From Phycisphaerae bacterium (GTDB lineage: Bacteria; Planctomycetota; Phycisphaerae; SM23-33), in the NCBI GenBank assembly GCA_011050235.1, contig DRGC01000022.1, forward strand, positions 62,001 through 126,000: a stretch of 64,000 nt of DNA. The letters run 5' to 3'. Below the pieces are notes generated by a model. It did no database searches. It saw only the letters and a list, made by a program, of their open reading frames with translations, and was not told the DNA's origin. Positions 1-64,000 of the stretch are shown in pieces; positions within the stretch are counted from its first letter, which is position 1; every line of letters starts with the position of its first letter. Made by a program: the position numbers and the translations under genes.

Positions 1-897
1 GTAGATCGCCCCGCGCTGGTTGTAGCCCACGCGCTGCAGGAACGGGCCGACGTTCGTAACCAGTTCGTTGGCGACGTTCTCGGGATACGTCCAGCCGCCG
101 ACGGTGGGCATGATCTGCGTGGCGTAGAGCTCCAACGCTTTCTCGCCGATATCGAGCAGCTTCAGCCGCACCGTGCCCTCGCGGCCGCTGAAGGACAGGG
201 TCAGCCACGGGGAGTACTCATCGACGGTCATCGTCGCTAACGGCTCGGCGGCGTCGGTGGCGCTGCAGATCAACAGCGTATCCACGTCGCCGCCGGCACC
301 GATAGCCAGCAGATGCAGGTTGATCTTGTCTTCGTCGTTACCGAGTTCGATCTCGCCGGCCAGCGCCTGCGTCGCCGAATCGGGCACATTGGCCCAGCCG
401 TCGGCCGGGGCCCACTCGATCGGGTGCGACGTCGGCTGGTCGGACATGCTGAAGCGTTTGGGCCCGGCGATTTCGTGGTCGCAGCATATGCAGAAACAGC
501 CGTCCACCTGCACGCCTTCGGTGACCGTCACCGGATACGTCGGCCCGCCCCACTTCAGCAGGATGCTCTTCTTGCCGACCTTCTCGGCCGCCTGCCACAG
601 AAACTCCGCCGTCACCTGGGTGGTATCCGACCCCAGTGCCCAGTTGGTCAGCTCGCGCGTGCGGTCCTTCATCGAAAAGCCTGTGATCCCGTGCGTGCCC
701 GGCCAGGCGCCCGTGCCGATGGTGGTCCAGTTTACCGGCGTGTGCGTCGGCAGGACCGGCATCGCGTTGGCCTGCACGCCGCGCTCGATCAGCTTGGCGA
801 TGTTGGGCATTCGGCCTTCGGCGATGAACCGCTCGACCAGTTGCGGCACGAGGGCATCGAGCCCGAGAACAAAGGTGCGTTTGGGGGTCGCCGTCAT
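1..897 (-). CDS. Type I phosphodiesterase / nucleotide pyrophosphatase family protein (3' end outside window)
   Basis: Reading frame of 299 codons that starts at an ATG (897, preceded by GAGGAA) and runs off the left edge without a stop, so the C-terminus is missing. The N-terminus fits the alkaline-phosphatase superfamily: FVLGLDAL (residues 9-16) supplies a metal-ligand Asp, and HTPVNWTTIGTG (52-63) followed by PGTHGITGF is the nucleophile Thr region of type I phosphodiesterases. Such enzymes hydrolyse phosphodiesters or phosphate esters with two bound metal ions. No signal peptide is visible, so it is probably cytoplasmic. It lies 67 bp downstream of argH on the same strand, but nothing ties it to arginine synthesis. 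The substrate cannot be predicted. Confidence 0.8.
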   Translation of the reverse strand, partial: MTATPKRTFVLGLDALVPQLVERFIAEGRMPNIAKLIERGVQANAMPVLPTHTPVNWTTIGTGAWPGTHGITGFSMKDRTRELTNWALGSDTTQVTAEFLWQAAEKVGKKSILLKWGGPTYPVTVTEGVQVDGCFCICCDHEIAGPKRFSMSDQPTSHPIEWAPADGWANVPDSATQALAGEIELGNDEDKINLHLLAIGAGGDVDTLLICSATDAAEPLATMTVDEYSPWLTLSFSGREGTVRLKLLDIGEKALELYATQIMPTVGGWTYPENVANELVTNVGPFLQRVGYNQRGAIY

Positions 898-964
898 TTG
901 TGTTCCTCACGTGCGCCGCCGGCGGCAGCCGACAAAGGCCGCCATGGGCTCGGCGCATCCGGCG

Positions 965-2146
965 CTATTTGTCCTTCAGGTCACGACCGATCTGCCGGTA
1001 GGCGTCGCGGAAGGGCACGCCCTGGCGGACGAGTTCGTAGACCTTTTCGGTGGCGAATAGTTCATCCGTCATGCCCGCTGCACATCGGTCGGCGTTGACG
1101 GTGAGCTTTTCGAACACCAGGTGCATCATGGTCAGGCACTGGCCCGTCGTGGTCAGCGCTCGCATCGTCGGGCCCTTGGTCAACTGCAGGTCGCGATGGT
1201 AGCCGGAGATCAGCCCGCCGCAGATCGTCTTGATCGTCACGCCGGCGCCGAGCACAACGCCGTAATGGCCGCGAACGAGCTCCAGCACGTCGGGGTTCTT
1301 CTTGTGCGGCATGATCGAGCTGCCCGTGCACAGCTCATCCGGCAGCGAGAAGAACCCGAACGCCTCCATCGAAAACAGGATCAGGTCGTCGGCCATGCGG
1401 GCGAGGTCGGCCATGACCTGGCCCAGGGCGTCGATCAGCATGGCCTCGAACTTGCCGCGGCTGTTCTGGCAGTAAAGGGTCGGCTGAACGCCCGCAAAAC
1501 CCAGCGCCTTGGCCGTCTGCTCGCGGTCGATCTCCAGCGGCAGGCCGAAGCCCGCGCCGCTGCCCAGTGGCGATTGATCGATGATCGTGCCGATGGCTGA
1601 CAGCAGTGTCTTGTCGTCAGCCAAGGCCGCCACGTAGGCCTCGAACCACGCCGCCACCGTCGTCGGCATGGCCTTGCGCGTGTGGGTAAACCCCGGCAGG
1701 GCCACTGAGCCATGTTTCTTGCGCTTGCCGTCTATGGCGGTAATCAACTCGTCCACGGCTGCGGTGATCTCGGCGACCGCATCCTTTTCGTACAGCCGCA
1801 GCGCCGTCAGGACCTGGTCGTTTCGGCTGCGGGTGGTGTGGATCTTCTTGCCCGCTTCGCCGCAGCGCTCGGTGAGGAAGCTCTCGATGGCGGTGTGACA
1901 GTCCTCATCGTCCGGGCGGATCGCAAACTGTCCCGCCTCGTGCAGGCGCACGATCTCATCCAGGCCGCCCAGCAAGTCGGCCAGTTCCGCCTCGGTCAGC
2001 ACGCCGATGGTCGCCAGCATCTGCGCATGGGCCTTGGAGGCGGCGCAGTCATACGGCACGAGCGCCTGGTCGAGCGCCGGGTCCTCGCCGGCCGTGAAGG
2101 CCTCGACCCGTTTATCCAGCGGCGCGCCTTTGTCCCAGAGCTTCAT
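965..2146 (-). CDS. argH: Argininosuccinate lyase (short form)
   Basis: Catalyses the last step of arginine synthesis, splitting argininosuccinate into arginine and fumarate. It has HTTRSRND at 103-110, GFTHTRKAMP at 152-161 (region of the catalytic His) and the fumarase/aspartase signature GSSIMPHKKNPD at 275-286 in the flexible catalytic loop. The start chosen is the ATG at 2146, which follows a strong GGGAGGGAG site; an upstream ATG in frame would add 21 unrelated residues. At 393 residues it is shorter than the usual 440-470, ending just after VPFRDAYRQIG, so the C-terminal domain is abbreviated. argG lies upstream on the same strand with a 274-bp repeat-rich spacer. Confidence 0.93.
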   Translation of the reverse strand: MKLWDKGAPLDKRVEAFTAGEDPALDQALVPYDCAASKAHAQMLATIGVLTEAELADLLGGLDEIVRLHEAGQFAIRPDDEDCHTAIESFLTERCGEAGKKIHTTRSRNDQVLTALRLYEKDAVAEITAAVDELITAIDGKRKKHGSVALPGFTHTRKAMPTTVAAWFEAYVAALADDKTLLSAIGTIIDQSPLGSGAGFGLPLEIDREQTAKALGFAGVQPTLYCQNSRGKFEAMLIDALGQVMADLARMADDLILFSMEAFGFFSLPDELCTGSSIMPHKKNPDVLELVRGHYGVVLGAGVTIKTICGGLISGYHRDLQLTKGPTMRALTTTGQCLTMMHLVFEKLTVNADRCAAGMTDELFATEKVYELVRQGVPFRDAYRQIGRDLKDK

Positions 2147-2199
2147 GATCTCCCTCCCAACGAAGCTGTTGTTGAGCCCAACGGGCTCGCATTCGTCAT

Positions 2200-2367
2200 C
2201 CCCGGGCAACGCCCGGGGTCATCGGGCCCCATGGCGGGAAGCCCTGAAAGGGCGCAACGAAGCCGCCGCACGCAATTGTCATTGCGCCCCTTCAGGGCTT
2301 GATGATATATGGCGCCCCTGTTCCCAGGGCTTCGCCCTGGGCTGATGAATTGCAGCCCTTCAGGCTG
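2200..2367. repeat. Cluster of REP-like palindromes between argG and argH
   Basis: The argG-argH spacer is packed with inverted repeats: CCCCGGGCAACGCCCGGGG (2200-2218); a pair of long arms, GCCCTGAAAGGGCGCAA at 2241-2257 and its near-perfect reverse complement at 2282-2298; CCCAGGGCTTCGCCCTGGG (2323-2341); and CAGCCCTTCAGGCTG (2353-2367). All could form stable hairpins in RNA transcribed from argG toward argH and may set the relative expression of the two genes. No coding potential was seen. They look like REP-type intergenic palindromes; no transposase is present in the window. Confidence 0.75.
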
Positions 2368-2420
2368 CACGACCACGTTTCCTGCTTGTCGGCTTCGGCG
2401 ATCTCTGTGCGACAGGAGGA

Positions 2421-3659
2421 TCATCGCTGCTTCCCCTTCGATCGCTTTTTGACGATGGCGTTGTGGGCCATCAGGCGAATGGCGTTGATTTTGATGAAGC
2501 CGGCCGAGTCCTTCTGATCGAAGCCGCCTTCGATATCCATGCTGGAGAGATCCTGGTCGTAGAGGCTGGACGGCGACGTGCGGGCGATCGGATAGGCGCC
2601 GCCCTTGTAGAGCTCGACCGTTACTGTCCCGTCGATGAACTCCTGACTTCGGGCCATCGCCGCGGCCAGGAACTCCATCTCCGGAGAGAACCAGAACCCG
2701 TTATAGATCAGCTCGGCGAAGATCGCCGACAGCATGTCGCGCAGCCGCATCACCTCGCGGTCCATGGCGATCCCCTCGATATCGCGATGGGCTGCGTGCA
2801 GGATCGTGCCGCCCGGCGTCTCGTAGATGCCGCGGCTCTTGACGCCGACAAAACGGTTCTCGACCATGTCCACCCGACCGATGCCGTGCTTGGAGCCCAG
2901 CTCGTTGGCGAAGATGAACAGCTCCAGCGGATCGGTCTTCGTCGTCCCGTCGGCCAGGTTGACGATCTCCACGGCCACCCCGTCCTTGAACGTCACCGTA
3001 ATGCGATCCGGCGTGTCGGGCGCATCGGTTGGGGAGACGGTCCGGGAGTAGATATCAGCCTCGGCGGCATGGCTGGGGTCTTCCAGAATGCCCGACTCGT
3101 GGCTGATGTGGAAGAGGTTGTCGTCCTCGCTGTAGGGCTTGGCGCGCGTGGCCTTGACCTCGATGCCGTGGGCGTCGGCGTAGGCCAGCAGGTCGGGCCG
3201 GCCCTTGAACTGATCGAGGAACTCCGCCGTCTTCCACGGCGCGATCACCTTGATGGCCGGGTTCAGCGCATAATAGGTCAACTCGAAGCGGACCTGATCG
3301 TTGCCCTTGCCCGTGGCCCCGTGGGAAACGAACTCGGCGCTTTCCCGGGCGGCGATGTCGATCTGCCGCTTGGCAATGAGCGGCCGCGCCAGGGCCGTTC
3401 CCAGCAGGTATCGGCCTTCGTAGATCGCGTTGGCCTGGATCGCCGGGGTGATGTAGTCGGTGACGAACTCGCGCTTGAGGTCCTCGATGCAGACCTTCGA
3501 CGCGCCGATAGCCAGCGCTCGGGCCTCGGCCGCCTGAAAGTCCTCATCCTGCCCGACATCGGCGATGTAGGCGATCACGTCATGACCGCGCTCGATCAGC
3601 CAGCGCAGAATCACCGACGTGTCCAGCCCGCCCGAATATGCCAGTACGATCTTGTCCAT
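2421..3659 (-). CDS. argG: Argininosuccinate synthase
   Basis: ATP-dependent condensation of citrulline and aspartate to argininosuccinate, the step before ArgH. The N-terminus [16 protein letters not shown] carries the PP-loop SGGLDTS that binds ATP. The 412-residue length is normal for the family. The frame extends upstream to 4025, but that extension is low-complexity and the family start is clearly the ATG at 3659. The upstream site is weak (GAG close to the ATG). It is divergent from the dehydrogenase at 3862, so the 202-bp space probably holds both promoters. argH follows after the palindrome cluster and is likely cotranscribed. Confidence 0.95.
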
Positions 3660-3861
3660 TATCTCGACGCCCGTGGGGTTGAATCGACCTCGGCCGGGGT
3701 GACCATCCGCCAGCCCTGGTTGCGGAGTATATGGGATCGACCCCCACCTTGCCATCCATGGCTGCCCCTTGCCCCGCCGCGCGGGTCGCCCGGCCGCTGC
3801 ATTGATCGCCCCCCTGCCGCCGCGTACAATCGGTCGCTCATAGCCATCGAAAGGAGCCCCC

Positions 3862-4830
3862 GTGCGAGCACTCATCATGCAGTTGATGGAAGATGGACGG
3901 CGCGAGAAGGTCCTTGTGAGCGACTGGGCCGATCCGCCCGCCCCCGAAGGCAACCAGTTCAAGATCCAGACGCTGTTTTCCGGCATCACCAGCGGCACGG
4001 AGCGGAACAACCTGCTCCGCGGCAACTACTCCATGCCGGATGACTCCCTGCCCCACGGCTACGGCTATCAGAACGTCGGCCGAGTGACCGAACTCGGCCC
4101 TGACTGCGAAACGATCCAGGTCGGCGACCTGGTCTACACCAGTCAGGACCATCAGGAGTTCCTCATCGACCAGGAAAACAGCCTGCTGATCAAGCTGCCC
4201 GATACCATCGATCCCAAACACGCCGCCCTGTTCGGGGTGGCTTCGGTGGCCATGCATGACGTCCGCCGGGCCGAGACGACACTCGGCGACCGCGTGCTGG
4301 TGGTCGGGGCCGGGCTGATCGGGCAGTTCACCGCCCAGGCTGCCCGCGCCAGCGGGGCGCACGTGACGGTGGTTGATATCGACTCCCACCGTTTGGACCT
4401 GGCTACCCAGTGCGGGGCGCACCAGACCATTCAGGTCACCGGCGATGAGAGCTGGTCGGGCCCGATCAGCGAGGCCGGCCCGTTCGACATCGCCTTCGAG
4501 GATTCCGGCGCCGACGTGCTCGGCAAGATCATCGGCGTCGGCTGGGGCGACGGCGTGATCAAGGGCCGCGGCAAGGTGGTGGTCATCGCCGGGCGCGACG
4601 ACGTGGTCTACAAGTTCAACAGCGGCCAGGGCAAGGAGGTCACCATCCTCCAAGCCAGCCATTTCGACAACTCCGACCTGGCCGAAGTCACCCGTCTGGT
4701 CGCGGGCGGCGTGATCGTGATCGAGCCGCTCATCCAGGACGTGGTCACCCCCGACCAGTCCAAGCGAATCTACGACGCCCTGCGAGACGAGCCCAACACG
4801 CTGATGGGCACCGTGTTCGACTGGCAATAG
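3862..4830 (+). CDS. MDR-family (zinc-alcohol-dehydrogenase-like) oxidoreductase
   Basis: 322-residue medium-chain dehydrogenase/reductase. An N-terminal GroES-like part contains [14 protein letters not shown] Rossmann domain starts at [12 protein letters not shown] (about residue 149) with an acidic VVDIDSHR after the second strand, which favours NAD(H) over NADP(H). The usual catalytic-zinc Cys of the GHExxG region and the four-Cys structural-zinc loop are not visible, so it resembles the zinc-independent BchC/threonine-dehydrogenase-like branch. Start is GTG at 3862 after AAGGAG. It is first of a tight plus-strand set (11 bp to the ThuA-like gene), which suggests oxidation of a sugar- or polyol-derived substrate. 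The substrate is unknown. Confidence 0.8.
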
Positions 4831-4841
4831 GAGCTTCACCC

Positions 4842-5474
4842 ATGGCAGACAATCCTGTGAAACTGGCCGTCGTTACCGGCTCGCATCCGTTTGACGTACC
4901 GAACTTCCACACGCTCTTCCGCGGCCTCGACGGCGTGGCCGCCTACATCCAGCACATGGAAGACTTCGCCACCTCGCCCGAGGACATCCGCGACGGGTAC
5001 GATGCGGTGCTGTTCTACCACATGCTCATGGAGACGCCATCCGACGGCGTCGCAGCCGCCCTGGAGCATCTGGGGGAGACCAGCCAGGGACTCTTCGTGC
5101 TGCACCATGCGATATTGGCCTATCCGCAGTGGCAACTGTGGACGGATATCACCCGCCTTGTGGACCGGTCGTTCGGCTTTCATCCGGAGCAGCAACTGCA
5201 CATCGAGATCGCTGACGCCGACCACCCCGTCACCGCGGCCACCGCGGCCTGGGACATGGGCGACGAGACCTACACGATGCCCGACCCGACCGACACCCAC
5301 GTGCTGGCGACGACCGAGCACGACAAGTGCATGAAGACCATCGCCTGGGCCCACCAGCACAAGAACGCCCGCGTCTTCTGCTTCCAGTCCGGCCACGACA
5401 ACGTCACCTGGGCCGACGCCAACTTCCAGACCATCCTACAACGCGGCATCCTTTGGACCGCGGGTAAGCTGTAG
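4842..5474 (+). CDS. ThuA-like domain protein
   Basis: 210-residue protein with the class I glutamine-amidotransferase-like fold of the ThuA (trehalose utilisation) family. AVVTGSHPFD opens the first strand, YDAVLFYHML follows, then GLFVLHHAIL (the conserved GLVxxHxA region) and a C-terminal ARVFCFQSGHD. The family's enzymology is poorly established; members occur in sugar and polyol catabolic operons and some act on keto-sugars. Its position 11 bp after an MDR dehydrogenase and before the UPF0261/TIM-barrel pair supports a carbohydrate role. RBS TAGGAG precedes the ATG. Confidence 0.8.
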   Translation: MADNPVKLAVVTGSHPFDVPNFHTLFRGLDGVAAYIQHMEDFATSPEDIRDGYDAVLFYHMLMETPSDGVAAALEHLGETSQGLFVLHHAILAYPQWQLWTDITRLVDRSFGFHPEQQLHIEIADADHPVTAATAAWDMGDETYTMPDPTDTHVLATTEHDKCMKTIAWAHQHKNARVFCFQSGHDNVTWADANFQTILQRGILWTAGKL

Positions 5475-5535
5475 AGCAATCACCGGCGCGGCGCGGGCCT
5501 GTCCCGCCGCGCACAGCTGCTGAAGGATCACAACC

Positions 5536-6741
5536 ATGTCGAAAACGATCGCACTGCTTGGGGCGCTGGATACGAAGGGCGCCGAGTATGGGTTTGTCAA
5601 AGACTGCATCGAATCCCGCGGCCACAAGACGCTGCTGATCGACGTCGGCGTGCTGGGCAAGCCGGCCATCAAACCGGACGTCACCCGGGCCGAGGTCGCC
5701 AAGGCCGGCGGGGCCGACATTAACAAATTGGTCGCCGACAAAGACCGCGGCCGGGCCGTCGCGGCCATGAGCGAGGGGGCAGCGGCGCTGCTGCCGAAGC
5801 TCTACGCTGAGGGCAAGTTCGACGGCGTGCTGGCGATGGGCGGGACCGGCGGAACGTCGGTAGCGTGCGGGGCCATGCGGGCCCTGCCGCTGGGCGTGCC
5901 CAAGGTGATGGTCTCGACGACGGCCGGCGGGGATGTCAGCGGCTACGTGGGCGTCAAGGACATCGTGATGGTCCCGTCGATCGTGGATGTCGCCGGCGTC
6001 AACCAGATCAGCCGCGAGGTCTTCGCCAAAGCGGCTGGGGCGATCTGCGGGATGGTCGAGGCGGAGGTCCCTCCGGCCGAAGACAAGCCCCTCATCGTCG
6101 CCAGCATGTTCGGCAACACCACGCCGTGCGTGGGCAAGGCGACCGAAATCCTCGAGGCCGCCGGCTATGAAGTGCTCGTGTTCCATTGCACGGGCACGGG
6201 CGGCAAGACGATGGAAAGCCTCATCGACGCCGGCCTGATCAAGGGCGTGCTGGATATCACCACCACCGAATGGGCCGACGAGTTGGTGGGCGGCGTGTTC
6301 TCGGCCGGGCCGACGCGGCTGGAGGCGGCCGCCAAGGCCGGCATCCCCGCCATCGTCACGCCGGCGTGTCTGGACATGGTCAACTTCAACGCACCCGACA
6401 CCGTGCCCGCCAAGTTCAAAGGCCGAACGTTCTACCAGCACAACCCCAACGTCACGCTCATGCGGACCAGCGTCGATGAGTGCACACAGCTCGGCGCCAT
6501 CCTCGCCGAGAAGATCAATCTGTCCACCGCGCCCGTGACCGTCCTGCTGCCAACCAAGGGCATCAGCATGATCGACCTGGAAGGCAAGGACTTCTATCTG
6601 CCCGAGGCCAACCAGGCGCTATTCGATGCGCTCAAGAAGAACCTGCGGGACGACATCCCCGTGATCGAGATGGACTGCGACGTCAACGACGACGCCTTCG
6701 CCACCCGCTGCGCGGAGACGTTGCTGGAAAACATGAAATGA
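5536..6741 (+). CDS. Tm-1-like ATP-binding protein (UPF0261)
   Basis: 401 residues, the usual length of UPF0261, beginning IALLGALDTKGAEYGFV, the family's hallmark start. Other conserved stretches are GVLAMGGTGGTSVACGAM (about 96-113) and VMVSTTAGGDVSGYVG. The family is homologous to the N-terminal half of the tomato virus-resistance protein Tm-1; bacterial function is not established. The next gene encodes the TIM-barrel that forms the C-terminal half of Tm-1, so these two probably work as a pair. Likely cytoplasmic. RBS AAGGATC lies upstream. Confidence 0.85.
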   Translation: MSKTIALLGALDTKGAEYGFVKDCIESRGHKTLLIDVGVLGKPAIKPDVTRAEVAKAGGADINKLVADKDRGRAVAAMSEGAAALLPKLYAEGKFDGVLAMGGTGGTSVACGAMRALPLGVPKVMVSTTAGGDVSGYVGVKDIVMVPSIVDVAGVNQISREVFAKAAGAICGMVEAEVPPAEDKPLIVASMFGNTTPCVGKATEILEAAGYEVLVFHCTGTGGKTMESLIDAGLIKGVLDITTTEWADELVGGVFSAGPTRLEAAAKAGIPAIVTPACLDMVNFNAPDTVPAKFKGRTFYQHNPNVTLMRTSVDECTQLGAILAEKINLSTAPVTVLLPTKGISMIDLEGKDFYLPEANQALFDALKKNLRDDIPVIEMDCDVNDDAFATRCAETLLENMK

Positions 6742-6843
6742 ATTGCGGAATTCGGATTGCGGATTGCGGAATGGTGAGCCCCGATCTGTTCGTCGCGCCT
6801 TTGCTGTTGTTCAATCCGCATTCCGCAATCCATAATCCGCAAT
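6742..6843. repeat. Long imperfect inverted repeat, GCGGATTGCGGA type
   Basis: The whole spacer between the UPF0261 and TIM-barrel genes is a long imperfect hairpin. The left arm 6742-6773 is built of GCGGATT/GCGGAAT units and the right arm 6811-6843 carries their complements (AATCCGC/ATTCCGC). It begins directly at the stop codon of the upstream gene. It has no coding content and could act as a processing or attenuation structure within the operon. No second copy was seen in the window. Confidence 0.65.
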
Positions 6844-6864
6844 AGAAAAAGAGGAGTGCTAACC

Positions 6865-7692
6865 GTGGCTGAAGCAAGAGCCGACATTCTGAAGCGTTTC
6901 CGAGCGAAGATCAAAGCCGGCGAGCCCATCATTGGCGGCGGGGCCGGTACCGGCATCAGCGCCAAGTGGGAAGAGGCCGGCGGCATCGATTTGATCGTCA
7001 TCTACAATTCCGGCCGCTTTCGGATGGCCGGTCACGGCTCGCTGGCCGGGCTTATGCCCTACGGCGACGCCAACGGCATCGTGATCGAGATGGCGAGCGA
7101 AGTCCTGCCCGTCGCCCGCAAGACGCCCGTGCTGGCCGGCGTGTGCGGCACGGACCCGATGCGGCTGATGGACAAGTTCCTCGCCCAGGTCAAAGATGTG
7201 GGCTTCGCCGGCGTGCAGAACTTCCCCACCGTCGGCCTGATCGACGGCGTCTTCCGGGCCAACCTGGAAGAGACCAACATGGGCTACGGCAAGGAAGTGG
7301 ACATGATCCGCATGGCCCATGAGCTTGATCTGCTGACCACGCCGTATGTCTTCGACACCGACGACGCGGCCGCCATGACCGAGGCCGGGGCCGACATCCT
7401 CGTCGCTCACATGGGCCTGACCACGTCCGGGTCGATCGGCGCCCAGACCGCCAAGACGCTCGAGTCGTGCGTGGGCCTGATCGACGATATCGTCGCCGCC
7501 GCCCGCAAGGTCCGCGACGACGTGATGGTCCTCTGCCACGGCGGCCCCATCGCCGAGCCGGACGATGCAGCCTTCATCCTGAAAAGCTGCAAGGCCATCG
7601 ACGGCTTCTACGGGGCCAGCTCCGTCGAACGCCTCCCAACCGAACGCGCCATCAAAGCCCAGACCGAAGCCTTCACCAAGATCCGAAGGTAA
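6865..7692 (+). CDS. TIM-barrel protein of the phosphoenolpyruvate hydrolase-like family (Tm-1 C-terminal half homologue)
   Basis: About 275 residues. [20 protein letters not shown] near the N-terminus, [16 protein letters not shown] and GYGKEVDMI are typical of this TIM-barrel family, annotated as PEP-hydrolase-like or TIM-barrel signal transduction proteins. Reaction uncertain. The start taken is GTG 6865 because GAGGA (6851-6855) is 9 bases upstream; a GTG at 6856 in frame is too close to that site. Adjacent to the UPF0261 gene, matching the two halves of eukaryotic Tm-1. In this operon it may handle a keto or phosphorylated intermediate. Confidence 0.8.
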
Positions 7693-7736
7693 CGGCTCAC
7701 CACAAAGGGCTCAAAGGCAAGAGCAACGCAACAGGA

Positions 7737-7762
7737 GCGCGGCGTTCCATCGGAGCGCCGCG
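7737..7762 (+). terminator. GC-rich stem-loop after the TIM-barrel gene
   Basis: GCGCGGCGTTCC pairs with GGAGCGCCGCG around an ATC loop (one G-T mismatch), 45 bp after the stop at 7692 and followed by TCGCTTATTATT. The T-run is poor, so termination may be partial. It lies just before the GTG of the methyltransferase gene and could instead affect that gene's translation. Confidence 0.45.
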
Positions 7763-7780
7763 TCGCTTATTATTGGTCCC

Positions 7781-8791
7781 GTGCAGATCGAGTATCTCAA
7801 TTCGGGGCTGGAGGAGTTGAATCGGGAGTTGGCGGCTGCGTTCTCGGGCGCCTGTGAGCTGAGCGCTGAGCAGATGAGCGCCTGCCGCTGGGCCGTGCTC
7901 GACATGCCCGGCGCTGCCGACGCACCAGACGGCGTCCAGCAGGAACTCATCGGTCGGTTAGAGGCGGCGCGCCAGGCTGCACGTGAGCGCGGGCTTGGCC
8001 AGGTTTTCGGCTGGTGCATGGTGGGCGCACAAGCTGCCGCCACGGGACAATGGGACCATCAAGACGATTGTGCCTTGTCGGCGGTGACCAACTTCCTACG
8101 TGAGGTCGTGCCGACCCCCGCAAGTGTGTTGGATGTCGCTGCCGGGACGGGCCACTGCAGCTTTCCGCTGGCGGCCGACGGGTACAACATTGCCCTGTTT
8201 GACTCGGCAGCCGGTTTCCTCGAACTTGCCGTCAAGGACGCAGACAGGCAAGGTCTGGCCGACCGACTCGACGCCTTGCTGTGCGGCACGTTCGCCGATC
8301 TGCCTGCATTGCCAGATGACGCCTATGATGCGTGCCTGTGTATCGGCTCGATCTTCTATCTGCCGTCGCCGCACCAGGTCGAACAGGCCGTGACCCAACT
8401 GGCCCGCATCGCATCGAAGAGCATTGTCTTCGACGTGACGTCCAAGCTCGGGACGATCCGGCAGCTGGGGACGGATGATTCGGACTTCGATTTTTCCCCA
8501 AGCGCAGCCGAGGAGATTCTATCCACGGGCATCACGCCGCCGGGCAAGCCGGAACACGGCCGCGAGGTCTACAGTTGCTTTTCAGCCGCCGAACTTCGCC
8601 ACCTCGTTGAGGGCGCCGGAATGAAGCTGCAGCAACTCGTCGGTTACGGATCGACCGCAAATGAAACGTCCGACATCCTGACCCGACTGCCTCCCCAGCA
8701 GCGGACCCACATCGACCAACTCCTCACAGGCGATGACGCCGCCCTCGACCGCGCCCCCAATCTTCTGGCCCTCTGCACCAAGGCCAAATAG
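7781..8791 (+). CDS. Class I SAM-dependent methyltransferase
   Basis: 336 residues. The SAM-binding motif VLDVAAGTGHCSFPLA lies around residues 115-130, followed by an acidic residue after strand 2 (NIALFDSA) and a motif IV-like DDAYDACLCIGSIFYL. This is the ordinary Rossmann-like methyltransferase core with a predicted helical N-terminal extension of about 100 residues. The methyl acceptor cannot be told. Start is GTG 7781; no clear Shine-Dalgarno precedes it and the upstream hairpin ends 19 bp before. It may be a separate unit from the preceding operon. Confidence 0.75.
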   Translation: MQIEYLNSGLEELNRELAAAFSGACELSAEQMSACRWAVLDMPGAADAPDGVQQELIGRLEAARQAARERGLGQVFGWCMVGAQAAATGQWDHQDDCALSAVTNFLREVVPTPASVLDVAAGTGHCSFPLAADGYNIALFDSAAGFLELAVKDADRQGLADRLDALLCGTFADLPALPDDAYDACLCIGSIFYLPSPHQVEQAVTQLARIASKSIVFDVTSKLGTIRQLGTDDSDFDFSPSAAEEILSTGITPPGKPEHGREVYSCFSAAELRHLVEGAGMKLQQLVGYGSTANETSDILTRLPPQQRTHIDQLLTGDDAALDRAPNLLALCTKAK

Positions 8792-9494
8792 GCGCCCTTC
8801 TTGTGTGTTGTGTGGCGGGCCGTTGTTGGTCCCTGCGGCGCTCAGTCCTTTGGCTTGGTGATGGTTAGGGTGATGGATTTCGCGCGGCCGCCGGAGAGTT
8901 TGAATTGGCCGGCGAAGGTGGTTCCGTCGGCCTGGGTTAGGATGAGCCTGGGCGGGCGATATGTGCTGGCGATGGACCAGACGGCCGGCTCGGCGGCGTC
9001 GTAGGTCCGGGCCAGGTCGGCCAGGCGGCGGAAGTTGCGGTCGATCAGGGACCACGGCAGCCAGTCCGGTTGTCCGTTATCGCTTTCTCAACAGGCTACG
9101 ACGTAGCGGGGCCGGCCTGCTGTTGCTGCTCCCCGGTTCCCTCCTTCGCTCAAGCTTCCGGCTTCGCTGAAGCTACGCCGGACGAGTCGGAGGGCAGGCC
9201 CGGGTCCTGGTTCCCGGTTCCCACTTGCGGCAACGGTTGGGGGATATCGATGGCGAACTTGGCCCTCAGATTGCTCCAGCCCCCTTGAAGAAAATGGGGA
9301 AAGTGGGATGTTTTTTCCTTGACATAAACGCTTCGGCCCGTGACGCTATGCGTGTTGGCCAATTCTTCCTCGGATCCTAGTCTCGTTTGACCTGCGAGGA
9401 AGAGAGGATATTCAAGTCGCCCAGGCGAGGTCTCGTATTGCGTTGGGCTTGCGCAATATGAACGCAAGGAGAGCCCTGCAGAAGGAGAGAGATC
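8792..9494. other. 703-bp intergenic region with a gene remnant and a repeat-like segment
   Basis: No intact gene is supported. 8843-9087 holds a start-less open frame on the minus strand, listed separately. Around 9140-9200 an imperfect palindrome, CTTCCGGCTTCGCTGAAGC followed by TACGCCGGACGAGTCGGAGG, resembles repeats scattered in planctomycete genomes, but no second copy is present here. A T-rich stretch with TTGACA at 9319 could serve the PEP-CTERM gene at 9495, although no well-spaced -10 is evident. Confidence 0.5.
8843..9087 (-). pseudogene. Possible 3' remnant of an unidentified gene
   Basis: A frame of about 81 codons on the minus strand opens right after a stop, lacks any ATG/GTG start with a ribosome site, and ends in a normal-looking C-terminus (SGGRAKSITLTITKPKD). 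It includes PDWLPWSLIDRNFRRLADL and RLILTQADGTTFAG. The composition looks coding, unlike its other frames, so it may be the surviving end of a decayed gene. Family not recognised. Confidence 0.3.
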
Positions 9495-10238
9495 ATGAAA
9501 AGATTCCTTTGTGTGTGCGCGTGTGTCTTGTTGGTGGGATCAGGCGTCAGCCTGGCCGATTTTGACGTCGCTCCCGGTTGGGATCTGTTTGTGACACAGC
9601 CGGGCAGCACCTTCATGGGCTATGAGTGGGAGGGGGTGCCCCTTGGCGTGTTCGATTTCGGCGGCACGATTGGTGTGCAACCCACTGACGACGTCGACAC
9701 GATCATGGAACGCATCGACCCGGCGACTGTCCTAGGGCCCAGCCAGACAGCGACCATCGATATCGAACTGGTTGCGCTGCAACTCCAGAGCATCGCCCCC
9801 ATCGATCTGGGAGCGGGGCTGGATTTCCACTTTGTCACGCTGCAACCCGGGAACCCCAGCACCGGCACGATGGACATCACGTTCGACAGTGGAGACGGCG
9901 GGATGTTCGATTCTATCTTCAATCTATTCTTCGACATCAGAATCGGTGCTCTCAACGGCCCCATCATTTGGTCTGCGCCCCCGAATCCTTTCCCTCCGAT
10001 GGTGTCCGTTGGCAACCCGTGGTCACGCATCCCTCCCGACAATGGCGCCGTCATAATCGAAGGTGTAAATCGGTTCCTCAAAGGCCCGGAACTTAGAGAT
10101 TGGGATTTCTGGCCTATCGGCCCGCTTGAGCACGATGCCACCGGTGCGGGACACCACGTAGTTGAGACCCCCGAACCGGCGACCATGAGCCTGCTCGCGT
10201 TGGGCGGCCTGGCCCTGCTGCGCCGCAGACGGAAGTAA
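9495..10238 (+). CDS. PEP-CTERM sorting-domain secreted protein
   Basis: 247 residues: signal peptide at 1-21 (MKRFLCVCACVLLVGSGVSLA), a beta-rich body of unknown fold, and a C-terminal sorting signal with PEPATMSLLALGGLALL followed by RRRRK. PEP-CTERM tails direct proteins to processing by an exosortase at the inner membrane, usually for surface or extracellular polymer association; no exosortase gene is in the window. AAGGAGAGAG precedes the ATG. A strong hairpin follows the gene. Function of the body is unknown. Confidence 0.85.
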   Translation: MKRFLCVCACVLLVGSGVSLADFDVAPGWDLFVTQPGSTFMGYEWEGVPLGVFDFGGTIGVQPTDDVDTIMERIDPATVLGPSQTATIDIELVALQLQSIAPIDLGAGLDFHFVTLQPGNPSTGTMDITFDSGDGGMFDSIFNLFFDIRIGALNGPIIWSAPPNPFPPMVSVGNPWSRIPPDNGAVIIEGVNRFLKGPELRDWDFWPIGPLEHDATGAGHHVVETPEPATMSLLALGGLALLRRRRK

Positions 10239-10263
10239 CGTAAGAGCTGTTAACCAAGCAAAC

Positions 10264-10298
10264 CGGGCAGCGGCCCCCAAACCGCTGCCCGCTTTGCT
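10264..10298 (+). terminator. Rho-independent-like terminator after the PEP-CTERM gene
   Basis: CGGGCAGCGG (10264-10273) and CCGCTGCCCG (10282-10291) form a perfect 10-bp stem with an 8-base loop, followed by CTTTGCTG. It lies 26 bp beyond the stop at 10238 and just before the remnant ending at 10311 on the other strand, so it may act for both directions. Confidence 0.65.
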
Positions 10299-10310
10299 GC
10301 GCCAAGACGC

Positions 10311-10487
10311 TCAGTCCGTTTCTTGCTCGATGAGTGTACCGAAGCGTTTGCTGATCGCCAGGGCTGGGTCCACCGGCAAGAATTGCAACGCCGGATAGAT
10401 ATTCCGAAACGCATGGCTGCCGCAGCCGATGAAGCCAACGCGGACCTGACGCTCATCGCTCATCTGCCCAGAAATCGAAAGCGCCAT
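10311..10487 (-). pseudogene. Chimeric mini-ORF: Gfo/Idh/MocA N-terminus joined to a GH4 glycosidase tail
   Basis: A 58-codon frame on the minus strand. Residues 15-38 (from VRVGFIGCGSHAFRN onward) read as the NAD(P)-binding first strand and loop of a Gfo/Idh/MocA oxidoreductase. The last 20 residues (VDPALAISKRFGTLIEQETD) match the end of the GH4 gene at 13137 (DPALAINKRFGTLIQQKTD). At DNA level the tail aligns with about 13137-13215, with 12 bp lost between two GAC/GTC copies. AGGGAG lies before the ATG and there is no frameshift, so it could still be translated. It is best seen as a deletion remnant of two genes, 31 bp downstream of the HEAT gene. Confidence 0.7.
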
Positions 10488-10518
10488 TGTTCGCTCCCTG
10501 AACTGACATCATCCTTGG

Positions 10519-12990
10519 CTATTCGAATTCGAAGAAGCTGCGCAGGCTGCCGATGGGAGCCAGCACCTTCGAGGTGGCTATGAAATCTCTCAGCGATAGC
10601 GAGGGCGTGGCCTGCAGGGCTTTCTGATAGGCCAGCACCGGATCCACCGACAGTACGGGGAGCCCGACCAGTGTCATCCGCATCGCGCCGTCCTCTTGGC
10701 GCAGGATCACCAGCCCCGTGTTGCCCGAGAAGCTCCGCCCGCCCTTTCCGCCGGGCCTGAAAGTAACCCTCTCCCCGTCGCCCTTCCGGCTGACAATGGC
10801 AGGCTGGCTGTTGGAGACGATCAACTCGACGACCCGACCGGTGGCGGCGTCTCTGCGAGAATAGATGTACCAACCGTCCCTGCCTCGCACATCCCGCGAA
10901 TTGTCTCGCTCGGCAAACACTGTGGCCGGCGCGGGCTGCTCCTTTGGCGCCTCGGCGACCTCGTTCGGCGGCGCATCGCGAGTTTTCACGGCTGCCTCAA
11001 TCTTCGTGACCGCCTTGCGGGCGGCCTGGGCCACGGCGTCGTAGGAATCATTGGCGGCTTGTGCCAACACCGGCAGCGCCGCTTCGGACCGCGACTCCAT
11101 GTAGCCCAATGCGTCAATGACGCCGCGCCGCGTATCCGGCATGGACTCATTCTCTATCGCGTCAGCAAGGGCCTGAACGATCCGATCGAGCTCCTTGCTG
11201 CCAGGTCTCAACTGCCGGCCAAGGCGGCCCAGGCCTCTGGCTACCGTCCCGCGGAAGCGATTGCTCTTGTCTTCGGTCATCGCCTTGATGAGCGCCTCGG
11301 TCGCCTCCGGGTGCTTCAGGCCAACCCGCGCCAGAACGCCGACAACCTTTCCTCGGTCCTGCTCGGGAACGTCCTTGTCCGCCAGTACCTCGATCAGCAG
11401 CGGCACGATATTCTTCCTCAACGTCGGTATCGGCCGTTCGCTCAGCGTCACCAGCGAGTCCACCGCGGCGCTGACGACCGCAGGATCCGAGTCGTGCAGC
11501 AACGCAGCCAGTGCGGCCGGAAGGCGATAAGTCTCCATGTGTCCCCATGCCGCCGCAACGGTCCGTCGCACGATAGGGCTCTCGTCTTTAGCATAGGCAT
11601 CCAACGCCTCCGATACCCCCTCCCCCCATGCACCGATCATTGCCGCCACGATGTTCCAGTACCGGTTCCGTTCGTTGACCCGAATCGCCACCATCACAGC
11701 CGCCAGATTAGCCGGACCCAGCTCGACCAGTTCCCGGGCGGCCCTCATGGCCGCTTCCCGATCCTTCCCGCCCAACTGCCGAATCAACGCCACGACGTTG
11801 GCGTCCGTAACGTCCGCTTCGCGCAGGGCCACCACGAGGGCCGCACCAATGTCATGCAGCGCTGCTCGGGCAGATTCCCCAACGCGCTCGGCCTGATCGT
11901 TGGTCGCGGCCATCAGGGCTGGGGCGGCGGATTGGGCCTTCGTCCCCAGCGCCCCCAGAGCGCGAGCCGCCCCCAGTCGGATGCCCATGGCCGTGTCCTC
12001 GAGAAGCGCCGTCGACAGGGCCTCGACAATTTGCACCATCTCCTCGCTGCCAGCCGCCATGTTGCGACCGGCAAGCGAGAGGGCGCTGATGGTGCCGCGA
12101 CGGACACCCTCGTTCTCCTGGTTCGCCAGAGCATCAATGAGAGTCGGCACGAGGCGTTTGCTGGTGGGACACAGGCGGCCGAATGTCTCTGGGGCAAGGG
12201 ACCGCACCTTGGGCGACGTGTCATCAAACGCGGCGATCAGAAGCTCTTCGAACGCGTCGGCCTCCGCCCTCGTCAGGGCCTCCCTGCGCCGGAGGGCCGT
12301 CATGCCCAACAGTCGCATCCCCGAATCCTCGTCCGCCAGGACCTCTCTGATCACAGGCAGCGACGCATGGCCGAACTCTCTCAGGGCATACGCCACCGTA
12401 TGTATCGTCGAAGAAGACGTATCCTTTCGGACGGCTTCGATCAGGCGAGGGATCACGGTTGGCCCCATCTCCTTGAACGCCAGAGACACGGGCCCACGAA
12501 GCGAGGTGTTGGTCTTCGTCTCGGCCAGCAAGGGCTCGATCGCGGCCGGCCCCACAGCTGCCAACTGCTCGATCAATGCAGGATCGACCCTCCCGCGCGA
12601 CGGGCCGCGATGATCGGCCTGTTTGCGGAGCTTGCTGATCAGTTCAGCCAGACCCTCGTTGCCGCCTTGCGGCGTGGGCCGTCCCGACGGTTTCGGCTGG
12701 AACTGAATGCTCTGGACGTCCGCCGTCGTGAAGGATTTCGTCTTGCCCCCTGCCTTCACCGTGTAAACCCCGTCAACGAAACTCTTCAGCGTCCCGGTCA
12801 CGCTCGTGCCGTCTGTGAGGACGGCTGTGACGGTCGGTCGAACTGGAGAGGCCTGAGGTGCCGGCGGTTCAGCCAGCACGCTCGAGTCAATCCCCAAGAC
12901 GATCAACATCATGCAAGCAAGCAGACCTATTGGTCGTGAATGCCCATTCACCAGACGATTTGGCGTGCGAACACAGTTGTCTGAATGCAT
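10519..12990 (-). CDS. Secreted HEAT-repeat protein
   Basis: 823 residues. A hydrophobic stretch (GLLACMMLIVLGIDSSVLA, about 23-41) reads as a signal peptide with an Ala cleavage region. It is followed by a small beta module (VTAVLTDGTSVTGTLKSF ... VQSIQF) common in planctomycete secreted proteins, then many HEAT/PBS-like helical repeats (about 110-650; ALGALGTKAQSAAPALMAA is typical) and a C-terminal globular part of about 170 residues. HEAT solenoids bind proteins; no catalytic motif is seen. AAGGAGATAAG before the ATG gives a firm start. Monocistronic or followed only by the chimeric remnant. Partner unknown. Confidence 0.8.
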   Translation of the reverse strand: MHSDNCVRTPNRLVNGHSRPIGLLACMMLIVLGIDSSVLAEPPAPQASPVRPTVTAVLTDGTSVTGTLKSFVDGVYTVKAGGKTKSFTTADVQSIQFQPKPSGRPTPQGGNEGLAELISKLRKQADHRGPSRGRVDPALIEQLAAVGPAAIEPLLAETKTNTSLRGPVSLAFKEMGPTVIPRLIEAVRKDTSSSTIHTVAYALREFGHASLPVIREVLADEDSGMRLLGMTALRRREALTRAEADAFEELLIAAFDDTSPKVRSLAPETFGRLCPTSKRLVPTLIDALANQENEGVRRGTISALSLAGRNMAAGSEEMVQIVEALSTALLEDTAMGIRLGAARALGALGTKAQSAAPALMAATNDQAERVGESARAALHDIGAALVVALREADVTDANVVALIRQLGGKDREAAMRAARELVELGPANLAAVMVAIRVNERNRYWNIVAAMIGAWGEGVSEALDAYAKDESPIVRRTVAAAWGHMETYRLPAALAALLHDSDPAVVSAAVDSLVTLSERPIPTLRKNIVPLLIEVLADKDVPEQDRGKVVGVLARVGLKHPEATEALIKAMTEDKSNRFRGTVARGLGRLGRQLRPGSKELDRIVQALADAIENESMPDTRRGVIDALGYMESRSEAALPVLAQAANDSYDAVAQAARKAVTKIEAAVKTRDAPPNEVAEAPKEQPAPATVFAERDNSRDVRGRDGWYIYSRRDAATGRVVELIVSNSQPAIVSRKGDGERVTFRPGGKGGRSFSGNTGLVILRQEDGAMRMTLVGLPVLSVDPVLAYQKALQATPSLSLRDFIATSKVLAPIGSLRSFFEFE

Positions 12991-13136
12991 AACTCTTATC
13001 TCCTTATCGTTATAAGGCCATTGTTACGAAGACAAACTCCCAAGACGAGAATTTATGGCGACCGAGAAGAAACAAAACCGCTCTCATCGCGTCACAATCC
13101 GTCCCAACGGCACGCTCGCCAAGCGGCCCCGTGCGC

Positions 13137-14570
13137 CTAATCCGTCTTCTGCTGGATGAGGGTGCCGAAGCGTTTGTTGATCGCCAGGGCTGGGTCGAGC
13201 GGGACGTCCACCGGTTTGCAGTCTTTGGGGATGCTGATCGTCGGCGTCGCCCGGATTGACTTGCCTTCGAACTGGGGCAGCCACTCGCGCTCGGCTTCGA
13301 GCATGTCGCTGCACATGTCGCGGATCTGCTTGAGCGTGCAGACGGCGCCGGTCAGCGGGTCGAGGGCGACGGCGTGGACGATCTTTTCGGTGTCGGCCTC
13401 GAGGGCGGCCTCGGCGGCGAGGATCTGCACGTTGACGTTGGTCATGCAGGCGGCTGCACACTGCGACGGCAGGGCGCCAATGGTCACCGGGTGCAGGCCG
13501 GTAGCGTCGGCGAAGGTGGGCACTTCCACGCAGCAGCCATCGGGCAGGTTGGAGATGTAGCCGCGGTTGGGCACGTTGCCCACGAGGCGGAACGGCCGGC
13601 CGGTGGTGACGGCCTCGACGATGTACGAGCAGTACTCCACGCTGCGCGATTCGATCTTGGCTGAATCGAACTCCAGCGGGTCGTGCTGGGCGTACTTGGC
13701 GGCCAGGGCCTTGGAGTATTTGTAGTACGCGCCGGACTCGCCGCCGAAGGCCGGCTCGTCGCAGTAGAGCTTCAGGGCGTCGGGGCTGGAACGGAACCAC
13801 GGCAGGTATTCGCTGAGATGGCCGGTGGACTCGGTCATGAAATAGCCGAAGTGCCGGAACACCTCGCCGCGGACCTTCTCGTTCTTGTAGTACTCGGGCT
13901 TCTCGAACACCTCACGCAGCTTGGGGTACAGGTCACAGCCATTATGGGTGAGCGTCAGGAACCAGTTCATGTGGTTGATGCCGCCGCAGGTGTAGACGAT
14001 CTCGTCTTTGGGCACTTCGCAGTAGCCCGCGATCAGGTCCAGCGTGGTCTGCACGCCGTGACACAGGCCCACGAAGGACACGTCGGTGACCATCCCCAGG
14101 GCCAGACAGTTGGCGGCCATGGGATTGGCGTATTGCAGCATGATCGCGCCGGGGCGGGCCAGCTCGGCCATGTCGTCGGCGATGCCCTTTAGAACCAGGG
14201 CCGTCCGCAGGCCGCGAAACACGCCGCCGGGGCCCATCGAGTCGCCGATGCACTGGTCGACGCCGTAGGTCAGCGGGATCTCGTAGTCATGGCCGAACGC
14301 GTCCACCCCGCCGACCTGAATCATGACCACCACGAAGTCGGCGTCGGCAATCGCCTCGCGCCGGTCGAGCGTGGCGGTGACCGTCCCGTCGACATCGTTC
14401 TCAGCCAGCATCCGCTTGGCGAACGTCTCCATCCGCCGAAGCCTCGGCTCGGCGCGGTCCATCAGCGCGTATTCGCTGCCGGCCAACGCCTCGGTCGCCA
14501 TCAGGTCCGACAGCAACGTCTTGCAGAACACCACACTCCCAGCCCCGATCATCGCAATCTTCTTAACCAT
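13137..14570 (-). CDS. Glycoside hydrolase family 4 (alpha-glucosidase / alpha-galactosidase type)
   Basis: 477 residues, normal for GH4, whose members cleave glycosides by an NAD+- and Mn2+-dependent redox elimination mechanism. KIAMIGAGSVVFCKTLLSDL at the start is the NAD-binding loop. YANPMAANC (about 147-155) and FVGLCHGVQ (about 166-174) carry the metal-ligand Cys with adjacent His, and CGGINHMNWF (about 196-205) holds the second conserved His. No signal peptide, so it acts on imported oligosaccharides. CGAGGAGAAAC precedes the ATG. Which alpha-glycoside or uronide is used cannot be read from motifs alone. Its 3' end has a diverged partial copy at 10311-10380. Confidence 0.88.
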   Translation of the reverse strand: MVKKIAMIGAGSVVFCKTLLSDLMATEALAGSEYALMDRAEPRLRRMETFAKRMLAENDVDGTVTATLDRREAIADADFVVVMIQVGGVDAFGHDYEIPLTYGVDQCIGDSMGPGGVFRGLRTALVLKGIADDMAELARPGAIMLQYANPMAANCLALGMVTDVSFVGLCHGVQTTLDLIAGYCEVPKDEIVYTCGGINHMNWFLTLTHNGCDLYPKLREVFEKPEYYKNEKVRGEVFRHFGYFMTESTGHLSEYLPWFRSSPDALKLYCDEPAFGGESGAYYKYSKALAAKYAQHDPLEFDSAKIESRSVEYCSYIVEAVTTGRPFRLVGNVPNRGYISNLPDGCCVEVPTFADATGLHPVTIGALPSQCAAACMTNVNVQILAAEAALEADTEKIVHAVALDPLTGAVCTLKQIRDMCSDMLEAEREWLPQFEGKSIRATPTISIPKDCKPVDVPLDPALAINKRFGTLIQQKTD

Positions 14571-14732
14571 ATCGTTTCTCCTCGGGAGCTATGGTCCACA
14601 TTCCGGCCCGCGTCATCAAGGGTCGACCTGGAGGTCTGAGGGCCGGGGTGCTTATAATGGGCGTGGTGGGGGAAGCGAAGGCATACGCAAGGCGGCCCGG
14701 TTGGGGCCGCATCTCTTTGTGGCGCCAGCGGC

Positions 14733-15896
14733 ATGAACGATTTGAATCTGATAGCGACCTCGACAGCGGGCCTGGAGGCGTGTGTCAAACGCGAGCTCCA
14801 GGACCTGGGGTTTGCCGATGCGCGGGTGTGCTCGCCGGGCTGGCTGGGGTTTGGGGCCGACGCGGCGGGATTGGCGCGGGCGAACGTGTGGCTGCGGACG
14901 GCCAACCGGGTCCTGCTGTTGGTCGGGTCGTTCGAGGCCCGCGATTTCGGCGAGCTGTTCGACCGGACCTATGCCCTGCCGTGGGAGCGATGGATCCCGG
15001 CCGACGGGGCGTTCCCCGTCAGCGGGCGCAGCCACAAGAGCCAACTCTCCTCCGTCCCCGCCTGCCAGAAGATCGTCAAGAAGGCGATCGTCGAGAAGCT
15101 CCGCGCCGCCCACAAGGTGACCGACCTGCCGGAAACGGGGCCCGCGCTGGCCATCGAGATCGCTCTTCGCGACGATACCGCGATGCTCACAATCGACACG
15201 AGCGGCTCGGACCTTCACCGGCGCGGCTACCGCGCGGCGGCTGGGCCCGCGCCGCTGAAAGAGACGCTGGCGGCGGCGATGGTGCAGCTGAGTTTCTGGA
15301 ACCCCGACCGCCCGCTGATCGATCCGTTCTGCGGCAGCGGGACGATCCCGATCGAAGCGGCCCTGATCGGGCGGAACATCGCTCCGGGCCTGCATCGCCC
15401 GTTCGCCGCCGAGAGCTGGCCCGCGATCGACGCGAGCTGCTGGCCGAACGAGCGCAGCAGGGCCCGCGATCTGATCCGCCCCGCCCTGGGATGTCGGATC
15501 ATCGGCACCGACATCGAGCCCAAGGCCATCAGCCTGGCCAGTCACCACGCCGAACTCGCCGGAGTGGCCGACGACATCCATTTCCAACAGAAGCCGTTCG
15601 CCGATCTCACGTCAAATCGCTCCTACGGCTGCGTTATCTGCAACCCGCCTTATGGCCGGCGATTCGTGGACGGCCCCGATCTGAAGCCGCTGTACCGCTC
15701 GATGCGCGAGGTCTTCGCCTCGCTGGAGACGTGGTCGTTCTATGTGCTCACCAGCGTCGATCTGGAGAAAATCATCGCCCGGCCAGCGGACCGGCGCCGA
15801 AAACTGTACAATGGGCGAATCGAATGTACCTACTATCAGTACTACGGCCCTCGGCCCCCGGCTAAGACAGACCAGGAGTTCATGAGAGGACAATGA
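14733..15896 (+). CDS. THUMP-domain 23S rRNA methyltransferase, RlmL/YpsC family
   Basis: 387 residues. The N-terminus LIATSTAGLEACVKRELQDL is the ferredoxin-like start of THUMP proteins. After the THUMP region come PLIDPFCGSGTIPIEAAL (about 189-206, SAM-binding motif I) and CNPPYGRR (about 300-307), the NPPY catalytic motif of N2-guanine methyltransferases. RHRP-type spacing and length match YpsC/RlmL-N proteins that methylate a guanine of 23S rRNA. Its TGA overlaps the ATG of the DUF1570 gene (ATGA at 15893), so the two are translationally coupled although functionally unrelated. Confidence 0.88.
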   Translation: MNDLNLIATSTAGLEACVKRELQDLGFADARVCSPGWLGFGADAAGLARANVWLRTANRVLLLVGSFEARDFGELFDRTYALPWERWIPADGAFPVSGRSHKSQLSSVPACQKIVKKAIVEKLRAAHKVTDLPETGPALAIEIALRDDTAMLTIDTSGSDLHRRGYRAAAGPAPLKETLAAAMVQLSFWNPDRPLIDPFCGSGTIPIEAALIGRNIAPGLHRPFAAESWPAIDASCWPNERSRARDLIRPALGCRIIGTDIEPKAISLASHHAELAGVADDIHFQQKPFADLTSNRSYGCVICNPPYGRRFVDGPDLKPLYRSMREVFASLETWSFYVLTSVDLEKIIARPADRRRKLYNGRIECTYYQYYGPRPPAKTDQEFMRGQ

Positions 15897-17368
15897 TCAA
15901 ACAACGGCTGAGCGCTCTGCGATTCGTTCTCCCAGTACTCATCCTTATGTGTCTGGCCCTCGGTCTGCTGGCCGGCAGCGCCAAGGGCATCGAGCCCGGC
16001 GACGAAGGTTCGGCCGCAGCCCAGCCGACCGGCGCCGAGGCTGCGGAGCTCGACGATAGTGATTCGGCCGAGGACGATCTGGACGAGCCCGGGGATGAGA
16101 CCCCGACCGACACGCAGCCGGTCGATACGCAGCCGGTCGAGGAAGCGGAAGAGCAGACCGACGAGCTGTCTCCCGAGTTCGGCCTGCCGGGGCGGCGCAC
16201 GGAGCATTACTTCATCTACAGCCAGCTCAGCGAGGAGGCCACCACCGATCTCTCGCATCGCCTGGAGTCGATGTACGACTACTACAGCAAGCGGTTCAAG
16301 GACGTCTACTCGCCGATCAACTTCCCCAAGCAGGTGTTCCTGTTCAGTAACCGCCAGGATTTCGTCGCTGCCGGCGGACATCCGACCATGCCGGGCGTGT
16401 TCATGGGCGGCGGCGATAGCGTGGGCGCCCGGTTGATGCTGATCTTCCGTGAGGGCAATCTCGGATCCTTCATGATGTCGTGTCCGCTGATGTATCACGA
16501 AGCCTTCCACCAGTTCGTGGCGATCGATATCTCCCAGGCAGGCAACGTCAACCGTAAATGGCCGGTCTGGCTGGACGAGTCCTACGCCACCGTATTCAAC
16601 AACATCACCTGGACCGGCGACGGATGGGTCGACGGAATCGCTCGCAATGAAATGGTCGCCAGCGCCGTGGACAACAAGTCGTCTTTCATTCCCCTGCGAA
16701 GGCTCATGGACATCACCGGCGCGAAGTGGCATGAGTTGACGAGCAAGGGGAAGATCTGGCCGATCTACATGGAAGGCTGGTCGCTGATCTTCTTCCTCAA
16801 CCACGCCTCGCGGGGCAAGTACCGCCCGCTGCTGGCGACCTATGTTGAGCAAGTCAGCACCGGACAGGATTCCAGCGTGACCCGTCGCCGAATCATCTCC
16901 CTGCAGGGGACGTTCAGCAGGTGGGTCAGGCGCGACCTGCACCTGCACATGACCGGGGCGAAGTACTTCGAAATATTCACCGCCATGGCGACCAGTCATC
17001 TCGCTCGCGCGCACGCCCGGGGCCAGCGGTTCGAATCGGGCGAGGATTTTCTAGCCATGGCGAAAAACCGCATGCTGAACCTGCCCCCCCTCGGCGATGA
17101 CCAGTGGCTGCCCGATACCTTGCGGCAGGAGCTGCTGTGGTACCACAACTTGCTGACTCAGTCCCATCAGCCGTTCAAGTTCACCATCGAGTACCCCTCC
17201 GGCGGCGGGCTGCCGGTGATCCATGTCGCCCAGCCCCGGTTCGGTCTGGTGATGAAGGGCACGTACCGGCTGGACGATGACGGCAAGGTCAAACGCGTCA
17301 AGGTCGACTATGTCCGATGTCCGTCGATCGATCTGGTCAAAGCCAAGAAAGCCGTCGGCACCCGCTAG
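15893..17368 (+). CDS. DUF1570 protein with HExxH metallopeptidase-like motif
   Basis: 491 residues. An N-terminal hydrophobic segment (FVLPVLILMCLALGLLAG, about 10-27) is a signal peptide or anchor. An acidic low-complexity linker (about 36-90) comes next, then a DUF1570-type domain with YFIYSQLSEE and MYHEAFHQFVAID (about 201-213) containing HEAFH, an HExxH zinc motif, with a downstream WLDESYAT that may give the third ligand. DUF1570 is abundant in planctomycetes; activity is unproven. Coupled to the rRNA methyltransferase by ATGA overlap. The last 36 codons and about 20 bp beyond the stop are duplicated at 20626-20752. Confidence 0.8.
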   Translation: MIKQRLSALRFVLPVLILMCLALGLLAGSAKGIEPGDEGSAAAQPTGAEAAELDDSDSAEDDLDEPGDETPTDTQPVDTQPVEEAEEQTDELSPEFGLPGRRTEHYFIYSQLSEEATTDLSHRLESMYDYYSKRFKDVYSPINFPKQVFLFSNRQDFVAAGGHPTMPGVFMGGGDSVGARLMLIFREGNLGSFMMSCPLMYHEAFHQFVAIDISQAGNVNRKWPVWLDESYATVFNNITWTGDGWVDGIARNEMVASAVDNKSSFIPLRRLMDITGAKWHELTSKGKIWPIYMEGWSLIFFLNHASRGKYRPLLATYVEQVSTGQDSSVTRRRIISLQGTFSRWVRRDLHLHMTGAKYFEIFTAMATSHLARAHARGQRFESGEDFLAMAKNRMLNLPPLGDDQWLPDTLRQELLWYHNLLTQSHQPFKFTIEYPSGGGLPVIHVAQPRFGLVMKGTYRLDDDGKVKRVKVDYVRCPSIDLVKAKKAVGTR

Positions 17369-17494
17369 CTGCAGCGGCGCTGCCGAACGCTTTGGGGCAA
17401 GGGTCGCGCCGCGGCGCGGGCGTTGACAAGCAATTGTGCGGTGAATACTCTTCGCAGCGCGGCGGAAAACTCGCGCGCAAAGGAGCCCACCCTC

Positions 17495-20089
17495 ATGAAC
17501 TCACAGCGACATCGTCGTACGCTTGCGGCTATTTCGATCCTTGCCCTGTGCCTCTGGTCGCCCGCGTCCGCCGGTCAGAGGCGCTGGCCCGCCGGTTTGG
17601 CGTCTGCGCCGCCGCTGATCGGTGTGCCGAAACTGACCGAACCGTTCGTGGTGGACGGTCAGCTCGACGAATGGGCTTCGGGCCTGGCCACCCCCTGTCG
17701 CGCCGTGAGCCTGAGCATCTATCTCCAGGGCGACCACGAATGGCTGGGGCCCGACGACGCCAGCATGGAGTCGTTCATCGCCTGGAACGCCGACGGCATC
17801 TGTGTGGCCGTGGCGGCTTGGGATAACGAACTAGTCAACGATCAGCCCCCCCAAACGCTCTGGAACGAGGACTGCGTGACCGCCGTGGTCGAGACGCAAA
17901 GCGACGCGGATCGCGCGCCGGACGATCCACCCATCCCCGGGGTGCGGTTCCTGATCGTTCCGCCGCGAGGCGACGAGCCGGCCCGCATCTTTGACCCCGC
18001 CAGAGCCAAGAGCCCGCTGACCTACAAAGTGAAACGCCACACTGGCGGCTACACCGTCGAGGCGCTGATTCCGTGGTCGATGCTGGATGACATCACCCCC
18101 GAGCCGGGCACGCCCCTGTTCGTGCGGTTCAGCATGATCGATTATGACAACCGCGATGGCGACCAGGTGGTCCCCTATGCACTGACGTGGCACCCGTCAT
18201 GGTATCAGTCGCCCTATCGCCGCCCGCCCGGCAAGACCGCCCCGGCCGTGCTGGTGGATGCGCTGGTTCGTTCGCCCGAGACGGACCTGGAGTCTGAGGT
18301 CCTGCTGGACGTTGACAACTGCCCGCCCGTAGAGAATCCGACCGTCCCCATCACAATCGATCTGGGCCTCCATATCGGGCGAGAGGCCCAGGCCGTTGAG
18401 TTGCTGATCGACGACTGGCGGTCTGAGCGCGCGGTTACGCAAAAGCTCGATCTCACGTCGACCGACAGCGCCTTAGGCGCCAAGAAGTCGGCAGCGTTCA
18501 CCTGGTCGCTCGACGACGTCCCGTATGGCCAGTACACCATCACCGCGAGGATCCTCAACGCCAAAGGCGACAGCCTCGGCAGCGTCCGCCGGGACGTTCT
18601 GATCGCCAGAGGGTTCACGGCTGAAGTGCTCGGACGGATTGAAAAGGCCAACATCGGCGCCATCGTCAAGGCCCAGCCGTTCCTGGCGGTGGATTGGCTG
18701 GCGGCGGCGGCGAACCTCGAGCGGTTCAGGACGGTCGCAGCGGGCAGGTACGTGCCGGCGACGGGCTTTCAGGCCAGGGAACTGACGGCAAGACTCCACC
18801 TGTTGGAATCGGGCAAGCCGTCCGCCGACGGTGACGATATGTTCGATCTGCTGGCGCTGACGGCTGACCCGGAGGCGCAGGTGACGGTGGACTTCTGGGC
18901 CCAGGACCAGGCCCAGGTGACGATATGCTGGGGAGCGGCGCCGATCGCGGCCGTGGGTGTGCAACAGGTCGCCGACGCCGAGTCGGCCCGGAACCAGTTC
19001 GAGGCCCCCCTGCCCGTCGAGGCCGAGCTGACCACGCTCGGCGGCAAGGCGGCCAGGATCTGGCAGCCGTCCGAGGGGCTGACAGGGGTGGCCGTTCTGA
19101 CCGGGCGGCGGATCATCCGCGTGACCAGCCCGTCCGCGGAGGTCGCTCGACGCGCCGCAGCGGCCGTGGCGGCAGGGGTACCAATCTCGCTGGCCCAGAC
19201 CGACGCCATGTGCGCCGCGCTGGCCAAGGAGATCGAGGACCTCCCGTTGGAAGAGCCCATCCCCGAGGGCATGAAACTGTTCGTGGGCGACACCCACACG
19301 CATACGTTCTTCTCCGACGGCAGCTATTCCCCCATCTACGTGACCTTGCTGAGCCTGGCCAGCTCGATGGATTTCGTTGTCCTGACCGACCACAACAATG
19401 TCGACGGGGCAAGGTTGGCGGCCGCCTACTGCAAACGGTACGAGTACAACCACAACGTGATCGTCGGCCAGGAGATCACCATGTCGTGGGCCCACCTCAA
19501 CGGCTACCCCCTCGGTGAACTGGTCGACGCGGAACTGCCGGCCTATGACCTGGTGCGCAACGCTCACGCGCAGGGCGCCGTCGTCCAATGGAACCACCCC
19601 AGCGAGGGCTCGGGCAAGTGGGCCGAACTGGGATTCTCCCAAGGCCTGGGGCCGCTGGGCGTGGAGGCCTGGGAACACGTGCCGGCCGCCTATGAGCAGT
19701 GGCGAAAGACCGGGCGACTGCCCGTGCTGGTGGGCTCGACGGATATGCACCTGGGCTACTTCACCGATCTGGAGCGCAGCATCATCCTGGCCCCCAGCGC
19801 CGGCGCCGTCGACGTCGCCGAAGCCGTCCGCCGCGGCAACGTCTGCATCATCCAGCCGACCCGTAAGAACGTCGTCTACGGCGCGCCGCACATGATCCAC
19901 CTGGCCCGGGCGGCCCTGCTGGAAGGCAACGAGTTCCGCAGCCGTCGGGCCGACTACCTGCGGTCGGTCCTGGCGAACGTGGACATCACAGGCCTGATCA
20001 CCACAAGCCCCCAGCGCCGAGTGACCACCGAACAGGCCAACGAACTGCTGCAGGCCCTGAAGGACGAGCAGCAGACCGAGGGAGAGTAG
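17495..20089 (+). CDS. Secreted PHP-domain protein with CBM9/DOMON-like N-terminal domain
   Basis: 864 residues from ATG 17495 (AAAGGAG 13 bp upstream); an in-frame ATG at 17423 would put 24 residues before the signal peptide. Signal peptide at about 8-27 (LAAISILALCLWSPASAG), then a CBM9/DOMON-like beta-sandwich (about 40-230, starting VVDGQLDEWA), a middle region, and a PHP domain from about 595 to 800 with DTHTHTFFSDGSYSP, VLTDHNNVDG and, near the end, VLVGSTDMHLGYF. PHP domains are metal-dependent phosphoesterases; these His/Asp clusters are intact. The pairing suggests a polysaccharide-bound secreted hydrolase. Substrate unknown. Confidence 0.8.
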   Translation: MNSQRHRRTLAAISILALCLWSPASAGQRRWPAGLASAPPLIGVPKLTEPFVVDGQLDEWASGLATPCRAVSLSIYLQGDHEWLGPDDASMESFIAWNADGICVAVAAWDNELVNDQPPQTLWNEDCVTAVVETQSDADRAPDDPPIPGVRFLIVPPRGDEPARIFDPARAKSPLTYKVKRHTGGYTVEALIPWSMLDDITPEPGTPLFVRFSMIDYDNRDGDQVVPYALTWHPSWYQSPYRRPPGKTAPAVLVDALVRSPETDLESEVLLDVDNCPPVENPTVPITIDLGLHIGREAQAVELLIDDWRSERAVTQKLDLTSTDSALGAKKSAAFTWSLDDVPYGQYTITARILNAKGDSLGSVRRDVLIARGFTAEVLGRIEKANIGAIVKAQPFLAVDWLAAAANLERFRTVAAGRYVPATGFQARELTARLHLLESGKPSADGDDMFDLLALTADPEAQVTVDFWAQDQAQVTICWGAAPIAAVGVQQVADAESARNQFEAPLPVEAELTTLGGKAARIWQPSEGLTGVAVLTGRRIIRVTSPSAEVARRAAAAVAAGVPISLAQTDAMCAALAKEIEDLPLEEPIPEGMKLFVGDTHTHTFFSDGSYSPIYVTLLSLASSMDFVVLTDHNNVDGARLAAAYCKRYEYNHNVIVGQEITMSWAHLNGYPLGELVDAELPAYDLVRNAHAQGAVVQWNHPSEGSGKWAELGFSQGLGPLGVEAWEHVPAAYEQWRKTGRLPVLVGSTDMHLGYFTDLERSIILAPSAGAVDVAEAVRRGNVCIIQPTRKNVVYGAPHMIHLARAALLEGNEFRSRRADYLRSVLANVDITGLITTSPQRRVTTEQANELLQALKDEQQTEGE

Positions 20090-20130
20090 TCCACGGACCT
20101 GCCCCACAGGAGCCCGTGCCTATTTTCGCG

Positions 20131-20511
20131 TCATTCGCCTTCGGGCGGGAGTTCGCAGGAGATGCCGCTTAGCTCGCCGCGCAACGGGACCATGCAGATG
20201 AAATCGAACGGCTCGTCGCCGGTGTTCTTGAAGTTGTGGATCTCGTCTGAGTCCACATAGACATAATCGCCGGCCACCAGCGGGGACTCCTTCTTGTCGG
20301 CGTCGACAGCCACGCCACAGCCGGCCTCGATCTTCACCAGGTGCGGGAAGTCGTGGCTGTGATACGGCGTCGCGCCGCCCGCGGCCACGCTGAAGTAGCG
20401 CAGAACGATCTCGTCCGACCCGTCGTCGGGCCCCAGCACGACCTGCTTGGTCACGGCGGCGTAGCCCTGCGTATCCGCCAGCGGCACATCATCTCGCCTC
20501 TTGATCTTCAT
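20131..20511 (-). CDS. Small cupin-domain protein
   Basis: 126 residues forming a single cupin barrel. The first cupin motif is GGATPYHSHDFPHLVKIEAG, with His residues and an acidic residue as likely metal ligands. The second motif is YVYVDSDEIHNFKNTGDEPF with the final His. Such stand-alone cupins are often sugar-binding or metal-dependent isomerase/dioxygenase-like proteins. AGGAG precedes the ATG at 20511. It is convergent with the PHP gene, 41 bp away. The specific reaction is not predictable. Confidence 0.8.
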   Translation of the reverse strand: MKIKRRDDVPLADTQGYAAVTKQVVLGPDDGSDEIVLRYFSVAAGGATPYHSHDFPHLVKIEAGCGVAVDADKKESPLVAGDYVYVDSDEIHNFKNTGDEPFDFICMVPLRGELSGISCELPPEGE

Positions 20512-20625
20512 TTCCGGCTCCTGACGGTGTTCGAACTCCGGCCGATAGCTAACACCATCTTATCCCCCAACGCCACACGCAACCCACAAAACCCGACCGC
20601 AGAACAACCACTCGCCGCCGCCCGG

Positions 20626-20733
20626 ACGTACCGGCTGGACAATGACGGCAAAGTCAGGCCCGTCAAGGTCGACGACGTCAGATGTCCGTCGATCGATCCG
20701 GTCAAAGCCAAGAAAGCCGTTGGCGCCCACTAG
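20626..20733 (+). pseudogene. Orphan copy of the 3' end of the DUF1570 gene
   Basis: In frame, 20626-20733 encodes TYRLDNDGKVRPVKVD... ending VKAKKAVGAH and a TAG. It aligns with the last 36 codons of the DUF1570 gene at 15893 (TYRLDDDGKVKRVKVD... VKAKKAVGTR). DNA similarity continues about 20 bp past the stop (CTAGCTGTAACGGCCCTGCC against CTAGCTGCAGCGGCGCTGCC). Nothing upstream resembles the rest of that gene, so it is a tail without a body, either a leftover of a deleted paralogue or a short duplication. Confidence 0.75.
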
Positions 20734-21051
20734 CTGTAACGGCCCTGCCACACATGTGATATAACCACCCTCCATGCCCTGCCACCTTAGGGGAGGCAAC
20801 AAGGTCAAGTAATAAGTTCCCATTTATTATGAGTATCTGCTGGGCGCGGCGGATAAGGGGCAATATAATCCAGGTTTGGAGGTCCAAGGGCTCTTTTCGC
20901 GCCAATTCATTTCGGAACTCCATTCGTACTATCCAGATCGGTCTGATGCAGTTTGCCGGCCCGACAGCGGCAATGAAGGCGGGCGGCCCGAGGCTGGGAG
21001 CAGTTCTGTTCTTGTTACATAAGGAGTTCCATAACTTGAGAGGAAAGCTAC
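20734..21051. other. 318-bp intergenic region upstream of a PEP-CTERM gene
   Basis: No gene is supported. It contains the last bases of homology to the DUF1570 tail, a small CCACCTTAGGGGAGG palindrome-like spot near 20780, and a relatively A/T-rich stretch around 20800-20880. GAGAGGAAAGC just before 21052 is the ribosome site of the next gene. Confidence 0.5.
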
Positions 21052-21966
21052 ATGAACACTCAACAGACGAGACGTCACCAGATTAGTAACCCAAGACGCA
21101 CACGTATCGCAGCACAAGCACGCTGGTTCCTCGCAGCCGTGATCGCGGCGGGGTTGTGCCTGGCCCCAATGCCGGCCCGGGCCGTGCCAATTCTGCCCAA
21201 CGCCGTTCCCACGGTCGTCCTTAACGGGGCCGAACCCCAGTCCACGATTGCCTACCACCCCGGCACCGACAAGTACTACGCGTCCGATACGGGGTACCTG
21301 CTTTCCCGCGGGTATGTCTGGGACGCCGCCGGTACGTTGCTTCAGACCTATACCCCGCTCAATATCGATGTACGTGCGTGGAACTACAACGCCAACACCG
21401 GCAATGTTGAACTGATCGCCAACAATCCCGGCGGGCTGTGGACGGTGGGCCTTGGTGGTGGCGGCCTGCTCAATGGATCGAACGTCAGCACGCTTCCGGC
21501 GATGGCAACTTCGCTCCAGCCGGCCTATGACGTCAATCACGACCGGTTCTATTCCCGCAACAACGGCAGTAACGTGTTCGTCCGCTCCCGCGTGGACGGG
21601 ACGTTCCTAGCCCCCATCACGCTCGATCTGGCCGCGGCCGGCTCGCCGACACTGACAAGCTTCTTCATCGGCTACGACGAGGCCTTCGACGTGCTGATCA
21701 CCGTCGATCACCCGAACAGTCGTGCGATGGTGTTCGCTCTGGACGGATCGTACCTCGGAGCTTCGGTCCTGCCGGTCATCGCCACGCCGGCTATGTACTA
21801 CACCGGCTACACGAACGGGCAGCTCTTCGTTACCAACCAAGACCCGTTTGGGGTTTACGGAGTCGACGGTTTCCAGATCTTCGTCCCCGAGCCGGCGACG
21901 CTTTTCGTCATGGCGGCCGCAGGCCTTCCTTTATTGCTGAAGCGCAAGCGGAAGTCCCGAGCGTGA
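21052..21966 (+). CDS. PEP-CTERM secreted protein, possible beta-propeller
   Basis: 304 residues. A basic N-terminus and hydrophobic segment (WFLAAVIAAGLCLAPMPARA, about 24-43) form a signal peptide. The body has repeated short beta-strand units (STIAYHPGTDKYYASDTG, LQPAYDVNHDRFYSRNNG) that resemble blades of a surface beta-propeller. The end is PEPATLFVMAAAGLPLLLKRKRK, the PEP-CTERM signal, here followed by SRA. It is expected to be exported and processed by an exosortase. No enzymatic motif. A second, detached PEP-CTERM-like tail follows directly. Confidence 0.8.
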   Translation: MNTQQTRRHQISNPRRTRIAAQARWFLAAVIAAGLCLAPMPARAVPILPNAVPTVVLNGAEPQSTIAYHPGTDKYYASDTGYLLSRGYVWDAAGTLLQTYTPLNIDVRAWNYNANTGNVELIANNPGGLWTVGLGGGGLLNGSNVSTLPAMATSLQPAYDVNHDRFYSRNNGSNVFVRSRVDGTFLAPITLDLAAAGSPTLTSFFIGYDEAFDVLITVDHPNSRAMVFALDGSYLGASVLPVIATPAMYYTGYTNGQLFVTNQDPFGVYGVDGFQIFVPEPATLFVMAAAGLPLLLKRKRKSRA

Positions 21967-21973
21967 CTCGGGG

Positions 21974-22105
21974 CTGGCATTGGGCGGCGCAGTCCTGCTG
22001 CGTCGGTCAAAGATCCGCCGTGGCGGGCGGAAGTCGCAGGCCTGCCGGGCCGAGTCGAAGATCCGCCATGGTGGGTCGAAGATCCGCCGTGGCGGACAAG
22101 AGTAA
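21974..22105 (+). pseudogene. Detached PEP-CTERM tail with RGG-rich extension
   Basis: Eight bases past the stop of the preceding gene, a 43-codon frame encodes LALGGAVLLRRSKIRRGG..., that is, the hydrophobic helix and basic end of a PEP-CTERM signal without the PEP motif. It then runs into three copies of AAGATCCGCCRTGG-type repeats (near 22010, 22057 and 22078) before a TAA at 22103. No start or RBS is seen. It is probably the remnant of another PEP-CTERM gene whose body was lost, with later expansion of the short repeat. Confidence 0.55.
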
Positions 22106-22169
22106 CGTAACAAGGAGTACGTCAGACAATTAACGGTAGTGAGAACCCTAAAAAACGAGGAGTTACATC

Positions 22170-22826
22170 ATGAAGAATTGTGCCATTGCCATTACGGCTG
22201 TTTGTTTGTTGATCGCGGCGGGCGCCGACGGAGCGGTCGTCGTTGACAACGACCTGTTCCCGGTCGTCGCCGGCAGGTACTCGTCAGACGACATGGTAGA
22301 CTTTCCGGCCTATGAAGTCGAGATTCTCAGTATGGACCTCGTTGCCGACGATAGCGCAATTAACTCCGCCCCGCCTCCGGGCCCCGGCGAGAGCTTCGCC
22401 GTCGATTCCTTTTTCGACATCACAGTGGAAATGTCCTACGGCGGCGTCTCGTTCGACGTTTTCTTCGACATTCCCACGACGCTCTCGATCACCAACCCCG
22501 GCGGCGACAGTGGAGAAGGCCCACAGACGTATCAGATCGAACTGATCTCGATGGTCCTGACCGGCACCTTCGATGACGGGACGTCCTTCATACTGCAAGA
22601 AAGCCCCTCCCTGGCGTCAACTGGCGAGCACATCATCGAGTTCATGCCAGACGACAACTGGCAGATCGACAGCTTCTTCGACGTTTACTTCGAACTGACC
22701 GTCGGTGGCGGGCCGTTTGAAGCGGCGTCGGGGCCCCTGCACATGACCCTCGTCCCCGAACCGGCGACAATGAGCCTGTTCATCGCGAGCGGCGCGTGCC
22801 TATTGAAGCGGAGACGCACAAGGTGA
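22170..22826 (+). CDS. PEP-CTERM secreted protein
   Basis: 218 residues. Signal peptide at about 1-22 (MKNCAIAITAVCLLIAAGADGA), an acidic beta-rich body with two related segments (FAVDSFFDITVEMSYGG and WQIDSFFDVYFELTVGG), suggesting an internal duplication, and the tail PEPATMSLFIASGACLL then KRRRTR. Predicted to be exported and anchored or released by exosortase processing. The body shares the style of the protein at 9495 (FFDI/FFDV strands), so these may be paralogues. ACGAGGAGTT precedes the ATG. Confidence 0.8.
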   Translation: MKNCAIAITAVCLLIAAGADGAVVVDNDLFPVVAGRYSSDDMVDFPAYEVEILSMDLVADDSAINSAPPPGPGESFAVDSFFDITVEMSYGGVSFDVFFDIPTTLSITNPGGDSGEGPQTYQIELISMVLTGTFDDGTSFILQESPSLASTGEHIIEFMPDDNWQIDSFFDVYFELTVGGGPFEAASGPLHMTLVPEPATMSLFIASGACLLKRRRTR

Positions 22827-22828
22827 CT

Positions 22829-22918
22829 GAGCTGTCCGAAGGCGTTTCGGCCGGGAGAACGACTCGAGTCGAGCGGCTGGCCTTGGGCGGTCTGGCGCTG
22901 CTGAAACGCCGCAAGTAA
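22829..22918 (+). pseudogene. Second detached PEP-CTERM tail
   Basis: Immediately after the stop at 22826 another frame reads ELSEGVSAGRTTRVERLALGGLALLKRRK followed by TAA; the final LALGGLALLKRRK is a textbook PEP-CTERM end, closer to the tail of the protein at 9495 (LALGGLALLRRRRK) than to the gene it follows. There is no start codon or ribosome site. It is the second case in 1 kb of an intact PEP-CTERM gene followed by an orphan tail. Confidence 0.6.
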
Positions 22919-22935
22919 GCGACCGAATCACTGAG

Positions 22936-22970
22936 CGGGCGGTGGTCTTCGGACGGCCGCCCGTTTTCTT
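22936..22970 (+). terminator. Rho-independent terminator
   Basis: CGGGCGG (22936-22942) pairs with CCGCCCG (22957-22963), followed at once by TTTTCTT. It lies 18 bp beyond the orphan tail and 110 bp after the PEP-CTERM gene, so it closes that unit. Confidence 0.7.
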
Positions 22971-23077
22971 GCGCGGCGGGCTGTGCCTGTCGATCGCGGT
23001 GGTGGTATGATCGTCCCCTCGACTGCCGCAATCGATTTCCCCCCCCGCGGCCGGTGGGGTGGGTCCGCCCTTCGGGG

Positions 23078-23083
23078 TATAAT
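23078..23083 (+). promoter_or_regulatory. Candidate -10 box of the heavy-metal-binding gene
   Basis: TATAAT lies 51 bp upstream of the ATG at 23134 within otherwise GC-rich sequence. No convincing TTGACA is found 16-18 bp upstream, so this is only a partial promoter call. Confidence 0.35.
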
Positions 23084-23133
23084 GCAGACAGAAACACCGA
23101 ATTGAGTCTTGCCTCTTGTAAGGAGATATTGCC

Positions 23134-23748
23134 ATGAAGCGGATGATACTGTTGTCGATGGTGGGCGTTGCCGCATTGGCCGTCTATGCCTTGGCCCAAC
23201 AGGCCGGTGATGCCCCCAAGGGCCAAGCTGCGACCACCCAACCACAACCGCAAAGTCCTGGGATGCCGTGTTGCCCGGGAGGCATGATGGGCCGTCAGCC
23301 CACGGACCAGCCGGCTTCGGCGGGCCGGTTTACGTGTTCCATGCATCCGGAGGTGCGAAAGGCCGTTGCGGGTACGTGTCCAAAGTGCGGGATGAAGTTG
23401 ATCGAAGACCGCCCGAGGCCCGTCACCCGAGCCCAAGGGATGATGACAGGTTGTATGACCATGATGCAGGAAACGGGCATGGACCCGGCCATGATGAAAC
23501 GCATGCAGGTGATGGTGCAGACCCCGATCTTCATGGATAGTCCGTGCGCCATCTACGGGCAGGCCGCGGCTCTGGAGCTTTCTGATGAGCAGAAGGCAAG
23601 ACTCCTTGAGATCGAGAACGAAGCCCGCAAGAAGGCCTTGGCGGTCCTGACGCCCGAGCAGCGGAAGAAGATGGGCGACCTCCCCGACAAGCCGATGGCC
23701 ATGAAGCAGATGTGCGCAAAGATGATGGGCGGCGAGGGCGGCCCATGA
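23134..23748 (+). CDS. Periplasmic heavy-metal-binding-domain protein with Spy/CpxP-like C-terminus
   Basis: 204 residues. Signal peptide at about 1-21 (LLSMVGVAALAVYALAQ), a linker with PCCPGGMMG, then FTCSMHPEVRKAVAGTCPKCG (about 66-86), the YHS-like heavy-metal-binding domain that binds soft metals through Cys-Met-His and CPKCG. The C-terminal half is Met-rich (MMTGCMTMMQ, MDPAMMKRMQVM) and includes a helical LTPEQRKKM motif like the LTxxQ of Spy/CpxP. The Met and Cys content suggests copper or silver handling in the periplasm. AAGGAG precedes the ATG. No metal pump is adjacent. Confidence 0.78.
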   Translation: MKRMILLSMVGVAALAVYALAQQAGDAPKGQAATTQPQPQSPGMPCCPGGMMGRQPTDQPASAGRFTCSMHPEVRKAVAGTCPKCGMKLIEDRPRPVTRAQGMMTGCMTMMQETGMDPAMMKRMQVMVQTPIFMDSPCAIYGQAAALELSDEQKARLLEIENEARKKALAVLTPEQRKKMGDLPDKPMAMKQMCAKMMGGEGGP

Positions 23749-23936
23749 TGATGTGCCCCATGATGCAGATGGTGGACAGGTCAACGGTTGGACCGGCCGG
23801 GCCGACCACGAAGCCAGCCGAAACGCACAATCATCAGCCATGAGAAAACACCCCGAGAAGGCGCCAATCGTGCATCATCCTATGGATGAAGCCCGCGCTG
23901 CCTACACGCATCGCGGAACGCACAAGGAGTGCTCTC

Positions 23937-24791
23937 ATGTCCTGGACGATGACCGAGATCACGGCGCGGCTTGGCGCATCCTCTAACGTCTACTTCTGGG
24001 ATGGAGGTAGGTTCGGCCGCCGGCGAGTGGCGCAGATGGCCGAGGCCGGCATCTTGAACATCGAAATCAGCGTCGACATGGCCGGCCACTTCGACCACAA
24101 CGATCAAGCTCACATCGCCGAGATCAAGGATGCCTGCCACCGTAGCGGCGCCAAGGTGGTTTCCTTCCACGCTCCCGATCTGCCCTGGGCATGCCCGCTG
24201 CCGGAGGTCCGCACCGGGACGATCAAGGAGTTCCTCGCCCTGTGCGAAGCGGCCGAGCAGCTTGGCGGGCCGCTGATGGTTTGCCATTTCGATATGAACG
24301 AACACACCGAGTCCTTCATCCGCGAGGTCCTGCCGCTTCTGGCGGGAACGAGCGTGCGGCTGACGATCGAAAACGGCGAGAATCTTCAGGACTACGCCGA
24401 TTTCGTCGACCGGATCGGGTCCCCGCAGTTCGGCATGATCGTCGACATCGGCCATACTAAGGATGAGGACGGCCGGAATCCCTTCACCTGCGCCGACCGA
24501 GCGCGGGAGACGATCAAGGTCTGCGGGGATCGTCTATTCCACCTGCACCTCCACGAGTTCTGGGACGGCGCCGATCATTGGCCCCCGTTCTACAAGGGAG
24601 GCCTGATCGAGTGGGGCGAACTGCTGGCGGGCCTCGCCGATATCGACTACGCCGGCGCATTCATGTTCGAATCCGTCCCGATCATCCCCAACGACCCGGC
24701 AGCCTTTGACGACAACCTCCAGCGCATCGCCACATTCCCGGCCGAGCTCGTCCGACTCTACGGCGATGATGTCGAAATCGCCGATCCGTAA
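23937..24791 (+). CDS. Sugar phosphate isomerase/epimerase-like TIM-barrel protein
   Basis: 284 residues from ATG 23937 (CAAGGAG 8 bp upstream); the frame is open from 23886 but those residues have no RBS. The fold is the xylose-isomerase-like/AP-endonuclease-2 TIM barrel. Metal-ligand candidates are spread as in the family: VVSFHAPD, MVCHFDMNEH, LTIENGEN, IVDIGHTKDE, FHLHLHEF and a final FMFESVP with Glu. All expected His/Glu/Asp positions are filled, so it is probably active on a sugar, polyol or hydroxy-acid. It is not linked to a recognisable operon. Confidence 0.8.
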   Translation: MSWTMTEITARLGASSNVYFWDGGRFGRRRVAQMAEAGILNIEISVDMAGHFDHNDQAHIAEIKDACHRSGAKVVSFHAPDLPWACPLPEVRTGTIKEFLALCEAAEQLGGPLMVCHFDMNEHTESFIREVLPLLAGTSVRLTIENGENLQDYADFVDRIGSPQFGMIVDIGHTKDEDGRNPFTCADRARETIKVCGDRLFHLHLHEFWDGADHWPPFYKGGLIEWGELLAGLADIDYAGAFMFESVPIIPNDPAAFDDNLQRIATFPAELVRLYGDDVEIADP

Positions 24792-24867
24792 GCTGCGATG
24801 TCCGGTCCACGCGCAAGCCGCGCGACCCGCTAGTGACTGGTCAAGTCTTGGGGCCATACGGTCGGTG

Positions 24868-27006
24868 TCATTGTTCTTCTTGCCTCCCGCTGCGGGAGAC
24901 CGATGGAGGACCTGCCATGTGCTCTCTGAATGCCCGTTCGGATCCTCTTGCGGAGGCAGGGAACGTGATCCAGTGGATATCCTCGAGGCCTTTGAGTTGA
25001 TCGATTCCTTCGTCGGTAACGCTCGTCCCACTCAAAGCGATTCCCTGCAACGAAGGCATTTGCCCAACATAGCTCATGCCCGCATCAGTAACGTTGGTAT
25101 CGGCGAGATACAGGTGCCCAATGCCTCGCAATGAGTCGGACTCAAGGATTGTCCCCAAGCCCTGGTCCGTAATGCCCGTTCGCCGTAGGTCCAAGGCCCA
25201 CAACTTCATCATGCCGCGAAGGTGACCCAGGCCATTGTCCGTTACTTGCGTTCCCTGCAAGTAAAGGCTGGTCATCTCCGTCAGCCCAGCCAAGTGCGCC
25301 AGGCCTGCATCCGTGATCAGCGTGTCGTTCAACTCCAAGTGCCGGAGTTTGGTCAGCCCGGCCAGATGGGCCAGCCCGGCATCGGTGATCTGTGCACCGT
25401 TGAGCCTCAGCAACCTCAACTCGGACATGCCCGCCAAGTGACGCAACCCTTCATCGGTGATGTTCGGACATGCCATGTTGATGGCCATGAGATTCGTCAG
25501 CCCGGCAATGTGGGCCAGCCCGGCGTCGGTGAACTCCGCCCCAGACAGGGTTAGGGATCGAAGCTGCGTCAGGCCTTTCAGATGCCTCAACGCCTCGTTG
25601 GTGAACTGCGTTCGATGCAGTATGACGCCTTTCAGCCGAGAGAAGTGTGCCAGGTGCCTCAGGGCATCGTCGGGTTGCTTCTTGTGCTTGTTGAAGAAGA
25701 CGTACATAACGCGGCCGTCCCACCACAGATTGCAGTTGTTCCCCAGGTCCACAAGGGCCTGAATCGCATCGGCCTCCTCAGGCGCCCACCTGACGGAATT
25801 GAGGGAGTACTGCGTGTTCTCCCTGCCGGGCCCCGGATTCTTGGGCGCGGGCCTGGGTCTGGGGGGCTCGGCTATGGCGGCAGGAACCTGATTCCGCCAG
25901 TCGTCTCCGAACAGGCTCTCCAGGGCTCGCCGAGCCTCACGTCTGACGCCCGAATTCGAATCGTGTGTTGCACGGTAGATGGCGTCGCCAACCTCGTCTG
26001 TGCTGACTCCCATCTTCGCCAGCGCCCTGATGACCGCACTGCGATCTTCTGCAACTTCCTCCAGCTGCTTCAACAGAGCCGGCACTGCCTGTTGTGCAAC
26101 GTCCGGGCCCATTTCACCGAGGCGTCGGACCACGATGTATCTGGCCCTCCGGCTGGGATGATCCAGTGCGCTGATGAGATCGCTCACGCCGGCCGGGCTT
26201 GTTCGCGCCAGCGCTTTGGTCACAGCCAAGCAAACGGATAGATTCTCACCCAACTGGGCAAGGGCCATCTGCGCACCTTCAGGCGTGTACTGCCCGAGGG
26301 CTCCCCACGCATTGATGGCGCTCAGCTTGATACCACGACTTGGGTCCGTCATCAACCGGGCTAAGATAGGCTCTGCCTCGACGCGACCGCTACGGAGCAG
26401 AAGGTGTGTTGCATAGTGGACGTTGGTTTCCCAAGGCAACCACTCGGCGATCCGCCCTTCTGACAGGCGATCGTACTCCCTCAGCCTAGCCAGTAGCCTT
26501 GGATCGGTAATGGTCACTTCGTTGACCACCAGCGGTGCGGACAAGCGGGCCTCCAGGACCGCTACCAAGTCTTCGTACCTGAATCTGCGCCCCAGATATG
26601 TCTCGTCCAATCCGCCGTGGAATTCAATGACGCCGTCAGGTTGGAGTACCCAGCGTTCCGCCGCGCCGCAGGAAATCGGCCCCGTTACACGCCAAAAGAA
26701 CGCTGCCAGATATGCCCGATCGTAGATGATCCCGCGCAGATTGGCAGTTCCCGGAGTCCTGCCTTCCTTGCTGGCCGGCCTGTCGCGGGCGGATGCCTGG
26801 TCAACCGGACAGACGAAACGAAACACGCCCGAGGCCAGATCGTACTTCATGCCGTAGGTTAGCAGTTCTTCGCGGGAGAGCTCCTGATCTTCGCTCAATG
26901 ACTGGCCAATCAGATTCCCGTTACTTGATGAGCTCCGGTCACATCCAAGACAGACCAACCCCAACGTCACAAAGACAACTGCAGTCAGCCCGCTGCGTGT
27001 GTGCAT
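24868..27006 (-). CDS. HEAT-repeat and leucine-rich-repeat lipoprotein
   Basis: 712 residues. MHTRSGLTAVVFVTLGLVCLGC is a lipoprotein signal (lipobox CLGC, Cys at 22), so it is predicted to be membrane-anchored on the outside. Residues about 190-370 carry HEAT/PBS repeats (AVPALLKQLEEVAEDRSAVI). Residues about 430-690 carry at least nine 24-residue LRRs of the pattern ITDAGLAHLAGLTKLRHLEL, the planctomycete 'cysteine-free' LRR type. No catalytic residues. The architecture implies protein binding at the cell surface. Repeat copies are similar at DNA level, indicating recent expansion. Confidence 0.82.
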   Translation of the reverse strand: MHTRSGLTAVVFVTLGLVCLGCDRSSSSNGNLIGQSLSEDQELSREELLTYGMKYDLASGVFRFVCPVDQASARDRPASKEGRTPGTANLRGIIYDRAYLAAFFWRVTGPISCGAAERWVLQPDGVIEFHGGLDETYLGRRFRYEDLVAVLEARLSAPLVVNEVTITDPRLLARLREYDRLSEGRIAEWLPWETNVHYATHLLLRSGRVEAEPILARLMTDPSRGIKLSAINAWGALGQYTPEGAQMALAQLGENLSVCLAVTKALARTSPAGVSDLISALDHPSRRARYIVVRRLGEMGPDVAQQAVPALLKQLEEVAEDRSAVIRALAKMGVSTDEVGDAIYRATHDSNSGVRREARRALESLFGDDWRNQVPAAIAEPPRPRPAPKNPGPGRENTQYSLNSVRWAPEEADAIQALVDLGNNCNLWWDGRVMYVFFNKHKKQPDDALRHLAHFSRLKGVILHRTQFTNEALRHLKGLTQLRSLTLSGAEFTDAGLAHIAGLTNLMAINMACPNITDEGLRHLAGMSELRLLRLNGAQITDAGLAHLAGLTKLRHLELNDTLITDAGLAHLAGLTEMTSLYLQGTQVTDNGLGHLRGMMKLWALDLRRTGITDQGLGTILESDSLRGIGHLYLADTNVTDAGMSYVGQMPSLQGIALSGTSVTDEGIDQLKGLEDIHWITFPASARGSERAFREHMAGPPSVSRSGRQEEQ

Positions 27007-27104
27007 GGCATCAATTCCCCAATCTGGACATTATCGATAGACGCATTCTATCCTTTTGACGTTCACGAGGCCACTTGGTTTCCCATACTCCTGGAGATAG
27101 TTGG

Positions 27105-27193
27105 GCCATTTTCAGGGAACTTCCTTGAGGCCCCGAACGTCTGATCCAACAATGGCGCCAGAGATAGGGCACAGGGAACAGTCCGGCCATGCG
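27105..27193 (+). repeat. Dispersed repeat family 2, copy 1
   Basis: This 89-bp stretch recurs at 33029-33118. The last 49 bp (TCCAACAATGGCGCC to GGCCATGCG) are identical and the first 40 bp are about 75% similar. Each copy lies upstream of a HEAT-repeat protein gene (that at 24868, minus; that at 33242, plus). No inverted termini or target duplication were noticed. Confidence 0.8.
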
Positions 27194-27206
27194 GCCACAA
27201 TTCGCA

Positions 27207-29792
27207 TCAGTCCAGACGTATGGTCACGATTTCCCATGGGCCCAGGTCGAATTCAAGGCGGTTGCCGTTGACGGTGACGGTGCGGGTGTCCTGTGTCGGT
27301 CCACCGAGCAGGTCGCAGATCTGGGCGCTGGTGACGGCGGCCGGCAGGTCTACGCGGGCGCTGACGGCAGCGCCCTGGTTCTCGTAGATACGCAGCATCG
27401 TGGCGCCGCGGTCCTTGAAGAAGGCCGACACCATGACGTTGTGGGGAGCTACGGCTAGACCGCGTTGCGTATCGGGCGCGTCGCCGGTGAGTTTGTAGAG
27501 CGCATCCTCGCCCTCGATGGGCTCGCGGAAGGTCTCGATCTCGCGATAGAGCTGGGCCGTCTTCCAGTCGCCGGCGTGCAGGACCGCGGCGAACGTCATT
27601 CTCTGGAGGCCCAGGCCGGTCCGGGTGTCGTTGCCCCACCTGGCGCCGGCCTGGCGACCGGGGGCGATGGTCTTGAGGAGGATGTGCTGGAAGACGCCGC
27701 CATCGACGCGGTAGCCGAACAGCCCCGGCTGAGACAGGATGGCCACGCCCTTGTCGCCGTCGGAGTAGTCGGCCCACGACTGGCCCCAGAATGGCTTGAT
27801 GTGCGCGCGCTCGACGATCTCCGGGCCGAAGGGCTCGTCGGCCAAGTCTCGCGGTTCGACGCCGAAGGGAACATCCGCGTGGGGCCGGCCGTCGAAGGCG
27901 GGCCTCAGCTCAGCCACCAGGTAGCCGCTGACCGGATTGACCATGTAGCTTCGCACGTCGCAGTCGATCCGACGCCCGTGGGCGTGGATGAACAGCTCCA
28001 CCTCCGTCGGGTTGCCGGCGACGGCCCCGGTTATGAACACCCGCGCGCCGAGAGGGCCAGTTTCCATCAGCGACCATTCCTCGACCTCCAGCCCGCTGGA
28101 ACGGACGGGCCGGCCGTTGTTCTGCCATTCATTGTTCCATTGCGGCTCCGGCGGCCAGGGCGTCGGGTCGTCCAGGCCCGTTCGCGTCGCCTTGCGATTG
28201 GAGATGGCGTTGGTCTGCCCGTCGTCGGTTTCGATGAAGACGATGTCCAACCTGTCCAGCAGTCGGCCCAACTCGTTGTGCGTGACGCCTTCGATAACGC
28301 CGCCGGGCATCTCGACGCTCAACGGGCCGATGTCGAGGCGGCGCGGAGACAGCTCGAACACGCTCGCCGGCTGGGCGTCGTTGTCGACGTGCAGGTAGAC
28401 GGTGGCGTACCCACAGGCCGGGACGGTTAGCTCGGTCCGGATGCGCCATTCGCACCGCATGCGATCGCGGTTGTCTCCGTGGCCAAAGCCGCGATAGCTA
28501 TCGCCGACGAACTGGGTCGTCAGCGCGTTGCCTTCACCATCCGTCACGCGAAAGCCCATCGCCCCCGCTTCGTCGACGGCGAAGTAGAACTCGCACGACT
28601 CGGTGCGGTCAAACGGCAACGGATTGAACAGTACGATCGGCCTGCCCTCACCAGTCGGACCGATGCGCTCGGCTGCGGCGCGCCGCACTCGGCCGCGCAG
28701 CGCCAATGCCGCCTGCTCGGTCGCTTTGGCCTTCAGGATGAATGGCTCGTTGTCCCGCTGCCACAGCCACGCCGTTGCGTGCGGATGGATCGACAGCGTC
28801 TGCTCCCACAGGGCCTCGATTTCCTGCTCGGGGAACACATCGCCATAGTGCATGCTCTCCCGCTCGGCCTGGGTCACCGCCAGGCTGCAGCGGGCCCGCA
28901 GGTCGCAGATATTGTCGTGCCCGTTCTCGGTAACGCGTCCGCTGGCGGCCGGGTTGAGCCCGCCCGTTATCACCGGCAGCGACCGGGCATAGCCGGCCAG
29001 GTCGCGGGCGAACAGCCCCGGCGCGGCGAGCGTGATCTGCGCAGTCTCGCTGCGATTCCACTCGGCGACGTGAGCGAACAGATCGCTCTGCCAACACGGC
29101 TCGCCCAGAGGCAGACAGTCGTCGTCCCATCCGAAGCACACCATCGCCGCCGGGCCGGACCCGTGGGTATCGGCCTTGGCGATCTCGTCGGTGAGGAAGT
29201 CGCGCAGCGAGGACTCCTCCTGCGGGTCGTAGGCGAACAGCGCGTAGGAGCTGATCCGATGGCACGCGATCTCCGATCCGTCCGGGCTGCGCCAACGAAA
29301 CTGGCGCGGCACGTGTTTGCGGTCAAGGGCCTCGGCGGGCCTACACATCATCATGGCCGCGAAGCCCATCTTTGTCATGAGCTGAGGCATCTGGCTGAAC
29401 CATCCCCCGCAGTCGATGTGGCTGCCCAGCTCGAACGGCACGTCGCCGAACAGCTCGCGGAACTTCCGCTGGCCGTAGAGCACGTTGCGAATGAGCGCTT
29501 CGCGGTGTGTCGTGCTGGGGGAGAGATTGGTGAACGTCCCCGGCCCCAGCCCGAACCGGCCGGCGGCCACGTGGGGTTTCATTCTCTCGACCAGGTCGGG
29601 GCGGTTCTCGCGGATCGGCGAGAACTGCTCGTGCCACGAGTCGATGAACCACGCAAAGCCGGTCTCGGCGTCCATCAGATCCAGGACGAGTTCGAACGCT
29701 CGGATATAACGCTTCTCATGCCATCGGCGATGGGCGATCCACGCCCAGTCGGAGTGCGAGTAGGGACACACATAGATGCGCTCGATGCTCAT
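27207..29792 (-). CDS. Glycoside hydrolase family 38-like alpha-mannosidase
   Basis: 861 residues from ATG 29792 (GGCAGGAT upstream); the frame stays open to 29984 but the family start is MSIERIYVCPYSHSDWAW. YSHSDWAW corresponds to the GH38 zinc-site motif HxHxDxxW. FELGSHIDCGGWFSQMPQL (about 115-133) lies where the nucleophile Asp of the DxFGHxxQxP motif is expected, though the sequence is atypical. A long C-terminal beta-domain region follows (about 400-860), ending FDLGPWEIVTIRLD. GH38 enzymes hydrolyse alpha-mannosides; no signal peptide, so probably cytoplasmic. Substrate not known. Confidence 0.78.
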   Translation of the reverse strand: MSIERIYVCPYSHSDWAWIAHRRWHEKRYIRAFELVLDLMDAETGFAWFIDSWHEQFSPIRENRPDLVERMKPHVAAGRFGLGPGTFTNLSPSTTHREALIRNVLYGQRKFRELFGDVPFELGSHIDCGGWFSQMPQLMTKMGFAAMMMCRPAEALDRKHVPRQFRWRSPDGSEIACHRISSYALFAYDPQEESSLRDFLTDEIAKADTHGSGPAAMVCFGWDDDCLPLGEPCWQSDLFAHVAEWNRSETAQITLAAPGLFARDLAGYARSLPVITGGLNPAASGRVTENGHDNICDLRARCSLAVTQAERESMHYGDVFPEQEIEALWEQTLSIHPHATAWLWQRDNEPFILKAKATEQAALALRGRVRRAAAERIGPTGEGRPIVLFNPLPFDRTESCEFYFAVDEAGAMGFRVTDGEGNALTTQFVGDSYRGFGHGDNRDRMRCEWRIRTELTVPACGYATVYLHVDNDAQPASVFELSPRRLDIGPLSVEMPGGVIEGVTHNELGRLLDRLDIVFIETDDGQTNAISNRKATRTGLDDPTPWPPEPQWNNEWQNNGRPVRSSGLEVEEWSLMETGPLGARVFITGAVAGNPTEVELFIHAHGRRIDCDVRSYMVNPVSGYLVAELRPAFDGRPHADVPFGVEPRDLADEPFGPEIVERAHIKPFWGQSWADYSDGDKGVAILSQPGLFGYRVDGGVFQHILLKTIAPGRQAGARWGNDTRTGLGLQRMTFAAVLHAGDWKTAQLYREIETFREPIEGEDALYKLTGDAPDTQRGLAVAPHNVMVSAFFKDRGATMLRIYENQGAAVSARVDLPAAVTSAQICDLLGGPTQDTRTVTVNGNRLEFDLGPWEIVTIRLD

Positions 29793-30207
29793 GCTATCCT
29801 GCCTTCCACGCCACAAGAACGACGCCAACATACCCGACCACCAAGCCGAACCAGCCCGACCATGACGGCGTAGGCGATTCCCGGAATCATCAACGGCCTC
29901 CTTCACGGCCACCTGACCGTCAGAGGCGGCCATTCTACCTGGATCTGTTTTCCAGGGGCAGGCCATCGCCGCAGAATGCGGCAAGATGCGGAAAGACGCG
30001 ACACGTCGGCAGGCCCCTCATGCCGGCGCCCCATTCGTCTTTGCCCCGCTCGTGGGCGCCCATCGATACGCCCCGGCACGCGCCAGGTAAGTTGGGCTTG
30101 ATGCCGGCACCCCCGCGTGCGATAATGATCGTAACCAGGTGACGGCCGGCTAGCCCGGTTGGGCGCATCTCGACGCTTGGTAGGTAGTTCACGGAAGGAG
30201 ACCGGCT
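29793..30207. other. Intergenic region between divergent genes with a repeat fragment
   Basis: 415 bp between the GH38 gene and the TPR lipoprotein gene. No gene is supported. It holds a short copy of dispersed repeat 1 (29965-30016). The promoters of both genes must lie here, but no clear -35/-10 pair was recognised. ACGGAAGGAGACC before 30208 is the downstream ribosome site. Confidence 0.5.
29965..30016 (+). repeat. Dispersed repeat family 1, partial copy A
   Basis: About 52 bp matching the right-hand module of the family: GCAGAATGCGGCAAGATGCGG then ACGCGACACGTCGGCAGGCC, compared with 32843-32901. The tRNA-like module present in copies B, C and D is absent here. Confidence 0.7.
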
Positions 30208-32709
30208 ATGTCTCTCCGGTTTGTTTTGTGCGCCGCTCTGATTGCGTCGCTGGCATTCGCTCTGGCCGGTTGTAAGGAGGCCGAGCAGGGCCGCCAGCAG
30301 GCGACGTCCGGGTCAGTGCTCGCCGTGGGCGTGGACGTGGTCTCCACCGCCGACGCCGAGAAGGAACAGATAATCCTATCACTGGCCCAGGCGGCCGACA
30401 GTGTCGCTGATGAGTTGGCGGCGATCACCATCGATTATCCCCTGAATGAATCGATCATCCCGCCGGAGATCGTCGCTGTGACGTTCCTTTGGCACGAGAC
30501 GTCGAAGCAGGTGGACCGATGGTTGGTTGATGTGTCCTTGAACGATGGTTCGGGCCACATCTATGTGCTGGCCGAAGGCGCGCCGCCGCCAAAGGGCCAG
30601 GACGACCCGCGGTGCTTTGGTCCTACGAATGAGCCGTACGAGCCCACGGCCTATCAGGCCTCCGCCAAGAGCTGGACGCCCAGTGATGACGTGTGGGCGG
30701 CGATCAAGGCCCAGTCCGTTACGCAGGCGGCTACGGTCACAATCCTTGGTTTCGACTCCAGCAATCCCGATCGCCCGATATCGCGCGGACAGATGACGCT
30801 GACAACGTCTGCGGACCGAGTTGGCGCACCGATCTTCTACCGCGACGTGCCGTTGATGCCGTCGCCGTCGGGGCAGGGCGGGGCCATAAAACCGCTCGCC
30901 AACGACGCCTTGCCGCTCATTGCATGGCGGTTGAAAGATATATCGCGCAGCGACAGCAAGACCGTCCTGACCGATATGCCCACATGCGCTAACTGCCACA
31001 GTTTCTCGGCCGACGGCCGTACTCTGGCCATGGACGTGGACGGCCCGTCCGGCGACAAGGGGTCCTACGTGATCACGCCCATCGGCGAGACGACGGTGAT
31101 CGCGACGGAGAACGTGATCACGTGGAACTCTTTCAAGGACAAGCCCGAAGGGCACAAGACCATTGGATTCCTGTCGCAGATTTCTCCGGACGGTCAGGTT
31201 GCGGTGACAACCGTCAACGAGTCCCTCCACGTGGCGAACTTCATGGACTATCGCTTCCTGCAGGTGTTCTATCCGACGCGCGGCATACTGGCGTACTACT
31301 CGCGCGAGACGGAAGAGATGCTCGCGCTGCCCGGCGCCGATAACGCGAAGTTCGTGCACTGCGACCCGGCGTGGACCCCCGACGGGAAGTGGATCGTCTT
31401 TGCGCGCGCCAGGGCAAGGGATCCTTTCGTCGAGGGCAGACCGGTAGCCACCCGGGCCAATGACCCGGCCGAGACGCCGATACAGTACGACCTTTACCGC
31501 ATACCGTTCAACGGCGGCAAGGGCGGCTCGCCGAAGCGGATCAAAGGCGCCTCGCGGAACGGCTTCAGCAACACGTTTCCCAAGGTCTCGCCCGACGGCA
31601 AGTGGGTCGTGTTCGTTAAGTGCCGAAACGGGCAGTTGATGCGACCCGACGGGCGATTGTGGATCGTGCCGGTGGAGGGGGGAGAGGCCAGGGAGATGAG
31701 GTGCAACACGCCTGTGATGAACTCATGGCACAGCTTCTCGCCGAACGGGCGGTGGATGGTGTTCTCCTCGAAGAAGAACACACCGTATACGCAGATGTTC
31801 CTGACCCACATCGACGAGGACGGCAACGACAGCCCGGCGATCCTGATCCCCAATGCGACGGCGGCCAACCGGGCGGTCAACATTCCGGAATTCGTGAACA
31901 TCGGCTACGACGACATGACGACGATCGAGGCCCCGGCGGTGGCTCACTACCAGCATTTAGGCCGCGGCAACGATCTGATGGCCGAGCGACGGTTCGAAGA
32001 GGCGATTGCCGCATACCGACAGGCCCTCGAGATCGAACCGACGGTCACGAGCGTTCGGTCCAACATAGGCATGTGTCTGTTCCAACTTGGCCGGGTTGAC
32101 GAAGCTGTCGTGTGCTTCAAGAAGGTCCTCAAGACCCATCCGAGAAACGCGGAGGTGCAGAACAACCTCGGCATGGCCCTGAGCAGGCAGAAAAGGCCAG
32201 AGGAGGCGATGGGCCATCTCAACAAGGCCCTCGAGATCAACCCGATGTTGGCCAAGGCTTACAACAATCGGGGGCTCGTCTATTACAGAAAAGGCCTCTA
32301 TGACCGGGCCATCTCGGATTACGACAAGGCCCTGGAGATCAACCCACAGTTCGCTGAGGTCTACAACAATCGGGCGGTCGCTTATGACAAGAAAGACCTC
32401 CCTGACCGGGCCATCTCGGATTGCGACAAGGCCCTGGAGATCAACCCAAACTACGCGACCGCTTACGTCAGTCGGGGGGTGGCCTACGTAAGCAAAGGTC
32501 TCTATGACCGGGCCATCTCGGATTACAGCAAGGCCCTGGAGATCAACCCAAAGTTTGCTACGGCTCACAACAATCGGGCCGTTGCCTACTATTTCACGAG
32601 GCAATATGGAAAGTCTTGGGAGGATGTCCACAGGGCACAAAGTTTCGGGTATCCAATACATCCAGGATTTCTAACGGCCCTTCGGGAAGCTTCAGGCAGA
32701 TACAGATAA
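30208..32709 (+). CDS. Lipoprotein with CxxCH haem motif, PD40/TolB-like propeller and TPR repeats
   Basis: 833 residues. Lipoprotein signal ending LAGC (Cys 22). TCANCHSF (about 260-267) contains a c-type haem attachment motif. It is followed by TolB/PD40-type propeller strands (SPDGKWVVFVK, SPNGRWMVFSSKK, TPDGKWIVFARA; about 300-560) and six or seven TPRs (about 580-800). Three TPR units at 32302, 32404 and 32506 repeat almost perfectly every 102 bp. The context suggests a surface-exposed scaffold that may carry haem; no partner oxidase is adjacent. GGAAGGAGACC precedes the ATG. Confidence 0.8.
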   Translation: MSLRFVLCAALIASLAFALAGCKEAEQGRQQATSGSVLAVGVDVVSTADAEKEQIILSLAQAADSVADELAAITIDYPLNESIIPPEIVAVTFLWHETSKQVDRWLVDVSLNDGSGHIYVLAEGAPPPKGQDDPRCFGPTNEPYEPTAYQASAKSWTPSDDVWAAIKAQSVTQAATVTILGFDSSNPDRPISRGQMTLTTSADRVGAPIFYRDVPLMPSPSGQGGAIKPLANDALPLIAWRLKDISRSDSKTVLTDMPTCANCHSFSADGRTLAMDVDGPSGDKGSYVITPIGETTVIATENVITWNSFKDKPEGHKTIGFLSQISPDGQVAVTTVNESLHVANFMDYRFLQVFYPTRGILAYYSRETEEMLALPGADNAKFVHCDPAWTPDGKWIVFARARARDPFVEGRPVATRANDPAETPIQYDLYRIPFNGGKGGSPKRIKGASRNGFSNTFPKVSPDGKWVVFVKCRNGQLMRPDGRLWIVPVEGGEAREMRCNTPVMNSWHSFSPNGRWMVFSSKKNTPYTQMFLTHIDEDGNDSPAILIPNATAANRAVNIPEFVNIGYDDMTTIEAPAVAHYQHLGRGNDLMAERRFEEAIAAYRQALEIEPTVTSVRSNIGMCLFQLGRVDEAVVCFKKVLKTHPRNAEVQNNLGMALSRQKRPEEAMGHLNKALEINPMLAKAYNNRGLVYYRKGLYDRAISDYDKALEINPQFAEVYNNRAVAYDKKDLPDRAISDCDKALEINPNYATAYVSRGVAYVSKGLYDRAISDYSKALEINPKFATAHNNRAVAYYFTRQYGKSWEDVHRAQSFGYPIHPGFLTALREASGRYR

Positions 32710-32732
32710 GACGACCGAGGCCGCTTTATCGA

Positions 32733-32910
32733 ACGCGCGCGACAGGGCTCGGACCCGTAAGCTTCGATTCCGTGGACGCGTGTCGGGAACCACCCCAACT
32801 CCATGTCTCCCTCAACGTGATGAGCTCGGGCGTTCGGCCCAACGTCGCAAAATGCGGCAAAACGGGGAAAAACGCGACACGTCGGCAGGCCCCAGACAAG
32901 CCCACTTCTT
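32733..32910 (+). repeat. Dispersed repeat family 1, copy B (tRNA-like module plus GC-rich tail)
   Basis: Left part 32733-32782: read on the minus strand it has CCACGGA, then a T-arm-like ACGGG-TCCGAGC-CCTGT and CGCGCGCG. Right part (about 32836-32910): GCAAAATGCGGCAAAACGGG, then GCGACACGTCGGCAGGC and CCAGACAAGC. The same order and orientation occur in copies C and D, with about 50 bp of weaker similarity between modules. Confidence 0.75.
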
Positions 32911-33028
32911 TGCTGATTGCATCGCAGCAAAGGTCCGGCAGCTTTGCACGTTCGTCTCTCGATTGCCAGCACCTTCCGGGCAGCCCAGCATCACTTTCGG
33001 AAATCGGGTCCCTCTCAGAGCCATTCTT

Positions 33029-33118
33029 GCCATATTCCAGGGAACTGTCTTGAAGCCTTGAGCGTCTAATCCAACAATGGCGCCAGAGATAGGGCACAGG
33101 GAACAGTCCGGCCATGCG
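33029..33118 (+). repeat. Dispersed repeat family 2, copy 2
   Basis: Second copy of the element at 27105-27193, in the same orientation, identical over the terminal 49 bp. It ends 123 bp before the ATG of the HEAT protein at 33242. Confidence 0.8.
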
Positions 33119-33241
33119 ATTGGTCCGACAAGCCTTGGCTGCCTTCCTGGCGATCGCGCTGGCGCCACGGGTTATCGATTCCTCTGCGGCGTCTTAGGAT
33201 AGAGACAGCTGCTCCGTTACCAAATCACAACGAGGCATGCC

Positions 33242-36200
33242 ATGAGCGAACAGCATCGATTCTATCACCACCAGAGCCCCACCTTCAGCCGATCCGTCTG
33301 CGGCCAGTGCCGGCAATCGATTGGGCGTCTGGCTGTCCTGATCGCCCTTATCGTCCTGGGCGATACGGCCTGCACATCCGCGGACAACAACGAAGCTGCA
33401 GCGATGGATGTGCAGATCGATCCCGTCATTGCCGAGCTGTTCGAAACAACCGCCCGATCCAGCGGGGCTACCTATCGCGTAGGCTATCGGGCCTTGATCC
33501 AACTCGGGCCTGATATGCGGGGCTCTCTCCAGGTCACGGCCAACGCAACCGACTGGCAGGACAAGTGGCTGGCGCGGGCATTGATCCTTGAGATTGATCA
33601 CCCTGAGCGGGCCGAACTGATCCGCCGCGTTCTTCGCGCGATAGGTCGATGCGAAGTTCGTATTCTTGATAGCGGCGAGATCGAGATTATCTACGACGAG
33701 AAGTATCTCGACCATCGGGTTGAATCGGCCAAGAAGACGCTGATCGTAGGACGCGAGACGATCCCTCTGTTCGTGCAGGCCCTGCCCCAACTCGACGAAC
33801 ATCTCTACACGCGTGAGCCACACAAGCCGACCTCCGCCCTGCTGGATGCGTTGGTCCACTTCAATAATCCGGAGACTGCCAAGCCGATGCTATGGCGATG
33901 CAAACATCTGGCCATCGACGCATTGGTCGCGATGGGTGATCCGGTGGCAGACGCCTTGGAGGACGTGATCGCCTTGCCGGAGGGTTGGCGCGAAACACCC
34001 GCCCCCGCGACGCGCGTAGCGGCGGCGACGGCCTTGGGACGAATCGGGGCGGACTCATCCGCATCTGCCTTGCTGGCGGAGATGCGGACGCTCGCGACGA
34101 CCGACATACCGGAAAAGGACCACGTTGGCTTGGCGGTGGCCCAGGCGTATTGCCTCGCCGTGGCCGATCTCCAGGCCGCCGACGCAGCCCCCGTGATGTT
34201 TGACCTGCTTCTCCGTACCGCCGACGGGTGGGGCGAGCTGGGCGATTCCAGAACGTCCGGTGCCTATACGATGATCCGTGCGGCGATGCTGTCGCTGGGG
34301 CCGGCTGCACGGACGGAGTTGACAGCCCGTCTCGACTCGGAGCCGACGGCCGCCCACCGAGCGATCGCTCATGACATGCTCATCGCGTTGGACAATCCGG
34401 TTGATCCGTCGGCAGACGCCCCGGAGCAGGAGGCGTTTCATCAGTGGAGACGTCGGGCCGCTCTGGCCGGCATGGCTGGCAACTGGTCCGGCCCCACTAT
34501 CCGCGAACGGGCCGCTTCCGGCGTGAGCCTGAAGTACCTGCCGCTGGTTACGTTGGTCGACCGGCCGTTCGGGCTGGATGTGCTGGAGCAAATCCTGCTG
34601 GCCCACGGAGAGACGGAGCGGGACGCATGTCGCGATTATCACCGACCCATCATCCGCGCACTGGGCGACATGGACGATGCGCGAGTTCTCGACGTATTAC
34701 GTAAGCACCTCGAGCGTCGTCCCACGCTGTGCCTTGGCCATGTCATTGACACGCTGGTCAGACTCAGTGACGCGGACGGCGTGGCCATCCTAGATGATAT
34801 TATCGCAGCCCTGGAAGCCCCAGCCACCCCACAATACCGGACCCACAAGAGCCATCTTGACCGAGCAAGAGTAGCCCGGAAGGTACTGACCGCATCGCTG
34901 ACTGACCTGGTGGACATGGCCACGTCCTCATCGTCTGACCACCGACGAGAAGCGACGTATGTTTTGGCCCGACGAGGGCACGTCGAGGCGACGGTGATCC
35001 TGCTGGACAAGATCGTCACCGACACCGACGGAGGGGGGCGGGTATGGCACAACGAATTGCTGCGCCTGGGCGATGTCGCGCTGCCGACGCTACGACGTCG
35101 CTTTGAAGGCGGCGACAATCCTGACGAGAAGCTTCTCTGCGAGGCCGTGATCCTTCGACTGACTAATCCGCAGCTCGCAGCCGACTTCGATCAGGTGATG
35201 CGTCCGCCAATCACCCAGGAGTTCAGAAGGGCAATGCGGAGCCATATCGGGCCGACGATGGCGGACCACCGAAATGTTGGCCAACACATCGCCGACATGA
35301 TCGACCCGACAGCCCTGCCGTTGCTGGAAGCCCTGGCGATGATGACGCCGGAGAGCCCTGTGCTGGCCTGCGCACTGGCGGCCATCGGGGAGGATCGCTC
35401 GTTGACACTGATGCTCCGACACATTGACAGAGCACCCGCCTGGCCGATTCTGGGCTTCGGTCCAGCTGGACGTGACGCGTTGATACAGGCCGCCCAATCG
35501 CCACAGCCCGATCAACTGGCGACAGCGCACTGGTCAATCACCTCTGCATTGGCAACCACCCACGAGCCGGACCCGGCCGGGCTCGAGATGATTCTCGAAG
35601 CCCTTGCGCTGGTCAAGACGGATCACCAGGTGGCCGGGAGGGCTCGCCATTACCTTCGACTGGCCAAGCGCTACCATGACCCGCGGCTGGCTGACGGGGC
35701 ATTCGACGTTGCCCAGATCTATCCTGATAACCGAGAGGCCCTGCAGATGCTCCATGAGTATGACGATCCTCGCCTCGAGGAAGTCTGTGAGGCCTACATC
35801 CAGCAAGGCCGGAGCATTGGAAGTGACGTCATCAAAATCCTGATCGAACGCAAGGGCGACGAGGTGGGGAGCTTCCTGATGGCACAGTTGGCTTCCTGCG
35901 ACGACCCGCGCAGGCGAGATTGGATGATCGACGACCTGCGATGCGCCCACCGACAAATCGGCCCCGAATCCCGCAGACTCGTCGGAAACGGTCTGTTGAC
36001 GTATCTGGCCGACCCGAGCAAGCGAGTTCAACAAACAGCCGCCAAGGCGTTGGTGTGGATCACGCCACGGCCAAAGAAGACGACCGAAAGCTTGCTGGAG
36101 TGGGCCAAGACCTACGACTATGCCCTTCCTGACAAGGTGGTTCGCTATCTGGGGAAGTCACGGCATCCTCAGGCCGGGCCCGTGCTCCTGGCGTTGTATC

Positions 36201-36778
36201 GACAGCGCACCAACACCCGCGGATCGCTCCCACGGGCATTGGCCAACCTCAACTATGAGCCAGCCCTGCCCGTGATCGTTGACGTGATGGACCAACACAT
36301 TGCCGAATGGCGTTCTCAGAAGACCTCTCGATTGTTGAGCAGTATCCACCAGGAGATGCTCGCGATTCGCCGCCTGGGACCAGACGGGCAAGCCAAGCTC
36401 ATGGCCATCCTTCGCGATGGGGCAGACCTGCCCATCCGCGTCGAAGCGGCGCTGGCCACCGCCAAAGGCAGCCGCACTGATCCGGACCCCGAACAGTTGA
36501 AGCTGACACAGGACTTGCTGCATCGACTGGCGATCAACGGTCTGGACGATCCTTCGCTGACGGGAACCGTCCACGAACGAACGAGTGCGTATCGGGCCAT
36601 GGTCCACGCGCTCATGACCGCATTACAAGGCTGCCCGGTCGACAGAGCTTACCCCATCCTGTTGGCCGCGACCTTGAAGGCCAAAGACCCCATCATTCGC
36701 GAGAAGCTTGCGAAACGAGTGGTCCAGCTTGCCCGGCAAGATCCCGATCTGCCAGCCCTGCCGCCTGCGTACCCATAG
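33242..36778 (+). CDS. Very large HEAT-repeat protein
   Basis: 1178 residues, almost wholly HEAT/PBS-type helix pairs (for example TRVAAATALGRIGADSSASALL and CVEATVILLDKI-like units). A hydrophobic segment at about 29-41 (LAVLIALIVLGDTAC) looks like an export signal; the Cys sits in an imperfect lipobox (DTAC), so lipid attachment is uncertain. No enzymatic motif. HEAT proteins scaffold or recognise other proteins. It is flanked upstream by two dispersed repeats and downstream by a convergent HD-GYP gene. Start ATG follows ACGAGG. Confidence 0.75.
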   Translation: MSEQHRFYHHQSPTFSRSVCGQCRQSIGRLAVLIALIVLGDTACTSADNNEAAAMDVQIDPVIAELFETTARSSGATYRVGYRALIQLGPDMRGSLQVTANATDWQDKWLARALILEIDHPERAELIRRVLRAIGRCEVRILDSGEIEIIYDEKYLDHRVESAKKTLIVGRETIPLFVQALPQLDEHLYTREPHKPTSALLDALVHFNNPETAKPMLWRCKHLAIDALVAMGDPVADALEDVIALPEGWRETPAPATRVAAATALGRIGADSSASALLAEMRTLATTDIPEKDHVGLAVAQAYCLAVADLQAADAAPVMFDLLLRTADGWGELGDSRTSGAYTMIRAAMLSLGPAARTELTARLDSEPTAAHRAIAHDMLIALDNPVDPSADAPEQEAFHQWRRRAALAGMAGNWSGPTIRERAASGVSLKYLPLVTLVDRPFGLDVLEQILLAHGETERDACRDYHRPIIRALGDMDDARVLDVLRKHLERRPTLCLGHVIDTLVRLSDADGVAILDDIIAALEAPATPQYRTHKSHLDRARVARKVLTASLTDLVDMATSSSSDHRREATYVLARRGHVEATVILLDKIVTDTDGGGRVWHNELLRLGDVALPTLRRRFEGGDNPDEKLLCEAVILRLTNPQLAADFDQVMRPPITQEFRRAMRSHIGPTMADHRNVGQHIADMIDPTALPLLEALAMMTPESPVLACALAAIGEDRSLTLMLRHIDRAPAWPILGFGPAGRDALIQAAQSPQPDQLATAHWSITSALATTHEPDPAGLEMILEALALVKTDHQVAGRARHYLRLAKRYHDPRLADGAFDVAQIYPDNREALQMLHEYDDPRLEEVCEAYIQQGRSIGSDVIKILIERKGDEVGSFLMAQLASCDDPRRRDWMIDDLRCAHRQIGPESRRLVGNGLLTYLADPSKRVQQTAAKALVWITPRPKKTTESLLEWAKTYDYALPDKVVRYLGKSRHPQAGPVLLALYRQRTNTRGSLPRALANLNYEPALPVIVDVMDQHIAEWRSQKTSRLLSSIHQEMLAIRRLGPDGQAKLMAILRDGADLPIRVEAALATAKGSRTDPDPEQLKLTQDLLHRLAINGLDDPSLTGTVHERTSAYRAMVHALMTALQGCPVDRAYPILLAATLKAKDPIIREKLAKRVVQLARQDPDLPALPPAYP

Positions 36779-36806
36779 AAGGCCGTCTTCAGACGCATGC
36801 CTCTCA

Positions 36807-36959
36807 CTATGGCTTGACGCCGCCGGCCTGTTCCTGCCACCGAAGAAGATGTTCCCGAAAGAGACTGCTGAGCGGATCATCTCGGCCTTTAAGGCAATCG
36901 ACGAACGTCTCGAAGCTGATGGTCCCGTCATCGCCCGTGGGGAGGGGCTGGAAGTGCAT
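36807..36959 (-). CDS. Small protein coupled to the HD-GYP gene (hypothetical)
   Basis: A 50-residue frame begins at ATG 36959, whose A is shared with the TAA of the HD-GYP gene (TAATG), a classic coupling arrangement. The product starts MHFQPLPTGDDGTISFETF and ends LRWQEQAGGVKP; no known family. An alternative view is that a frameshift near 37000 separates this segment from the HD-GYP protein and it is that protein's original C-terminus. It is convergent with the HEAT gene ending at 36778. Confidence 0.4.
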   Translation of the reverse strand: MHFQPLPTGDDGTISFETFVDCLKGRDDPLSSLFREHLLRWQEQAGGVKP

Positions 36960-38434
36960 TACGTCGATCGTCGGGTCTGCAGACAATGATCTTCTCGAGC
37001 GGCGGCCCTACTCGCCTCCCTGGTGGGTCTTAAAGGGCAAATGCTCGTCAACTCGGTAATCAGTTGCGCAATCCTGTCCAGGTTGGGACCTTGGCTGGCA
37101 GATCTTGCGATCTTGGCAGTGAGGCTTGCGATCCGGTCGAAGCCTTGCTTTGTGGCTGTGGCGGCAAGTCGGCTGGCTATGGTGGAAGCGCCGGAGAAGT
37201 CGCAGTCGCTCAGAGCGTCCACAAGCCGTTCGACTTCCTGACCGATCTCGAGCTTGACGGCTCTGGAGACCCCGAGCTTTCTCCTGTTCCTGCTGTGGTC
37301 CCGATCCATCACCGCTTCTGCGAAACGATCTACCAGTTCGGGGTCAAATTGCGTCCCTGCGAAGCAGCGCAGTTCTTCGATGGCCTCTTCGCAGCTTCTG
37401 GGCTCCCGATATGGGCGGTGGGAAACCATTGAACTGAATGCGTCGGCAATGGCGAGTATTCTCGCTTCGAGCGGAATATCGTCGCCGACAGGCAGGTTGG
37501 GGTCCCGAAAGCTGCCGCCGTACCAGGCGAGCTGGTTGCGGACGATTTCAATTAGTTTCGGCGATGAGAAGGTCAAGGCAATGATCTCTGCGCCCTTCTG
37601 GCGGTGGCTGTGCATGACTCTTGCTTCTTCTTCCGTCAACGGGCCGGGCTTGAGAAGGATGTCATCGGGCACGCCCAGTTTGCCAATGTCATGCAGGTCA
37701 GCGGCAACTTCGAGCATGAAACATTCGCTGGGCGGGATCAGCTCGCGGGCGGTCGCAACGCAGAGACGGGCGACCTGTTGGCTGTGTTCTGCTGTGCCAG
37801 CGTCGCGGTAAGCCAGGGCGAACATCAGAGAGTTCGCCGCACGGAGCGAGATTGTCGTGCCCTCCCCTTCGCCTGCCTCGATACGCAAGGGCACAATGGA
37901 TGAGGGGGCAACTGGCTGGAATGATCTTCTCATGACAAGCAGGTACCCAACAAGTCCTGCCGTCGCGACGAAGACAATCAGGGCGATTGGGATCCCGGCC
38001 CAAGACCCCAGGATTCCCTTGTGGCCTATTTCGTTGAAGCGGACTTCGACTGTACCCCAGCGGGTGTTGCCCTTGAATATGGGCACCTGCACGTGTGTGA
38101 GCGTCGACTGCTGGGGAGAGTGCCCCGCCCAGTGCTTTTGATGGTCGCCCGCCTCGGCCAGAATCGCCCCATCGGCGGAACGGACAGCAGCCGAGAGAAT
38201 GCCTGCTTTTCCGTCCGTGGCCAACTGCATCGTCGCCCGGGTCGCCGCCAGGTCGTCCTCTTGGGCGGACACCGCCCACAAAACCGCCAGCGATTCGCAT
38301 AGCTGCTTCCGTGCATCGAGAGCGGCCTGTGATCTGTCAGGAACAAGACCGATCGCGTTGGCGGCGAGCAGGATGCTCGTCGTCACCAGCACCAACCCCA
38401 GACTTATGCGCATTGTAGACGGCACTCTTATCAT
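36959..38434 (-). CDS. Membrane HD-GYP-like protein with degenerate GYP region
   Basis: 491 residues. One N-terminal transmembrane helix (about 9-29), an extracytoplasmic region (about 30-155), a second helix (IPIALIVFVATAGLVGYLLVM) and a cytoplasmic HD domain with AADLHDIGKLGVPDDILLKPGPLTEEE, which is intact. The expected HHE and GYP motifs are replaced: IVRNQLAWYGGSFRDPN stands where HHExxDGxGYP should be, though the end (ADAFSSMVSHRPYREP) is normal. HD-GYPs hydrolyse cyclic-di-GMP; this one may have lost that specificity. C-terminal helices resemble an Hpt-like bundle without the His. It lies 83 bp downstream of the cadherin gene. Confidence 0.78.
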   Translation of the reverse strand: MIRVPSTMRISLGLVLVTTSILLAANAIGLVPDRSQAALDARKQLCESLAVLWAVSAQEDDLAATRATMQLATDGKAGILSAAVRSADGAILAEAGDHQKHWAGHSPQQSTLTHVQVPIFKGNTRWGTVEVRFNEIGHKGILGSWAGIPIALIVFVATAGLVGYLLVMRRSFQPVAPSSIVPLRIEAGEGEGTTISLRAANSLMFALAYRDAGTAEHSQQVARLCVATARELIPPSECFMLEVAADLHDIGKLGVPDDILLKPGPLTEEEARVMHSHRQKGAEIIALTFSSPKLIEIVRNQLAWYGGSFRDPNLPVGDDIPLEARILAIADAFSSMVSHRPYREPRSCEEAIEELRCFAGTQFDPELVDRFAEAVMDRDHSRNRRKLGVSRAVKLEIGQEVERLVDALSDCDFSGASTIASRLAATATKQGFDRIASLTAKIARSASQGPNLDRIAQLITELTSICPLRPTREASRAAAREDHCLQTRRST

Positions 38435-38517
38435 CGCTTTAGGCTTCTCTTGTGCTTGCCCGCGCCGGGTGTTGTCGCGGGGTCAAAGAGGAACTCAAAT
38501 CCTCCGCCGTTCTCGTC

Positions 38518-41500
38518 CTATCCGTTCTTTCGCCAGCGCCTCCATAGACTTCTTCGGCGAAATCGCCTGTGCCCTGCAAGAGAACTGGACCCCCGCCACA
38601 GCGGCTCGGCTGACGTGGTACTGGCCGAGAGCGACGCCGTCTTCAGTGACCAGGCCACATACCCGGCCGTCAGCGATGAAGCCACTCCGGTGGTCGCGCC
38701 CGCGACCGCCATTTCTTTCCGCTCCTGTGAGTGCACAGAATCGTCCATTTGCCCCTTCATGGCGGCCACTTGTTGTGCTATCTCTCTATTGGCTCTCACG
38801 CTGCGGACGATGGCCTGCGATCGCTCCGTTACGTCGCTGGGGGCCTGCGGCCGTTGGCGAGAGCTTGTCTCCGCGATGCCTTCGCCATCCCCGGGCGCTG
38901 GCTCGACGGGGGCCTGAGACTCTCCGTCGCTGCTTGCCAGGTCCTCCTGCGCTGCGTCGTCCGGGGAGGAACGGTCGTCATCTGGATTGGCCGGCGCCTG
39001 AGAGTCCGGCCGGGGGGCATCCAGTTGGGACTCATCTTGTGCGGGCTGTTCAGGAGTTGGCGCGGCCGGGGGAGGCACAATCAGAACTGCCGGCATCGTG
39101 TCTACCAGCCGAGGGATATCGGGCAGTTGGGCGGCCGGATTGGGGCGGGGCGTCTGCAGATCGCCAGCCCACAGATCGGAGCCGGCGTCGCTTGTCGCAG
39201 CATCATCCTCGCTCGGGTAGTCATCGGCAGTGTCAGCCAGGTTATTCAGATCGATTGTAACCGTTGCCTCATCCGTCAGGCCTCCAGCATCCTGGACTTG
39301 GACGGTCAAGGAAAATGTCTGGCTCGCTTCGTAGTCCAGCGCTGCGGGATTATTGACCGTGATCTCGCCCGTTGAACTATTGATCACAAAGGCGTTGCCC
39401 ATGTTGCCGCTGATGATGAACCAGGTAAGCGAATCCCCCGCATCCGGGTCAGCCGCTATCACCGTGGCCACCGAAGTGCCGCCAGCCAAGTTCTCGTCGA
39501 TGGCGCCGAGGCTCTGATTGTCAATGGTCGGCGCCTCGTTGACGTCGGTGACGTCGGTGACGTTGACCGTAATCGTGGCTGTGTCGGTCAAGGCGCCGGT
39601 GTCTTCGACCTGGACGGCGAGGGCGTAGCTGGTAGTCGTCTCGTAATCGAGATTCGTGTTGTCGGCTACCGTGATCTGTCCGGTGGAGCTGTTGATGGCG
39701 AACACGCCGTCGCCGTTACCGGCCGTGATCGAGTAGGTCAAGCTGTCGCCGGCATCAACGTCGGAGGCAGAGGCCGCGCCGACCACGTCGGCGTTGGCGG
39801 CATTTTCGCCTATCGAGAACGTGCCGTCACTGACGGTCGGAGCCTCGTTGACGTCGGTAACACTGATGGTCACCGTTTCGGTGGCGGAGGTGTTCACGCC
39901 GTCCCCGACCGTCAACGTCAGCGTGTAGCTGGCGGTGGTCTCGCGGTCCAGATTGCTGTTGTCGGTGACCGTAATCTCGCCGGTGGAACTGTTGATGGCG
40001 AAGATGCCATCCCCGTTGCCGGCCGTGATCGTCCAGGACTGCAGGCTTCCGCTGGTGTCGGCGTCGGTGGCCAGCGCCGTCCCAACGCTGATGGTGTCGG
40101 CGGCGTTCTCGGCGACAGCGAAGCTCTGCGACGCCGTGATCACCGGAGTGGTATCGTTGATGTCCGTGACGTTGACCGTGATTGTGGCCGTGTCGATCAA
40201 GGCGCCGGTGTCTTCGACCTGGACGATGAGGGCGTAGCTGGTGGTGGTCTCGCGGTCCAGGTTGCTGTTGTCGGCTACCGTGATCTGCCCGGTGGAGCTG
40301 TTGATGGCGAACACGCCGTCGCCGTTGCCGGCCGTGATCGAATAGGTCAAGCTGTCGCCGGCGTCGGGGTCGGAGGCCGAGGCCGCGCCAACCGCATCGT
40401 CGTTGGCGGCATCTTCGGCTATCGAAAACGTGTCGTCACTGACACTTGGAGCGTCGTTGGTCGCCGTAATGGTGATGCCTCTCGTAACTTGGTCGCTATA
40501 GTGTTTCCCATCGGTGGCGATAAAGCTAATGATCCGCCCTGTCATATTCGGAGCGTCACTTATGTTGGTGTAGGTCACCCAACGCAGGGCAGTCTGATAG
40601 TTGGCCACCGACGACATGCCGCTCAGCGTCAGCACGCCGGCGCCGACATCCCAGTTGCCCCTGATGCCTAATTGGTCGACAAAACTCAGAAAATCCTCGG
40701 CGCTGACGTAGCCGCTGCTGATGCTGACCGTCGCCCCCGCCAGATCTGTATGGTTCACGTCAGTAACGGTAAGGCCACTGTCAACGGCCACGGCGCCGTC
40801 ATCTTCGATATAGTTCAGGTCCCCACTGGCGATGGTCACTATCGGTCTGCCCCAAAGGGCGCCGTAGACGCCTGCCGACCCGTCGGGGTCCTGTATCCCG
40901 CTGGTCCAAACGACCACGACCTCGCCATCTGAATCTATGGCTACCGCCACGTTATCCTGGTCGCCATCGGTCGTGGTGTTGACGCGGAACTCGCTGCCCT
41001 GGGCGACGCCCGCCGCGTTGTATCGCTGGGCGTAGATACCCGCCGACCCGTCCGAATCCTGGATCCCGCTGGTCCAAACGACCACGAAGTTGCCGCTGGC
41101 GTCCATGGCCACTGCCGCTTGATCCTGGTCGCCATCGGTCGTGGTGTTGACCCGGAACTCGCTGCCCTCGGCTACGCCGTTCTCCCTGTACCGCTGGGCG
41201 TAGATGCCCGCCGACCCGTCCGGATCCTGTATCCGGCTCTGCCAAACGATCACGAAGTTGCCGCTGGCGTCCATGGCCACTGCCGCTTGATCCTGGTCGC
41301 CATCGGTCGTGGTGTTGACCCGGAACTCCCTGCCCTGGCGTGGGCCCGTCCCCCTGAACCGCTGACCGTAGATGCCCGCCGACCCGTCCGGATCCTGGAT
41401 CCCGCTGGTCCAAACAACCACGATGTTGTCGGACGCGGCCATGGCCACTGCCGGTTGGCTGTGGTTGTCGTCGGTCGGCCTGTTGACACGCACCTCGCTG

Positions 41501-42624
41501 TCCTGGGCTACGCCCGCCGCGTTGTACCGCTGGCCGTAGATGCCCGCCGCCCCGTTCGGAACCTGGATCCAGCTCTTCCAAACGATCACGAAGTTGCCGT
41601 CCGCGTCCATGGCCACCGCCGCTTGATCCTGATCGTCGTCGGTCGTCGTGTTGACACGGAACTCGTTGCCCTGGGCGACGCCCGCCGCGTTGTATCGCTG
41701 GGCGTAGATGCCCGCCGACCCGTCCGGATCCTGGATCCCGCTGGTCCAAACGACCACGAAGTTGCCGCTGGCGTCCATGGCCACTGCCGCTTCATCCTGG
41801 TCGCCGTCGGTCGTGGTGTTGACGCGGAACTCGCTGCTCTGGGCGACGCCCGCCGCGTTGTATCGTTGGGCGTAGATGCCCGTCGACCCGTCCGGATCCT
41901 GGATTCCGCTCTTCCAAACGACCACGAAGTTGCCGCTGGCGTCCATGGCCACTGCTGCTCGATCCTGGTCGCCATCGGTCGTGGTGTTGACGCGGAACTC
42001 ATTACTGACCGGCGGGCTATTAAGACTGAATGAGTACTCCCACAAGATCCCCGTGTCCAAGGGGATGGACAGGCCTGTCGCCAAGGCCCACTCCCCCCCG
42101 TGGGAAGCGGCCTCCAGGACCCAATCGCCGCCCTGGCCCGTCAGATCGTCTGAGGCGAACACATCGGCTCCGGTCAGATCGGCCAAGCTATCGAGCAGCG
42201 CCCGGCCTCCGCCGGAGTCGCTCGCAACGTTGCAGCCGAATATGTAAATGTTGGCTCCGTCGGCAAACGATTCGGCGAGCCCCCGCCACGCCCAGGCCGT
42301 CTCCGCCAAGGTGTCGTTAGAAATCCATTCATTGCCCAGCGCGAAGCCGCCCCGCTCGCCATGGGATAGGATCGAAAGTGACCCGATCCGCCTATTCTCC
42401 GTCGTGGCCAACTCCTCCAGAACGTCGATCACGTCTCCGGCGGAGTCCTCTGCGCCGTCGTAGACGACGACATAAGCCGTGTTGGACGCTGCATCTGCAA
42501 GCTCTTCGTAAGCCGACAACTGGTTGTCGACCAAGACGATATCCAGGCCCGCTGACAACAGTCTCCGGACCTCCAGCGACTCGAACAAAGGACTGGCACA
42601 AGGTGTCTGTGGCTCCCGACCCAT
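38518..42624 (-). CDS. DUF4347 / tandem-repeat / cadherin-domain surface protein
   Basis: 1368 residues. FESLEVRRLLSA at 14-25 is the planctomycete LEPR-like N-terminal element. A DUF4347 domain (about 27-170, ILSHGERGGFAL, IYIFGCNVASD) follows, then seven 56-residue units (about 207-595, FRVNTTTDGDQDQAAVAMDA) that match at DNA level with a 168-bp period, then four cadherin-like repeats (about 720-1130; TYSITAGNGDGVFAINSSTG). A Pro/Asp/Ser/Glu-rich stretch (about 1133-1270) and a hydrophobic C-terminal segment (GVASSLTAGYVAWSL) end it. It is an adhesin- or matrix-like surface protein; Ca2+ binding is expected from the cadherin DxND/DxD motifs. Confidence 0.82.
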   Translation of the reverse strand: MGREPQTPCASPLFESLEVRRLLSAGLDIVLVDNQLSAYEELADAASNTAYVVVYDGAEDSAGDVIDVLEELATTENRRIGSLSILSHGERGGFALGNEWISNDTLAETAWAWRGLAESFADGANIYIFGCNVASDSGGGRALLDSLADLTGADVFASDDLTGQGGDWVLEAASHGGEWALATGLSIPLDTGILWEYSFSLNSPPVSNEFRVNTTTDGDQDRAAVAMDASGNFVVVWKSGIQDPDGSTGIYAQRYNAAGVAQSSEFRVNTTTDGDQDEAAVAMDASGNFVVVWTSGIQDPDGSAGIYAQRYNAAGVAQGNEFRVNTTTDDDQDQAAVAMDADGNFVIVWKSWIQVPNGAAGIYGQRYNAAGVAQDSEVRVNRPTDDNHSQPAVAMAASDNIVVVWTSGIQDPDGSAGIYGQRFRGTGPRQGREFRVNTTTDGDQDQAAVAMDASGNFVIVWQSRIQDPDGSAGIYAQRYRENGVAEGSEFRVNTTTDGDQDQAAVAMDASGNFVVVWTSGIQDSDGSAGIYAQRYNAAGVAQGSEFRVNTTTDGDQDNVAVAIDSDGEVVVVWTSGIQDPDGSAGVYGALWGRPIVTIASGDLNYIEDDGAVAVDSGLTVTDVNHTDLAGATVSISSGYVSAEDFLSFVDQLGIRGNWDVGAGVLTLSGMSSVANYQTALRWVTYTNISDAPNMTGRIISFIATDGKHYSDQVTRGITITATNDAPSVSDDTFSIAEDAANDDAVGAASASDPDAGDSLTYSITAGNGDGVFAINSSTGQITVADNSNLDRETTTSYALIVQVEDTGALIDTATITVNVTDINDTTPVITASQSFAVAENAADTISVGTALATDADTSGSLQSWTITAGNGDGIFAINSSTGEITVTDNSNLDRETTASYTLTLTVGDGVNTSATETVTISVTDVNEAPTVSDGTFSIGENAANADVVGAASASDVDAGDSLTYSITAGNGDGVFAINSSTGQITVADNTNLDYETTTSYALAVQVEDTGALTDTATITVNVTDVTDVNEAPTIDNQSLGAIDENLAGGTSVATVIAADPDAGDSLTWFIISGNMGNAFVINSSTGEITVNNPAALDYEASQTFSLTVQVQDAGGLTDEATVTIDLNNLADTADDYPSEDDAATSDAGSDLWAGDLQTPRPNPAAQLPDIPRLVDTMPAVLIVPPPAAPTPEQPAQDESQLDAPRPDSQAPANPDDDRSSPDDAAQEDLASSDGESQAPVEPAPGDGEGIAETSSRQRPQAPSDVTERSQAIVRSVRANREIAQQVAAMKGQMDDSVHSQERKEMAVAGATTGVASSLTAGYVAWSLKTASLSASTTSAEPLWRGSSSLAGHRRFRRRSLWRRWRKNG

Positions 42625-43446
42625 ATCTATACTCAGGACAGTCTATGGTTGCGCTGGCCCGGGGCTGGGATGCCGCAGTACACAGCATCCACCGATAGCC
42701 CTGGTCTGCCCAGCGGCTGAAGTGCAAAGATGCCCTCGTCCAACTATCCGCTTATGTTGTCCGCTTGTAAAAGCGTTGCGAAACCAGGGCCTCTAAGATG
42801 GCCGCCAAGAAGGTAATAAGATATAATGTCCGCTATGCACAGGAATTGTCTCGGTGTTTCGGTGTTAATGTTGCCGGGATAGTCCTGTCCGTCCCATCTT
42901 TCGTGATGACACAGGGGGATATCCTAAGCCGTTGACATGACTTCGTCCTCGGGATCGCTGAGAATCTCATTCAACCTGGAGCAGGTTTCGGGGGGCAGGT
43001 CTGGCGCGCCCCGGCAGGCCTAGACACGCCCAACCCTCGGCCTCGCCACTCAGCGCGAGAGAAAAGCCGACCACAACGTCAGGTAGTGACCGGCTTTGTT
43101 AACCACGCGCGAGAGGATCCCCACGGGACAGGCTCGGACCTCTAACCTTCGGTTCCGTAGACGCGCGCCGGCAATTGCGTCAATCCCATACATGCCTTGT
43201 AGTTATGGCTTTAGGCGTTCGTCCAAAGATTGCAGAGTGCAGTAAAATGAGGCCATTTGCGACACGTCGGCAAGCTCCAGACAAGCTCATGGCCATAGAA
43301 TCCTGTTGATCGGGCGACGTGGGGGGACATACAATCGAGGCGGTCTGAGTCATTGAGCCGGCCGTCGGGCGCGAGTGACGGCGCGACCGCGGCTAACGCA
43401 CACCCACGCCAAATCGCATGAGCTTCCGTCAGGTAGGGGATCGACG
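42625..43446. other. 822-bp intergenic region
   Basis: No intact gene was found. The left half (42625-43060) shows no recognisable structure apart from being upstream of the cadherin gene's ATG at 42624. The right half holds copy C of dispersed repeat 1. The 43290-43446 stretch leads to the ferritin-like gene, whose ribosome site is GGGGAT at 43437-43442. Confidence 0.5.
43061..43288 (+). repeat. Dispersed repeat family 1, copy C
   Basis: From left to right: an AAAGCCGA...CCGGCTTT hairpin (43063-43097), the tRNA-like module (43105-43168, reading on the minus strand), about 45 bp of weak similarity, then GTAAAATGAGGCCATTTGCGACACGTCGGCAAGCTCCAGACAAGC up to 43286. On the minus strand the module reads GCGCGCGTCTACGGAACCG then AAGGTT, AGAGGTCCGA, a 16-bp insertion, and CCTCTCGCGCGTGG. 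Copy D has the same layout without the insertion. Confidence 0.75.
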
Positions 43447-43929
43447 ATGGGTGAACTGTTCGACGTAGCCGAACTGGTCCGAGTCGCGGTTGAAGACGAG
43501 CGCACCGGCAGCGCGTTCTACGCCACCGCGGCTGGGCGAGCCGAGGACCCCAACCTGAAGGCGGCATTTGCCGACATGGCCGACCAGGAGCGTTATCACC
43601 AGGCGCGCTTCGAGAAGATGCTGGCCGAGCTGGGCGAAATCAAGCCGCCGGAACAGTACTCCGGGCAGTACGCCAGCTATTTGGGCGCCCTGACGCGGGA
43701 CCGCGCCTTTCCCGACGAGGCCAGCGCCCGGGCGATGGCCGAAGCGTGCGAGACCGACCTGGCCTTTCTGGAGGTGGCGCTGGGGTACGAGCGTAACACG
43801 CTGAACCTGATCAACGAGATGCGTCTGTTGATTCGCGCAGACGGCAAGGCCGTCGTCGATGACATCACCTGCGAAGAGCAGGCGCACGTGGTGTCGCTGT
43901 TGGAGGCCCGGGAGGCGCTGGGCGGCTAG
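43447..43929 (+). CDS. Rubrerythrin-like / ferritin-like di-iron protein
   Basis: 160 residues from ATG 43447 (GGGGAT at -5 to -10). Four-helix bundle with paired ExxH motifs: AVEDERTGSAFY and DQERYHQARF in the first half, DDITCEEQAHVVSL in the second, giving the Glu and His ligands of a di-iron site. No rubredoxin CxxC domain follows, so it is the bare ferritin-like (rubrerythrin-N) form. In anaerobes such proteins reduce peroxide or store iron. Its position just upstream of the hydrogenase cluster fits protection of oxygen-sensitive metal centres, but it is not part of the same transcript (a minus-strand small gene and about 290 bp intervene). Confidence 0.78.
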   Translation: MGELFDVAELVRVAVEDERTGSAFYATAAGRAEDPNLKAAFADMADQERYHQARFEKMLAELGEIKPPEQYSGQYASYLGALTRDRAFPDEASARAMAEACETDLAFLEVALGYERNTLNLINEMRLLIRADGKAVVDDITCEEQAHVVSLLEAREALGG

Positions 43930-44126
43930 ACGCCTTTCGCGCCCGCCTGGTAGCGCAAGGGCAGTCGGACGCCGAACCCGAACCAACTGACGAGCAAGAC
44001 CAACAGGCAAAACAGCCCAAAGATCCATCGGACGTGGGTGAACCAGGCCGATCGCTCGAACAGCTCGCCATCGGTAACAGTCAGTGTCCCCGGCCCACGC
44101 TCGAAGTAAACGGCATCGTCGGCCAT
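43926..44126 (-). CDS. Small single-span membrane protein (hypothetical)
   Basis: 66 residues with one transmembrane helix (GLFCLLVLLVSWFGFGV) preceded by TVTDGELFERSAWFTHVRWI and followed by a basic cytoplasmic end. The sequence resembles the N-terminus of planctomycete sensor kinases (FTHLRW before the first TM helix), so it might be a truncated sensor, but no later kinase part is present. It ends 4 bp into the ferritin-like gene. The ribosome site is weak. It is also possible that it is not expressed. Confidence 0.4.
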   Translation of the reverse strand: MADDAVYFERGPGTLTVTDGELFERSAWFTHVRWIFGLFCLLVLLVSWFGFGVRLPLRYQAGAKGV

Positions 44127-44312
44127 CTTGATTCGATGATATCATGGAGAAATATTTTTTTTGTCACCTTATTGTGCACCAATGGTACGTGTGAAGGTCG
44201 GGGTTGTCGATCGCCAGTACTACCCTAACGTCTGTACGTGAAGCACGTTACGTAGATTTCGCCCCTACTTCCTCTCCGTCAGGTACTTTACGGAGGATTT
44301 ATATGTAAATCC

Positions 44313-44342
44313 TTGACACGTCAAGAGCCAGCGCAGTAGAGT
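44313..44342 (+). promoter_or_regulatory. Candidate promoter and palindromic operator of the hydrogenase cluster
   Basis: TTGACA (44313-44318) and TAGAGT (44337-44342) are spaced 18 bp. TTGACA forms part of a perfect palindrome TTGACACGTCAA (44313-44324). Around 44236-44248 a second perfect palindrome, ACGTGAAGCACGT, sits in the A/T-rich leader. Both could be binding sites for a redox regulator; neither matches a consensus I can name with confidence. The start of the first gene lies 18 or 75 bp downstream, depending on which start is used. Confidence 0.45.
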
Positions 44343-44416
44343 GAGACGATAGAGACAGGTTGACGGGGGGGGCTTTTGTCGACCCGACTGTTATTCGTTT
44401 CACAGCAGGTGCTGCA

Positions 44417-45454
44417 ATGGCAAGCTTTGTCACTCAAAATGCCGCAGTGGGATTTGTTGAGCAGTATCGAAAGACACATGCTCTCATTGGATTCGCCGCC
44501 AGCCAAGTTGCCTGGGATCAAGCTGAGGCCGACGCGTGTGTGTCGGCCTTTTTCAAACCCCGAGCCGCCCAAAGCGGCAAGGGTTTCCTCATGCCGGCCA
44601 GCGAGTCCCTCGGCCGCTATGGCGACCTAGCCGACAGCGAAGCCACCCAGCCCGAGAAAGATATCGTCCTGTTGGGCGTGCGGGCCTGCGAACTCCGCGC
44701 CCGGGAGTACCTCGACCGCGTCTTCCAACAGGACGATTTCCAGGATCCCTTCTACGACCGACGGCGACGCTCGCTGATGATCGTCTCCTGCGACTGCGTC
44801 GATTGCGCCGACTCGTGCTTCTGTCCGCTGGTGGGCGGGCGGCCGTTCGCGACGGAAGGATTCGACCTGAACTTCTCACCGGTCGATGGCGGCTTTGTCG
44901 TCGAGATCCGGAGCGACCGCGGACGGGCACTCCTGGACGAGTGCGGGCCGAATCAACTGAAAGAGGCAACCGCCGAGCAACTCGCTCAGCGCGACCGGCA
45001 GCGCCAGCAGATGGTCGAGCGTCTGAAGCGTCAAAACGACGACCTCGAGTTCGACGCAGCTGACGACGCGACCACGCCCCTGCCCAAGGACAACGACGGC
45101 GACTGGCAGCATTTCGCCGCCGACTGCGTGGAGTGCGGAGCCTGCACCAACATCTGCCCCACCTGCCATTGCTTCTATCTCTACGATCAGGTGCTCGGGG
45201 CGGACCGGTTCGAGCGCGTGCGGACGTGGGACAGTTGCCTGCTCAGTTCGTATGACCGGATGGCCGGCGGGGTGCACATGAAACTCACGCCGCGCCCCCA
45301 GCTATTGGGGAGGCTGGCCAATCGCGTGCTGCACAAGTTCACCTACTCGCCGCAGCAATACGAGATGCTCGGCTGCGTCGGCTGTGGCCGCTGCGTGGAT
45401 GCGTGTCTCGGTAAGATCGACATTCGTCAGGTCGTGCAGGAGCTAAGCAGATGA
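44417..45454 (+). CDS. Sulfhydrogenase beta-subunit-like (HydB/AsrA-type) 4Fe-4S protein
   Basis: 345 residues from ATG 44417 (AGGTG 6 bp upstream); an in-frame TTG at 44360 would add 19 residues and is weaker. Conserved motifs of the HydB/AsrA family are VLLGVRACELRAREYLDRVF, CDCVDCADSCFC, and two ferredoxin cluster sites, CVECGACTNICPTCHC (about 235-250) and CVGCGRCVDAC (about 323-333). In NAD(P)-linked hydrogenases and sulfite reductases this subunit passes electrons between a flavin/NAD(P) subunit and the catalytic part. Here it opens the 19-gene cluster and overlaps the next gene by 4 bp. AsrA-type use is less likely because no sulfite reductase follows. Confidence 0.85.
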   Translation: MASFVTQNAAVGFVEQYRKTHALIGFAASQVAWDQAEADACVSAFFKPRAAQSGKGFLMPASESLGRYGDLADSEATQPEKDIVLLGVRACELRAREYLDRVFQQDDFQDPFYDRRRRSLMIVSCDCVDCADSCFCPLVGGRPFATEGFDLNFSPVDGGFVVEIRSDRGRALLDECGPNQLKEATAEQLAQRDRQRQQMVERLKRQNDDLEFDAADDATTPLPKDNDGDWQHFAADCVECGACTNICPTCHCFYLYDQVLGADRFERVRTWDSCLLSSYDRMAGGVHMKLTPRPQLLGRLANRVLHKFTYSPQQYEMLGCVGCGRCVDACLGKIDIRQVVQELSR

Positions 45455-46269
45455 TTAGCGGCAACCCCTACATGCCCATCCCAGCCAAGCTGGCCGACGT
45501 CATCGACGAAACGCCGACCATCAAGACATTCATTCTCGAACCCGACGAGCCCATGGCCTTCCGTGCCGGGCAGTTCATCCAACTGACCTTGCCCGGCGTG
45601 GGCGAGGCGCCCTTCACCCCCTCCAGTTCTCCAAGCGACCCCGGCCGACTCGCGATCACGGTGCTCCGGACCGGCGCCGTCACCGAGCGCTTCCACGAAT
45701 GCACCGTGGGCCAGACGCTGGGTCTGCGCGGTCCCTTCGGCAAGGGCTACCCCATTGAGGAGCTGGACGGCAAGGAGGTGCTGGTCGTCGGCGGCGGCGT
45801 GGGGCTCGCCCCGCTGCGCGCGCTGATCCTGGCGCTGCTGGGCGACATGAAGGGCGTCAAGCGGATGAGCATCAAGTACGGCGCTCGCTGTATGGAAGAG
45901 CTGCTCTACCGCATCCAGTACGACGACTGGCCTACGCACAAGAAGGTCGACTTTGCCTGCACCATCGACAAACCGGAAAACGGCTGGGACGGACACACCG
46001 GCGTGGTCACCACGCTGCTGAAGGACCTGGACGTCGACAAGGCCAACACGCACGCTTTCGTGTGCGGACCCGGCGTGATGCTGAAGTTCACGACCTTCAC
46101 GCTCCTGGATGAGGGATTCACGCCCGACCAGATCTTCCTGTCGATGAATCGCCGCATGAGTTGCGGGATGGGCAAGTGCGGGCGGTGCAACATCGGGCCG
46201 TTCTATCTCTGCAAGGACGGGCCGGACATCAACTACGCGAAGATCAAGGACTACCCGAACGTCTTCTAG
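45451..46269 (+). CDS. Sulfhydrogenase gamma-subunit-like (HydG/AsrB-type) FAD/NAD(P)-binding oxidoreductase
   Basis: 272 residues. FAD-binding domain (AGQFIQLTLPG, GEAPFTPSSS, about 40-68), NAD(P)-binding domain with VVGGGVGLAPLRALI (about 112-126), CGPGVMLKF (about 206-214), and a C-terminal [2Fe-2S] site MSCGMGKCGRCNIGPFYLC (about 235-253). It is the diaphorase subunit of NAD(P)-dependent hydrogenases: hydride goes to FAD then to Fe-S clusters of the partner. ATG overlaps the TGA of the previous gene (ATGA). It gives the cluster its likely NAD(P)H entry point. Confidence 0.88.
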   Translation: MISGNPYMPIPAKLADVIDETPTIKTFILEPDEPMAFRAGQFIQLTLPGVGEAPFTPSSSPSDPGRLAITVLRTGAVTERFHECTVGQTLGLRGPFGKGYPIEELDGKEVLVVGGGVGLAPLRALILALLGDMKGVKRMSIKYGARCMEELLYRIQYDDWPTHKKVDFACTIDKPENGWDGHTGVVTTLLKDLDVDKANTHAFVCGPGVMLKFTTFTLLDEGFTPDQIFLSMNRRMSCGMGKCGRCNIGPFYLCKDGPDINYAKIKDYPNVF

Positions 46270-46283
46270 GAATCGAGCGACGG

Positions 46284-47915
46284 ATGGCGGATAGCGGACA
46301 GAACGGTTCCCCGCGATGCGTGCTCTGCCCGGCGGCGTGTGAGCTTCAGGTCGTCTCAGCCGGGCCGGACCGCTGGCGAAGTGAGTTTCCGCTGACCGAT
46401 GAGGCGGGCCTGTGCCCGCGCGGCAGCGCGCTGGGTGAGCTGCTGGGTCATCCGCAGCGAATCCTTTCTCCGGCCTCGCGCGACAACGGGCAATTGAAGG
46501 CCATCAGCATGGCCGACGCTCTGGGCGCAATTCTGGCCCAATCGGCGGGCCGGAAACTGGTGTTTCTGGTGGACGCCCATGTTCCGATCGAGCAAATGCT
46601 GGAGGTGGCGGCGTGGTGCGCCAACTGGCCTGAGGCGAGTTTCTGCTTCGTGGTCGAGCCGGCCGAACACACGGTGCTGCTGGGAGCTGAAGAAAGCGGG
46701 GCCGACTATCTGACCGACGATCAACTTGCCCACTGCGATGGTTTCCTGATCATCGGGGATGCCTTCGCAGCCAATCCGATCTGCGCACGAAGCGTGTTCG
46801 ATCGGCGCAAGACCCAGTCGAAAACAGCGATCGTGGCCCTGGACGCTGCAGCCGGCACGCCCGCCAAGTTCGCCACGCATCGGGTCGACGTCGCGGTCGG
46901 CAGGCAACTGGAGGCCCTGGCCGCGATAGCCAAGGTCGCCGGCGCAAAGGTCGACGCGGACTTACTCGGCCCTGCCGGGGAGAATCCGTCGGCGGCAGCG
47001 GCCGGGGGAGCGCTGGCCACGTGCAAGCGTCTGGGCGTGATCGTCTCGGCCGAGTACGGCCGAGGGGAAGACTGGCGGCGGATCGGCCAACTGGCCGGCA
47101 CGCTGGCGGCGGACAAAGGGGGCGGGCTGGCCGTTCAGACGGTCGGATTGAACGCGCTCGCCGCGGTGCGACTCAATGCCGCGCTCGGCGGCGCGGGGCT
47201 GGCGGAAGCGATATCGGACGACTCGACCATCAGCGTCGCGCTTGGATACGATCAGCTCGGCATGCTCGGCTGGCGAGGGGGCGGCTTTTTCGCCGCCGCA
47301 GCGGCCTTGCCGAACCCAACCACCGAGGTCGCGCGATTCGTCCTGCCGATCACCATGCCCGGCGAGTGGGCGGGGACCTATCTGGCCGGCGGCTCGAAGC
47401 TGGTTCATGTTGAGCCGTTGCTGGCTCCACCGATCGGTATCCCGTCGCCATCGGAATGGGTCGCCGCGCTCGCTCGCCAGGCGGGCGTCAGCCAAGCCAA
47501 GCCGGCCGATGTGTCGGCTGCGCTGCAGCGCGTCACGTCGGCATCGGCGCCGGCGCCCCTGCTGGGTCATTCGCCGTCGCCGGCGCTGCTGTTAGCGCGG
47601 CGGGCGGGCCACCACGGTTGTGGGATGTGGTCGGCCCACGGCTCGTGGCAGGCGGCGGCAGAGGAACTGCCGGACCTTCGCATCGGCGCGGATTACGCTC
47701 AGAAACTGAAGATTGCCAATTTGGCGGTGGTCACCGTCCGCGCCGGCAAACAAGAGATGCTGGCCCGCGCCCGCTACACGCCCGAGCTGGACGGCGAATA
47801 CGTGGTCCTTTCGGAGGGCCTGCCCGACGCGCGGACGCTGATGCAGAGCTTCATTGAAGACGAAACCGGCGCGTTGGGCGCCGAGCCCGTAGCTGTGGAC
47901 CTCCGTGTATCATGA
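46284..47915 (+). CDS. Molybdopterin-oxidoreductase-like subunit with N-terminal Fe4S4 site (probably non-catalytic)
   Basis: 543 residues from ATG 46284. CVLCPAACELQ (about 12-22) and LCPRGSALGELLGHPQRIL (about 43-61) are the Mo/W-bisPGD oxidoreductase Fe4S4 site CxxCx3C...C, as in NuoG, FdhF and FwdB. After it, the protein is Ala-rich with weak Rossmann-like parts (HCDGFLIIGDAF; VALGYDQLGML). No Cys or Sec in a catalytic position is recognisable and the C-terminal pterin-binding domain of 700+-residue enzymes is missing. It could be a NuoG-like structural electron carrier or a FwdB-like remnant. 14 bp after the flavin subunit and 4-bp overlap with the ferredoxin gene argue for a subunit of the same complex. 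Confidence 0.68.
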   Translation: MADSGQNGSPRCVLCPAACELQVVSAGPDRWRSEFPLTDEAGLCPRGSALGELLGHPQRILSPASRDNGQLKAISMADALGAILAQSAGRKLVFLVDAHVPIEQMLEVAAWCANWPEASFCFVVEPAEHTVLLGAEESGADYLTDDQLAHCDGFLIIGDAFAANPICARSVFDRRKTQSKTAIVALDAAAGTPAKFATHRVDVAVGRQLEALAAIAKVAGAKVDADLLGPAGENPSAAAAGGALATCKRLGVIVSAEYGRGEDWRRIGQLAGTLAADKGGGLAVQTVGLNALAAVRLNAALGGAGLAEAISDDSTISVALGYDQLGMLGWRGGGFFAAAAALPNPTTEVARFVLPITMPGEWAGTYLAGGSKLVHVEPLLAPPIGIPSPSEWVAALARQAGVSQAKPADVSAALQRVTSASAPAPLLGHSPSPALLLARRAGHHGCGMWSAHGSWQAAAEELPDLRIGADYAQKLKIANLAVVTVRAGKQEMLARARYTPELDGEYVVLSEGLPDARTLMQSFIEDETGALGAEPVAVDLRVS

Positions 47916-48466
47916 TGGAATCGGCAACGCACAAACCGGTGGACGAGCGCGTCCTGATCAACCTGGACCGGTGCATCGAGTGCGGCTCGTGCGCCGCGGC
48001 GTGTCACTACAGTCACACCAACATGCCGTCCGTCGACGCCGCTCGGACCGGGTGGGCCCTGCTGCCCGTGATCTGCCGCCAGTGCAAGGCCGCCTCATGC
48101 GTGGACACCTGCCCCGCCGAGGCCATGATCTGCGACGACGACGGTGTGGTGCGCCGCCGCCTGTTCCGGTGCATCGGCTGCGGCTCCTGCGCCAAGGCGT
48201 GCCCGTTCGGCGTGATCCCCACGCAGCTCGGCGGGGTGCCGACGGGCTTCCGCAGCAACGAACGCATGAGCGGCCATCAGATCGCCAAATGCGACCTGTG
48301 CTTCGACCGCACCGCCCCGGAGGCGCCCACGCGCGGCGTGCCGCGCTGCGTAGCGGCGTGTCCATCCGGGGCGCTGACGTACGCCGACGAGCACCGGGCC
48401 AAGGAGCTCGGCATCGAGACCATCGGCGGCAGGACGACGGCCGACAACCCATACAAACGTAGGTAA
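47912..48466 (+). CDS. HycB/CooF-like polyferredoxin (four 4Fe-4S clusters)
   Basis: 184 residues with four Cys clusters: CIECGSCAAACHYSH (21-35), CRQCKAASCVDTC (55-67), CIGCGSCAKAC (about 87-97) and CDLCF plus CVAACPSGAL (about 127-155). This arrangement is that of HycB/HydN/CooF, electron-transfer subunits linking a catalytic subunit to a group 4 hydrogenase. It starts at ATG 47912, overlapping the TGA of the previous gene. It likely carries electrons from the flavin/molybdopterin-like part to the NuoI/NuoB-like clusters. Confidence 0.88.
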   Translation: MMESATHKPVDERVLINLDRCIECGSCAAACHYSHTNMPSVDAARTGWALLPVICRQCKAASCVDTCPAEAMICDDDGVVRRRLFRCIGCGSCAKACPFGVIPTQLGGVPTGFRSNERMSGHQIAKCDLCFDRTAPEAPTRGVPRCVAACPSGALTYADEHRAKELGIETIGGRTTADNPYKRR

Positions 48467-48469
48467 GCG

Positions 48470-49423
48470 ATGAACCCCAGTGAAATCGTCATCTGGTTTA
48501 TCGGTGCGGGCCTGGGAACGCTGCTGCTGGGTCTGCTGCTGAAATGGGTGGACCGGAAGGTCACCGCCCGCGTCCAGTGGCGCGTCGGGCCGCCGTGGTA
48601 CCAACCGATGGTCGACATCATCAAGCTGATGGGTAAGGAAACGCTTATGCCCGTCACCGCCCGCGGCACGGGCTTCCTGCTGGCCCCGGTGATCGCCCTG
48701 GCGACCATGGCCGTGGCGGCCACCATCCTGTGGCGATCGCTGTGGGACCCGTCCAGTCCGTTCCTGGGCGACCTGATCGTGGTGATCTACCTGCTGGCCA
48801 TCCCGGCGCTGATGACGATGTTGGGGGCGTCGGCCAGCGGCAGCCCGCACGCGTCGGTGGGCGCCAGCCGGGAGATGAAGCTGCTGCTGAGCTACGAGCT
48901 GCCGATGTTCCTGGCGATTTTGGTGGCTGTGGCCCGGTCGGGCTGGACGTTCCAGCTCGGCGGGCTGGTGACGGCCCAGGCCCAGACTGGCCCCGTGGTC
49001 TTCAGCATCTCCGGCGCGCTGGCGATGCTGATCGCCATCATTTGCATGCAGGCCAAACTCGGGCTCGTGCCCTTCGACGTCGCCGAGGCCGAGTGCGAAA
49101 TCATGTCCGGCGTGTACGTCGAGTACTCCGGGCCGGCGCTGGCCAACTGGCTGATGACGCGCGCGATGATGCTGGCGGTCATGCCGCTGCTGCTGGTCGA
49201 AGTATTCTGGGGAGGCCTGTACAGGCAGGCGTGGTGGGGGTTCCTCAGCTTCCTCGGCCGGTACGTGCTGCTGGTGGTGCTGGTCGTGCTGATCCGCAAC
49301 ACCAACCCGCGTTTGCGGATCGACCAAACGATGAAGGTCTTCTGGTTCGGCCTGACGCCGGTGGCCATTGTCGCGTTGGTGCTGGCTCTGATCGGCCAGG
49401 CGGAGGGCATCGCATGGCTCTGA
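48470..49423 (+). CDS. Group 4 hydrogenase membrane anchor (NuoH/HyfC/MbhM-like)
   Basis: 317 residues with about eight transmembrane helices, including WFIGAGLGTLLLGLLL, GFLLAPVIALATMAVAATIL and FGLTPVAIVALVLALIG. VDRKVTARVQWRVGPPWYQP matches the conserved cytoplasmic loop of NuoH-family subunits (ExxR...QxRxGPN type) and FDVAEAECEIMSGVYVEYSG (about 203-222) is the Glu-rich loop that relays redox energy to ion channels. It is the interface between the hydrophilic hydrogenase arm and the Mrp-like membrane arm. 3 bp after the polyferredoxin gene and overlapping the next by 10 bp. Confidence 0.9.
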   Translation: MNPSEIVIWFIGAGLGTLLLGLLLKWVDRKVTARVQWRVGPPWYQPMVDIIKLMGKETLMPVTARGTGFLLAPVIALATMAVAATILWRSLWDPSSPFLGDLIVVIYLLAIPALMTMLGASASGSPHASVGASREMKLLLSYELPMFLAILVAVARSGWTFQLGGLVTAQAQTGPVVFSISGALAMLIAIICMQAKLGLVPFDVAEAECEIMSGVYVEYSGPALANWLMTRAMMLAVMPLLLVEVFWGGLYRQAWWGFLSFLGRYVLLVVLVVLIRNTNPRLRIDQTMKVFWFGLTPVAIVALVLALIGQAEGIAWL

Positions 49424-49854
49424 CGACCTGGGCATTGCGGAAGTCGTTGTGGGTGTATCACGTCAACGCCGGCGCCTGCAACAACTGTGACATCGAGGTG
49501 CTGGCACTGCTGACGCCGCGGTTCGACATCGAGCGATTCGGCATGATCCTGGTCGGCTCGCCGCGGCACGCCGACGTGTTGGCCGTCACCGGCGTATGCA
49601 CCCGCCAGATCATGCCGCGCCTGCAGGAAGTTTACATGCAAATGCCCAAGCCCTGCGTGGTGCTGGCCATCGGCGCCTGCGCCAACGCCCAGGGCATCTT
49701 CACCGAAGCGTATCACATGGGCGCGGCCGTCGACGAGACCATCAAGGCCGTCGACCCCAGCGCCATCATTATCTACGTGCCCGGCTGTCCGCCCAAGCCG
49801 GAAGCCATGATCGCCGCAGCCGTCAAGGGCATGGAGTTCCTCAAGACACTGTGA
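49414..49854 (+). CDS. Group 4 hydrogenase small subunit (NuoB/HycG/MbhJ-like)
   Basis: 146 residues. GACNNCDIEVLALL (about 20-33), VTGVCTRQ, AIGACANAQGIF (about 84-95) and YVPGCPPKPEAM (about 118-129) give the four Cys of the proximal (N2-type) [4Fe-4S] cluster. It is the small single-cluster form found in group 4 hydrogenases and complex I, not the three-cluster small subunit of other [NiFe] hydrogenases. The start overlaps NuoH by 10 bp. It is the last electron donor to the [NiFe] site. Confidence 0.9.
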   Translation: MALTTWALRKSLWVYHVNAGACNNCDIEVLALLTPRFDIERFGMILVGSPRHADVLAVTGVCTRQIMPRLQEVYMQMPKPCVVLAIGACANAQGIFTEAYHMGAAVDETIKAVDPSAIIIYVPGCPPKPEAMIAAAVKGMEFLKTL

Positions 49855-49884
49855 CGACGGGAGACTGATGCAAGGAGCTTGGAC

Positions 49885-50436
49885 ATGAGTGTGACGCAGA
49901 CAGGCATTGACGTGCCGCTGATGGGGTTTGTCGGCGAGGTGCTGGAGCGCCTCGGCGACGTCGTTGTCGCCGTCGAACAATGCGAGCCTCGCCGCGGCAT
50001 CGCGCGGGTCGACCCGGCGAGAACCGTCGAGGCCGCAGAGAGAATGTTCGCCATGGACGGCTCCCGGCTGGTGACGGCCACCGGCCTGGAAGTGCGCGAC
50101 GGGATCGACGTGCTCTATCATTGGGCGCTCGAGCCGCAAGGCGTGGTGGTGACGCTGAAGGTCCTGGCCACCCGGCCGGACCTAACGCTCGACTCGCTGG
50201 CGAACGTGCTTCCGGCCGCCAACTGGATCGAGCGCGAGTTGCACGATCTGCTCGGGGCGAACTTCCGCGACCACCCCGACATGCGACGACTGCTGCTGGA
50301 CGACACCTGGCCCGAGGGTTTGCATCCCCTCCGCAAGAGCTTCGACCAAATCAAGGATCGGCCGCCCCTGCCGGCCAATCAGTCGCCGCCGGACGTGGAC
50401 GTGGACGTCAAGGCGCACCGGGGGGATCACTCATGA
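49885..50436 (+). CDS. Group 4 hydrogenase 30-kDa subunit (NuoC/MbhK-like)
   Basis: 183 residues from ATG 49885 (AAGGAG 7 bp upstream); a TTG two codons earlier is ignored. TRPDLTLDSLANVLPAANW and the signature ERELHDLLGANFRDHPDMR (about 114-132), then LHPLRKSF, mark the complex I 30-kDa family. It has no cofactors and packs against the large subunit. It overlaps the large-subunit gene by 4 bp (ATGA). The N-terminal half is variable and unrecognised. Confidence 0.87.
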   Translation: MSVTQTGIDVPLMGFVGEVLERLGDVVVAVEQCEPRRGIARVDPARTVEAAERMFAMDGSRLVTATGLEVRDGIDVLYHWALEPQGVVVTLKVLATRPDLTLDSLANVLPAANWIERELHDLLGANFRDHPDMRRLLLDDTWPEGLHPLRKSFDQIKDRPPLPANQSPPDVDVDVKAHRGDHS

Positions 50437-51614
50437 GCCACAAGACGATTATCAACATTGGCCCGTTCCACCCGCTTCAGGAAGAGGCCGAGTTCTTTCA
50501 GCTTCACGTGGACGGCGAGACCGTCATCGACGTGGACGTCCGCCTCAGCTACAACCACCGCGGCATCGAGAAGCTCGACGAATCGAAGACCTTCGATCAG
50601 GTGCCGTTTGTGGTCGAGCGGGTCTGCGGCATTTGCTCGGCCAGCCACCCGCTGGCCTACGTCCAAGCGGTCGAGGAGATCGCCCACGTCGACGTGCCCG
50701 AGCGATCGCTCTATCTGCGGACCATCGTCAACGAACTAGAACGGCTGCACTCGCACCTGCTGTGGGTGGGTCTGGCCGGCCACTTCCTGGGGTACAACAC
50801 TGTGTTCATGTGGGCGTGGAAGTATCGCGAGCCCGTCATGGACGTGTTGGAGACCGCCACCGGCAGCCGGGTCAACTACGCCAACGCCAAGATCGGCGGC
50901 TCGCGGCGCGATATCTCCGACGAGCAGCTCCGCGAGATCGACAAGGTGGTGGGCGAACTTCATCGGCCGCTGGACATGCTGACCAACGCGGTGCTGGACG
51001 ATCCCGTCCTGCACGCGCGGCTGAAGGGCGTGGGCATCTTGAGCCCCGAGGCGGCCAAGGCCTACGGCGCCGTCGGGCCGACCGCCCGCGGCAGCGGTGT
51101 GCCCATCGACGTCCGCAGGGACGATCCCTACGCGGCCTACGATCTCGTCGACTGGGACGTGGTAACCGCTCCCGGATGCGACGTATTCGGCAAGGCGGTG
51201 GTGAGGCTGCTGGAGTGCTACGAGGCCATCAAGATCATCAAGCAATGCATCAAGCAGATTCGCCCCGGGGAGATCGACGCGAAGGTCGAGTCAATCCCGC
51301 CCGGAGAAGGCATCGGACGCGTCGAGGCCCCACGCGGCGAGACGTTCCACTACGTGCGATCCGACGGGTCCAACCGGCCGGTGCGGCACAAAATTCGGGC
51401 GCCAAGCTACGTGAACATTCCGACCTTCAAGGCCTCCTGCATCGGCCAGCAGATTGCCGACGTGGCGATTACGCTGGCGGCCGTCGACCCGTGCTATTCG
51501 TGCACCGAGCGGATGTGTCGTGTCGTCGACGCCGACACGCACGTGCAGGTCTATCAGTTTGCAGACCTGGTGAGACTATCGCAGCAAAAGACCGACCGCA
51601 TGCGGCGATCGTGA
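50433..51614 (+). CDS. Group 4 [NiFe] hydrogenase large subunit (HycE/NuoD/MbhL-like)
   Basis: 393 residues. Both Ni-binding CxxC pairs are present: ERVCGICSASH (about 62-72, L1) and DPCYSCTERM (about 352-361, L2, the group 4 form). NuoD homologues of complex I lack them, so this is a hydrogenase, not a NADH dehydrogenase subunit. NHRGIEKL and NELERLHSHLLW are conserved in the family. After L2 there is a 32-residue tail that the HycI-type protease encoded at 58381 may remove during NiFe insertion. Site of proton reduction or H2 oxidation. 74 bp precede the next gene, the largest gap in the cluster. Confidence 0.92.
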   Translation: MSHKTIINIGPFHPLQEEAEFFQLHVDGETVIDVDVRLSYNHRGIEKLDESKTFDQVPFVVERVCGICSASHPLAYVQAVEEIAHVDVPERSLYLRTIVNELERLHSHLLWVGLAGHFLGYNTVFMWAWKYREPVMDVLETATGSRVNYANAKIGGSRRDISDEQLREIDKVVGELHRPLDMLTNAVLDDPVLHARLKGVGILSPEAAKAYGAVGPTARGSGVPIDVRRDDPYAAYDLVDWDVVTAPGCDVFGKAVVRLLECYEAIKIIKQCIKQIRPGEIDAKVESIPPGEGIGRVEAPRGETFHYVRSDGSNRPVRHKIRAPSYVNIPTFKASCIGQQIADVAITLAAVDPCYSCTERMCRVVDADTHVQVYQFADLVRLSQQKTDRMRRS

Positions 51615-51688
51615 CCGACGCGGCGCGTGCGAATGAACGACATTGTTTGGGACAACCGAGCAGACGCCGAGGACTCGGCGGGTGAAGC

Positions 51689-53638
51689 ATGAACGAACTA
51701 GCTGACCAATTGGCACATCCTCTCTTGCTGCCGATCGTCATTGCGTTCGTGGCAGGAGCCGCAGCTTACGTTCTGTCTCGCCTGTGGCCCATGGGGTGCC
51801 GCCTGATCGCACTGGCGGCCAGTCTGCTCGTCCTGGGCAGCGGCATCTGTATCTTCTACCGAGGCGACGAGCTGGTGGGCTGGCAAGGCCTGACGTTCGG
51901 CTGGCACTGGATGACGTTAACGCCCGACATCTCGCTAACGGTCAACCTGGCTACAACCATGCTGGGCATGGTGGTGGTGATCGGCTCGGCGGCCTTTGCG
52001 CTGCTGATTACGATCTACAGCCTGCGGGCCATGCGGGGCGAGTACTGGGAGGGCAAGTACTACGCCTATCTGATCTGGGCGCTGGGCGGGGCCTGCATCG
52101 TGGGCCTGGCCGAGAATCTCCTGGTGCTGCTGGTCGGCTGGGAGATCGTCACGCTGATGCTGTTCCTGATGATCAGCCAGGGCCCGCGCGACGCCAAAGC
52201 CGGCGGCGCCAAAACCTACGGCATCTTGGGCTTTGCGGATGCGTGCTTGCTTCTGGCGGTGGCGCTATTGGCGACGCTGGAAGGCGGCTCGGCCAACTGG
52301 TCGCTCTCGAAGGTCCATGACGTCGGTTCTCTGGGCTCGTTGGGTTACGTGATCTACGCGCTGATTCTGGTTGCGGCGCTAGCCAAGGCCGGGGCGATTC
52401 CGCTGCACACGTGGATACCAGCCATCGCCAAGGATGCGCCAACGCCGGTGATGGCCTACCTGCCGGCGGCGCTGGATAAGTTGCTGGGCATCTACCTGCT
52501 GGCGACCCTCTCACTGCGGATGTTCGTGGTCGATTGGCCGCTGCGGGTGGTGATGATGGTCATCGGCGCGGTGACCATCCTGGCGGCAGTGCTGATGGCC
52601 ATGATGCAGCACAACCTCAAGCGCCTACTCTCGTTCCACGCGGTCAGCCAGGTCGGCTACATGGTCTTGGGGATCGGAACGGGCACGGTCATCGGCATCA
52701 TCGGCGGCCTGTTCCACATGATCAACAACGCGATCTACAAGTCCAACCTGTTCTTGATGAGCGGCGCCATTCGACGGGCGACTGGCACGGACGAGATCGA
52801 GAACATGGGCGGCCTGGCGCGGTTGCTTCCGGTGACGTTCGTGTGCGGATCAATCTCGGCGGTGGCCATTTCGGGCATGCCGCCGTTCAACGGCTTCGTC
52901 AGCAAATGGTTGGTCTATCAGGGCACGCTGCAGGTCCGACAGACCTCGCCCCCCCTGGCGGCGGCGCTGGTGACGGTGGCCGTCTTCGGCAGCGCCCTGA
53001 CGCTAGCCAGTTTTGTCAAAGTCATGTATTCGGCTTTTCTGTCGCCGGCCCCCAAGGGCGCCGCCTATGTCACCGATCGGCCTAAGGAGAGCGTCTTCAT
53101 GGCCGTGCCGATGATCATCCTGGCCCTCGCCTGCGTGATCCTGGGTCTCTGGCCAGGGCTGATGATCGACAACGTTCTGGCCCCGGTCGTAGGGGCTGGG
53201 GCAGACGACGTAACCACTGCCAACCTCGCCGTCCAAACCGACGGGCTTGGCTACTGGAGCGCCACGCAGACGACCGGACTGATCCTCATTGGCCTCTTGC
53301 TCGGTCTGATCTTCGTCTTCCTGTTCACCTGGAAGAAGCGTATCCGCGTCGTTCGCCCGTTCCTGGCCGGGGAGGTGGCCGGGGAGGCCGACGACCGCTG
53401 GCGCGTGCCGGGCACGCACTTTTACGAAACGATCGGCAAACTGCCGATCATCGGGGCGCTACTGAAACACGGTGAAGCCGGCGCCATGGACCCATACCAC
53501 TGGTCGCAGCGCCACGGCAACACCTTCGTGCAGTTGCTGCGCCGGCTGCACACCGGACTGATCAGCTTGTACGTCGCGTGGGCGCTGGGCGGGCTGGTCA
53601 TCATCCTGATATATCTGCTGCTTGCGGCAAGGACATAA
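51689..53638 (+). CDS. mrpA: Antiporter-like subunit, MrpA N-terminal/NuoL type
   Basis: 649 residues, about 16 transmembrane helices. Conserved proton-channel motifs are LLVGWEIVTLMLFLMI (Glu on TM5) and ALAKAGAIPLHTWIPAIAKDAPTPV region (Lys on TM7, split here as AKAGAIPLHTWIP), plus HNLKRLLSFHAVSQVGYM (His/Lys on TM8). It ends with a long cytoplasmic loop and extra C-terminal helix as in NuoL/MrpA. The MrpA C-terminal domain is not attached but encoded by the next gene. It opens the ion-pumping membrane arm of the complex. Ribosome site GGTGAAG is weak. Confidence 0.88.
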   Translation: MNELADQLAHPLLLPIVIAFVAGAAAYVLSRLWPMGCRLIALAASLLVLGSGICIFYRGDELVGWQGLTFGWHWMTLTPDISLTVNLATTMLGMVVVIGSAAFALLITIYSLRAMRGEYWEGKYYAYLIWALGGACIVGLAENLLVLLVGWEIVTLMLFLMISQGPRDAKAGGAKTYGILGFADACLLLAVALLATLEGGSANWSLSKVHDVGSLGSLGYVIYALILVAALAKAGAIPLHTWIPAIAKDAPTPVMAYLPAALDKLLGIYLLATLSLRMFVVDWPLRVVMMVIGAVTILAAVLMAMMQHNLKRLLSFHAVSQVGYMVLGIGTGTVIGIIGGLFHMINNAIYKSNLFLMSGAIRRATGTDEIENMGGLARLLPVTFVCGSISAVAISGMPPFNGFVSKWLVYQGTLQVRQTSPPLAAALVTVAVFGSALTLASFVKVMYSAFLSPAPKGAAYVTDRPKESVFMAVPMIILALACVILGLWPGLMIDNVLAPVVGAGADDVTTANLAVQTDGLGYWSATQTTGLILIGLLLGLIFVFLFTWKKRIRVVRPFLAGEVAGEADDRWRVPGTHFYETIGKLPIIGALLKHGEAGAMDPYHWSQRHGNTFVQLLRRLHTGLISLYVAWALGGLVIILIYLLLAART

Positions 53639-53641
53639 CCC

Positions 53642-54244
53642 ATGGGCGTGGAATTGCTGATTGTCATCCTGATCGTGTTCATGCTGGCTGCGGCTGTGAT
53701 CGCGCTGGAGGCGGACGATCTGCTCAGTTCGGTGATCGCAGTCGGAGCGGCCGGCTTTGCCCTGAGCGTCATCGACCTGCTGGTCGGCGCGCCGGACTTG
53801 GCCATCACCCAAGTGGTGGTCGAGGTGATCATGCTGGTGCTGCTGATTCGCGCGGTCCTCAAGCGACGCGACGAGGCGGCGGCCATCTCCAGCGACCTGC
53901 TGCGGACGGGCCTGTGTCTGTTGGCCTGCGGCGTGCTGCTGGCGGTGGTGTTCTTCGCGTTGGGGGGCTTGGCCGGCGATGACGCCCCCGACGGCACGAT
54001 TCCACCGTTCGGCGAGCCCGTACTGGCCAATGGCAAACGGGCGGCCGTTCCGCCTGGAGTAAGCAAGCAATACCTCGAGCAGACCGTCAGTGAGACCGGC
54101 GCCGTCAACGCGGTGACCGCGATCCTGCTGGATTTCAGAGCCTACGACACGTTGGGCGAGGCGACGGTGATCTTCGTTTCCGTCCTGGGCGCGTATGCGC
54201 TGCTCAGGCGGGTCGGACGACGCAAGGAGGGCCTGTCGCCATGA
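53642..54244 (+). CDS. MbhD-MbhE-like fusion (MrpA C-terminal and MrpB N-terminal domains)
   Basis: 200 residues. Helices at 1-70 (LIVILIVFMLAAAVIALEADDLLSSV; APDLAITQVVVEVIMLVLLI) are the DUF4040/MbhD-type unit. After a linker with LLACGVLLAVVFFALGG, the stretch NAVTAILLDFRAYDTLGEATVIF (about 148-170) is the MbhE/MrpB-type end with the conserved DFRxxDTLGE motif. In Pyrococcus Mbh these are two proteins; here they are one. It provides the linker between NuoL-like and MrpB-C-like subunits. 3 bp after the upstream gene and 4-bp overlap with the next. Confidence 0.82.
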   Translation: MGVELLIVILIVFMLAAAVIALEADDLLSSVIAVGAAGFALSVIDLLVGAPDLAITQVVVEVIMLVLLIRAVLKRRDEAAAISSDLLRTGLCLLACGVLLAVVFFALGGLAGDDAPDGTIPPFGEPVLANGKRAAVPPGVSKQYLEQTVSETGAVNAVTAILLDFRAYDTLGEATVIFVSVLGAYALLRRVGRRKEGLSP

Positions 54245-54690
54245 AGCAACATCACGGCATGACGTCCATCGTCAAGAACACCGCCCGGCTGGTGAGCGGC
54301 TTCATTGCGGTGTTCGGCCTGTACGTGGCGCTGACGGGCCACTTGGCGCCGGGCGGCGGCTTTGCCGGCGGGGTGATCCTAGCGGCCTCGGGCGTGCTGA
54401 TCGTGCTGGCGTTCGGCCGGCGGTTCTCGGCCAAGGTCATCACCGACCGCGCCGTGCACATCGCCGATGCAGCCGGGGCGGGCGTGTTCCTGCTGGTGGC
54501 GCTGCTGGGCTTCCTGGCCGGGGCCTTTTTTGCGAACTTCATCCCCACGGGCGAGCCGCATCATCTGAAGTCCGGCGGGGCGATTCCGATTTCTAACCTC
54601 GCCATCTTCGTCAAGGTCGGCGCGGGCTTGCTGGGAGCGTTCATGGCGCTGTCGGCCTTCCGCCTGACCAGTAAGGAAAGCAAGACCTGA
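54241..54690 (+). CDS. mrpB: MrpB/MbhF-like antiporter subunit
   Basis: 149 residues with four transmembrane helices. FGLYVALTGHLAPGGGFAGG (about 25-44) is the MnhB/MrpB hallmark (GHxxPGGGFQGG). The N-terminal KNTARLVSGFI and the last helix GAGLLGAFMALSAF fit the family. It is part of the Na+/H+ antiporter module and the ion path of Mbh-type complexes. ATGA overlap upstream, 15 bp to the next gene. Confidence 0.9.
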   Translation: MKQHHGMTSIVKNTARLVSGFIAVFGLYVALTGHLAPGGGFAGGVILAASGVLIVLAFGRRFSAKVITDRAVHIADAAGAGVFLLVALLGFLAGAFFANFIPTGEPHHLKSGGAIPISNLAIFVKVGAGLLGAFMALSAFRLTSKESKT

Positions 54691-54705
54691 CACCGGGAGT
54701 CGAGC

Positions 54706-55062
54706 ATGGGCATAGCCATCTACATGTTGGCGTTCGCGTTGCTGGTGGTGGGCATTTACGGCGTCATTGCTAAGCGAAACGTCATCAAGATCATTCTGGG
54801 CATTCTGATCATCGACTACGCGGTGAACATGCTGCTGGTGCTGGTAGGCTACCGCCGCGACGGGGTTGCCCCGATTCTGTCCGAAGGCCAGGACGCCAAG
54901 GCCTGGGCGGCGACCTCGGTCGACCCGCTGCCCCAAGCGATGGTGCTAACCAGCATCGTCATCGGCCTGGGCCTGACGGCGCTGATGGTGGCGATGGCCA
55001 TCCGCCTGTACCAGAAGTACGGAACGTTCGACATGAACGAGATTCGAAAACTGAAAGGCTAG
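54706..55062 (+). CDS. mrpC: MrpC/MbhG-like (NuoK-like) subunit
   Basis: 118 residues, three transmembrane helices. KRNVIKIILGILIIDYAVNMLLVLVG and QAMVLTSIVIGLGLTALMVAMA are typical of MrpC/NuoK, with Glu-free but conserved NMLL and QAMVLTAIVI motifs. It sits between MrpB and MrpD genes as in canonical mrp operons (order A-B-C-D). CGGGAG precedes the ATG; 2 bp to the next gene. Confidence 0.9.
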   Translation: MGIAIYMLAFALLVVGIYGVIAKRNVIKIILGILIIDYAVNMLLVLVGYRRDGVAPILSEGQDAKAWAATSVDPLPQAMVLTSIVIGLGLTALMVAMAIRLYQKYGTFDMNEIRKLKG

Positions 55063-55064
55063 CG

Positions 55065-56660
55065 ATGGACGCACTGGTTCCACTTCTGGTGGTCGTGCCG
55101 TTCGGCGCCGCGTTCATTCTCGTCGCGCTGGCCAACTTGCCGGGCCTGGCGCGGCGACGGGCGGAGGGCGGCGAATCGGCCGGCGATCTCGCCTCGGCGC
55201 CCGGGCCACGCCGCCACCGCGTCCTTTCTCTGCTGGCGTGTGCGGCCGTGCTGGCCAACTTCATCATCGCGCTGGCGCTGCTGCGGGCGGATATCGGCCA
55301 CATCTACGTCGGCGGCTGGGGCGACGAGAAGTCCGCCCTCGGCATCGAGTTGGTCTGTGATGGGCTCGCCAAGCTGATGGTCGTGATCATCAACATGGTT
55401 GCCTTGGTCTCCATCATCTTCTCCTGGTCGTACATGCGGCGGTTCACCAAAGTCTGGCTGTTCGAGGCCCTGTTCCTGCTGATGACGGGCGCCATGAACG
55501 GCGTGGTGTTGGCCGGCGACCTGTTCAACATGTACGTGTTCCTGGAGATCGCCGCGATCTCATCCTACGCCCTGGTGGCCTTTGGCTGTGAGGCGGAGGA
55601 ACTGGAGGCGGCCTTTAAGTACCTGATCCTTGGCACGGTCGGGTCGGCCTTCATCCTGGTCGGCGTGACGATCCTCTACTCGCTGACCGGGCACCTGAAC
55701 ATGGCCAAGGTGCACGAGCTGCTGCCGGCCGTCGGGCAGACCAGCCCGGCGGTCCTGCTGGCGGCGGCAGCCCTGCTGGGTGGACTGGCCCTCAAGGCGG
55801 CGATGGTGCCGTTCCACGCCTGGCTGCCCGACGCCCACCCCTCAGCGCCGGCGCCGATCTCGGCCATGCTGTCGGGCGTGCTGATCAAAGCCGCCGGTAT
55901 CTATGCCTTGGCCCGCATCGTCTTCAACGTGCTCGGGCCGACCACTGAATACGCGGCCATCCTGATGGCGCTGGGCGTTGTGTCGATGGTTGTCGGCATG
56001 TTCCTCGCCCTGGGCCAACAGGACTTCAAGCGTCTGCTCGCCTATAGCAGCATTTCCCAGGCGGGCTACATCGTGCTGGCCTTCGGCGTGGCGGCGCATC
56101 TGCTGGCCACCGGCGGCGACCGCAACATCGCGGGGTTGTGCATCTTCGGCGGGCTGTTCCACCTGTTCAACCACGCAGCCTTCAAGAGTCTGTTGTTCCT
56201 GTCGTCGGGCTCGATCGAGCAGCAGACGGGCACCCGCATGCTGAAGGAAATGGGCGGGCTGACCCGCCGCATGCCGGTGACCAGCTTCTGCTGCCGCATC
56301 GGTGCGCTGAGCATCGCGGGCGTGCCGCCGCTGAACGGCTTTTTCTCCAAGCTCATCATCATTATCGGCTTGGCCCTGGCGGGCCAGCTGGTTTTGGCTG
56401 CGATTGCGGCCGGCGTGGCTGTCGGCACATTGCTGATGTACGTGAAGGTGCAACGATATGCGCTCGAAGGCGAGCCGTCTGGCGCGGCTGCCAACGCTCG
56501 CGAAGCCCCGGCGATGATGTGCGTGGGCTTGGTCCTTCTGGCGGTGGTGTGCGTGGTGGCGGGCCTGGCGTTGCTGCCGTTACGAGATGTGGTGTTCGGC
56601 CCGGCTGAGGACGTTCTGCTCGGCGCGGCCGGTAAACTGACCGGAGGATTGACACCATGA
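55065..56660 (+). CDS. mrpD: MrpD/MbhH-like (NuoN/NuoM-like) antiporter subunit
   Basis: 531 residues, about 14 transmembrane helices. MYVFLEIAAISSYALVAFG (Glu on TM5) and LGGLALKAAMVPFHAWLPDA (Lys on TM7) are the ion-channel residues of this family, and QQDFKRLLAYSSISQAGYI (Lys on TM8 with His nearby) is also kept. C-terminal helix ends LLPLRDVVFGPAEDV. Second ion-translocating subunit of the complex beside the MrpA-type subunit at 51689. ATGA overlap with the next gene. Confidence 0.92.
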   Translation: MDALVPLLVVVPFGAAFILVALANLPGLARRRAEGGESAGDLASAPGPRRHRVLSLLACAAVLANFIIALALLRADIGHIYVGGWGDEKSALGIELVCDGLAKLMVVIINMVALVSIIFSWSYMRRFTKVWLFEALFLLMTGAMNGVVLAGDLFNMYVFLEIAAISSYALVAFGCEAEELEAAFKYLILGTVGSAFILVGVTILYSLTGHLNMAKVHELLPAVGQTSPAVLLAAAALLGGLALKAAMVPFHAWLPDAHPSAPAPISAMLSGVLIKAAGIYALARIVFNVLGPTTEYAAILMALGVVSMVVGMFLALGQQDFKRLLAYSSISQAGYIVLAFGVAAHLLATGGDRNIAGLCIFGGLFHLFNHAAFKSLLFLSSGSIEQQTGTRMLKEMGGLTRRMPVTSFCCRIGALSIAGVPPLNGFFSKLIIIIGLALAGQLVLAAIAAGVAVGTLLMYVKVQRYALEGEPSGAAANAREAPAMMCVGLVLLAVVCVVAGLALLPLRDVVFGPAEDVLLGAAGKLTGGLTP

Positions 56661-57142
56661 GATGGTTGCTATGCCTGGTGACGGTGTTTGCAGTGTGGAT
56701 GCTGCTGTTCTGGTCGGTCGATCCGTGGGTGATCGGGTCCGGGGCGTTCTTCTCGCTGATCATCGGCTCGTTGCTGGGAGCGGTGTTCCCCGAGGAGATG
56801 CAGATGTTCCTCAATCCGCGCCGGTGGCTGTTCTTCGCGCTGTACCTGCCCTACTTTTTCTTCTACTGCCTCCGGGCCAACGTTGACGTGATGTTCCGCG
56901 TGATCCATCCCGACGTGCCCATTCGCCCCGGCATCGTCAAGGTCCGGACCACGCTGACGAGCAGCATGGGAAAGACGTTCCTGGCCAACAGCATTACGCT
57001 GACGCCGGGAACGCTGACGGTCGATATTCACGGCCAGGATCTATACATCCACTGGATCAATATCGATACCGACGACGCGCAGAAGCGCTCAGCCGAGATT
57101 TGCGGCCGATTCGAGCCGCTGCTGAAAAGGATCTTCGAATGA
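56657..57142 (+). CDS. mrpE: MrpE/MbhA-like subunit
   Basis: 161 residues. Two transmembrane helices near the N-terminus, then FALYLPYFFFYCLRANVDVMFRV and the conserved region PGIVKVRTTLTSSMGKTFLA with NSITLTPGTLTVDI (about 101-129), which is diagnostic of MrpE. Membrane subunit with a cytoplasmic C-terminal domain; forms part of the Mrp antiporter. Overlaps the neighbouring genes by 4 bp on both sides. Confidence 0.9.
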   Translation: MRWLLCLVTVFAVWMLLFWSVDPWVIGSGAFFSLIIGSLLGAVFPEEMQMFLNPRRWLFFALYLPYFFFYCLRANVDVMFRVIHPDVPIRPGIVKVRTTLTSSMGKTFLANSITLTPGTLTVDIHGQDLYIHWINIDTDDAQKRSAEICGRFEPLLKRIFE

Positions 57143-57405
57143 CCCCGTTTGAACAAATCGCGTTCGCCGTGCTGATTCTCTCATCGGCCCTGTGCCTCTA
57201 TCGCGTCGGCCGGGGGCCAACCGCGCCGGACCGAACGGTAGCCATCGACATCCTCGGCACGCTCGTGGTGGGGTTCTGCTGCCTGATGGCCTGGCGCACC
57301 GGCCGCGACTACTACATCACCATCGCCATCGCCTGGGCCCTGATCAGTTTCGTCGGCACGCTGGCGCTCGCGAAATATCTCGAAGGCAGGAGCTACGATG
57401 CTTGA
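57139..57405 (+). CDS. mrpF: MrpF/MbhB-like subunit
   Basis: 88 residues, three transmembrane helices. RVGRGPTAPDRTVAIDILGT (about 22-41) is the conserved MrpF motif (RGPTxxDRVVAxD). ATG 57139 overlaps the TGA of mrpE. It is a small structural subunit of the Na+/H+ antiporter arm. Confidence 0.9.
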   Translation: MTPFEQIAFAVLILSSALCLYRVGRGPTAPDRTVAIDILGTLVVGFCCLMAWRTGRDYYITIAIAWALISFVGTLALAKYLEGRSYDA

Positions 57406-57793
57406 ACAGATTGCCATGTGGATTATGGGTGTCGGCCTGGCGTTCGACCTGTTCGGCTGCATCGGATTGGTGCGACTGCCCGACGTGTACAACCGCGCCC
57501 AGGCGGCCACCAAGTGCGTCACACTGGGAACGTGCATGATCCTGTTGGGCGTGGCGCTTCGGGCCTTCGGCGCCCCAGACGGGGCCATGGCCGTCAAAGC
57601 GCTCCTCTGCGCGGCGTTCGTCCTGCTGACCAGTCCCGTCGCCGCCCATGCCGTCTGTCGGGGGGCTTACCTCTCCGGCGTGAAGCTCTGGGAGGGTAGC
57701 GTGGAAGACAGCTTCTCCGAGCGGGCCGAAGAGATCCGACAGGAACAGACAACGGAAGGAAGTGTCGACCGTGAAGAAACCGAAACTGCGTGA
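57398..57793 (+). CDS. mrpG: MrpG/MbhC-like subunit
   Basis: 131 residues with three transmembrane helices. FDLFGCIGLVRLPDVYNRAQAATKC is the MrpG signature (GLxRLPDxYxRxHA), preceded by a short helix and followed by LLCAAFVLLTSPVAAHAVCRGA. The C-terminal 30 residues are hydrophilic and acidic. ATG 57398 has AGGAG 6 bp upstream and overlaps mrpF by 8 bp. It completes the A-G set. Confidence 0.9.
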   Translation: MLEQIAMWIMGVGLAFDLFGCIGLVRLPDVYNRAQAATKCVTLGTCMILLGVALRAFGAPDGAMAVKALLCAAFVLLTSPVAAHAVCRGAYLSGVKLWEGSVEDSFSERAEEIRQEQTTEGSVDREETETA

Positions 57794-58388
57794 GCTGAAG
57801 GAGGCCCTCCGGGCCGTCATCGTCGGCCCGGTGACTACCAAGTACCCCTTCGAGCCGCACACGCCGCCCGACGGGTTTCGGGGCAAGCCGGAGTTCCATG
57901 AGGATGACTGCATCGGCTGTGGGGCTTGTGCGGAGGTGTGCCCGTCCCTGTCGATCAAGGTGCTGGACATGCCCCAGTCCGACCCGCCCAAACGCCGCCT
58001 GGAACTGCGATACGACAAGTGCGTGTTCTGCGGCCAGTGCGAGCTGAACTGCACCACCAAGGAGGGTGTGAAGCTGTCGAAGGAGTTCGACCTGGCGGGC
58101 CTGGATCGTAGCGAGTTCGTGGAGTCCATCGAGCACGACTTGGTGATCTGCGAGGTCTGCGGGGCCATCGTCGGGACCATCAAGCACCTGCGCTGGGTGG
58201 CCGAGCAACTCGGCGCCAAGACCTACGCCAACCCCACGCTGATCATACTGGCCGATGGGAGCATGAAGCTGTCAACCCCCGATGCGGGGCGGCCGGGCGA
58301 GCCGACGCTGGCGCGGTCCGACATGATGCGCGTCATGTGCCCGGCCTGCCGACGGACCTCCATCGTCCGCGAATTGTGGGGTGAGTGA
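57771..58388 (+). CDS. NuoI/HycF-like ferredoxin with extra C-terminal CxxC pairs
   Basis: 205 residues from GTG 57771 (GGAAGGA 10 bp upstream; a GTG at 57762 is too near that site). CIGCGACAEVCPSLSI (about 47-62) and CVFCGQCELNC (about 84-94) bind two [4Fe-4S] clusters, as in NuoI/MbhN. The second is slightly atypical (CELNCTT instead of CxxxCP). Beyond the ferredoxin part, CEVCG (about 126-130) and CPACRR (about 190-195) form two further CxxC pairs that could make a zinc ribbon or another cluster; this is not usual in NuoI. It overlaps mrpG by 23 bp. Probably carries electrons to the NuoB-like subunit. Confidence 0.85.
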   Translation: MKKPKLRELKEALRAVIVGPVTTKYPFEPHTPPDGFRGKPEFHEDDCIGCGACAEVCPSLSIKVLDMPQSDPPKRRLELRYDKCVFCGQCELNCTTKEGVKLSKEFDLAGLDRSEFVESIEHDLVICEVCGAIVGTIKHLRWVAEQLGAKTYANPTLIILADGSMKLSTPDAGRPGEPTLARSDMMRVMCPACRRTSIVRELWGE

Positions 58389-58941
58389 TACCGTGACCCC
58401 ACGTAGCCACACGCCCGCCAGGGAGGGAATCACGGTTCGTCGGTCGATCTATGTGTTGACCCCGGACGATCTGTACGCGTTGTTGCGCCCACTGTTGACG
58501 TCCGCCGCCGTCATTGTCTGCATCGGCAGCGAACTCCACGGCGATGACGCCGCCGGCGTCATCATCGGCCGCGAATTGACCGACCAGGTCCCTTGGCCCA
58601 TCCTTAAGGCCGGGCTCGCGCCCGAGAGCTTCGTGGTCAAGATCGCCAACTACCGCCCGGACACGGTGATCCTGATCGACGCGGTCGACTTCGGGGGTCG
58701 GGCGGGTGAGGTGATCCTGGTCGACGTCGACCGCATCGTCGGCGTCGCCGCCGGCACGCACGGGCCCAGTTTGATGCCGTTTGTCGAAGCGCTACAGTTG
58801 ATGCATCGCTGCGACCTGGTCGTGCTGGGCATTCAACCGTTGGAGACCCGGGTCGGGGACGATCTCAGTCCCCCGGTCCGACAGGCCGTCTCGCGCGTCG
58901 TGGGGGCGATCCACGCCCTGGCCGACGACGACGGGAGTTGA
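58381..58941 (+). CDS. Hydrogenase maturation protease (HycI/HybD family)
   Basis: 186 residues. CIGSELHGDDAAGVIIG (about 46-62) is the GNxLxGDDG-type N-terminal motif with the first Ni-sensing acidic residue; ILIDAVDFGGRAGEV (about 98-112) provides the Asp; GTHGPSLMPF (about 126-135) provides the His. These peptidases remove the C-terminal peptide of the large subunit after NiFe insertion. GTG 58381 overlaps the ferredoxin gene by 8 bp; the first 30 residues are not conserved, so a later start is possible. Its presence supports functional [NiFe] assembly; hypA-F genes are not in the window. Confidence 0.9.
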   Translation: MSDTVTPRSHTPAREGITVRRSIYVLTPDDLYALLRPLLTSAAVIVCIGSELHGDDAAGVIIGRELTDQVPWPILKAGLAPESFVVKIANYRPDTVILIDAVDFGGRAGEVILVDVDRIVGVAAGTHGPSLMPFVEALQLMHRCDLVVLGIQPLETRVGDDLSPPVRQAVSRVVGAIHALADDDGS

Positions 58942-58961
58942 ACCCCGGAAGGAAAACCATC

Positions 58962-59366
58962 ATGAGCGACATCCCAAAAGTCCTCATCGCCGACGATGAG
59001 CAGACCTGCATCGACTTCGTGCGGGCGTCTTTGTCCGACATGCCGTGCGAAGTTCTGGAAGCATTCGACGGGCAGCAGGCCCTCGACGTCGCTCGCAAAC
59101 ACCACCCGCAATTGATCATTCTCGATATTCAGATGCCGGAGCGCAGCGGCTTCGACGTGTTCGTGGAACTCAAGAAGGACGAGGCCCTGGCGTCCGTTCC
59201 CGTCATCATGATGACCGCGCTTGGCGAACGGTTGGGCCTGCAGTTCGATGAAAAAGAAATGGGCGAGTACATGGGCACCGAGCCGGAAGCCTACATCGAC
59301 AAGCCCGTCGACGGGGCCTCTCTGAAGGAAACCGTTGCCCGACTGCTCGAACAGGCCCAGGCTTGA
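58962..59366 (+). CDS. Stand-alone response regulator receiver protein
   Basis: 134 residues from ATG 58962 (GGAAGGA 7 bp upstream). VLIADDEQ provides the acidic pocket, LIILDIQMPERSG the phospho-accepting Asp, PVIMMTAL the Thr/Ser, and IDKPVDG the Lys. There is no output domain. It ends the hydrogenase cluster 20 bp after the protease gene and before a terminator, so it may report on or control the cluster through an unlinked histidine kinase or protein partner. A regulatory link to hydrogenase is inferred only from position. Confidence 0.82.
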   Translation: MSDIPKVLIADDEQTCIDFVRASLSDMPCEVLEAFDGQQALDVARKHHPQLIILDIQMPERSGFDVFVELKKDEALASVPVIMMTALGERLGLQFDEKEMGEYMGTEPEAYIDKPVDGASLKETVARLLEQAQA

Positions 59367-59395
59367 ACTCAAGCACTCGCCACGAGCGCAGAAGA

Positions 59396-59432
59396 AAAGC
59401 CGGCCGCAACACGCAGTCGCAGCCGGCTTTCC
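59396..59432 (+). terminator. Terminator of the hydrogenase cluster
   Basis: AAAGCCGG (59396-59403) and CCGGCTTT (59423-59430) form an 8-bp stem, extended by the following C-G and T-A pairs, with a 19-base loop and flanking T/A tracts on both sides. It could act in both directions. It starts 29 bp after the response-regulator stop at 59366. The same hairpin also precedes copy C at 43063. Confidence 0.6.
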
Positions 59433-59444
59433 TTGGCTTCGACC

Positions 59445-59493
59445 ACGCGCGAGAGGATTCGGACCTGTAACCTTCGGCTCTCTAGACGCGCGC
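59445..59493 (-). other. tRNA-Arg-like remnant lacking the D arm
   Basis: On the minus strand the 49 bp start with an acceptor-like GCGCGCG and end with CGCGCGT, which pair over 7 bp with one G-U. Between them lies an anticodon-loop-like part, a short variable region and a T arm of 5 bp with the seven-base loop TCCGAAT. Copy C at 43105-43168 has CTACGGA as its loop, which would be an ACG anticodon (Arg). The 5' anticodon strand and the D arm are absent, so this is not a working tRNA gene. Confidence 0.55.
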
Positions 59494-59687
59494 CTGGAAG
59501 CGCGGTAATTCCATATCTGACATGCAGTTATGAGTTTGTGCGATCAATGCAGGGCTGCAGAACGCGGCAAAATGAGGCAATTTTCGACACGTCGGTAGGC
59601 TCAGGACAAGCCGGTTGATGCCCGGGCTCGTCCCGCGTCACAGGCAAGCTCGATCACTTCACTGAAGGCGTCGGCAGCCGATGCATC

Positions 59688-61220
59688 TCAGCCACCAAGT
59701 GACGCTTGTCCGGCGGCAACGCCGTTGGTGGTTGCGAGATCCCAGGCGTCGAGGGAGTGGATGGTGGTGGGGCCGCCTCGGCTGAAAACATGCACGCCGA
59801 CGGCGTCGGCGCGGGTGGGGTAGATGCGCTGGGTGATGCACTGGCGGCCGTTCGCGTAGACCTCCAGGATCGACTTGTCGATGAAGATGCGAAGGTGTAG
59901 TTTCTCGCCTTCCTTGAGATCAAACGGGGCCTGCTGGATGCGCACGTCCTCCTGCCAACCGGCCAACATCATCTTGTAGCCATAGAAAACATTACCGCTG
60001 AGGCTGGCGTGGTCGGCGTCGACCGAGAGCGTACCTTCCGTGGGGTCAAAGATGATGCCCGTTCGCTCCTGGCGGTCTTCGCTGACCCGCACCCACAGGC
60101 CGAACTGGCCCCGCTCGGGGGCCGTCGCCTCGACCGACAGCTCCATCACGTCGCCGTTGATGCCCGCCACCGCGCGCTCCTGGCCGTCGTCGACCACAAG
60201 GTCGGTCTTCCCGCGATAGTTGCTGCGGAGCTGCTCAAACTCAGCCGGCGGGTTGATTAGCAGTTGGCCGTCGGCGTCCAGGGCCAACACGCGCGGCATG
60301 GTCATCACGCCGATCGCCTCTGACCAGAAGTCTTCGCCACGGCGTTGGTCGATGACCCACGCCCAGAAGATCCGGCGGCCCCGGTCGTCGAGCAAGCTTT
60401 CGGGAGCGAAGCATGACCCGCCGGGGAAGTTCATGCGGTGGTGCTCCTCAGGAACGAACGTGCCGTTGTCGTATCGCCCCAGGTAGTACCGCGCCCCGCG
60501 CGGGTGGCTGATGCACGAGAGCATGTAGCGGTCGCCGATGGGGAAGAAGTCCGGACACGCGCAGTCTTCTTCTTCGCCGGTCCAGTGCGGGTTGGGCGCG
60601 TAGAACTGGCGGAGGTACTCCCAGTTGACCATGTCCAGCGAGCGGAACAGGTACAGCGTGTCGCGAATGTCGTGCGGCTTGACCTTGGCGCCCAGAGCGA
60701 CGTAGGCGGTGTCGCCCTCGACCCATGGGTGCGGGTCGAACACGTTGTAGACCCCCCAGCCGGGGCCTCCCTCGACGGGCTCGGCTATCACCGGGTTGTG
60801 GGGGCTCTTGGTCCAGACGATCAGATCGTCATCCTCGCTCGTGGCGATGCACGTGCCGCAACCACAACCGTGGTAGATGAGGGTCGGCACGCCGTCGGGG
60901 CTGATGCATGCCCCGCCGGAGAAGATGCCGACTTCCGGGTCGCCCTCAGCCGCAGCCAGCGCCGTCGGGTGAAACGTCCAGTGCAGCAGGTCGGTGCTGG
61001 AGGCATGCCCCCAGCAGTGCCCACCATGGGGCAGCCCCGGGTCCTGGAAGATGTAGAACAGGTGGTACTTGCCCTTCCAAAAGATCGCCCCGTTGGGATC
61101 GAACGGCATGGCCACCCCTTCGGGGGCGATGAAGTGATAATGCGGCGCCTGCGCGTCGCTGGCGACACGCTCGGCTACGATGGCGCGCTTGGTGTCGGCG
61201 TCGGCCTGGTGTGCTTGCAT
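59688..61220 (-). CDS. Glycoside hydrolase family 32-like enzyme with altered catalytic region
   Basis: 510 residues from ATG 61220 (AAGGAAGAGG upstream); the frame is open a further 9 residues. N-terminal five-bladed propeller with MPFDPNGAIFWKGKYHLFY (about 38-56): DPNG supplies the nucleophile Asp. YNVFDPHPW stands where FRDP is expected. DCACPDFF (about 212-219) replaces the ECPD motif, so the general acid/base Glu appears to be Ala. A C-terminal beta-sandwich (about 380-505) with IFIDKSILEVYANG is intact. GH32 enzymes cleave beta-fructosides. It may have another substrate or another acid residue. No signal peptide. Confidence 0.8.
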   Translation of the reverse strand: MQAHQADADTKRAIVAERVASDAQAPHYHFIAPEGVAMPFDPNGAIFWKGKYHLFYIFQDPGLPHGGHCWGHASSTDLLHWTFHPTALAAAEGDPEVGIFSGGACISPDGVPTLIYHGCGCGTCIATSEDDDLIVWTKSPHNPVIAEPVEGGPGWGVYNVFDPHPWVEGDTAYVALGAKVKPHDIRDTLYLFRSLDMVNWEYLRQFYAPNPHWTGEEEDCACPDFFPIGDRYMLSCISHPRGARYYLGRYDNGTFVPEEHHRMNFPGGSCFAPESLLDDRGRRIFWAWVIDQRRGEDFWSEAIGVMTMPRVLALDADGQLLINPPAEFEQLRSNYRGKTDLVVDDGQERAVAGINGDVMELSVEATAPERGQFGLWVRVSEDRQERTGIIFDPTEGTLSVDADHASLSGNVFYGYKMMLAGWQEDVRIQQAPFDLKEGEKLHLRIFIDKSILEVYANGRQCITQRIYPTRADAVGVHVFSRGGPTTIHSLDAWDLATTNGVAAGQASLGG

Positions 61221-61703
61221 GCCTCTTCCTTCGTCCCCCAGATCCAATTGACCGCTAGGACTTGAAGTGTAGTCTGCATTCGGCCGTCCGTCTACTGGCC
61301 CTCGTTGGAATGACCCTTCTATGCGTCCATGACGAGGAGATGTGTGGCCGTCGAGAACACGCTCTTCCGGCGCCCTGATGCGGCGTCCGTCTTGAGCTCA
61401 ACGAAGTGGGCCTTACGTCGATCCTTGGCAAACAGGACGCCCCGACAAGCCACTTCCGGCCGCGATCTCATCGGTCAATGCGTGCGAAAGGTGTTCCACT
61501 TGGCCGTATCAAGGCCTCTCGTGACGCAAGAGGCGCAGAGGTATGCAGCCGACCGCACACCAGACATTGAGGATTGATCCTGCCCTGCGCATAGGTGCAG
61601 GGCAAGCTGTTTTTCCTTCATTTTCGGTGTTTCCGCGTTTACCTTCTCTCTGGAGGCCAGTGGCGTGCGGCCGTTCGTTGATGCTGATACGCGCGGAGCC
61701 GAT
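61221..61703. other. 483-bp intergenic region with one hairpin
   Basis: Divergent space between the GH32-like gene and the URO-D-family gene. GCCCTGC (61582-61588) and GCAGGGC (61597-61603) form a 7-bp stem with TTTTT just downstream at 61610. It may be a terminator or attenuator on the plus strand. An 82-codon frame at 61329-61577 has no ribosome site or family features. The promoters of both genes are presumed here but not recognised. Confidence 0.45.
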
Positions 61704-62870
61704 ATGCAGAAGAACACACAATCGACCACAGGCCAGACGTCCGACCTGCAGCGTTTCCTGGCCTGCATGGAATATGAGTCCTCTGACCGGCGCCCCAACC
61801 ACGAGCTGGGCGTGTGGGGGCAGACTCGTGAGCGTTGGGAGCAGGAGGCCGGGGAATCGGTCAAGGACTTCACATGGGACTGGTTTGCCGGTGAGGAAGA
61901 TCTCGGGCTGGATCGCCGGGAGTACATCGACGTCAATTACGGTTTCATTCCTCCTATTGAGTATGAAGTGCTCGAGGAGACAGACGAGTATGTCTTCGCC
62001 CGCATTCCCACCGGGGCCATCACCAAGGCTCTGAAGGCGGGCACGAGCTACGGCACGCGCTGGTGCATGGATCAGTACCTGGAGTTTCCCGTCAAAGAGC
62101 CTGAGGACTTCGCGGCCGTCAAATCCCGGTTGGCCGCATCTGCGCCGGGGCGCTGCCCGGAGCACCTCGACAGCCGGCTGGCGGAGTGGGAAAGGCGGAC
62201 CTGTCCTCTCGTTCTTGGCCGAAACTGCGCGGCCAATGGTTTTTACTGGCGCGCACGTGAGTTCATGGGAACGGAGAACCTGTCACTTGCGTGGTACGAC
62301 CAGCCCAAGCTGATGCATGAGATCATGGAGTTCTTCGCCGACTTCATCATCGAGACCAGCCGGCCGATCCTGAAAAGGATACAGGTGGACTGCTTCGTCC
62401 TGAACGAAGACATGGCCATGAAGGGCGGCCCGCTCCTTGGGCCCGAGACATTCCGCACGTTCATCTTCCCGCACCTCAAGAGACTCATCGAGTTCTTCCG
62501 TTCCCACGGCACCAAATACATCGCCGTCGATAGCGACGGCGATCCGACGCCGCTGATCCCCCTGCTGCTCGATGCGGGGGTGGACACGATCTGGCCCATT
62601 GAACGCGCCTCGGAGATCAGCCCCCAGCGGTGGCGAAAGCAGTTCGGCCGCTCACTTCGCCTGTCGGGCGGGGTTGATAAGCGTGTGCTCTCACGCGGAA
62701 AGGATGCAATCCGGTCGCACCTCCGGGAGCTCATTCCCCTCATCGAAGAAGGCGGTTTCATTCCGACAGTCGATCATACCGTTCCGCCGGACGTTTCATG
62801 GGATGCGTTTCGATACTACCTGGACATGAAGCGGGCATTGCTCAGCGGGGATTTTGAAGCCCTGGCGTGA
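61704..62870 (+). CDS. Uroporphyrinogen decarboxylase (URO-D) family protein
   Basis: 388 residues from ATG 61704 (GGAG 5 bp upstream). A GTG at 61665 with GGAGG 8 bp upstream is an alternative and would add 13 residues. The family fold is suggested by LQRFLACMEYESSDRRPNHE, FFADFIIETSRPILKRIQVD, LNEDMAMKGGPLLGPETFR (about 247-265), YIAVDSDGDPTPLIPLLLDAG and PTVDHTVPPDVSWD (about 350-363). It lacks the uroporphyrinogen-binding FxGxPxT/D hallmark of HemE, so it belongs with the methyltransferase-like URO-D relatives common in anaerobes. The substrate is unknown. Confidence 0.78.
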   Translation: MQKNTQSTTGQTSDLQRFLACMEYESSDRRPNHELGVWGQTRERWEQEAGESVKDFTWDWFAGEEDLGLDRREYIDVNYGFIPPIEYEVLEETDEYVFARIPTGAITKALKAGTSYGTRWCMDQYLEFPVKEPEDFAAVKSRLAASAPGRCPEHLDSRLAEWERRTCPLVLGRNCAANGFYWRAREFMGTENLSLAWYDQPKLMHEIMEFFADFIIETSRPILKRIQVDCFVLNEDMAMKGGPLLGPETFRTFIFPHLKRLIEFFRSHGTKYIAVDSDGDPTPLIPLLLDAGVDTIWPIERASEISPQRWRKQFGRSLRLSGGVDKRVLSRGKDAIRSHLRELIPLIEEGGFIPTVDHTVPPDVSWDAFRYYLDMKRALLSGDFEALA

Positions 62871-63004
62871 ACGCACAGACTGCGTTGCTGAAAATGGCCA
62901 CCATCATCTCCCGGGTCATGTCGCCGTGACGCCAGAAGGCCGTTTGCGTACAATGCCCTCAGCGTAAGTCCTGGCAGCCGCCGCCTGCGATAGGATGCTG
63001 CTGC

Positions 63005-64000
63005 ATGAACGAACAGGTCACAAGCCAAGCCGAGAGCGCCGATGGGATCTATTCTCGCGCAGCAGAGGGCGCCTATACAATTCCGCCCGAGCTCAAGAGA
63101 ATCAGAAAGACAAGGACGTCCAGCAATCTGAGCTGGATCGTCAACCCCGAGGCCGTCGGCCTGGACCTCGATAACTGGCAATCCGATCCATCCCGGATCA
63201 TCTATCATGGCGGCAAGTACCACATGTGGATGATCGATATGGATCGCACGCGCTGCGCCGAAGCGCGAGAGTGGAGCGATCCCCATTTCTTCGAAACACC
63301 TGAAGGTCGCGACTTCAGGCCCGATTCGTCCCGGATCCTGTACTTGAGTTCCCAAGACACGCACCATTGGACGGCCCACGGCCATCTCCCGCTCGGCCCC
63401 GAAGGCTCGTGCTATGACCTGGTGTTGGAACAGGTCAACGTCGTGTTCCACGAAGGGAAGTTCTACCTGTTCACCGAGGTGTGGACGACCAATGTCGAGA
63501 AATACGGATATCGGCCGGTCGGCATCGCCTGCCTGATGGCCGATTCGCCCGAGGGGCCTTGGACGAAGCCGCCGGGAGTGGACGTGTTGATCACACCCGA
63601 ACATGACGGCGAAAGTTGGGACAGCAACCGGGTCTTGAATCCGAGGCACGTGCAGCTCAACGGCAAATGGTTGATGTACTACAAAGGGGGCAAGGACGGG
63701 CCCACCCAGAACGGTCTGGCCATTGCCGATACCATCACCGGGCCGTACCGGAAGATCGACGGCAACCCGATCATGATCGGGCACGGGCATTTCTGCTGGC
63801 GGTACAAGCACGGGATGCTCATGATCCCGAACTACGACTTCGACGAAGACGCACGGTGGATTCACTGGTCCGAAGACGGCATCCATTTTGCGCCGATCCA
63901 GAAGAGCCCCGACGTGTTTCTGTTCGGCTCGCTCTACGTTCCCTACGACCCCATGTTCGGCGAGCCGCAAACCGCCGGACCCACGACCGAGTTCTGGGGA
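63005..64000 (+). CDS. GH43/GH117-like glycosidase (3' end outside window)
   Basis: 332 codons from ATG 63005 (TAGGA upstream) run off the right edge. The N-terminus NPEAVGLDLDNWQSDPSRII and KYHMWMIDMDR is a five-bladed propeller start with an Asp in SDPS (residues about 61-64). VLEQVNVVFHEGKFYLFTEVW and NPRHVQLNGKWLMYYKGGKDG contain Glu residues at spacings like GH43/GH117. GH117 enzymes release anhydro-galactose from agar oligosaccharides; GH43 enzymes act on arabinose/xylose linkages. Which one applies cannot be settled here. It lies 134 bp after the URO-D-family gene. Confidence 0.72.
   Translation, partial: MNEQVTSQAESADGIYSRAAEGAYTIPPELKRIRKTRTSSNLSWIVNPEAVGLDLDNWQSDPSRIIYHGGKYHMWMIDMDRTRCAEAREWSDPHFFETPEGRDFRPDSSRILYLSSQDTHHWTAHGHLPLGPEGSCYDLVLEQVNVVFHEGKFYLFTEVWTTNVEKYGYRPVGIACLMADSPEGPWTKPPGVDVLITPEHDGESWDSNRVLNPRHVQLNGKWLMYYKGGKDGPTQNGLAIADTITGPYRKIDGNPIMIGHGHFCWRYKHGMLMIPNYDFDEDARWIHWSEDGIHFAPIQKSPDVFLFGSLYVPYDPMFGEPQTAGPTTEFWG

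Follow-up and report, generated by a model that had tools for sequence, protein, structure and literature searches.

Repeated tRNA-Arg junctions in a Planctomycetota genome as probable attachment-site scars of an integrative-element family

Introduction

Tycheposons are tRNA-associated integrative elements that have tyrosine recombinases and ecological cargo, and D5-type primase-helicases are known from satellite-like elements. The tycheposons of Prochlorococcus are named in PMC10872708. In the Islander work (PMC4383910), an island is delimited by an intact tRNA gene and a displaced 3′ fragment of the same orientation, and a class with anticodon-centred crossover is listed; an integrase is demanded for each member, and four tandems of three or more were recorded in 2168 genomes. 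In Dehalococcoides, multiple tandem islands bounded by repeats of the 3′ end lie within 100 kb downstream of a single RNA gene, ssrA, and 15 islands without integration modules were considered potential cis-mobilizable elements or relics that have become fixed (PMC3146451). tRNA fragments originating from mobile elements are also a recognised annotation problem (PMC9897764).

The window, that is, the whole stretch of 64,000 nucleotides analysed here (C22:62001-126000; window coordinates are C22 positions minus 62000), belongs to a 4.0-Mb genome in 98 contigs. Its dispersed repeats are interpreted here, with a probability of about 0.9, as attachment-site scars (attR-type junctions) of an integrative-element family in this class of Planctomycetota, the named relatives of which are Phycisphaerae/Phycisphaerales. 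A preliminary description of the same DNA had already proposed that the 3′ half of a tRNA gene, together with its terminator, was carried to several sites as an integration scar, and this was essentially right.

A one-sided array beside one tRNA gene

A repeat search of the window returns three 153-nt copies at 32749, 43134 and 59459 and a partial fourth copy (29963, 55 nt) in the same orientation. The preliminary description, which gave 32733, 43061 and 59394, a partial at 29965 and a single orientation, had placed them correctly. Whole-genome searches add copy E at C22:126155-126326 (match at C22:126181, 181 bp past the window end) and, with a model of the arm alone, one orphan arm on contig C17. 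The intact tRNA-Arg(ACG), located by ARAGORN on the minus strand at C22:139429-139501, 13.4 kb past the window end, is the sole tRNA on C22. Two doubts raised beforehand are thereby removed, namely that the family might stop at four copies, which the count across the genome exceeds, and that the genome might lack an intact tRNA-Arg with the GCGCGCG acceptor, which is present.

All five copies, A to E, are found 3′ of this gene, in the same orientation and 13-48 kb away from it, and five of the six arms of the genome fall in one 48-kb, one-sided, single-orientation array. The copies match their own profile with E = 1e-9 to 1e-51 and the arm-only model, in the whole-genome search, with E = 1e-12 to 1e-26, both having been built partly from these same copies. 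A chance origin of the repeat family is excluded. Nor is the geometry of the array attributable to chance, since the concentration of five of six arms in that stretch, combined with their orientation, can be put, as a rough estimate, at below 1e-9. Copies A and B are the farthest from the tRNA and the most degraded, as expected if older insertions get pushed outward; copy A is an arm fragment without a tRNA half (29963..30017, minus strand; 48.7 and 38.7 bits with arm models R1 and R2, R2 being the improved version). Scars B-E sit entirely between called genes.

Several copies of a short tRNA-containing unit and an orphan arm on C17 could also be produced by a tRNA-derived repeat that spreads by itself in the manner of a SINE or MITE, and a SINE-like nature had indeed been suggested. 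This reading was rejected and is highly improbable: the copies stand on one side of the parent tRNA in a single orientation, the tRNA joined to the arm is, across other genomes, one of four species and is invariably joined at the anticodon loop, and relatives have this arm at the end of elements that encode an integrase.

Anatomy of the junctions

When the minus strand is aligned against the intact tRNA, copies B-E show the common module order noted earlier. An element side of about 105 bp is followed by 15-30 variable bases and then by tRNA sequence, which begins at GTCTACGG in the anticodon loop and continues through the T arm and the acceptor, and in C and D through the terminator as well. 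In each of the four copies that bear tRNA sequence, the alignment places the change from element to tRNA at one point, in the anticodon loop.

In copy D (minus strand, as for all scars), the element-side arm (GGCTTGTCCTGAGCCTACCGACGTGTCG ... TTGCCTCATTTTGCCGC ... CATAACTGCA; alignment A5) occupies 59507..59612 and scores 84.7 and 74.6 bits with R1 and R2. The tRNA-Arg(ACG) 3′ half, which extends from the anticodon loop as far as the acceptor, lies at 59444..59486 and equals the intact tRNA at 39/45 positions; the terminator hairpin belonging to the displaced 3′ end, at 59394..59434, aligns with the terminator of the intact gene. Copy C comprises an arm at 43182..43290 (91.0 and 73.6 bits), a tRNA half at 43104..43162 that is equal to the intact tRNA at 44/45 positions bar a 15-nt insertion in the T arm, and a terminator hairpin at 43061..43098. 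The arm of copy B, at 32797..32905 (93.7 and 72.6 bits), is joined by a degenerate tRNA half at 32735..32776 (35/45 positions).

On the element side of the switch point, no copy has any likeness to the tRNA D arm or to the 5′ anticodon stem, so the "missing" D arm is a junction and not a deletion. A loss of the D arm by deletion between GT-rich repeats, as once suggested, is wrong: the Arg-type copies all switch at GTCTACGG, the point of the integrase crossover. The copies are thus recombination junctions composed of arm, anticodon-loop crossover and tRNA-Arg 3′ half. Alignment bears out the terminator hairpin that had been seen in both C and D after the tRNA-like 3′ end. The GC-rich tail reported to follow the T arm is located elsewhere: GCCTGCCGACGTGTCGC (given earlier as GCGACACGTCGGCAGGC) precedes the tRNA half on the minus strand. 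The 5′ GCGCGCG that gives the look of an acceptor stem, ascribed to each copy, is confined to C and D. This stretch is part of the junction's element side and is conserved neither in E and B nor in other elements, Arg-type scars of further genomes included.

The pairing of GCGCGCG with CGCGCG in C and D might also point to a functional tRNA without a D arm, or to a tRNA-like small RNA. That candidate was rejected as well and has very little probability: the pairing is gone in B and E, the T loop is mutated and the T arm is interrupted in C and E. Neither ARAGORN nor Rfam matches a tRNA within the window, and fold z-scores of -0.86, 0.49, 0.90 and 1.40 reveal no conserved tRNA-like fold.

Kinship of the scars

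A T-loop change from TTC to TCC, which the intact tRNA lacks, is common to scars B-E, and the 15-nt T-arm insertion, which would destroy a tRNA, is common to C and E. It follows that the intact tRNA was not the direct source of all the scars; some, to judge by these private changes, arose from other scars, through insertion at scars or duplication. In a tree, the arms of this genome form one clade (support 0.98) with the pairs C+E and A+B.

The clade, its two pairs and the insertion common to C and E would also be expected if one scar came from integration and the others from that scar, through ordinary segmental duplication in the chromosome. This is nonetheless improbable, considering that the likeness ends at the arm and terminator ends and not within flanking genes, that the arms of B-E are just 67-80% identical to one another, and that the same junction, made with an integrase, is present in the relatives G005, G120 and G199. 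Empty-site comparison is uninformative here, as the tRNA-Arg loci of relatives have too little flanking synteny in common. A paralogous tRNA-Arg (loop CTTCGGA; L061 9979-10051, C79:98679-98751) has a terminator very like those of tRNA-Arg(ACG) (C22:139386-139501) and of scars C and E.

The arm in other genomes

The arm-only model is built on sequence only and includes no tRNA sequence. With it, the arm is present in 19 of 397 genomes of the class, and the R2 version upholds the arm loci with up to 86 bits; in a phylum-wide draw, arm matches occur in 3/392 genomes, all of the same class. Searching for the arm core TGCCGACRYGTCGC as a pattern, with one mismatch allowed, is too loose for copy counts, and an extra exact TGCCGACRYGTCGC match on C57 was dismissed as not an arm.

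At 18 of 28 loci, a T-arm motif is located no more than 95 nt after the arm, mostly at exactly +41 nt, compared with 3.8% of control windows. By their anticodon loops, the tRNA halves next to arms belong to Arg(ACG), Met(CAT), Ser(GCT) and Arg(CCT). Four Met-type scars, L125 (G175), L129 (G314), L134 (G362) and L144 (G300), have tRNA halves that end in or just past the T loop (GGTTCG) and stop before the acceptor end.

Within the arm itself, a GGCTTGTC-n-GGCTTGCCGG pair is accompanied by TTTGCCGCAT-like units of 10 nt, repeated in tandem. Alignment gives exactly one unit fewer for the arms of copy E and of the two G110 scars (G110a/b). The TTTGCCGCAT array probably represents arm-binding sites of the integrase.

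Relatives with whole elements and integrases

Among 40 genomes (the own genome and relatives), two matches share a contig in G005 (JAPLNA010000067), a Planctomycetota MAG of the same family. One is an intact tRNA-Arg(ACG); the other, 13.8 kb off and identically oriented, is the same arm followed by a tRNA-Arg 3′ half (E = 4.6e-17). Between tRNA and scar are encoded a tyrosine integrase, the reading frame of which is broken, a D5/DUF5906 primase-helicase, an HTH protein and unassigned proteins. In G120, about 15 kb hold an intact tRNA-Met, an integrase, a D5/DUF5906 helicase, a Toprim primase, an arm and an exact 46-bp tRNA-Met repeat, whereas about 21.5 kb in G199 hold an intact tRNA-Ser(GCT), an integrase, an arm and an exact 60-bp repeat. 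The exact tRNA 3′-half repeats of 45 (G005), 46 (G120) and 60 bp (G199) start at tRNA position 32-34.

The three integrases form one subfamily with 48-57% identity, and their conserved residues agree with the tyrosine-recombinase catalytic set; the D5/DUF5906 primase-helicase is common to G005 and G120. The subfamily is rare, being found in 8 of 397 class genomes, four of which also have the arm (hypergeometric P = 2e-4 across the 397). In G094 (L225) and G258 (L228) the integrase is directly beside a tRNA-Ser(GCT) gene, and G175 (L230) has a partial integrase match at a contig end with a tRNA-Ser(GCT) gene on the same contig; beside the integrase in these three genomes, the arm models detect no arm of this type.

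Beyond the terminator of the intact tRNA, G120 (GGCTTGTCCTAGGCTTGTTTTGGCTTGCCG) and G005 each have a second arm-like motif, which looks like the opposite arm of attP. In G110, of the same family, two scars stand 5.7 kb apart with arm motifs at both ends, around sulfatase-related/DUF4838-type genes and with no integrase between them.

The G120 element also encodes a DUF4062/NB-ARC-like/TPR protein (L170 4673-8251), which has a combination of domains common in defence genes and is possible anti-phage cargo. Among the phage-collection matches listed, satellite-phage integrases, such as that of Streptococcus satellite phage Javan279, are the closest to that of G120 (only about 27% identity over 96% of the length), and a scan of IMG/VR with the integrase alignment gave a single match of 57 residues. 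In these comparisons, the elements found here give no sign of belonging to a described phage or satellite family.

Intervals between the scars

C22 contains no tyrosine recombinase or integrase (PF00589), on which ground an integron cassette array was rejected, and no homolog, relics included, of the G005 integrase or primase. The G005/G120 integrase subfamily is absent from the whole genome, and the mobile phase is for this reason deduced from relatives. Interval A-B has a TPR gene. Interval B-C (32906..43010) carries HEAT-repeat, HD-domain and cadherin-like/DUF4347 genes and no integrase. Interval C-D (43291..59393) holds an operon for an Mbh/Mrp-like membrane complex related to complex I and NiFe hydrogenases (44360-58941) and a rubrerythrin-like gene, again with no integrase. 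The first part of interval D-E (59613..64000), likewise without an integrase, contains GH32, uroporphyrinogen-decarboxylase-like and GH43-like genes. Between E and the tRNA lies a Tad-type pilus operon.

The homology of G008 to interval C-D covers 44360-58941 and ends inside scars C and D, bar one stray 85-aa match. The hydrogenase-type operon is nevertheless unusable as proof of recent transfer, because it is found in 15 of 35 family genomes, away from arms where the neighbouring DNA is readable. GC is uniform, with no foreign signature, and the cargo of the intervals looks host-like.

Just beyond the terminator of copy C, a PWM scan finds a probable opposite arm (GGGCGTGTCTAGGCCTGCCGG, 43011..43031, minus strand) with 13.2 bits, the eighth best on C22, at the place predicted from G005 and G120. 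Its identification as an opposite arm is suggestive, not proven, and interval B-C may accordingly have both its ends. The integrase-less intervals have arm and scar at one end, and only those at copy C and in G110 have such a motif at the other.

These observations bear on the tentative possibility that the intervals are non-autonomous units still movable in trans by an integrase of the G120/G005 subfamily, which is a stronger version of the scar interpretation and not its opposite. The integrase-less G110 interval with arm motifs at both ends, the arm-like motif on the far side of copy C, the hydrogenase-type operon that fills interval C-D and the private changes common to scars, which fit recombination at scars, all favour such cis-mobilizable cassettes; the lack of a subfamily integrase in the genome and the degeneration of A and B count against them. 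An unlikely and more far-reaching idea is a cassette system in which integrase-less units with host operons (hydrogenase-type complex, Tad pilus, polysaccharide degradation), bounded by conserved arms and tRNA 3′ halves, would be shuffled in trans by rare relatives with an integrase, which exchange one tRNA target for another and keep the arm.

Further repeats and one RNA motif occur in the window. Seven tandem 168-nt units (72-91% alike; 40790-42097) are inside the gene of a 1368-aa cadherin-domain/DUF4347 protein. An 84-nt direct repeat (27110-27193 and 33035-33118; 90% identical, 5.9 kb apart) flanks scars A and B, outside the arm, and a 124-nt direct repeat (17261-17384 and 20626-20749; 88% identical) has its units 3.4 kb apart. 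An Acido-Lenti-1 RNA (RF01687) matches at 2323-2367 (plus strand) with 41.5 bits, over the gathering cut-off.

Proposed origin and comparison with known systems

According to the attachment-site scar interpretation, the tyrosine integrase of the element would join attP, by recombination, to a tRNA gene at its anticodon loop. This attP would comprise the conserved arm, an anticodon-loop core and a copied tRNA 3′ half together with a terminator. Integration would rebuild the tRNA using the 3′ half brought by the element, and the old 3′ half with its terminator would be displaced to the far end, beside the arm. Repeated rounds at tRNA-Arg(ACG), or at existing scars, would generate the one-sided array A-E. 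In this genome the elements would be without an integrase of their own, whether through loss or from the outset, and would now enclose ordinary genes of metabolism. Tandem islands that have decayed or are non-autonomous are the best reading of the array.

The element family is apparently undescribed, while the class of mechanism is well known; the literature searched, mostly without subscription journals, holds no description of the arm or of the family. What is new are instances: the family, a conserved arm with changing tRNA targets, and an integrase-less array. The arm model provides a DNA signature for a tRNA-integrating family in a poorly studied class, and it finds islands after the integrase is lost. 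Because a change of tRNA target (Arg, Met, Ser) leaves the arm recognisable, integrase retargeting becomes testable. The scars also explain why unrelated operons adjoin in the window.

With the tDNA islands of Islander, the elements have in common the island-end signature, the anticodon-centred crossover and, in relatives, the tyrosine integrase. A tRNA and a same-orientation 3′-side fragment running from the crossover to the 3′ end are found in the window's array as well as in G005, G120 and G199. An integrase between tRNA and fragment is present in those three relatives and absent from the window's array, which the Islander integrase filter would consequently reject; five scars in one array are also rare. 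Tycheposons are likened by description alone, and the resemblance to satellite phages such as Javan279 consists of the distant integrase similarity given above and a D5-type primase-helicase. The closest published parallel is offered by the ssrA islands of Dehalococcoides, which are likewise tandem and one-sided with integrase-less members, but which involve serine recombinases and tmRNA where the relatives studied here have a tyrosine integrase and tRNA anticodon loops.
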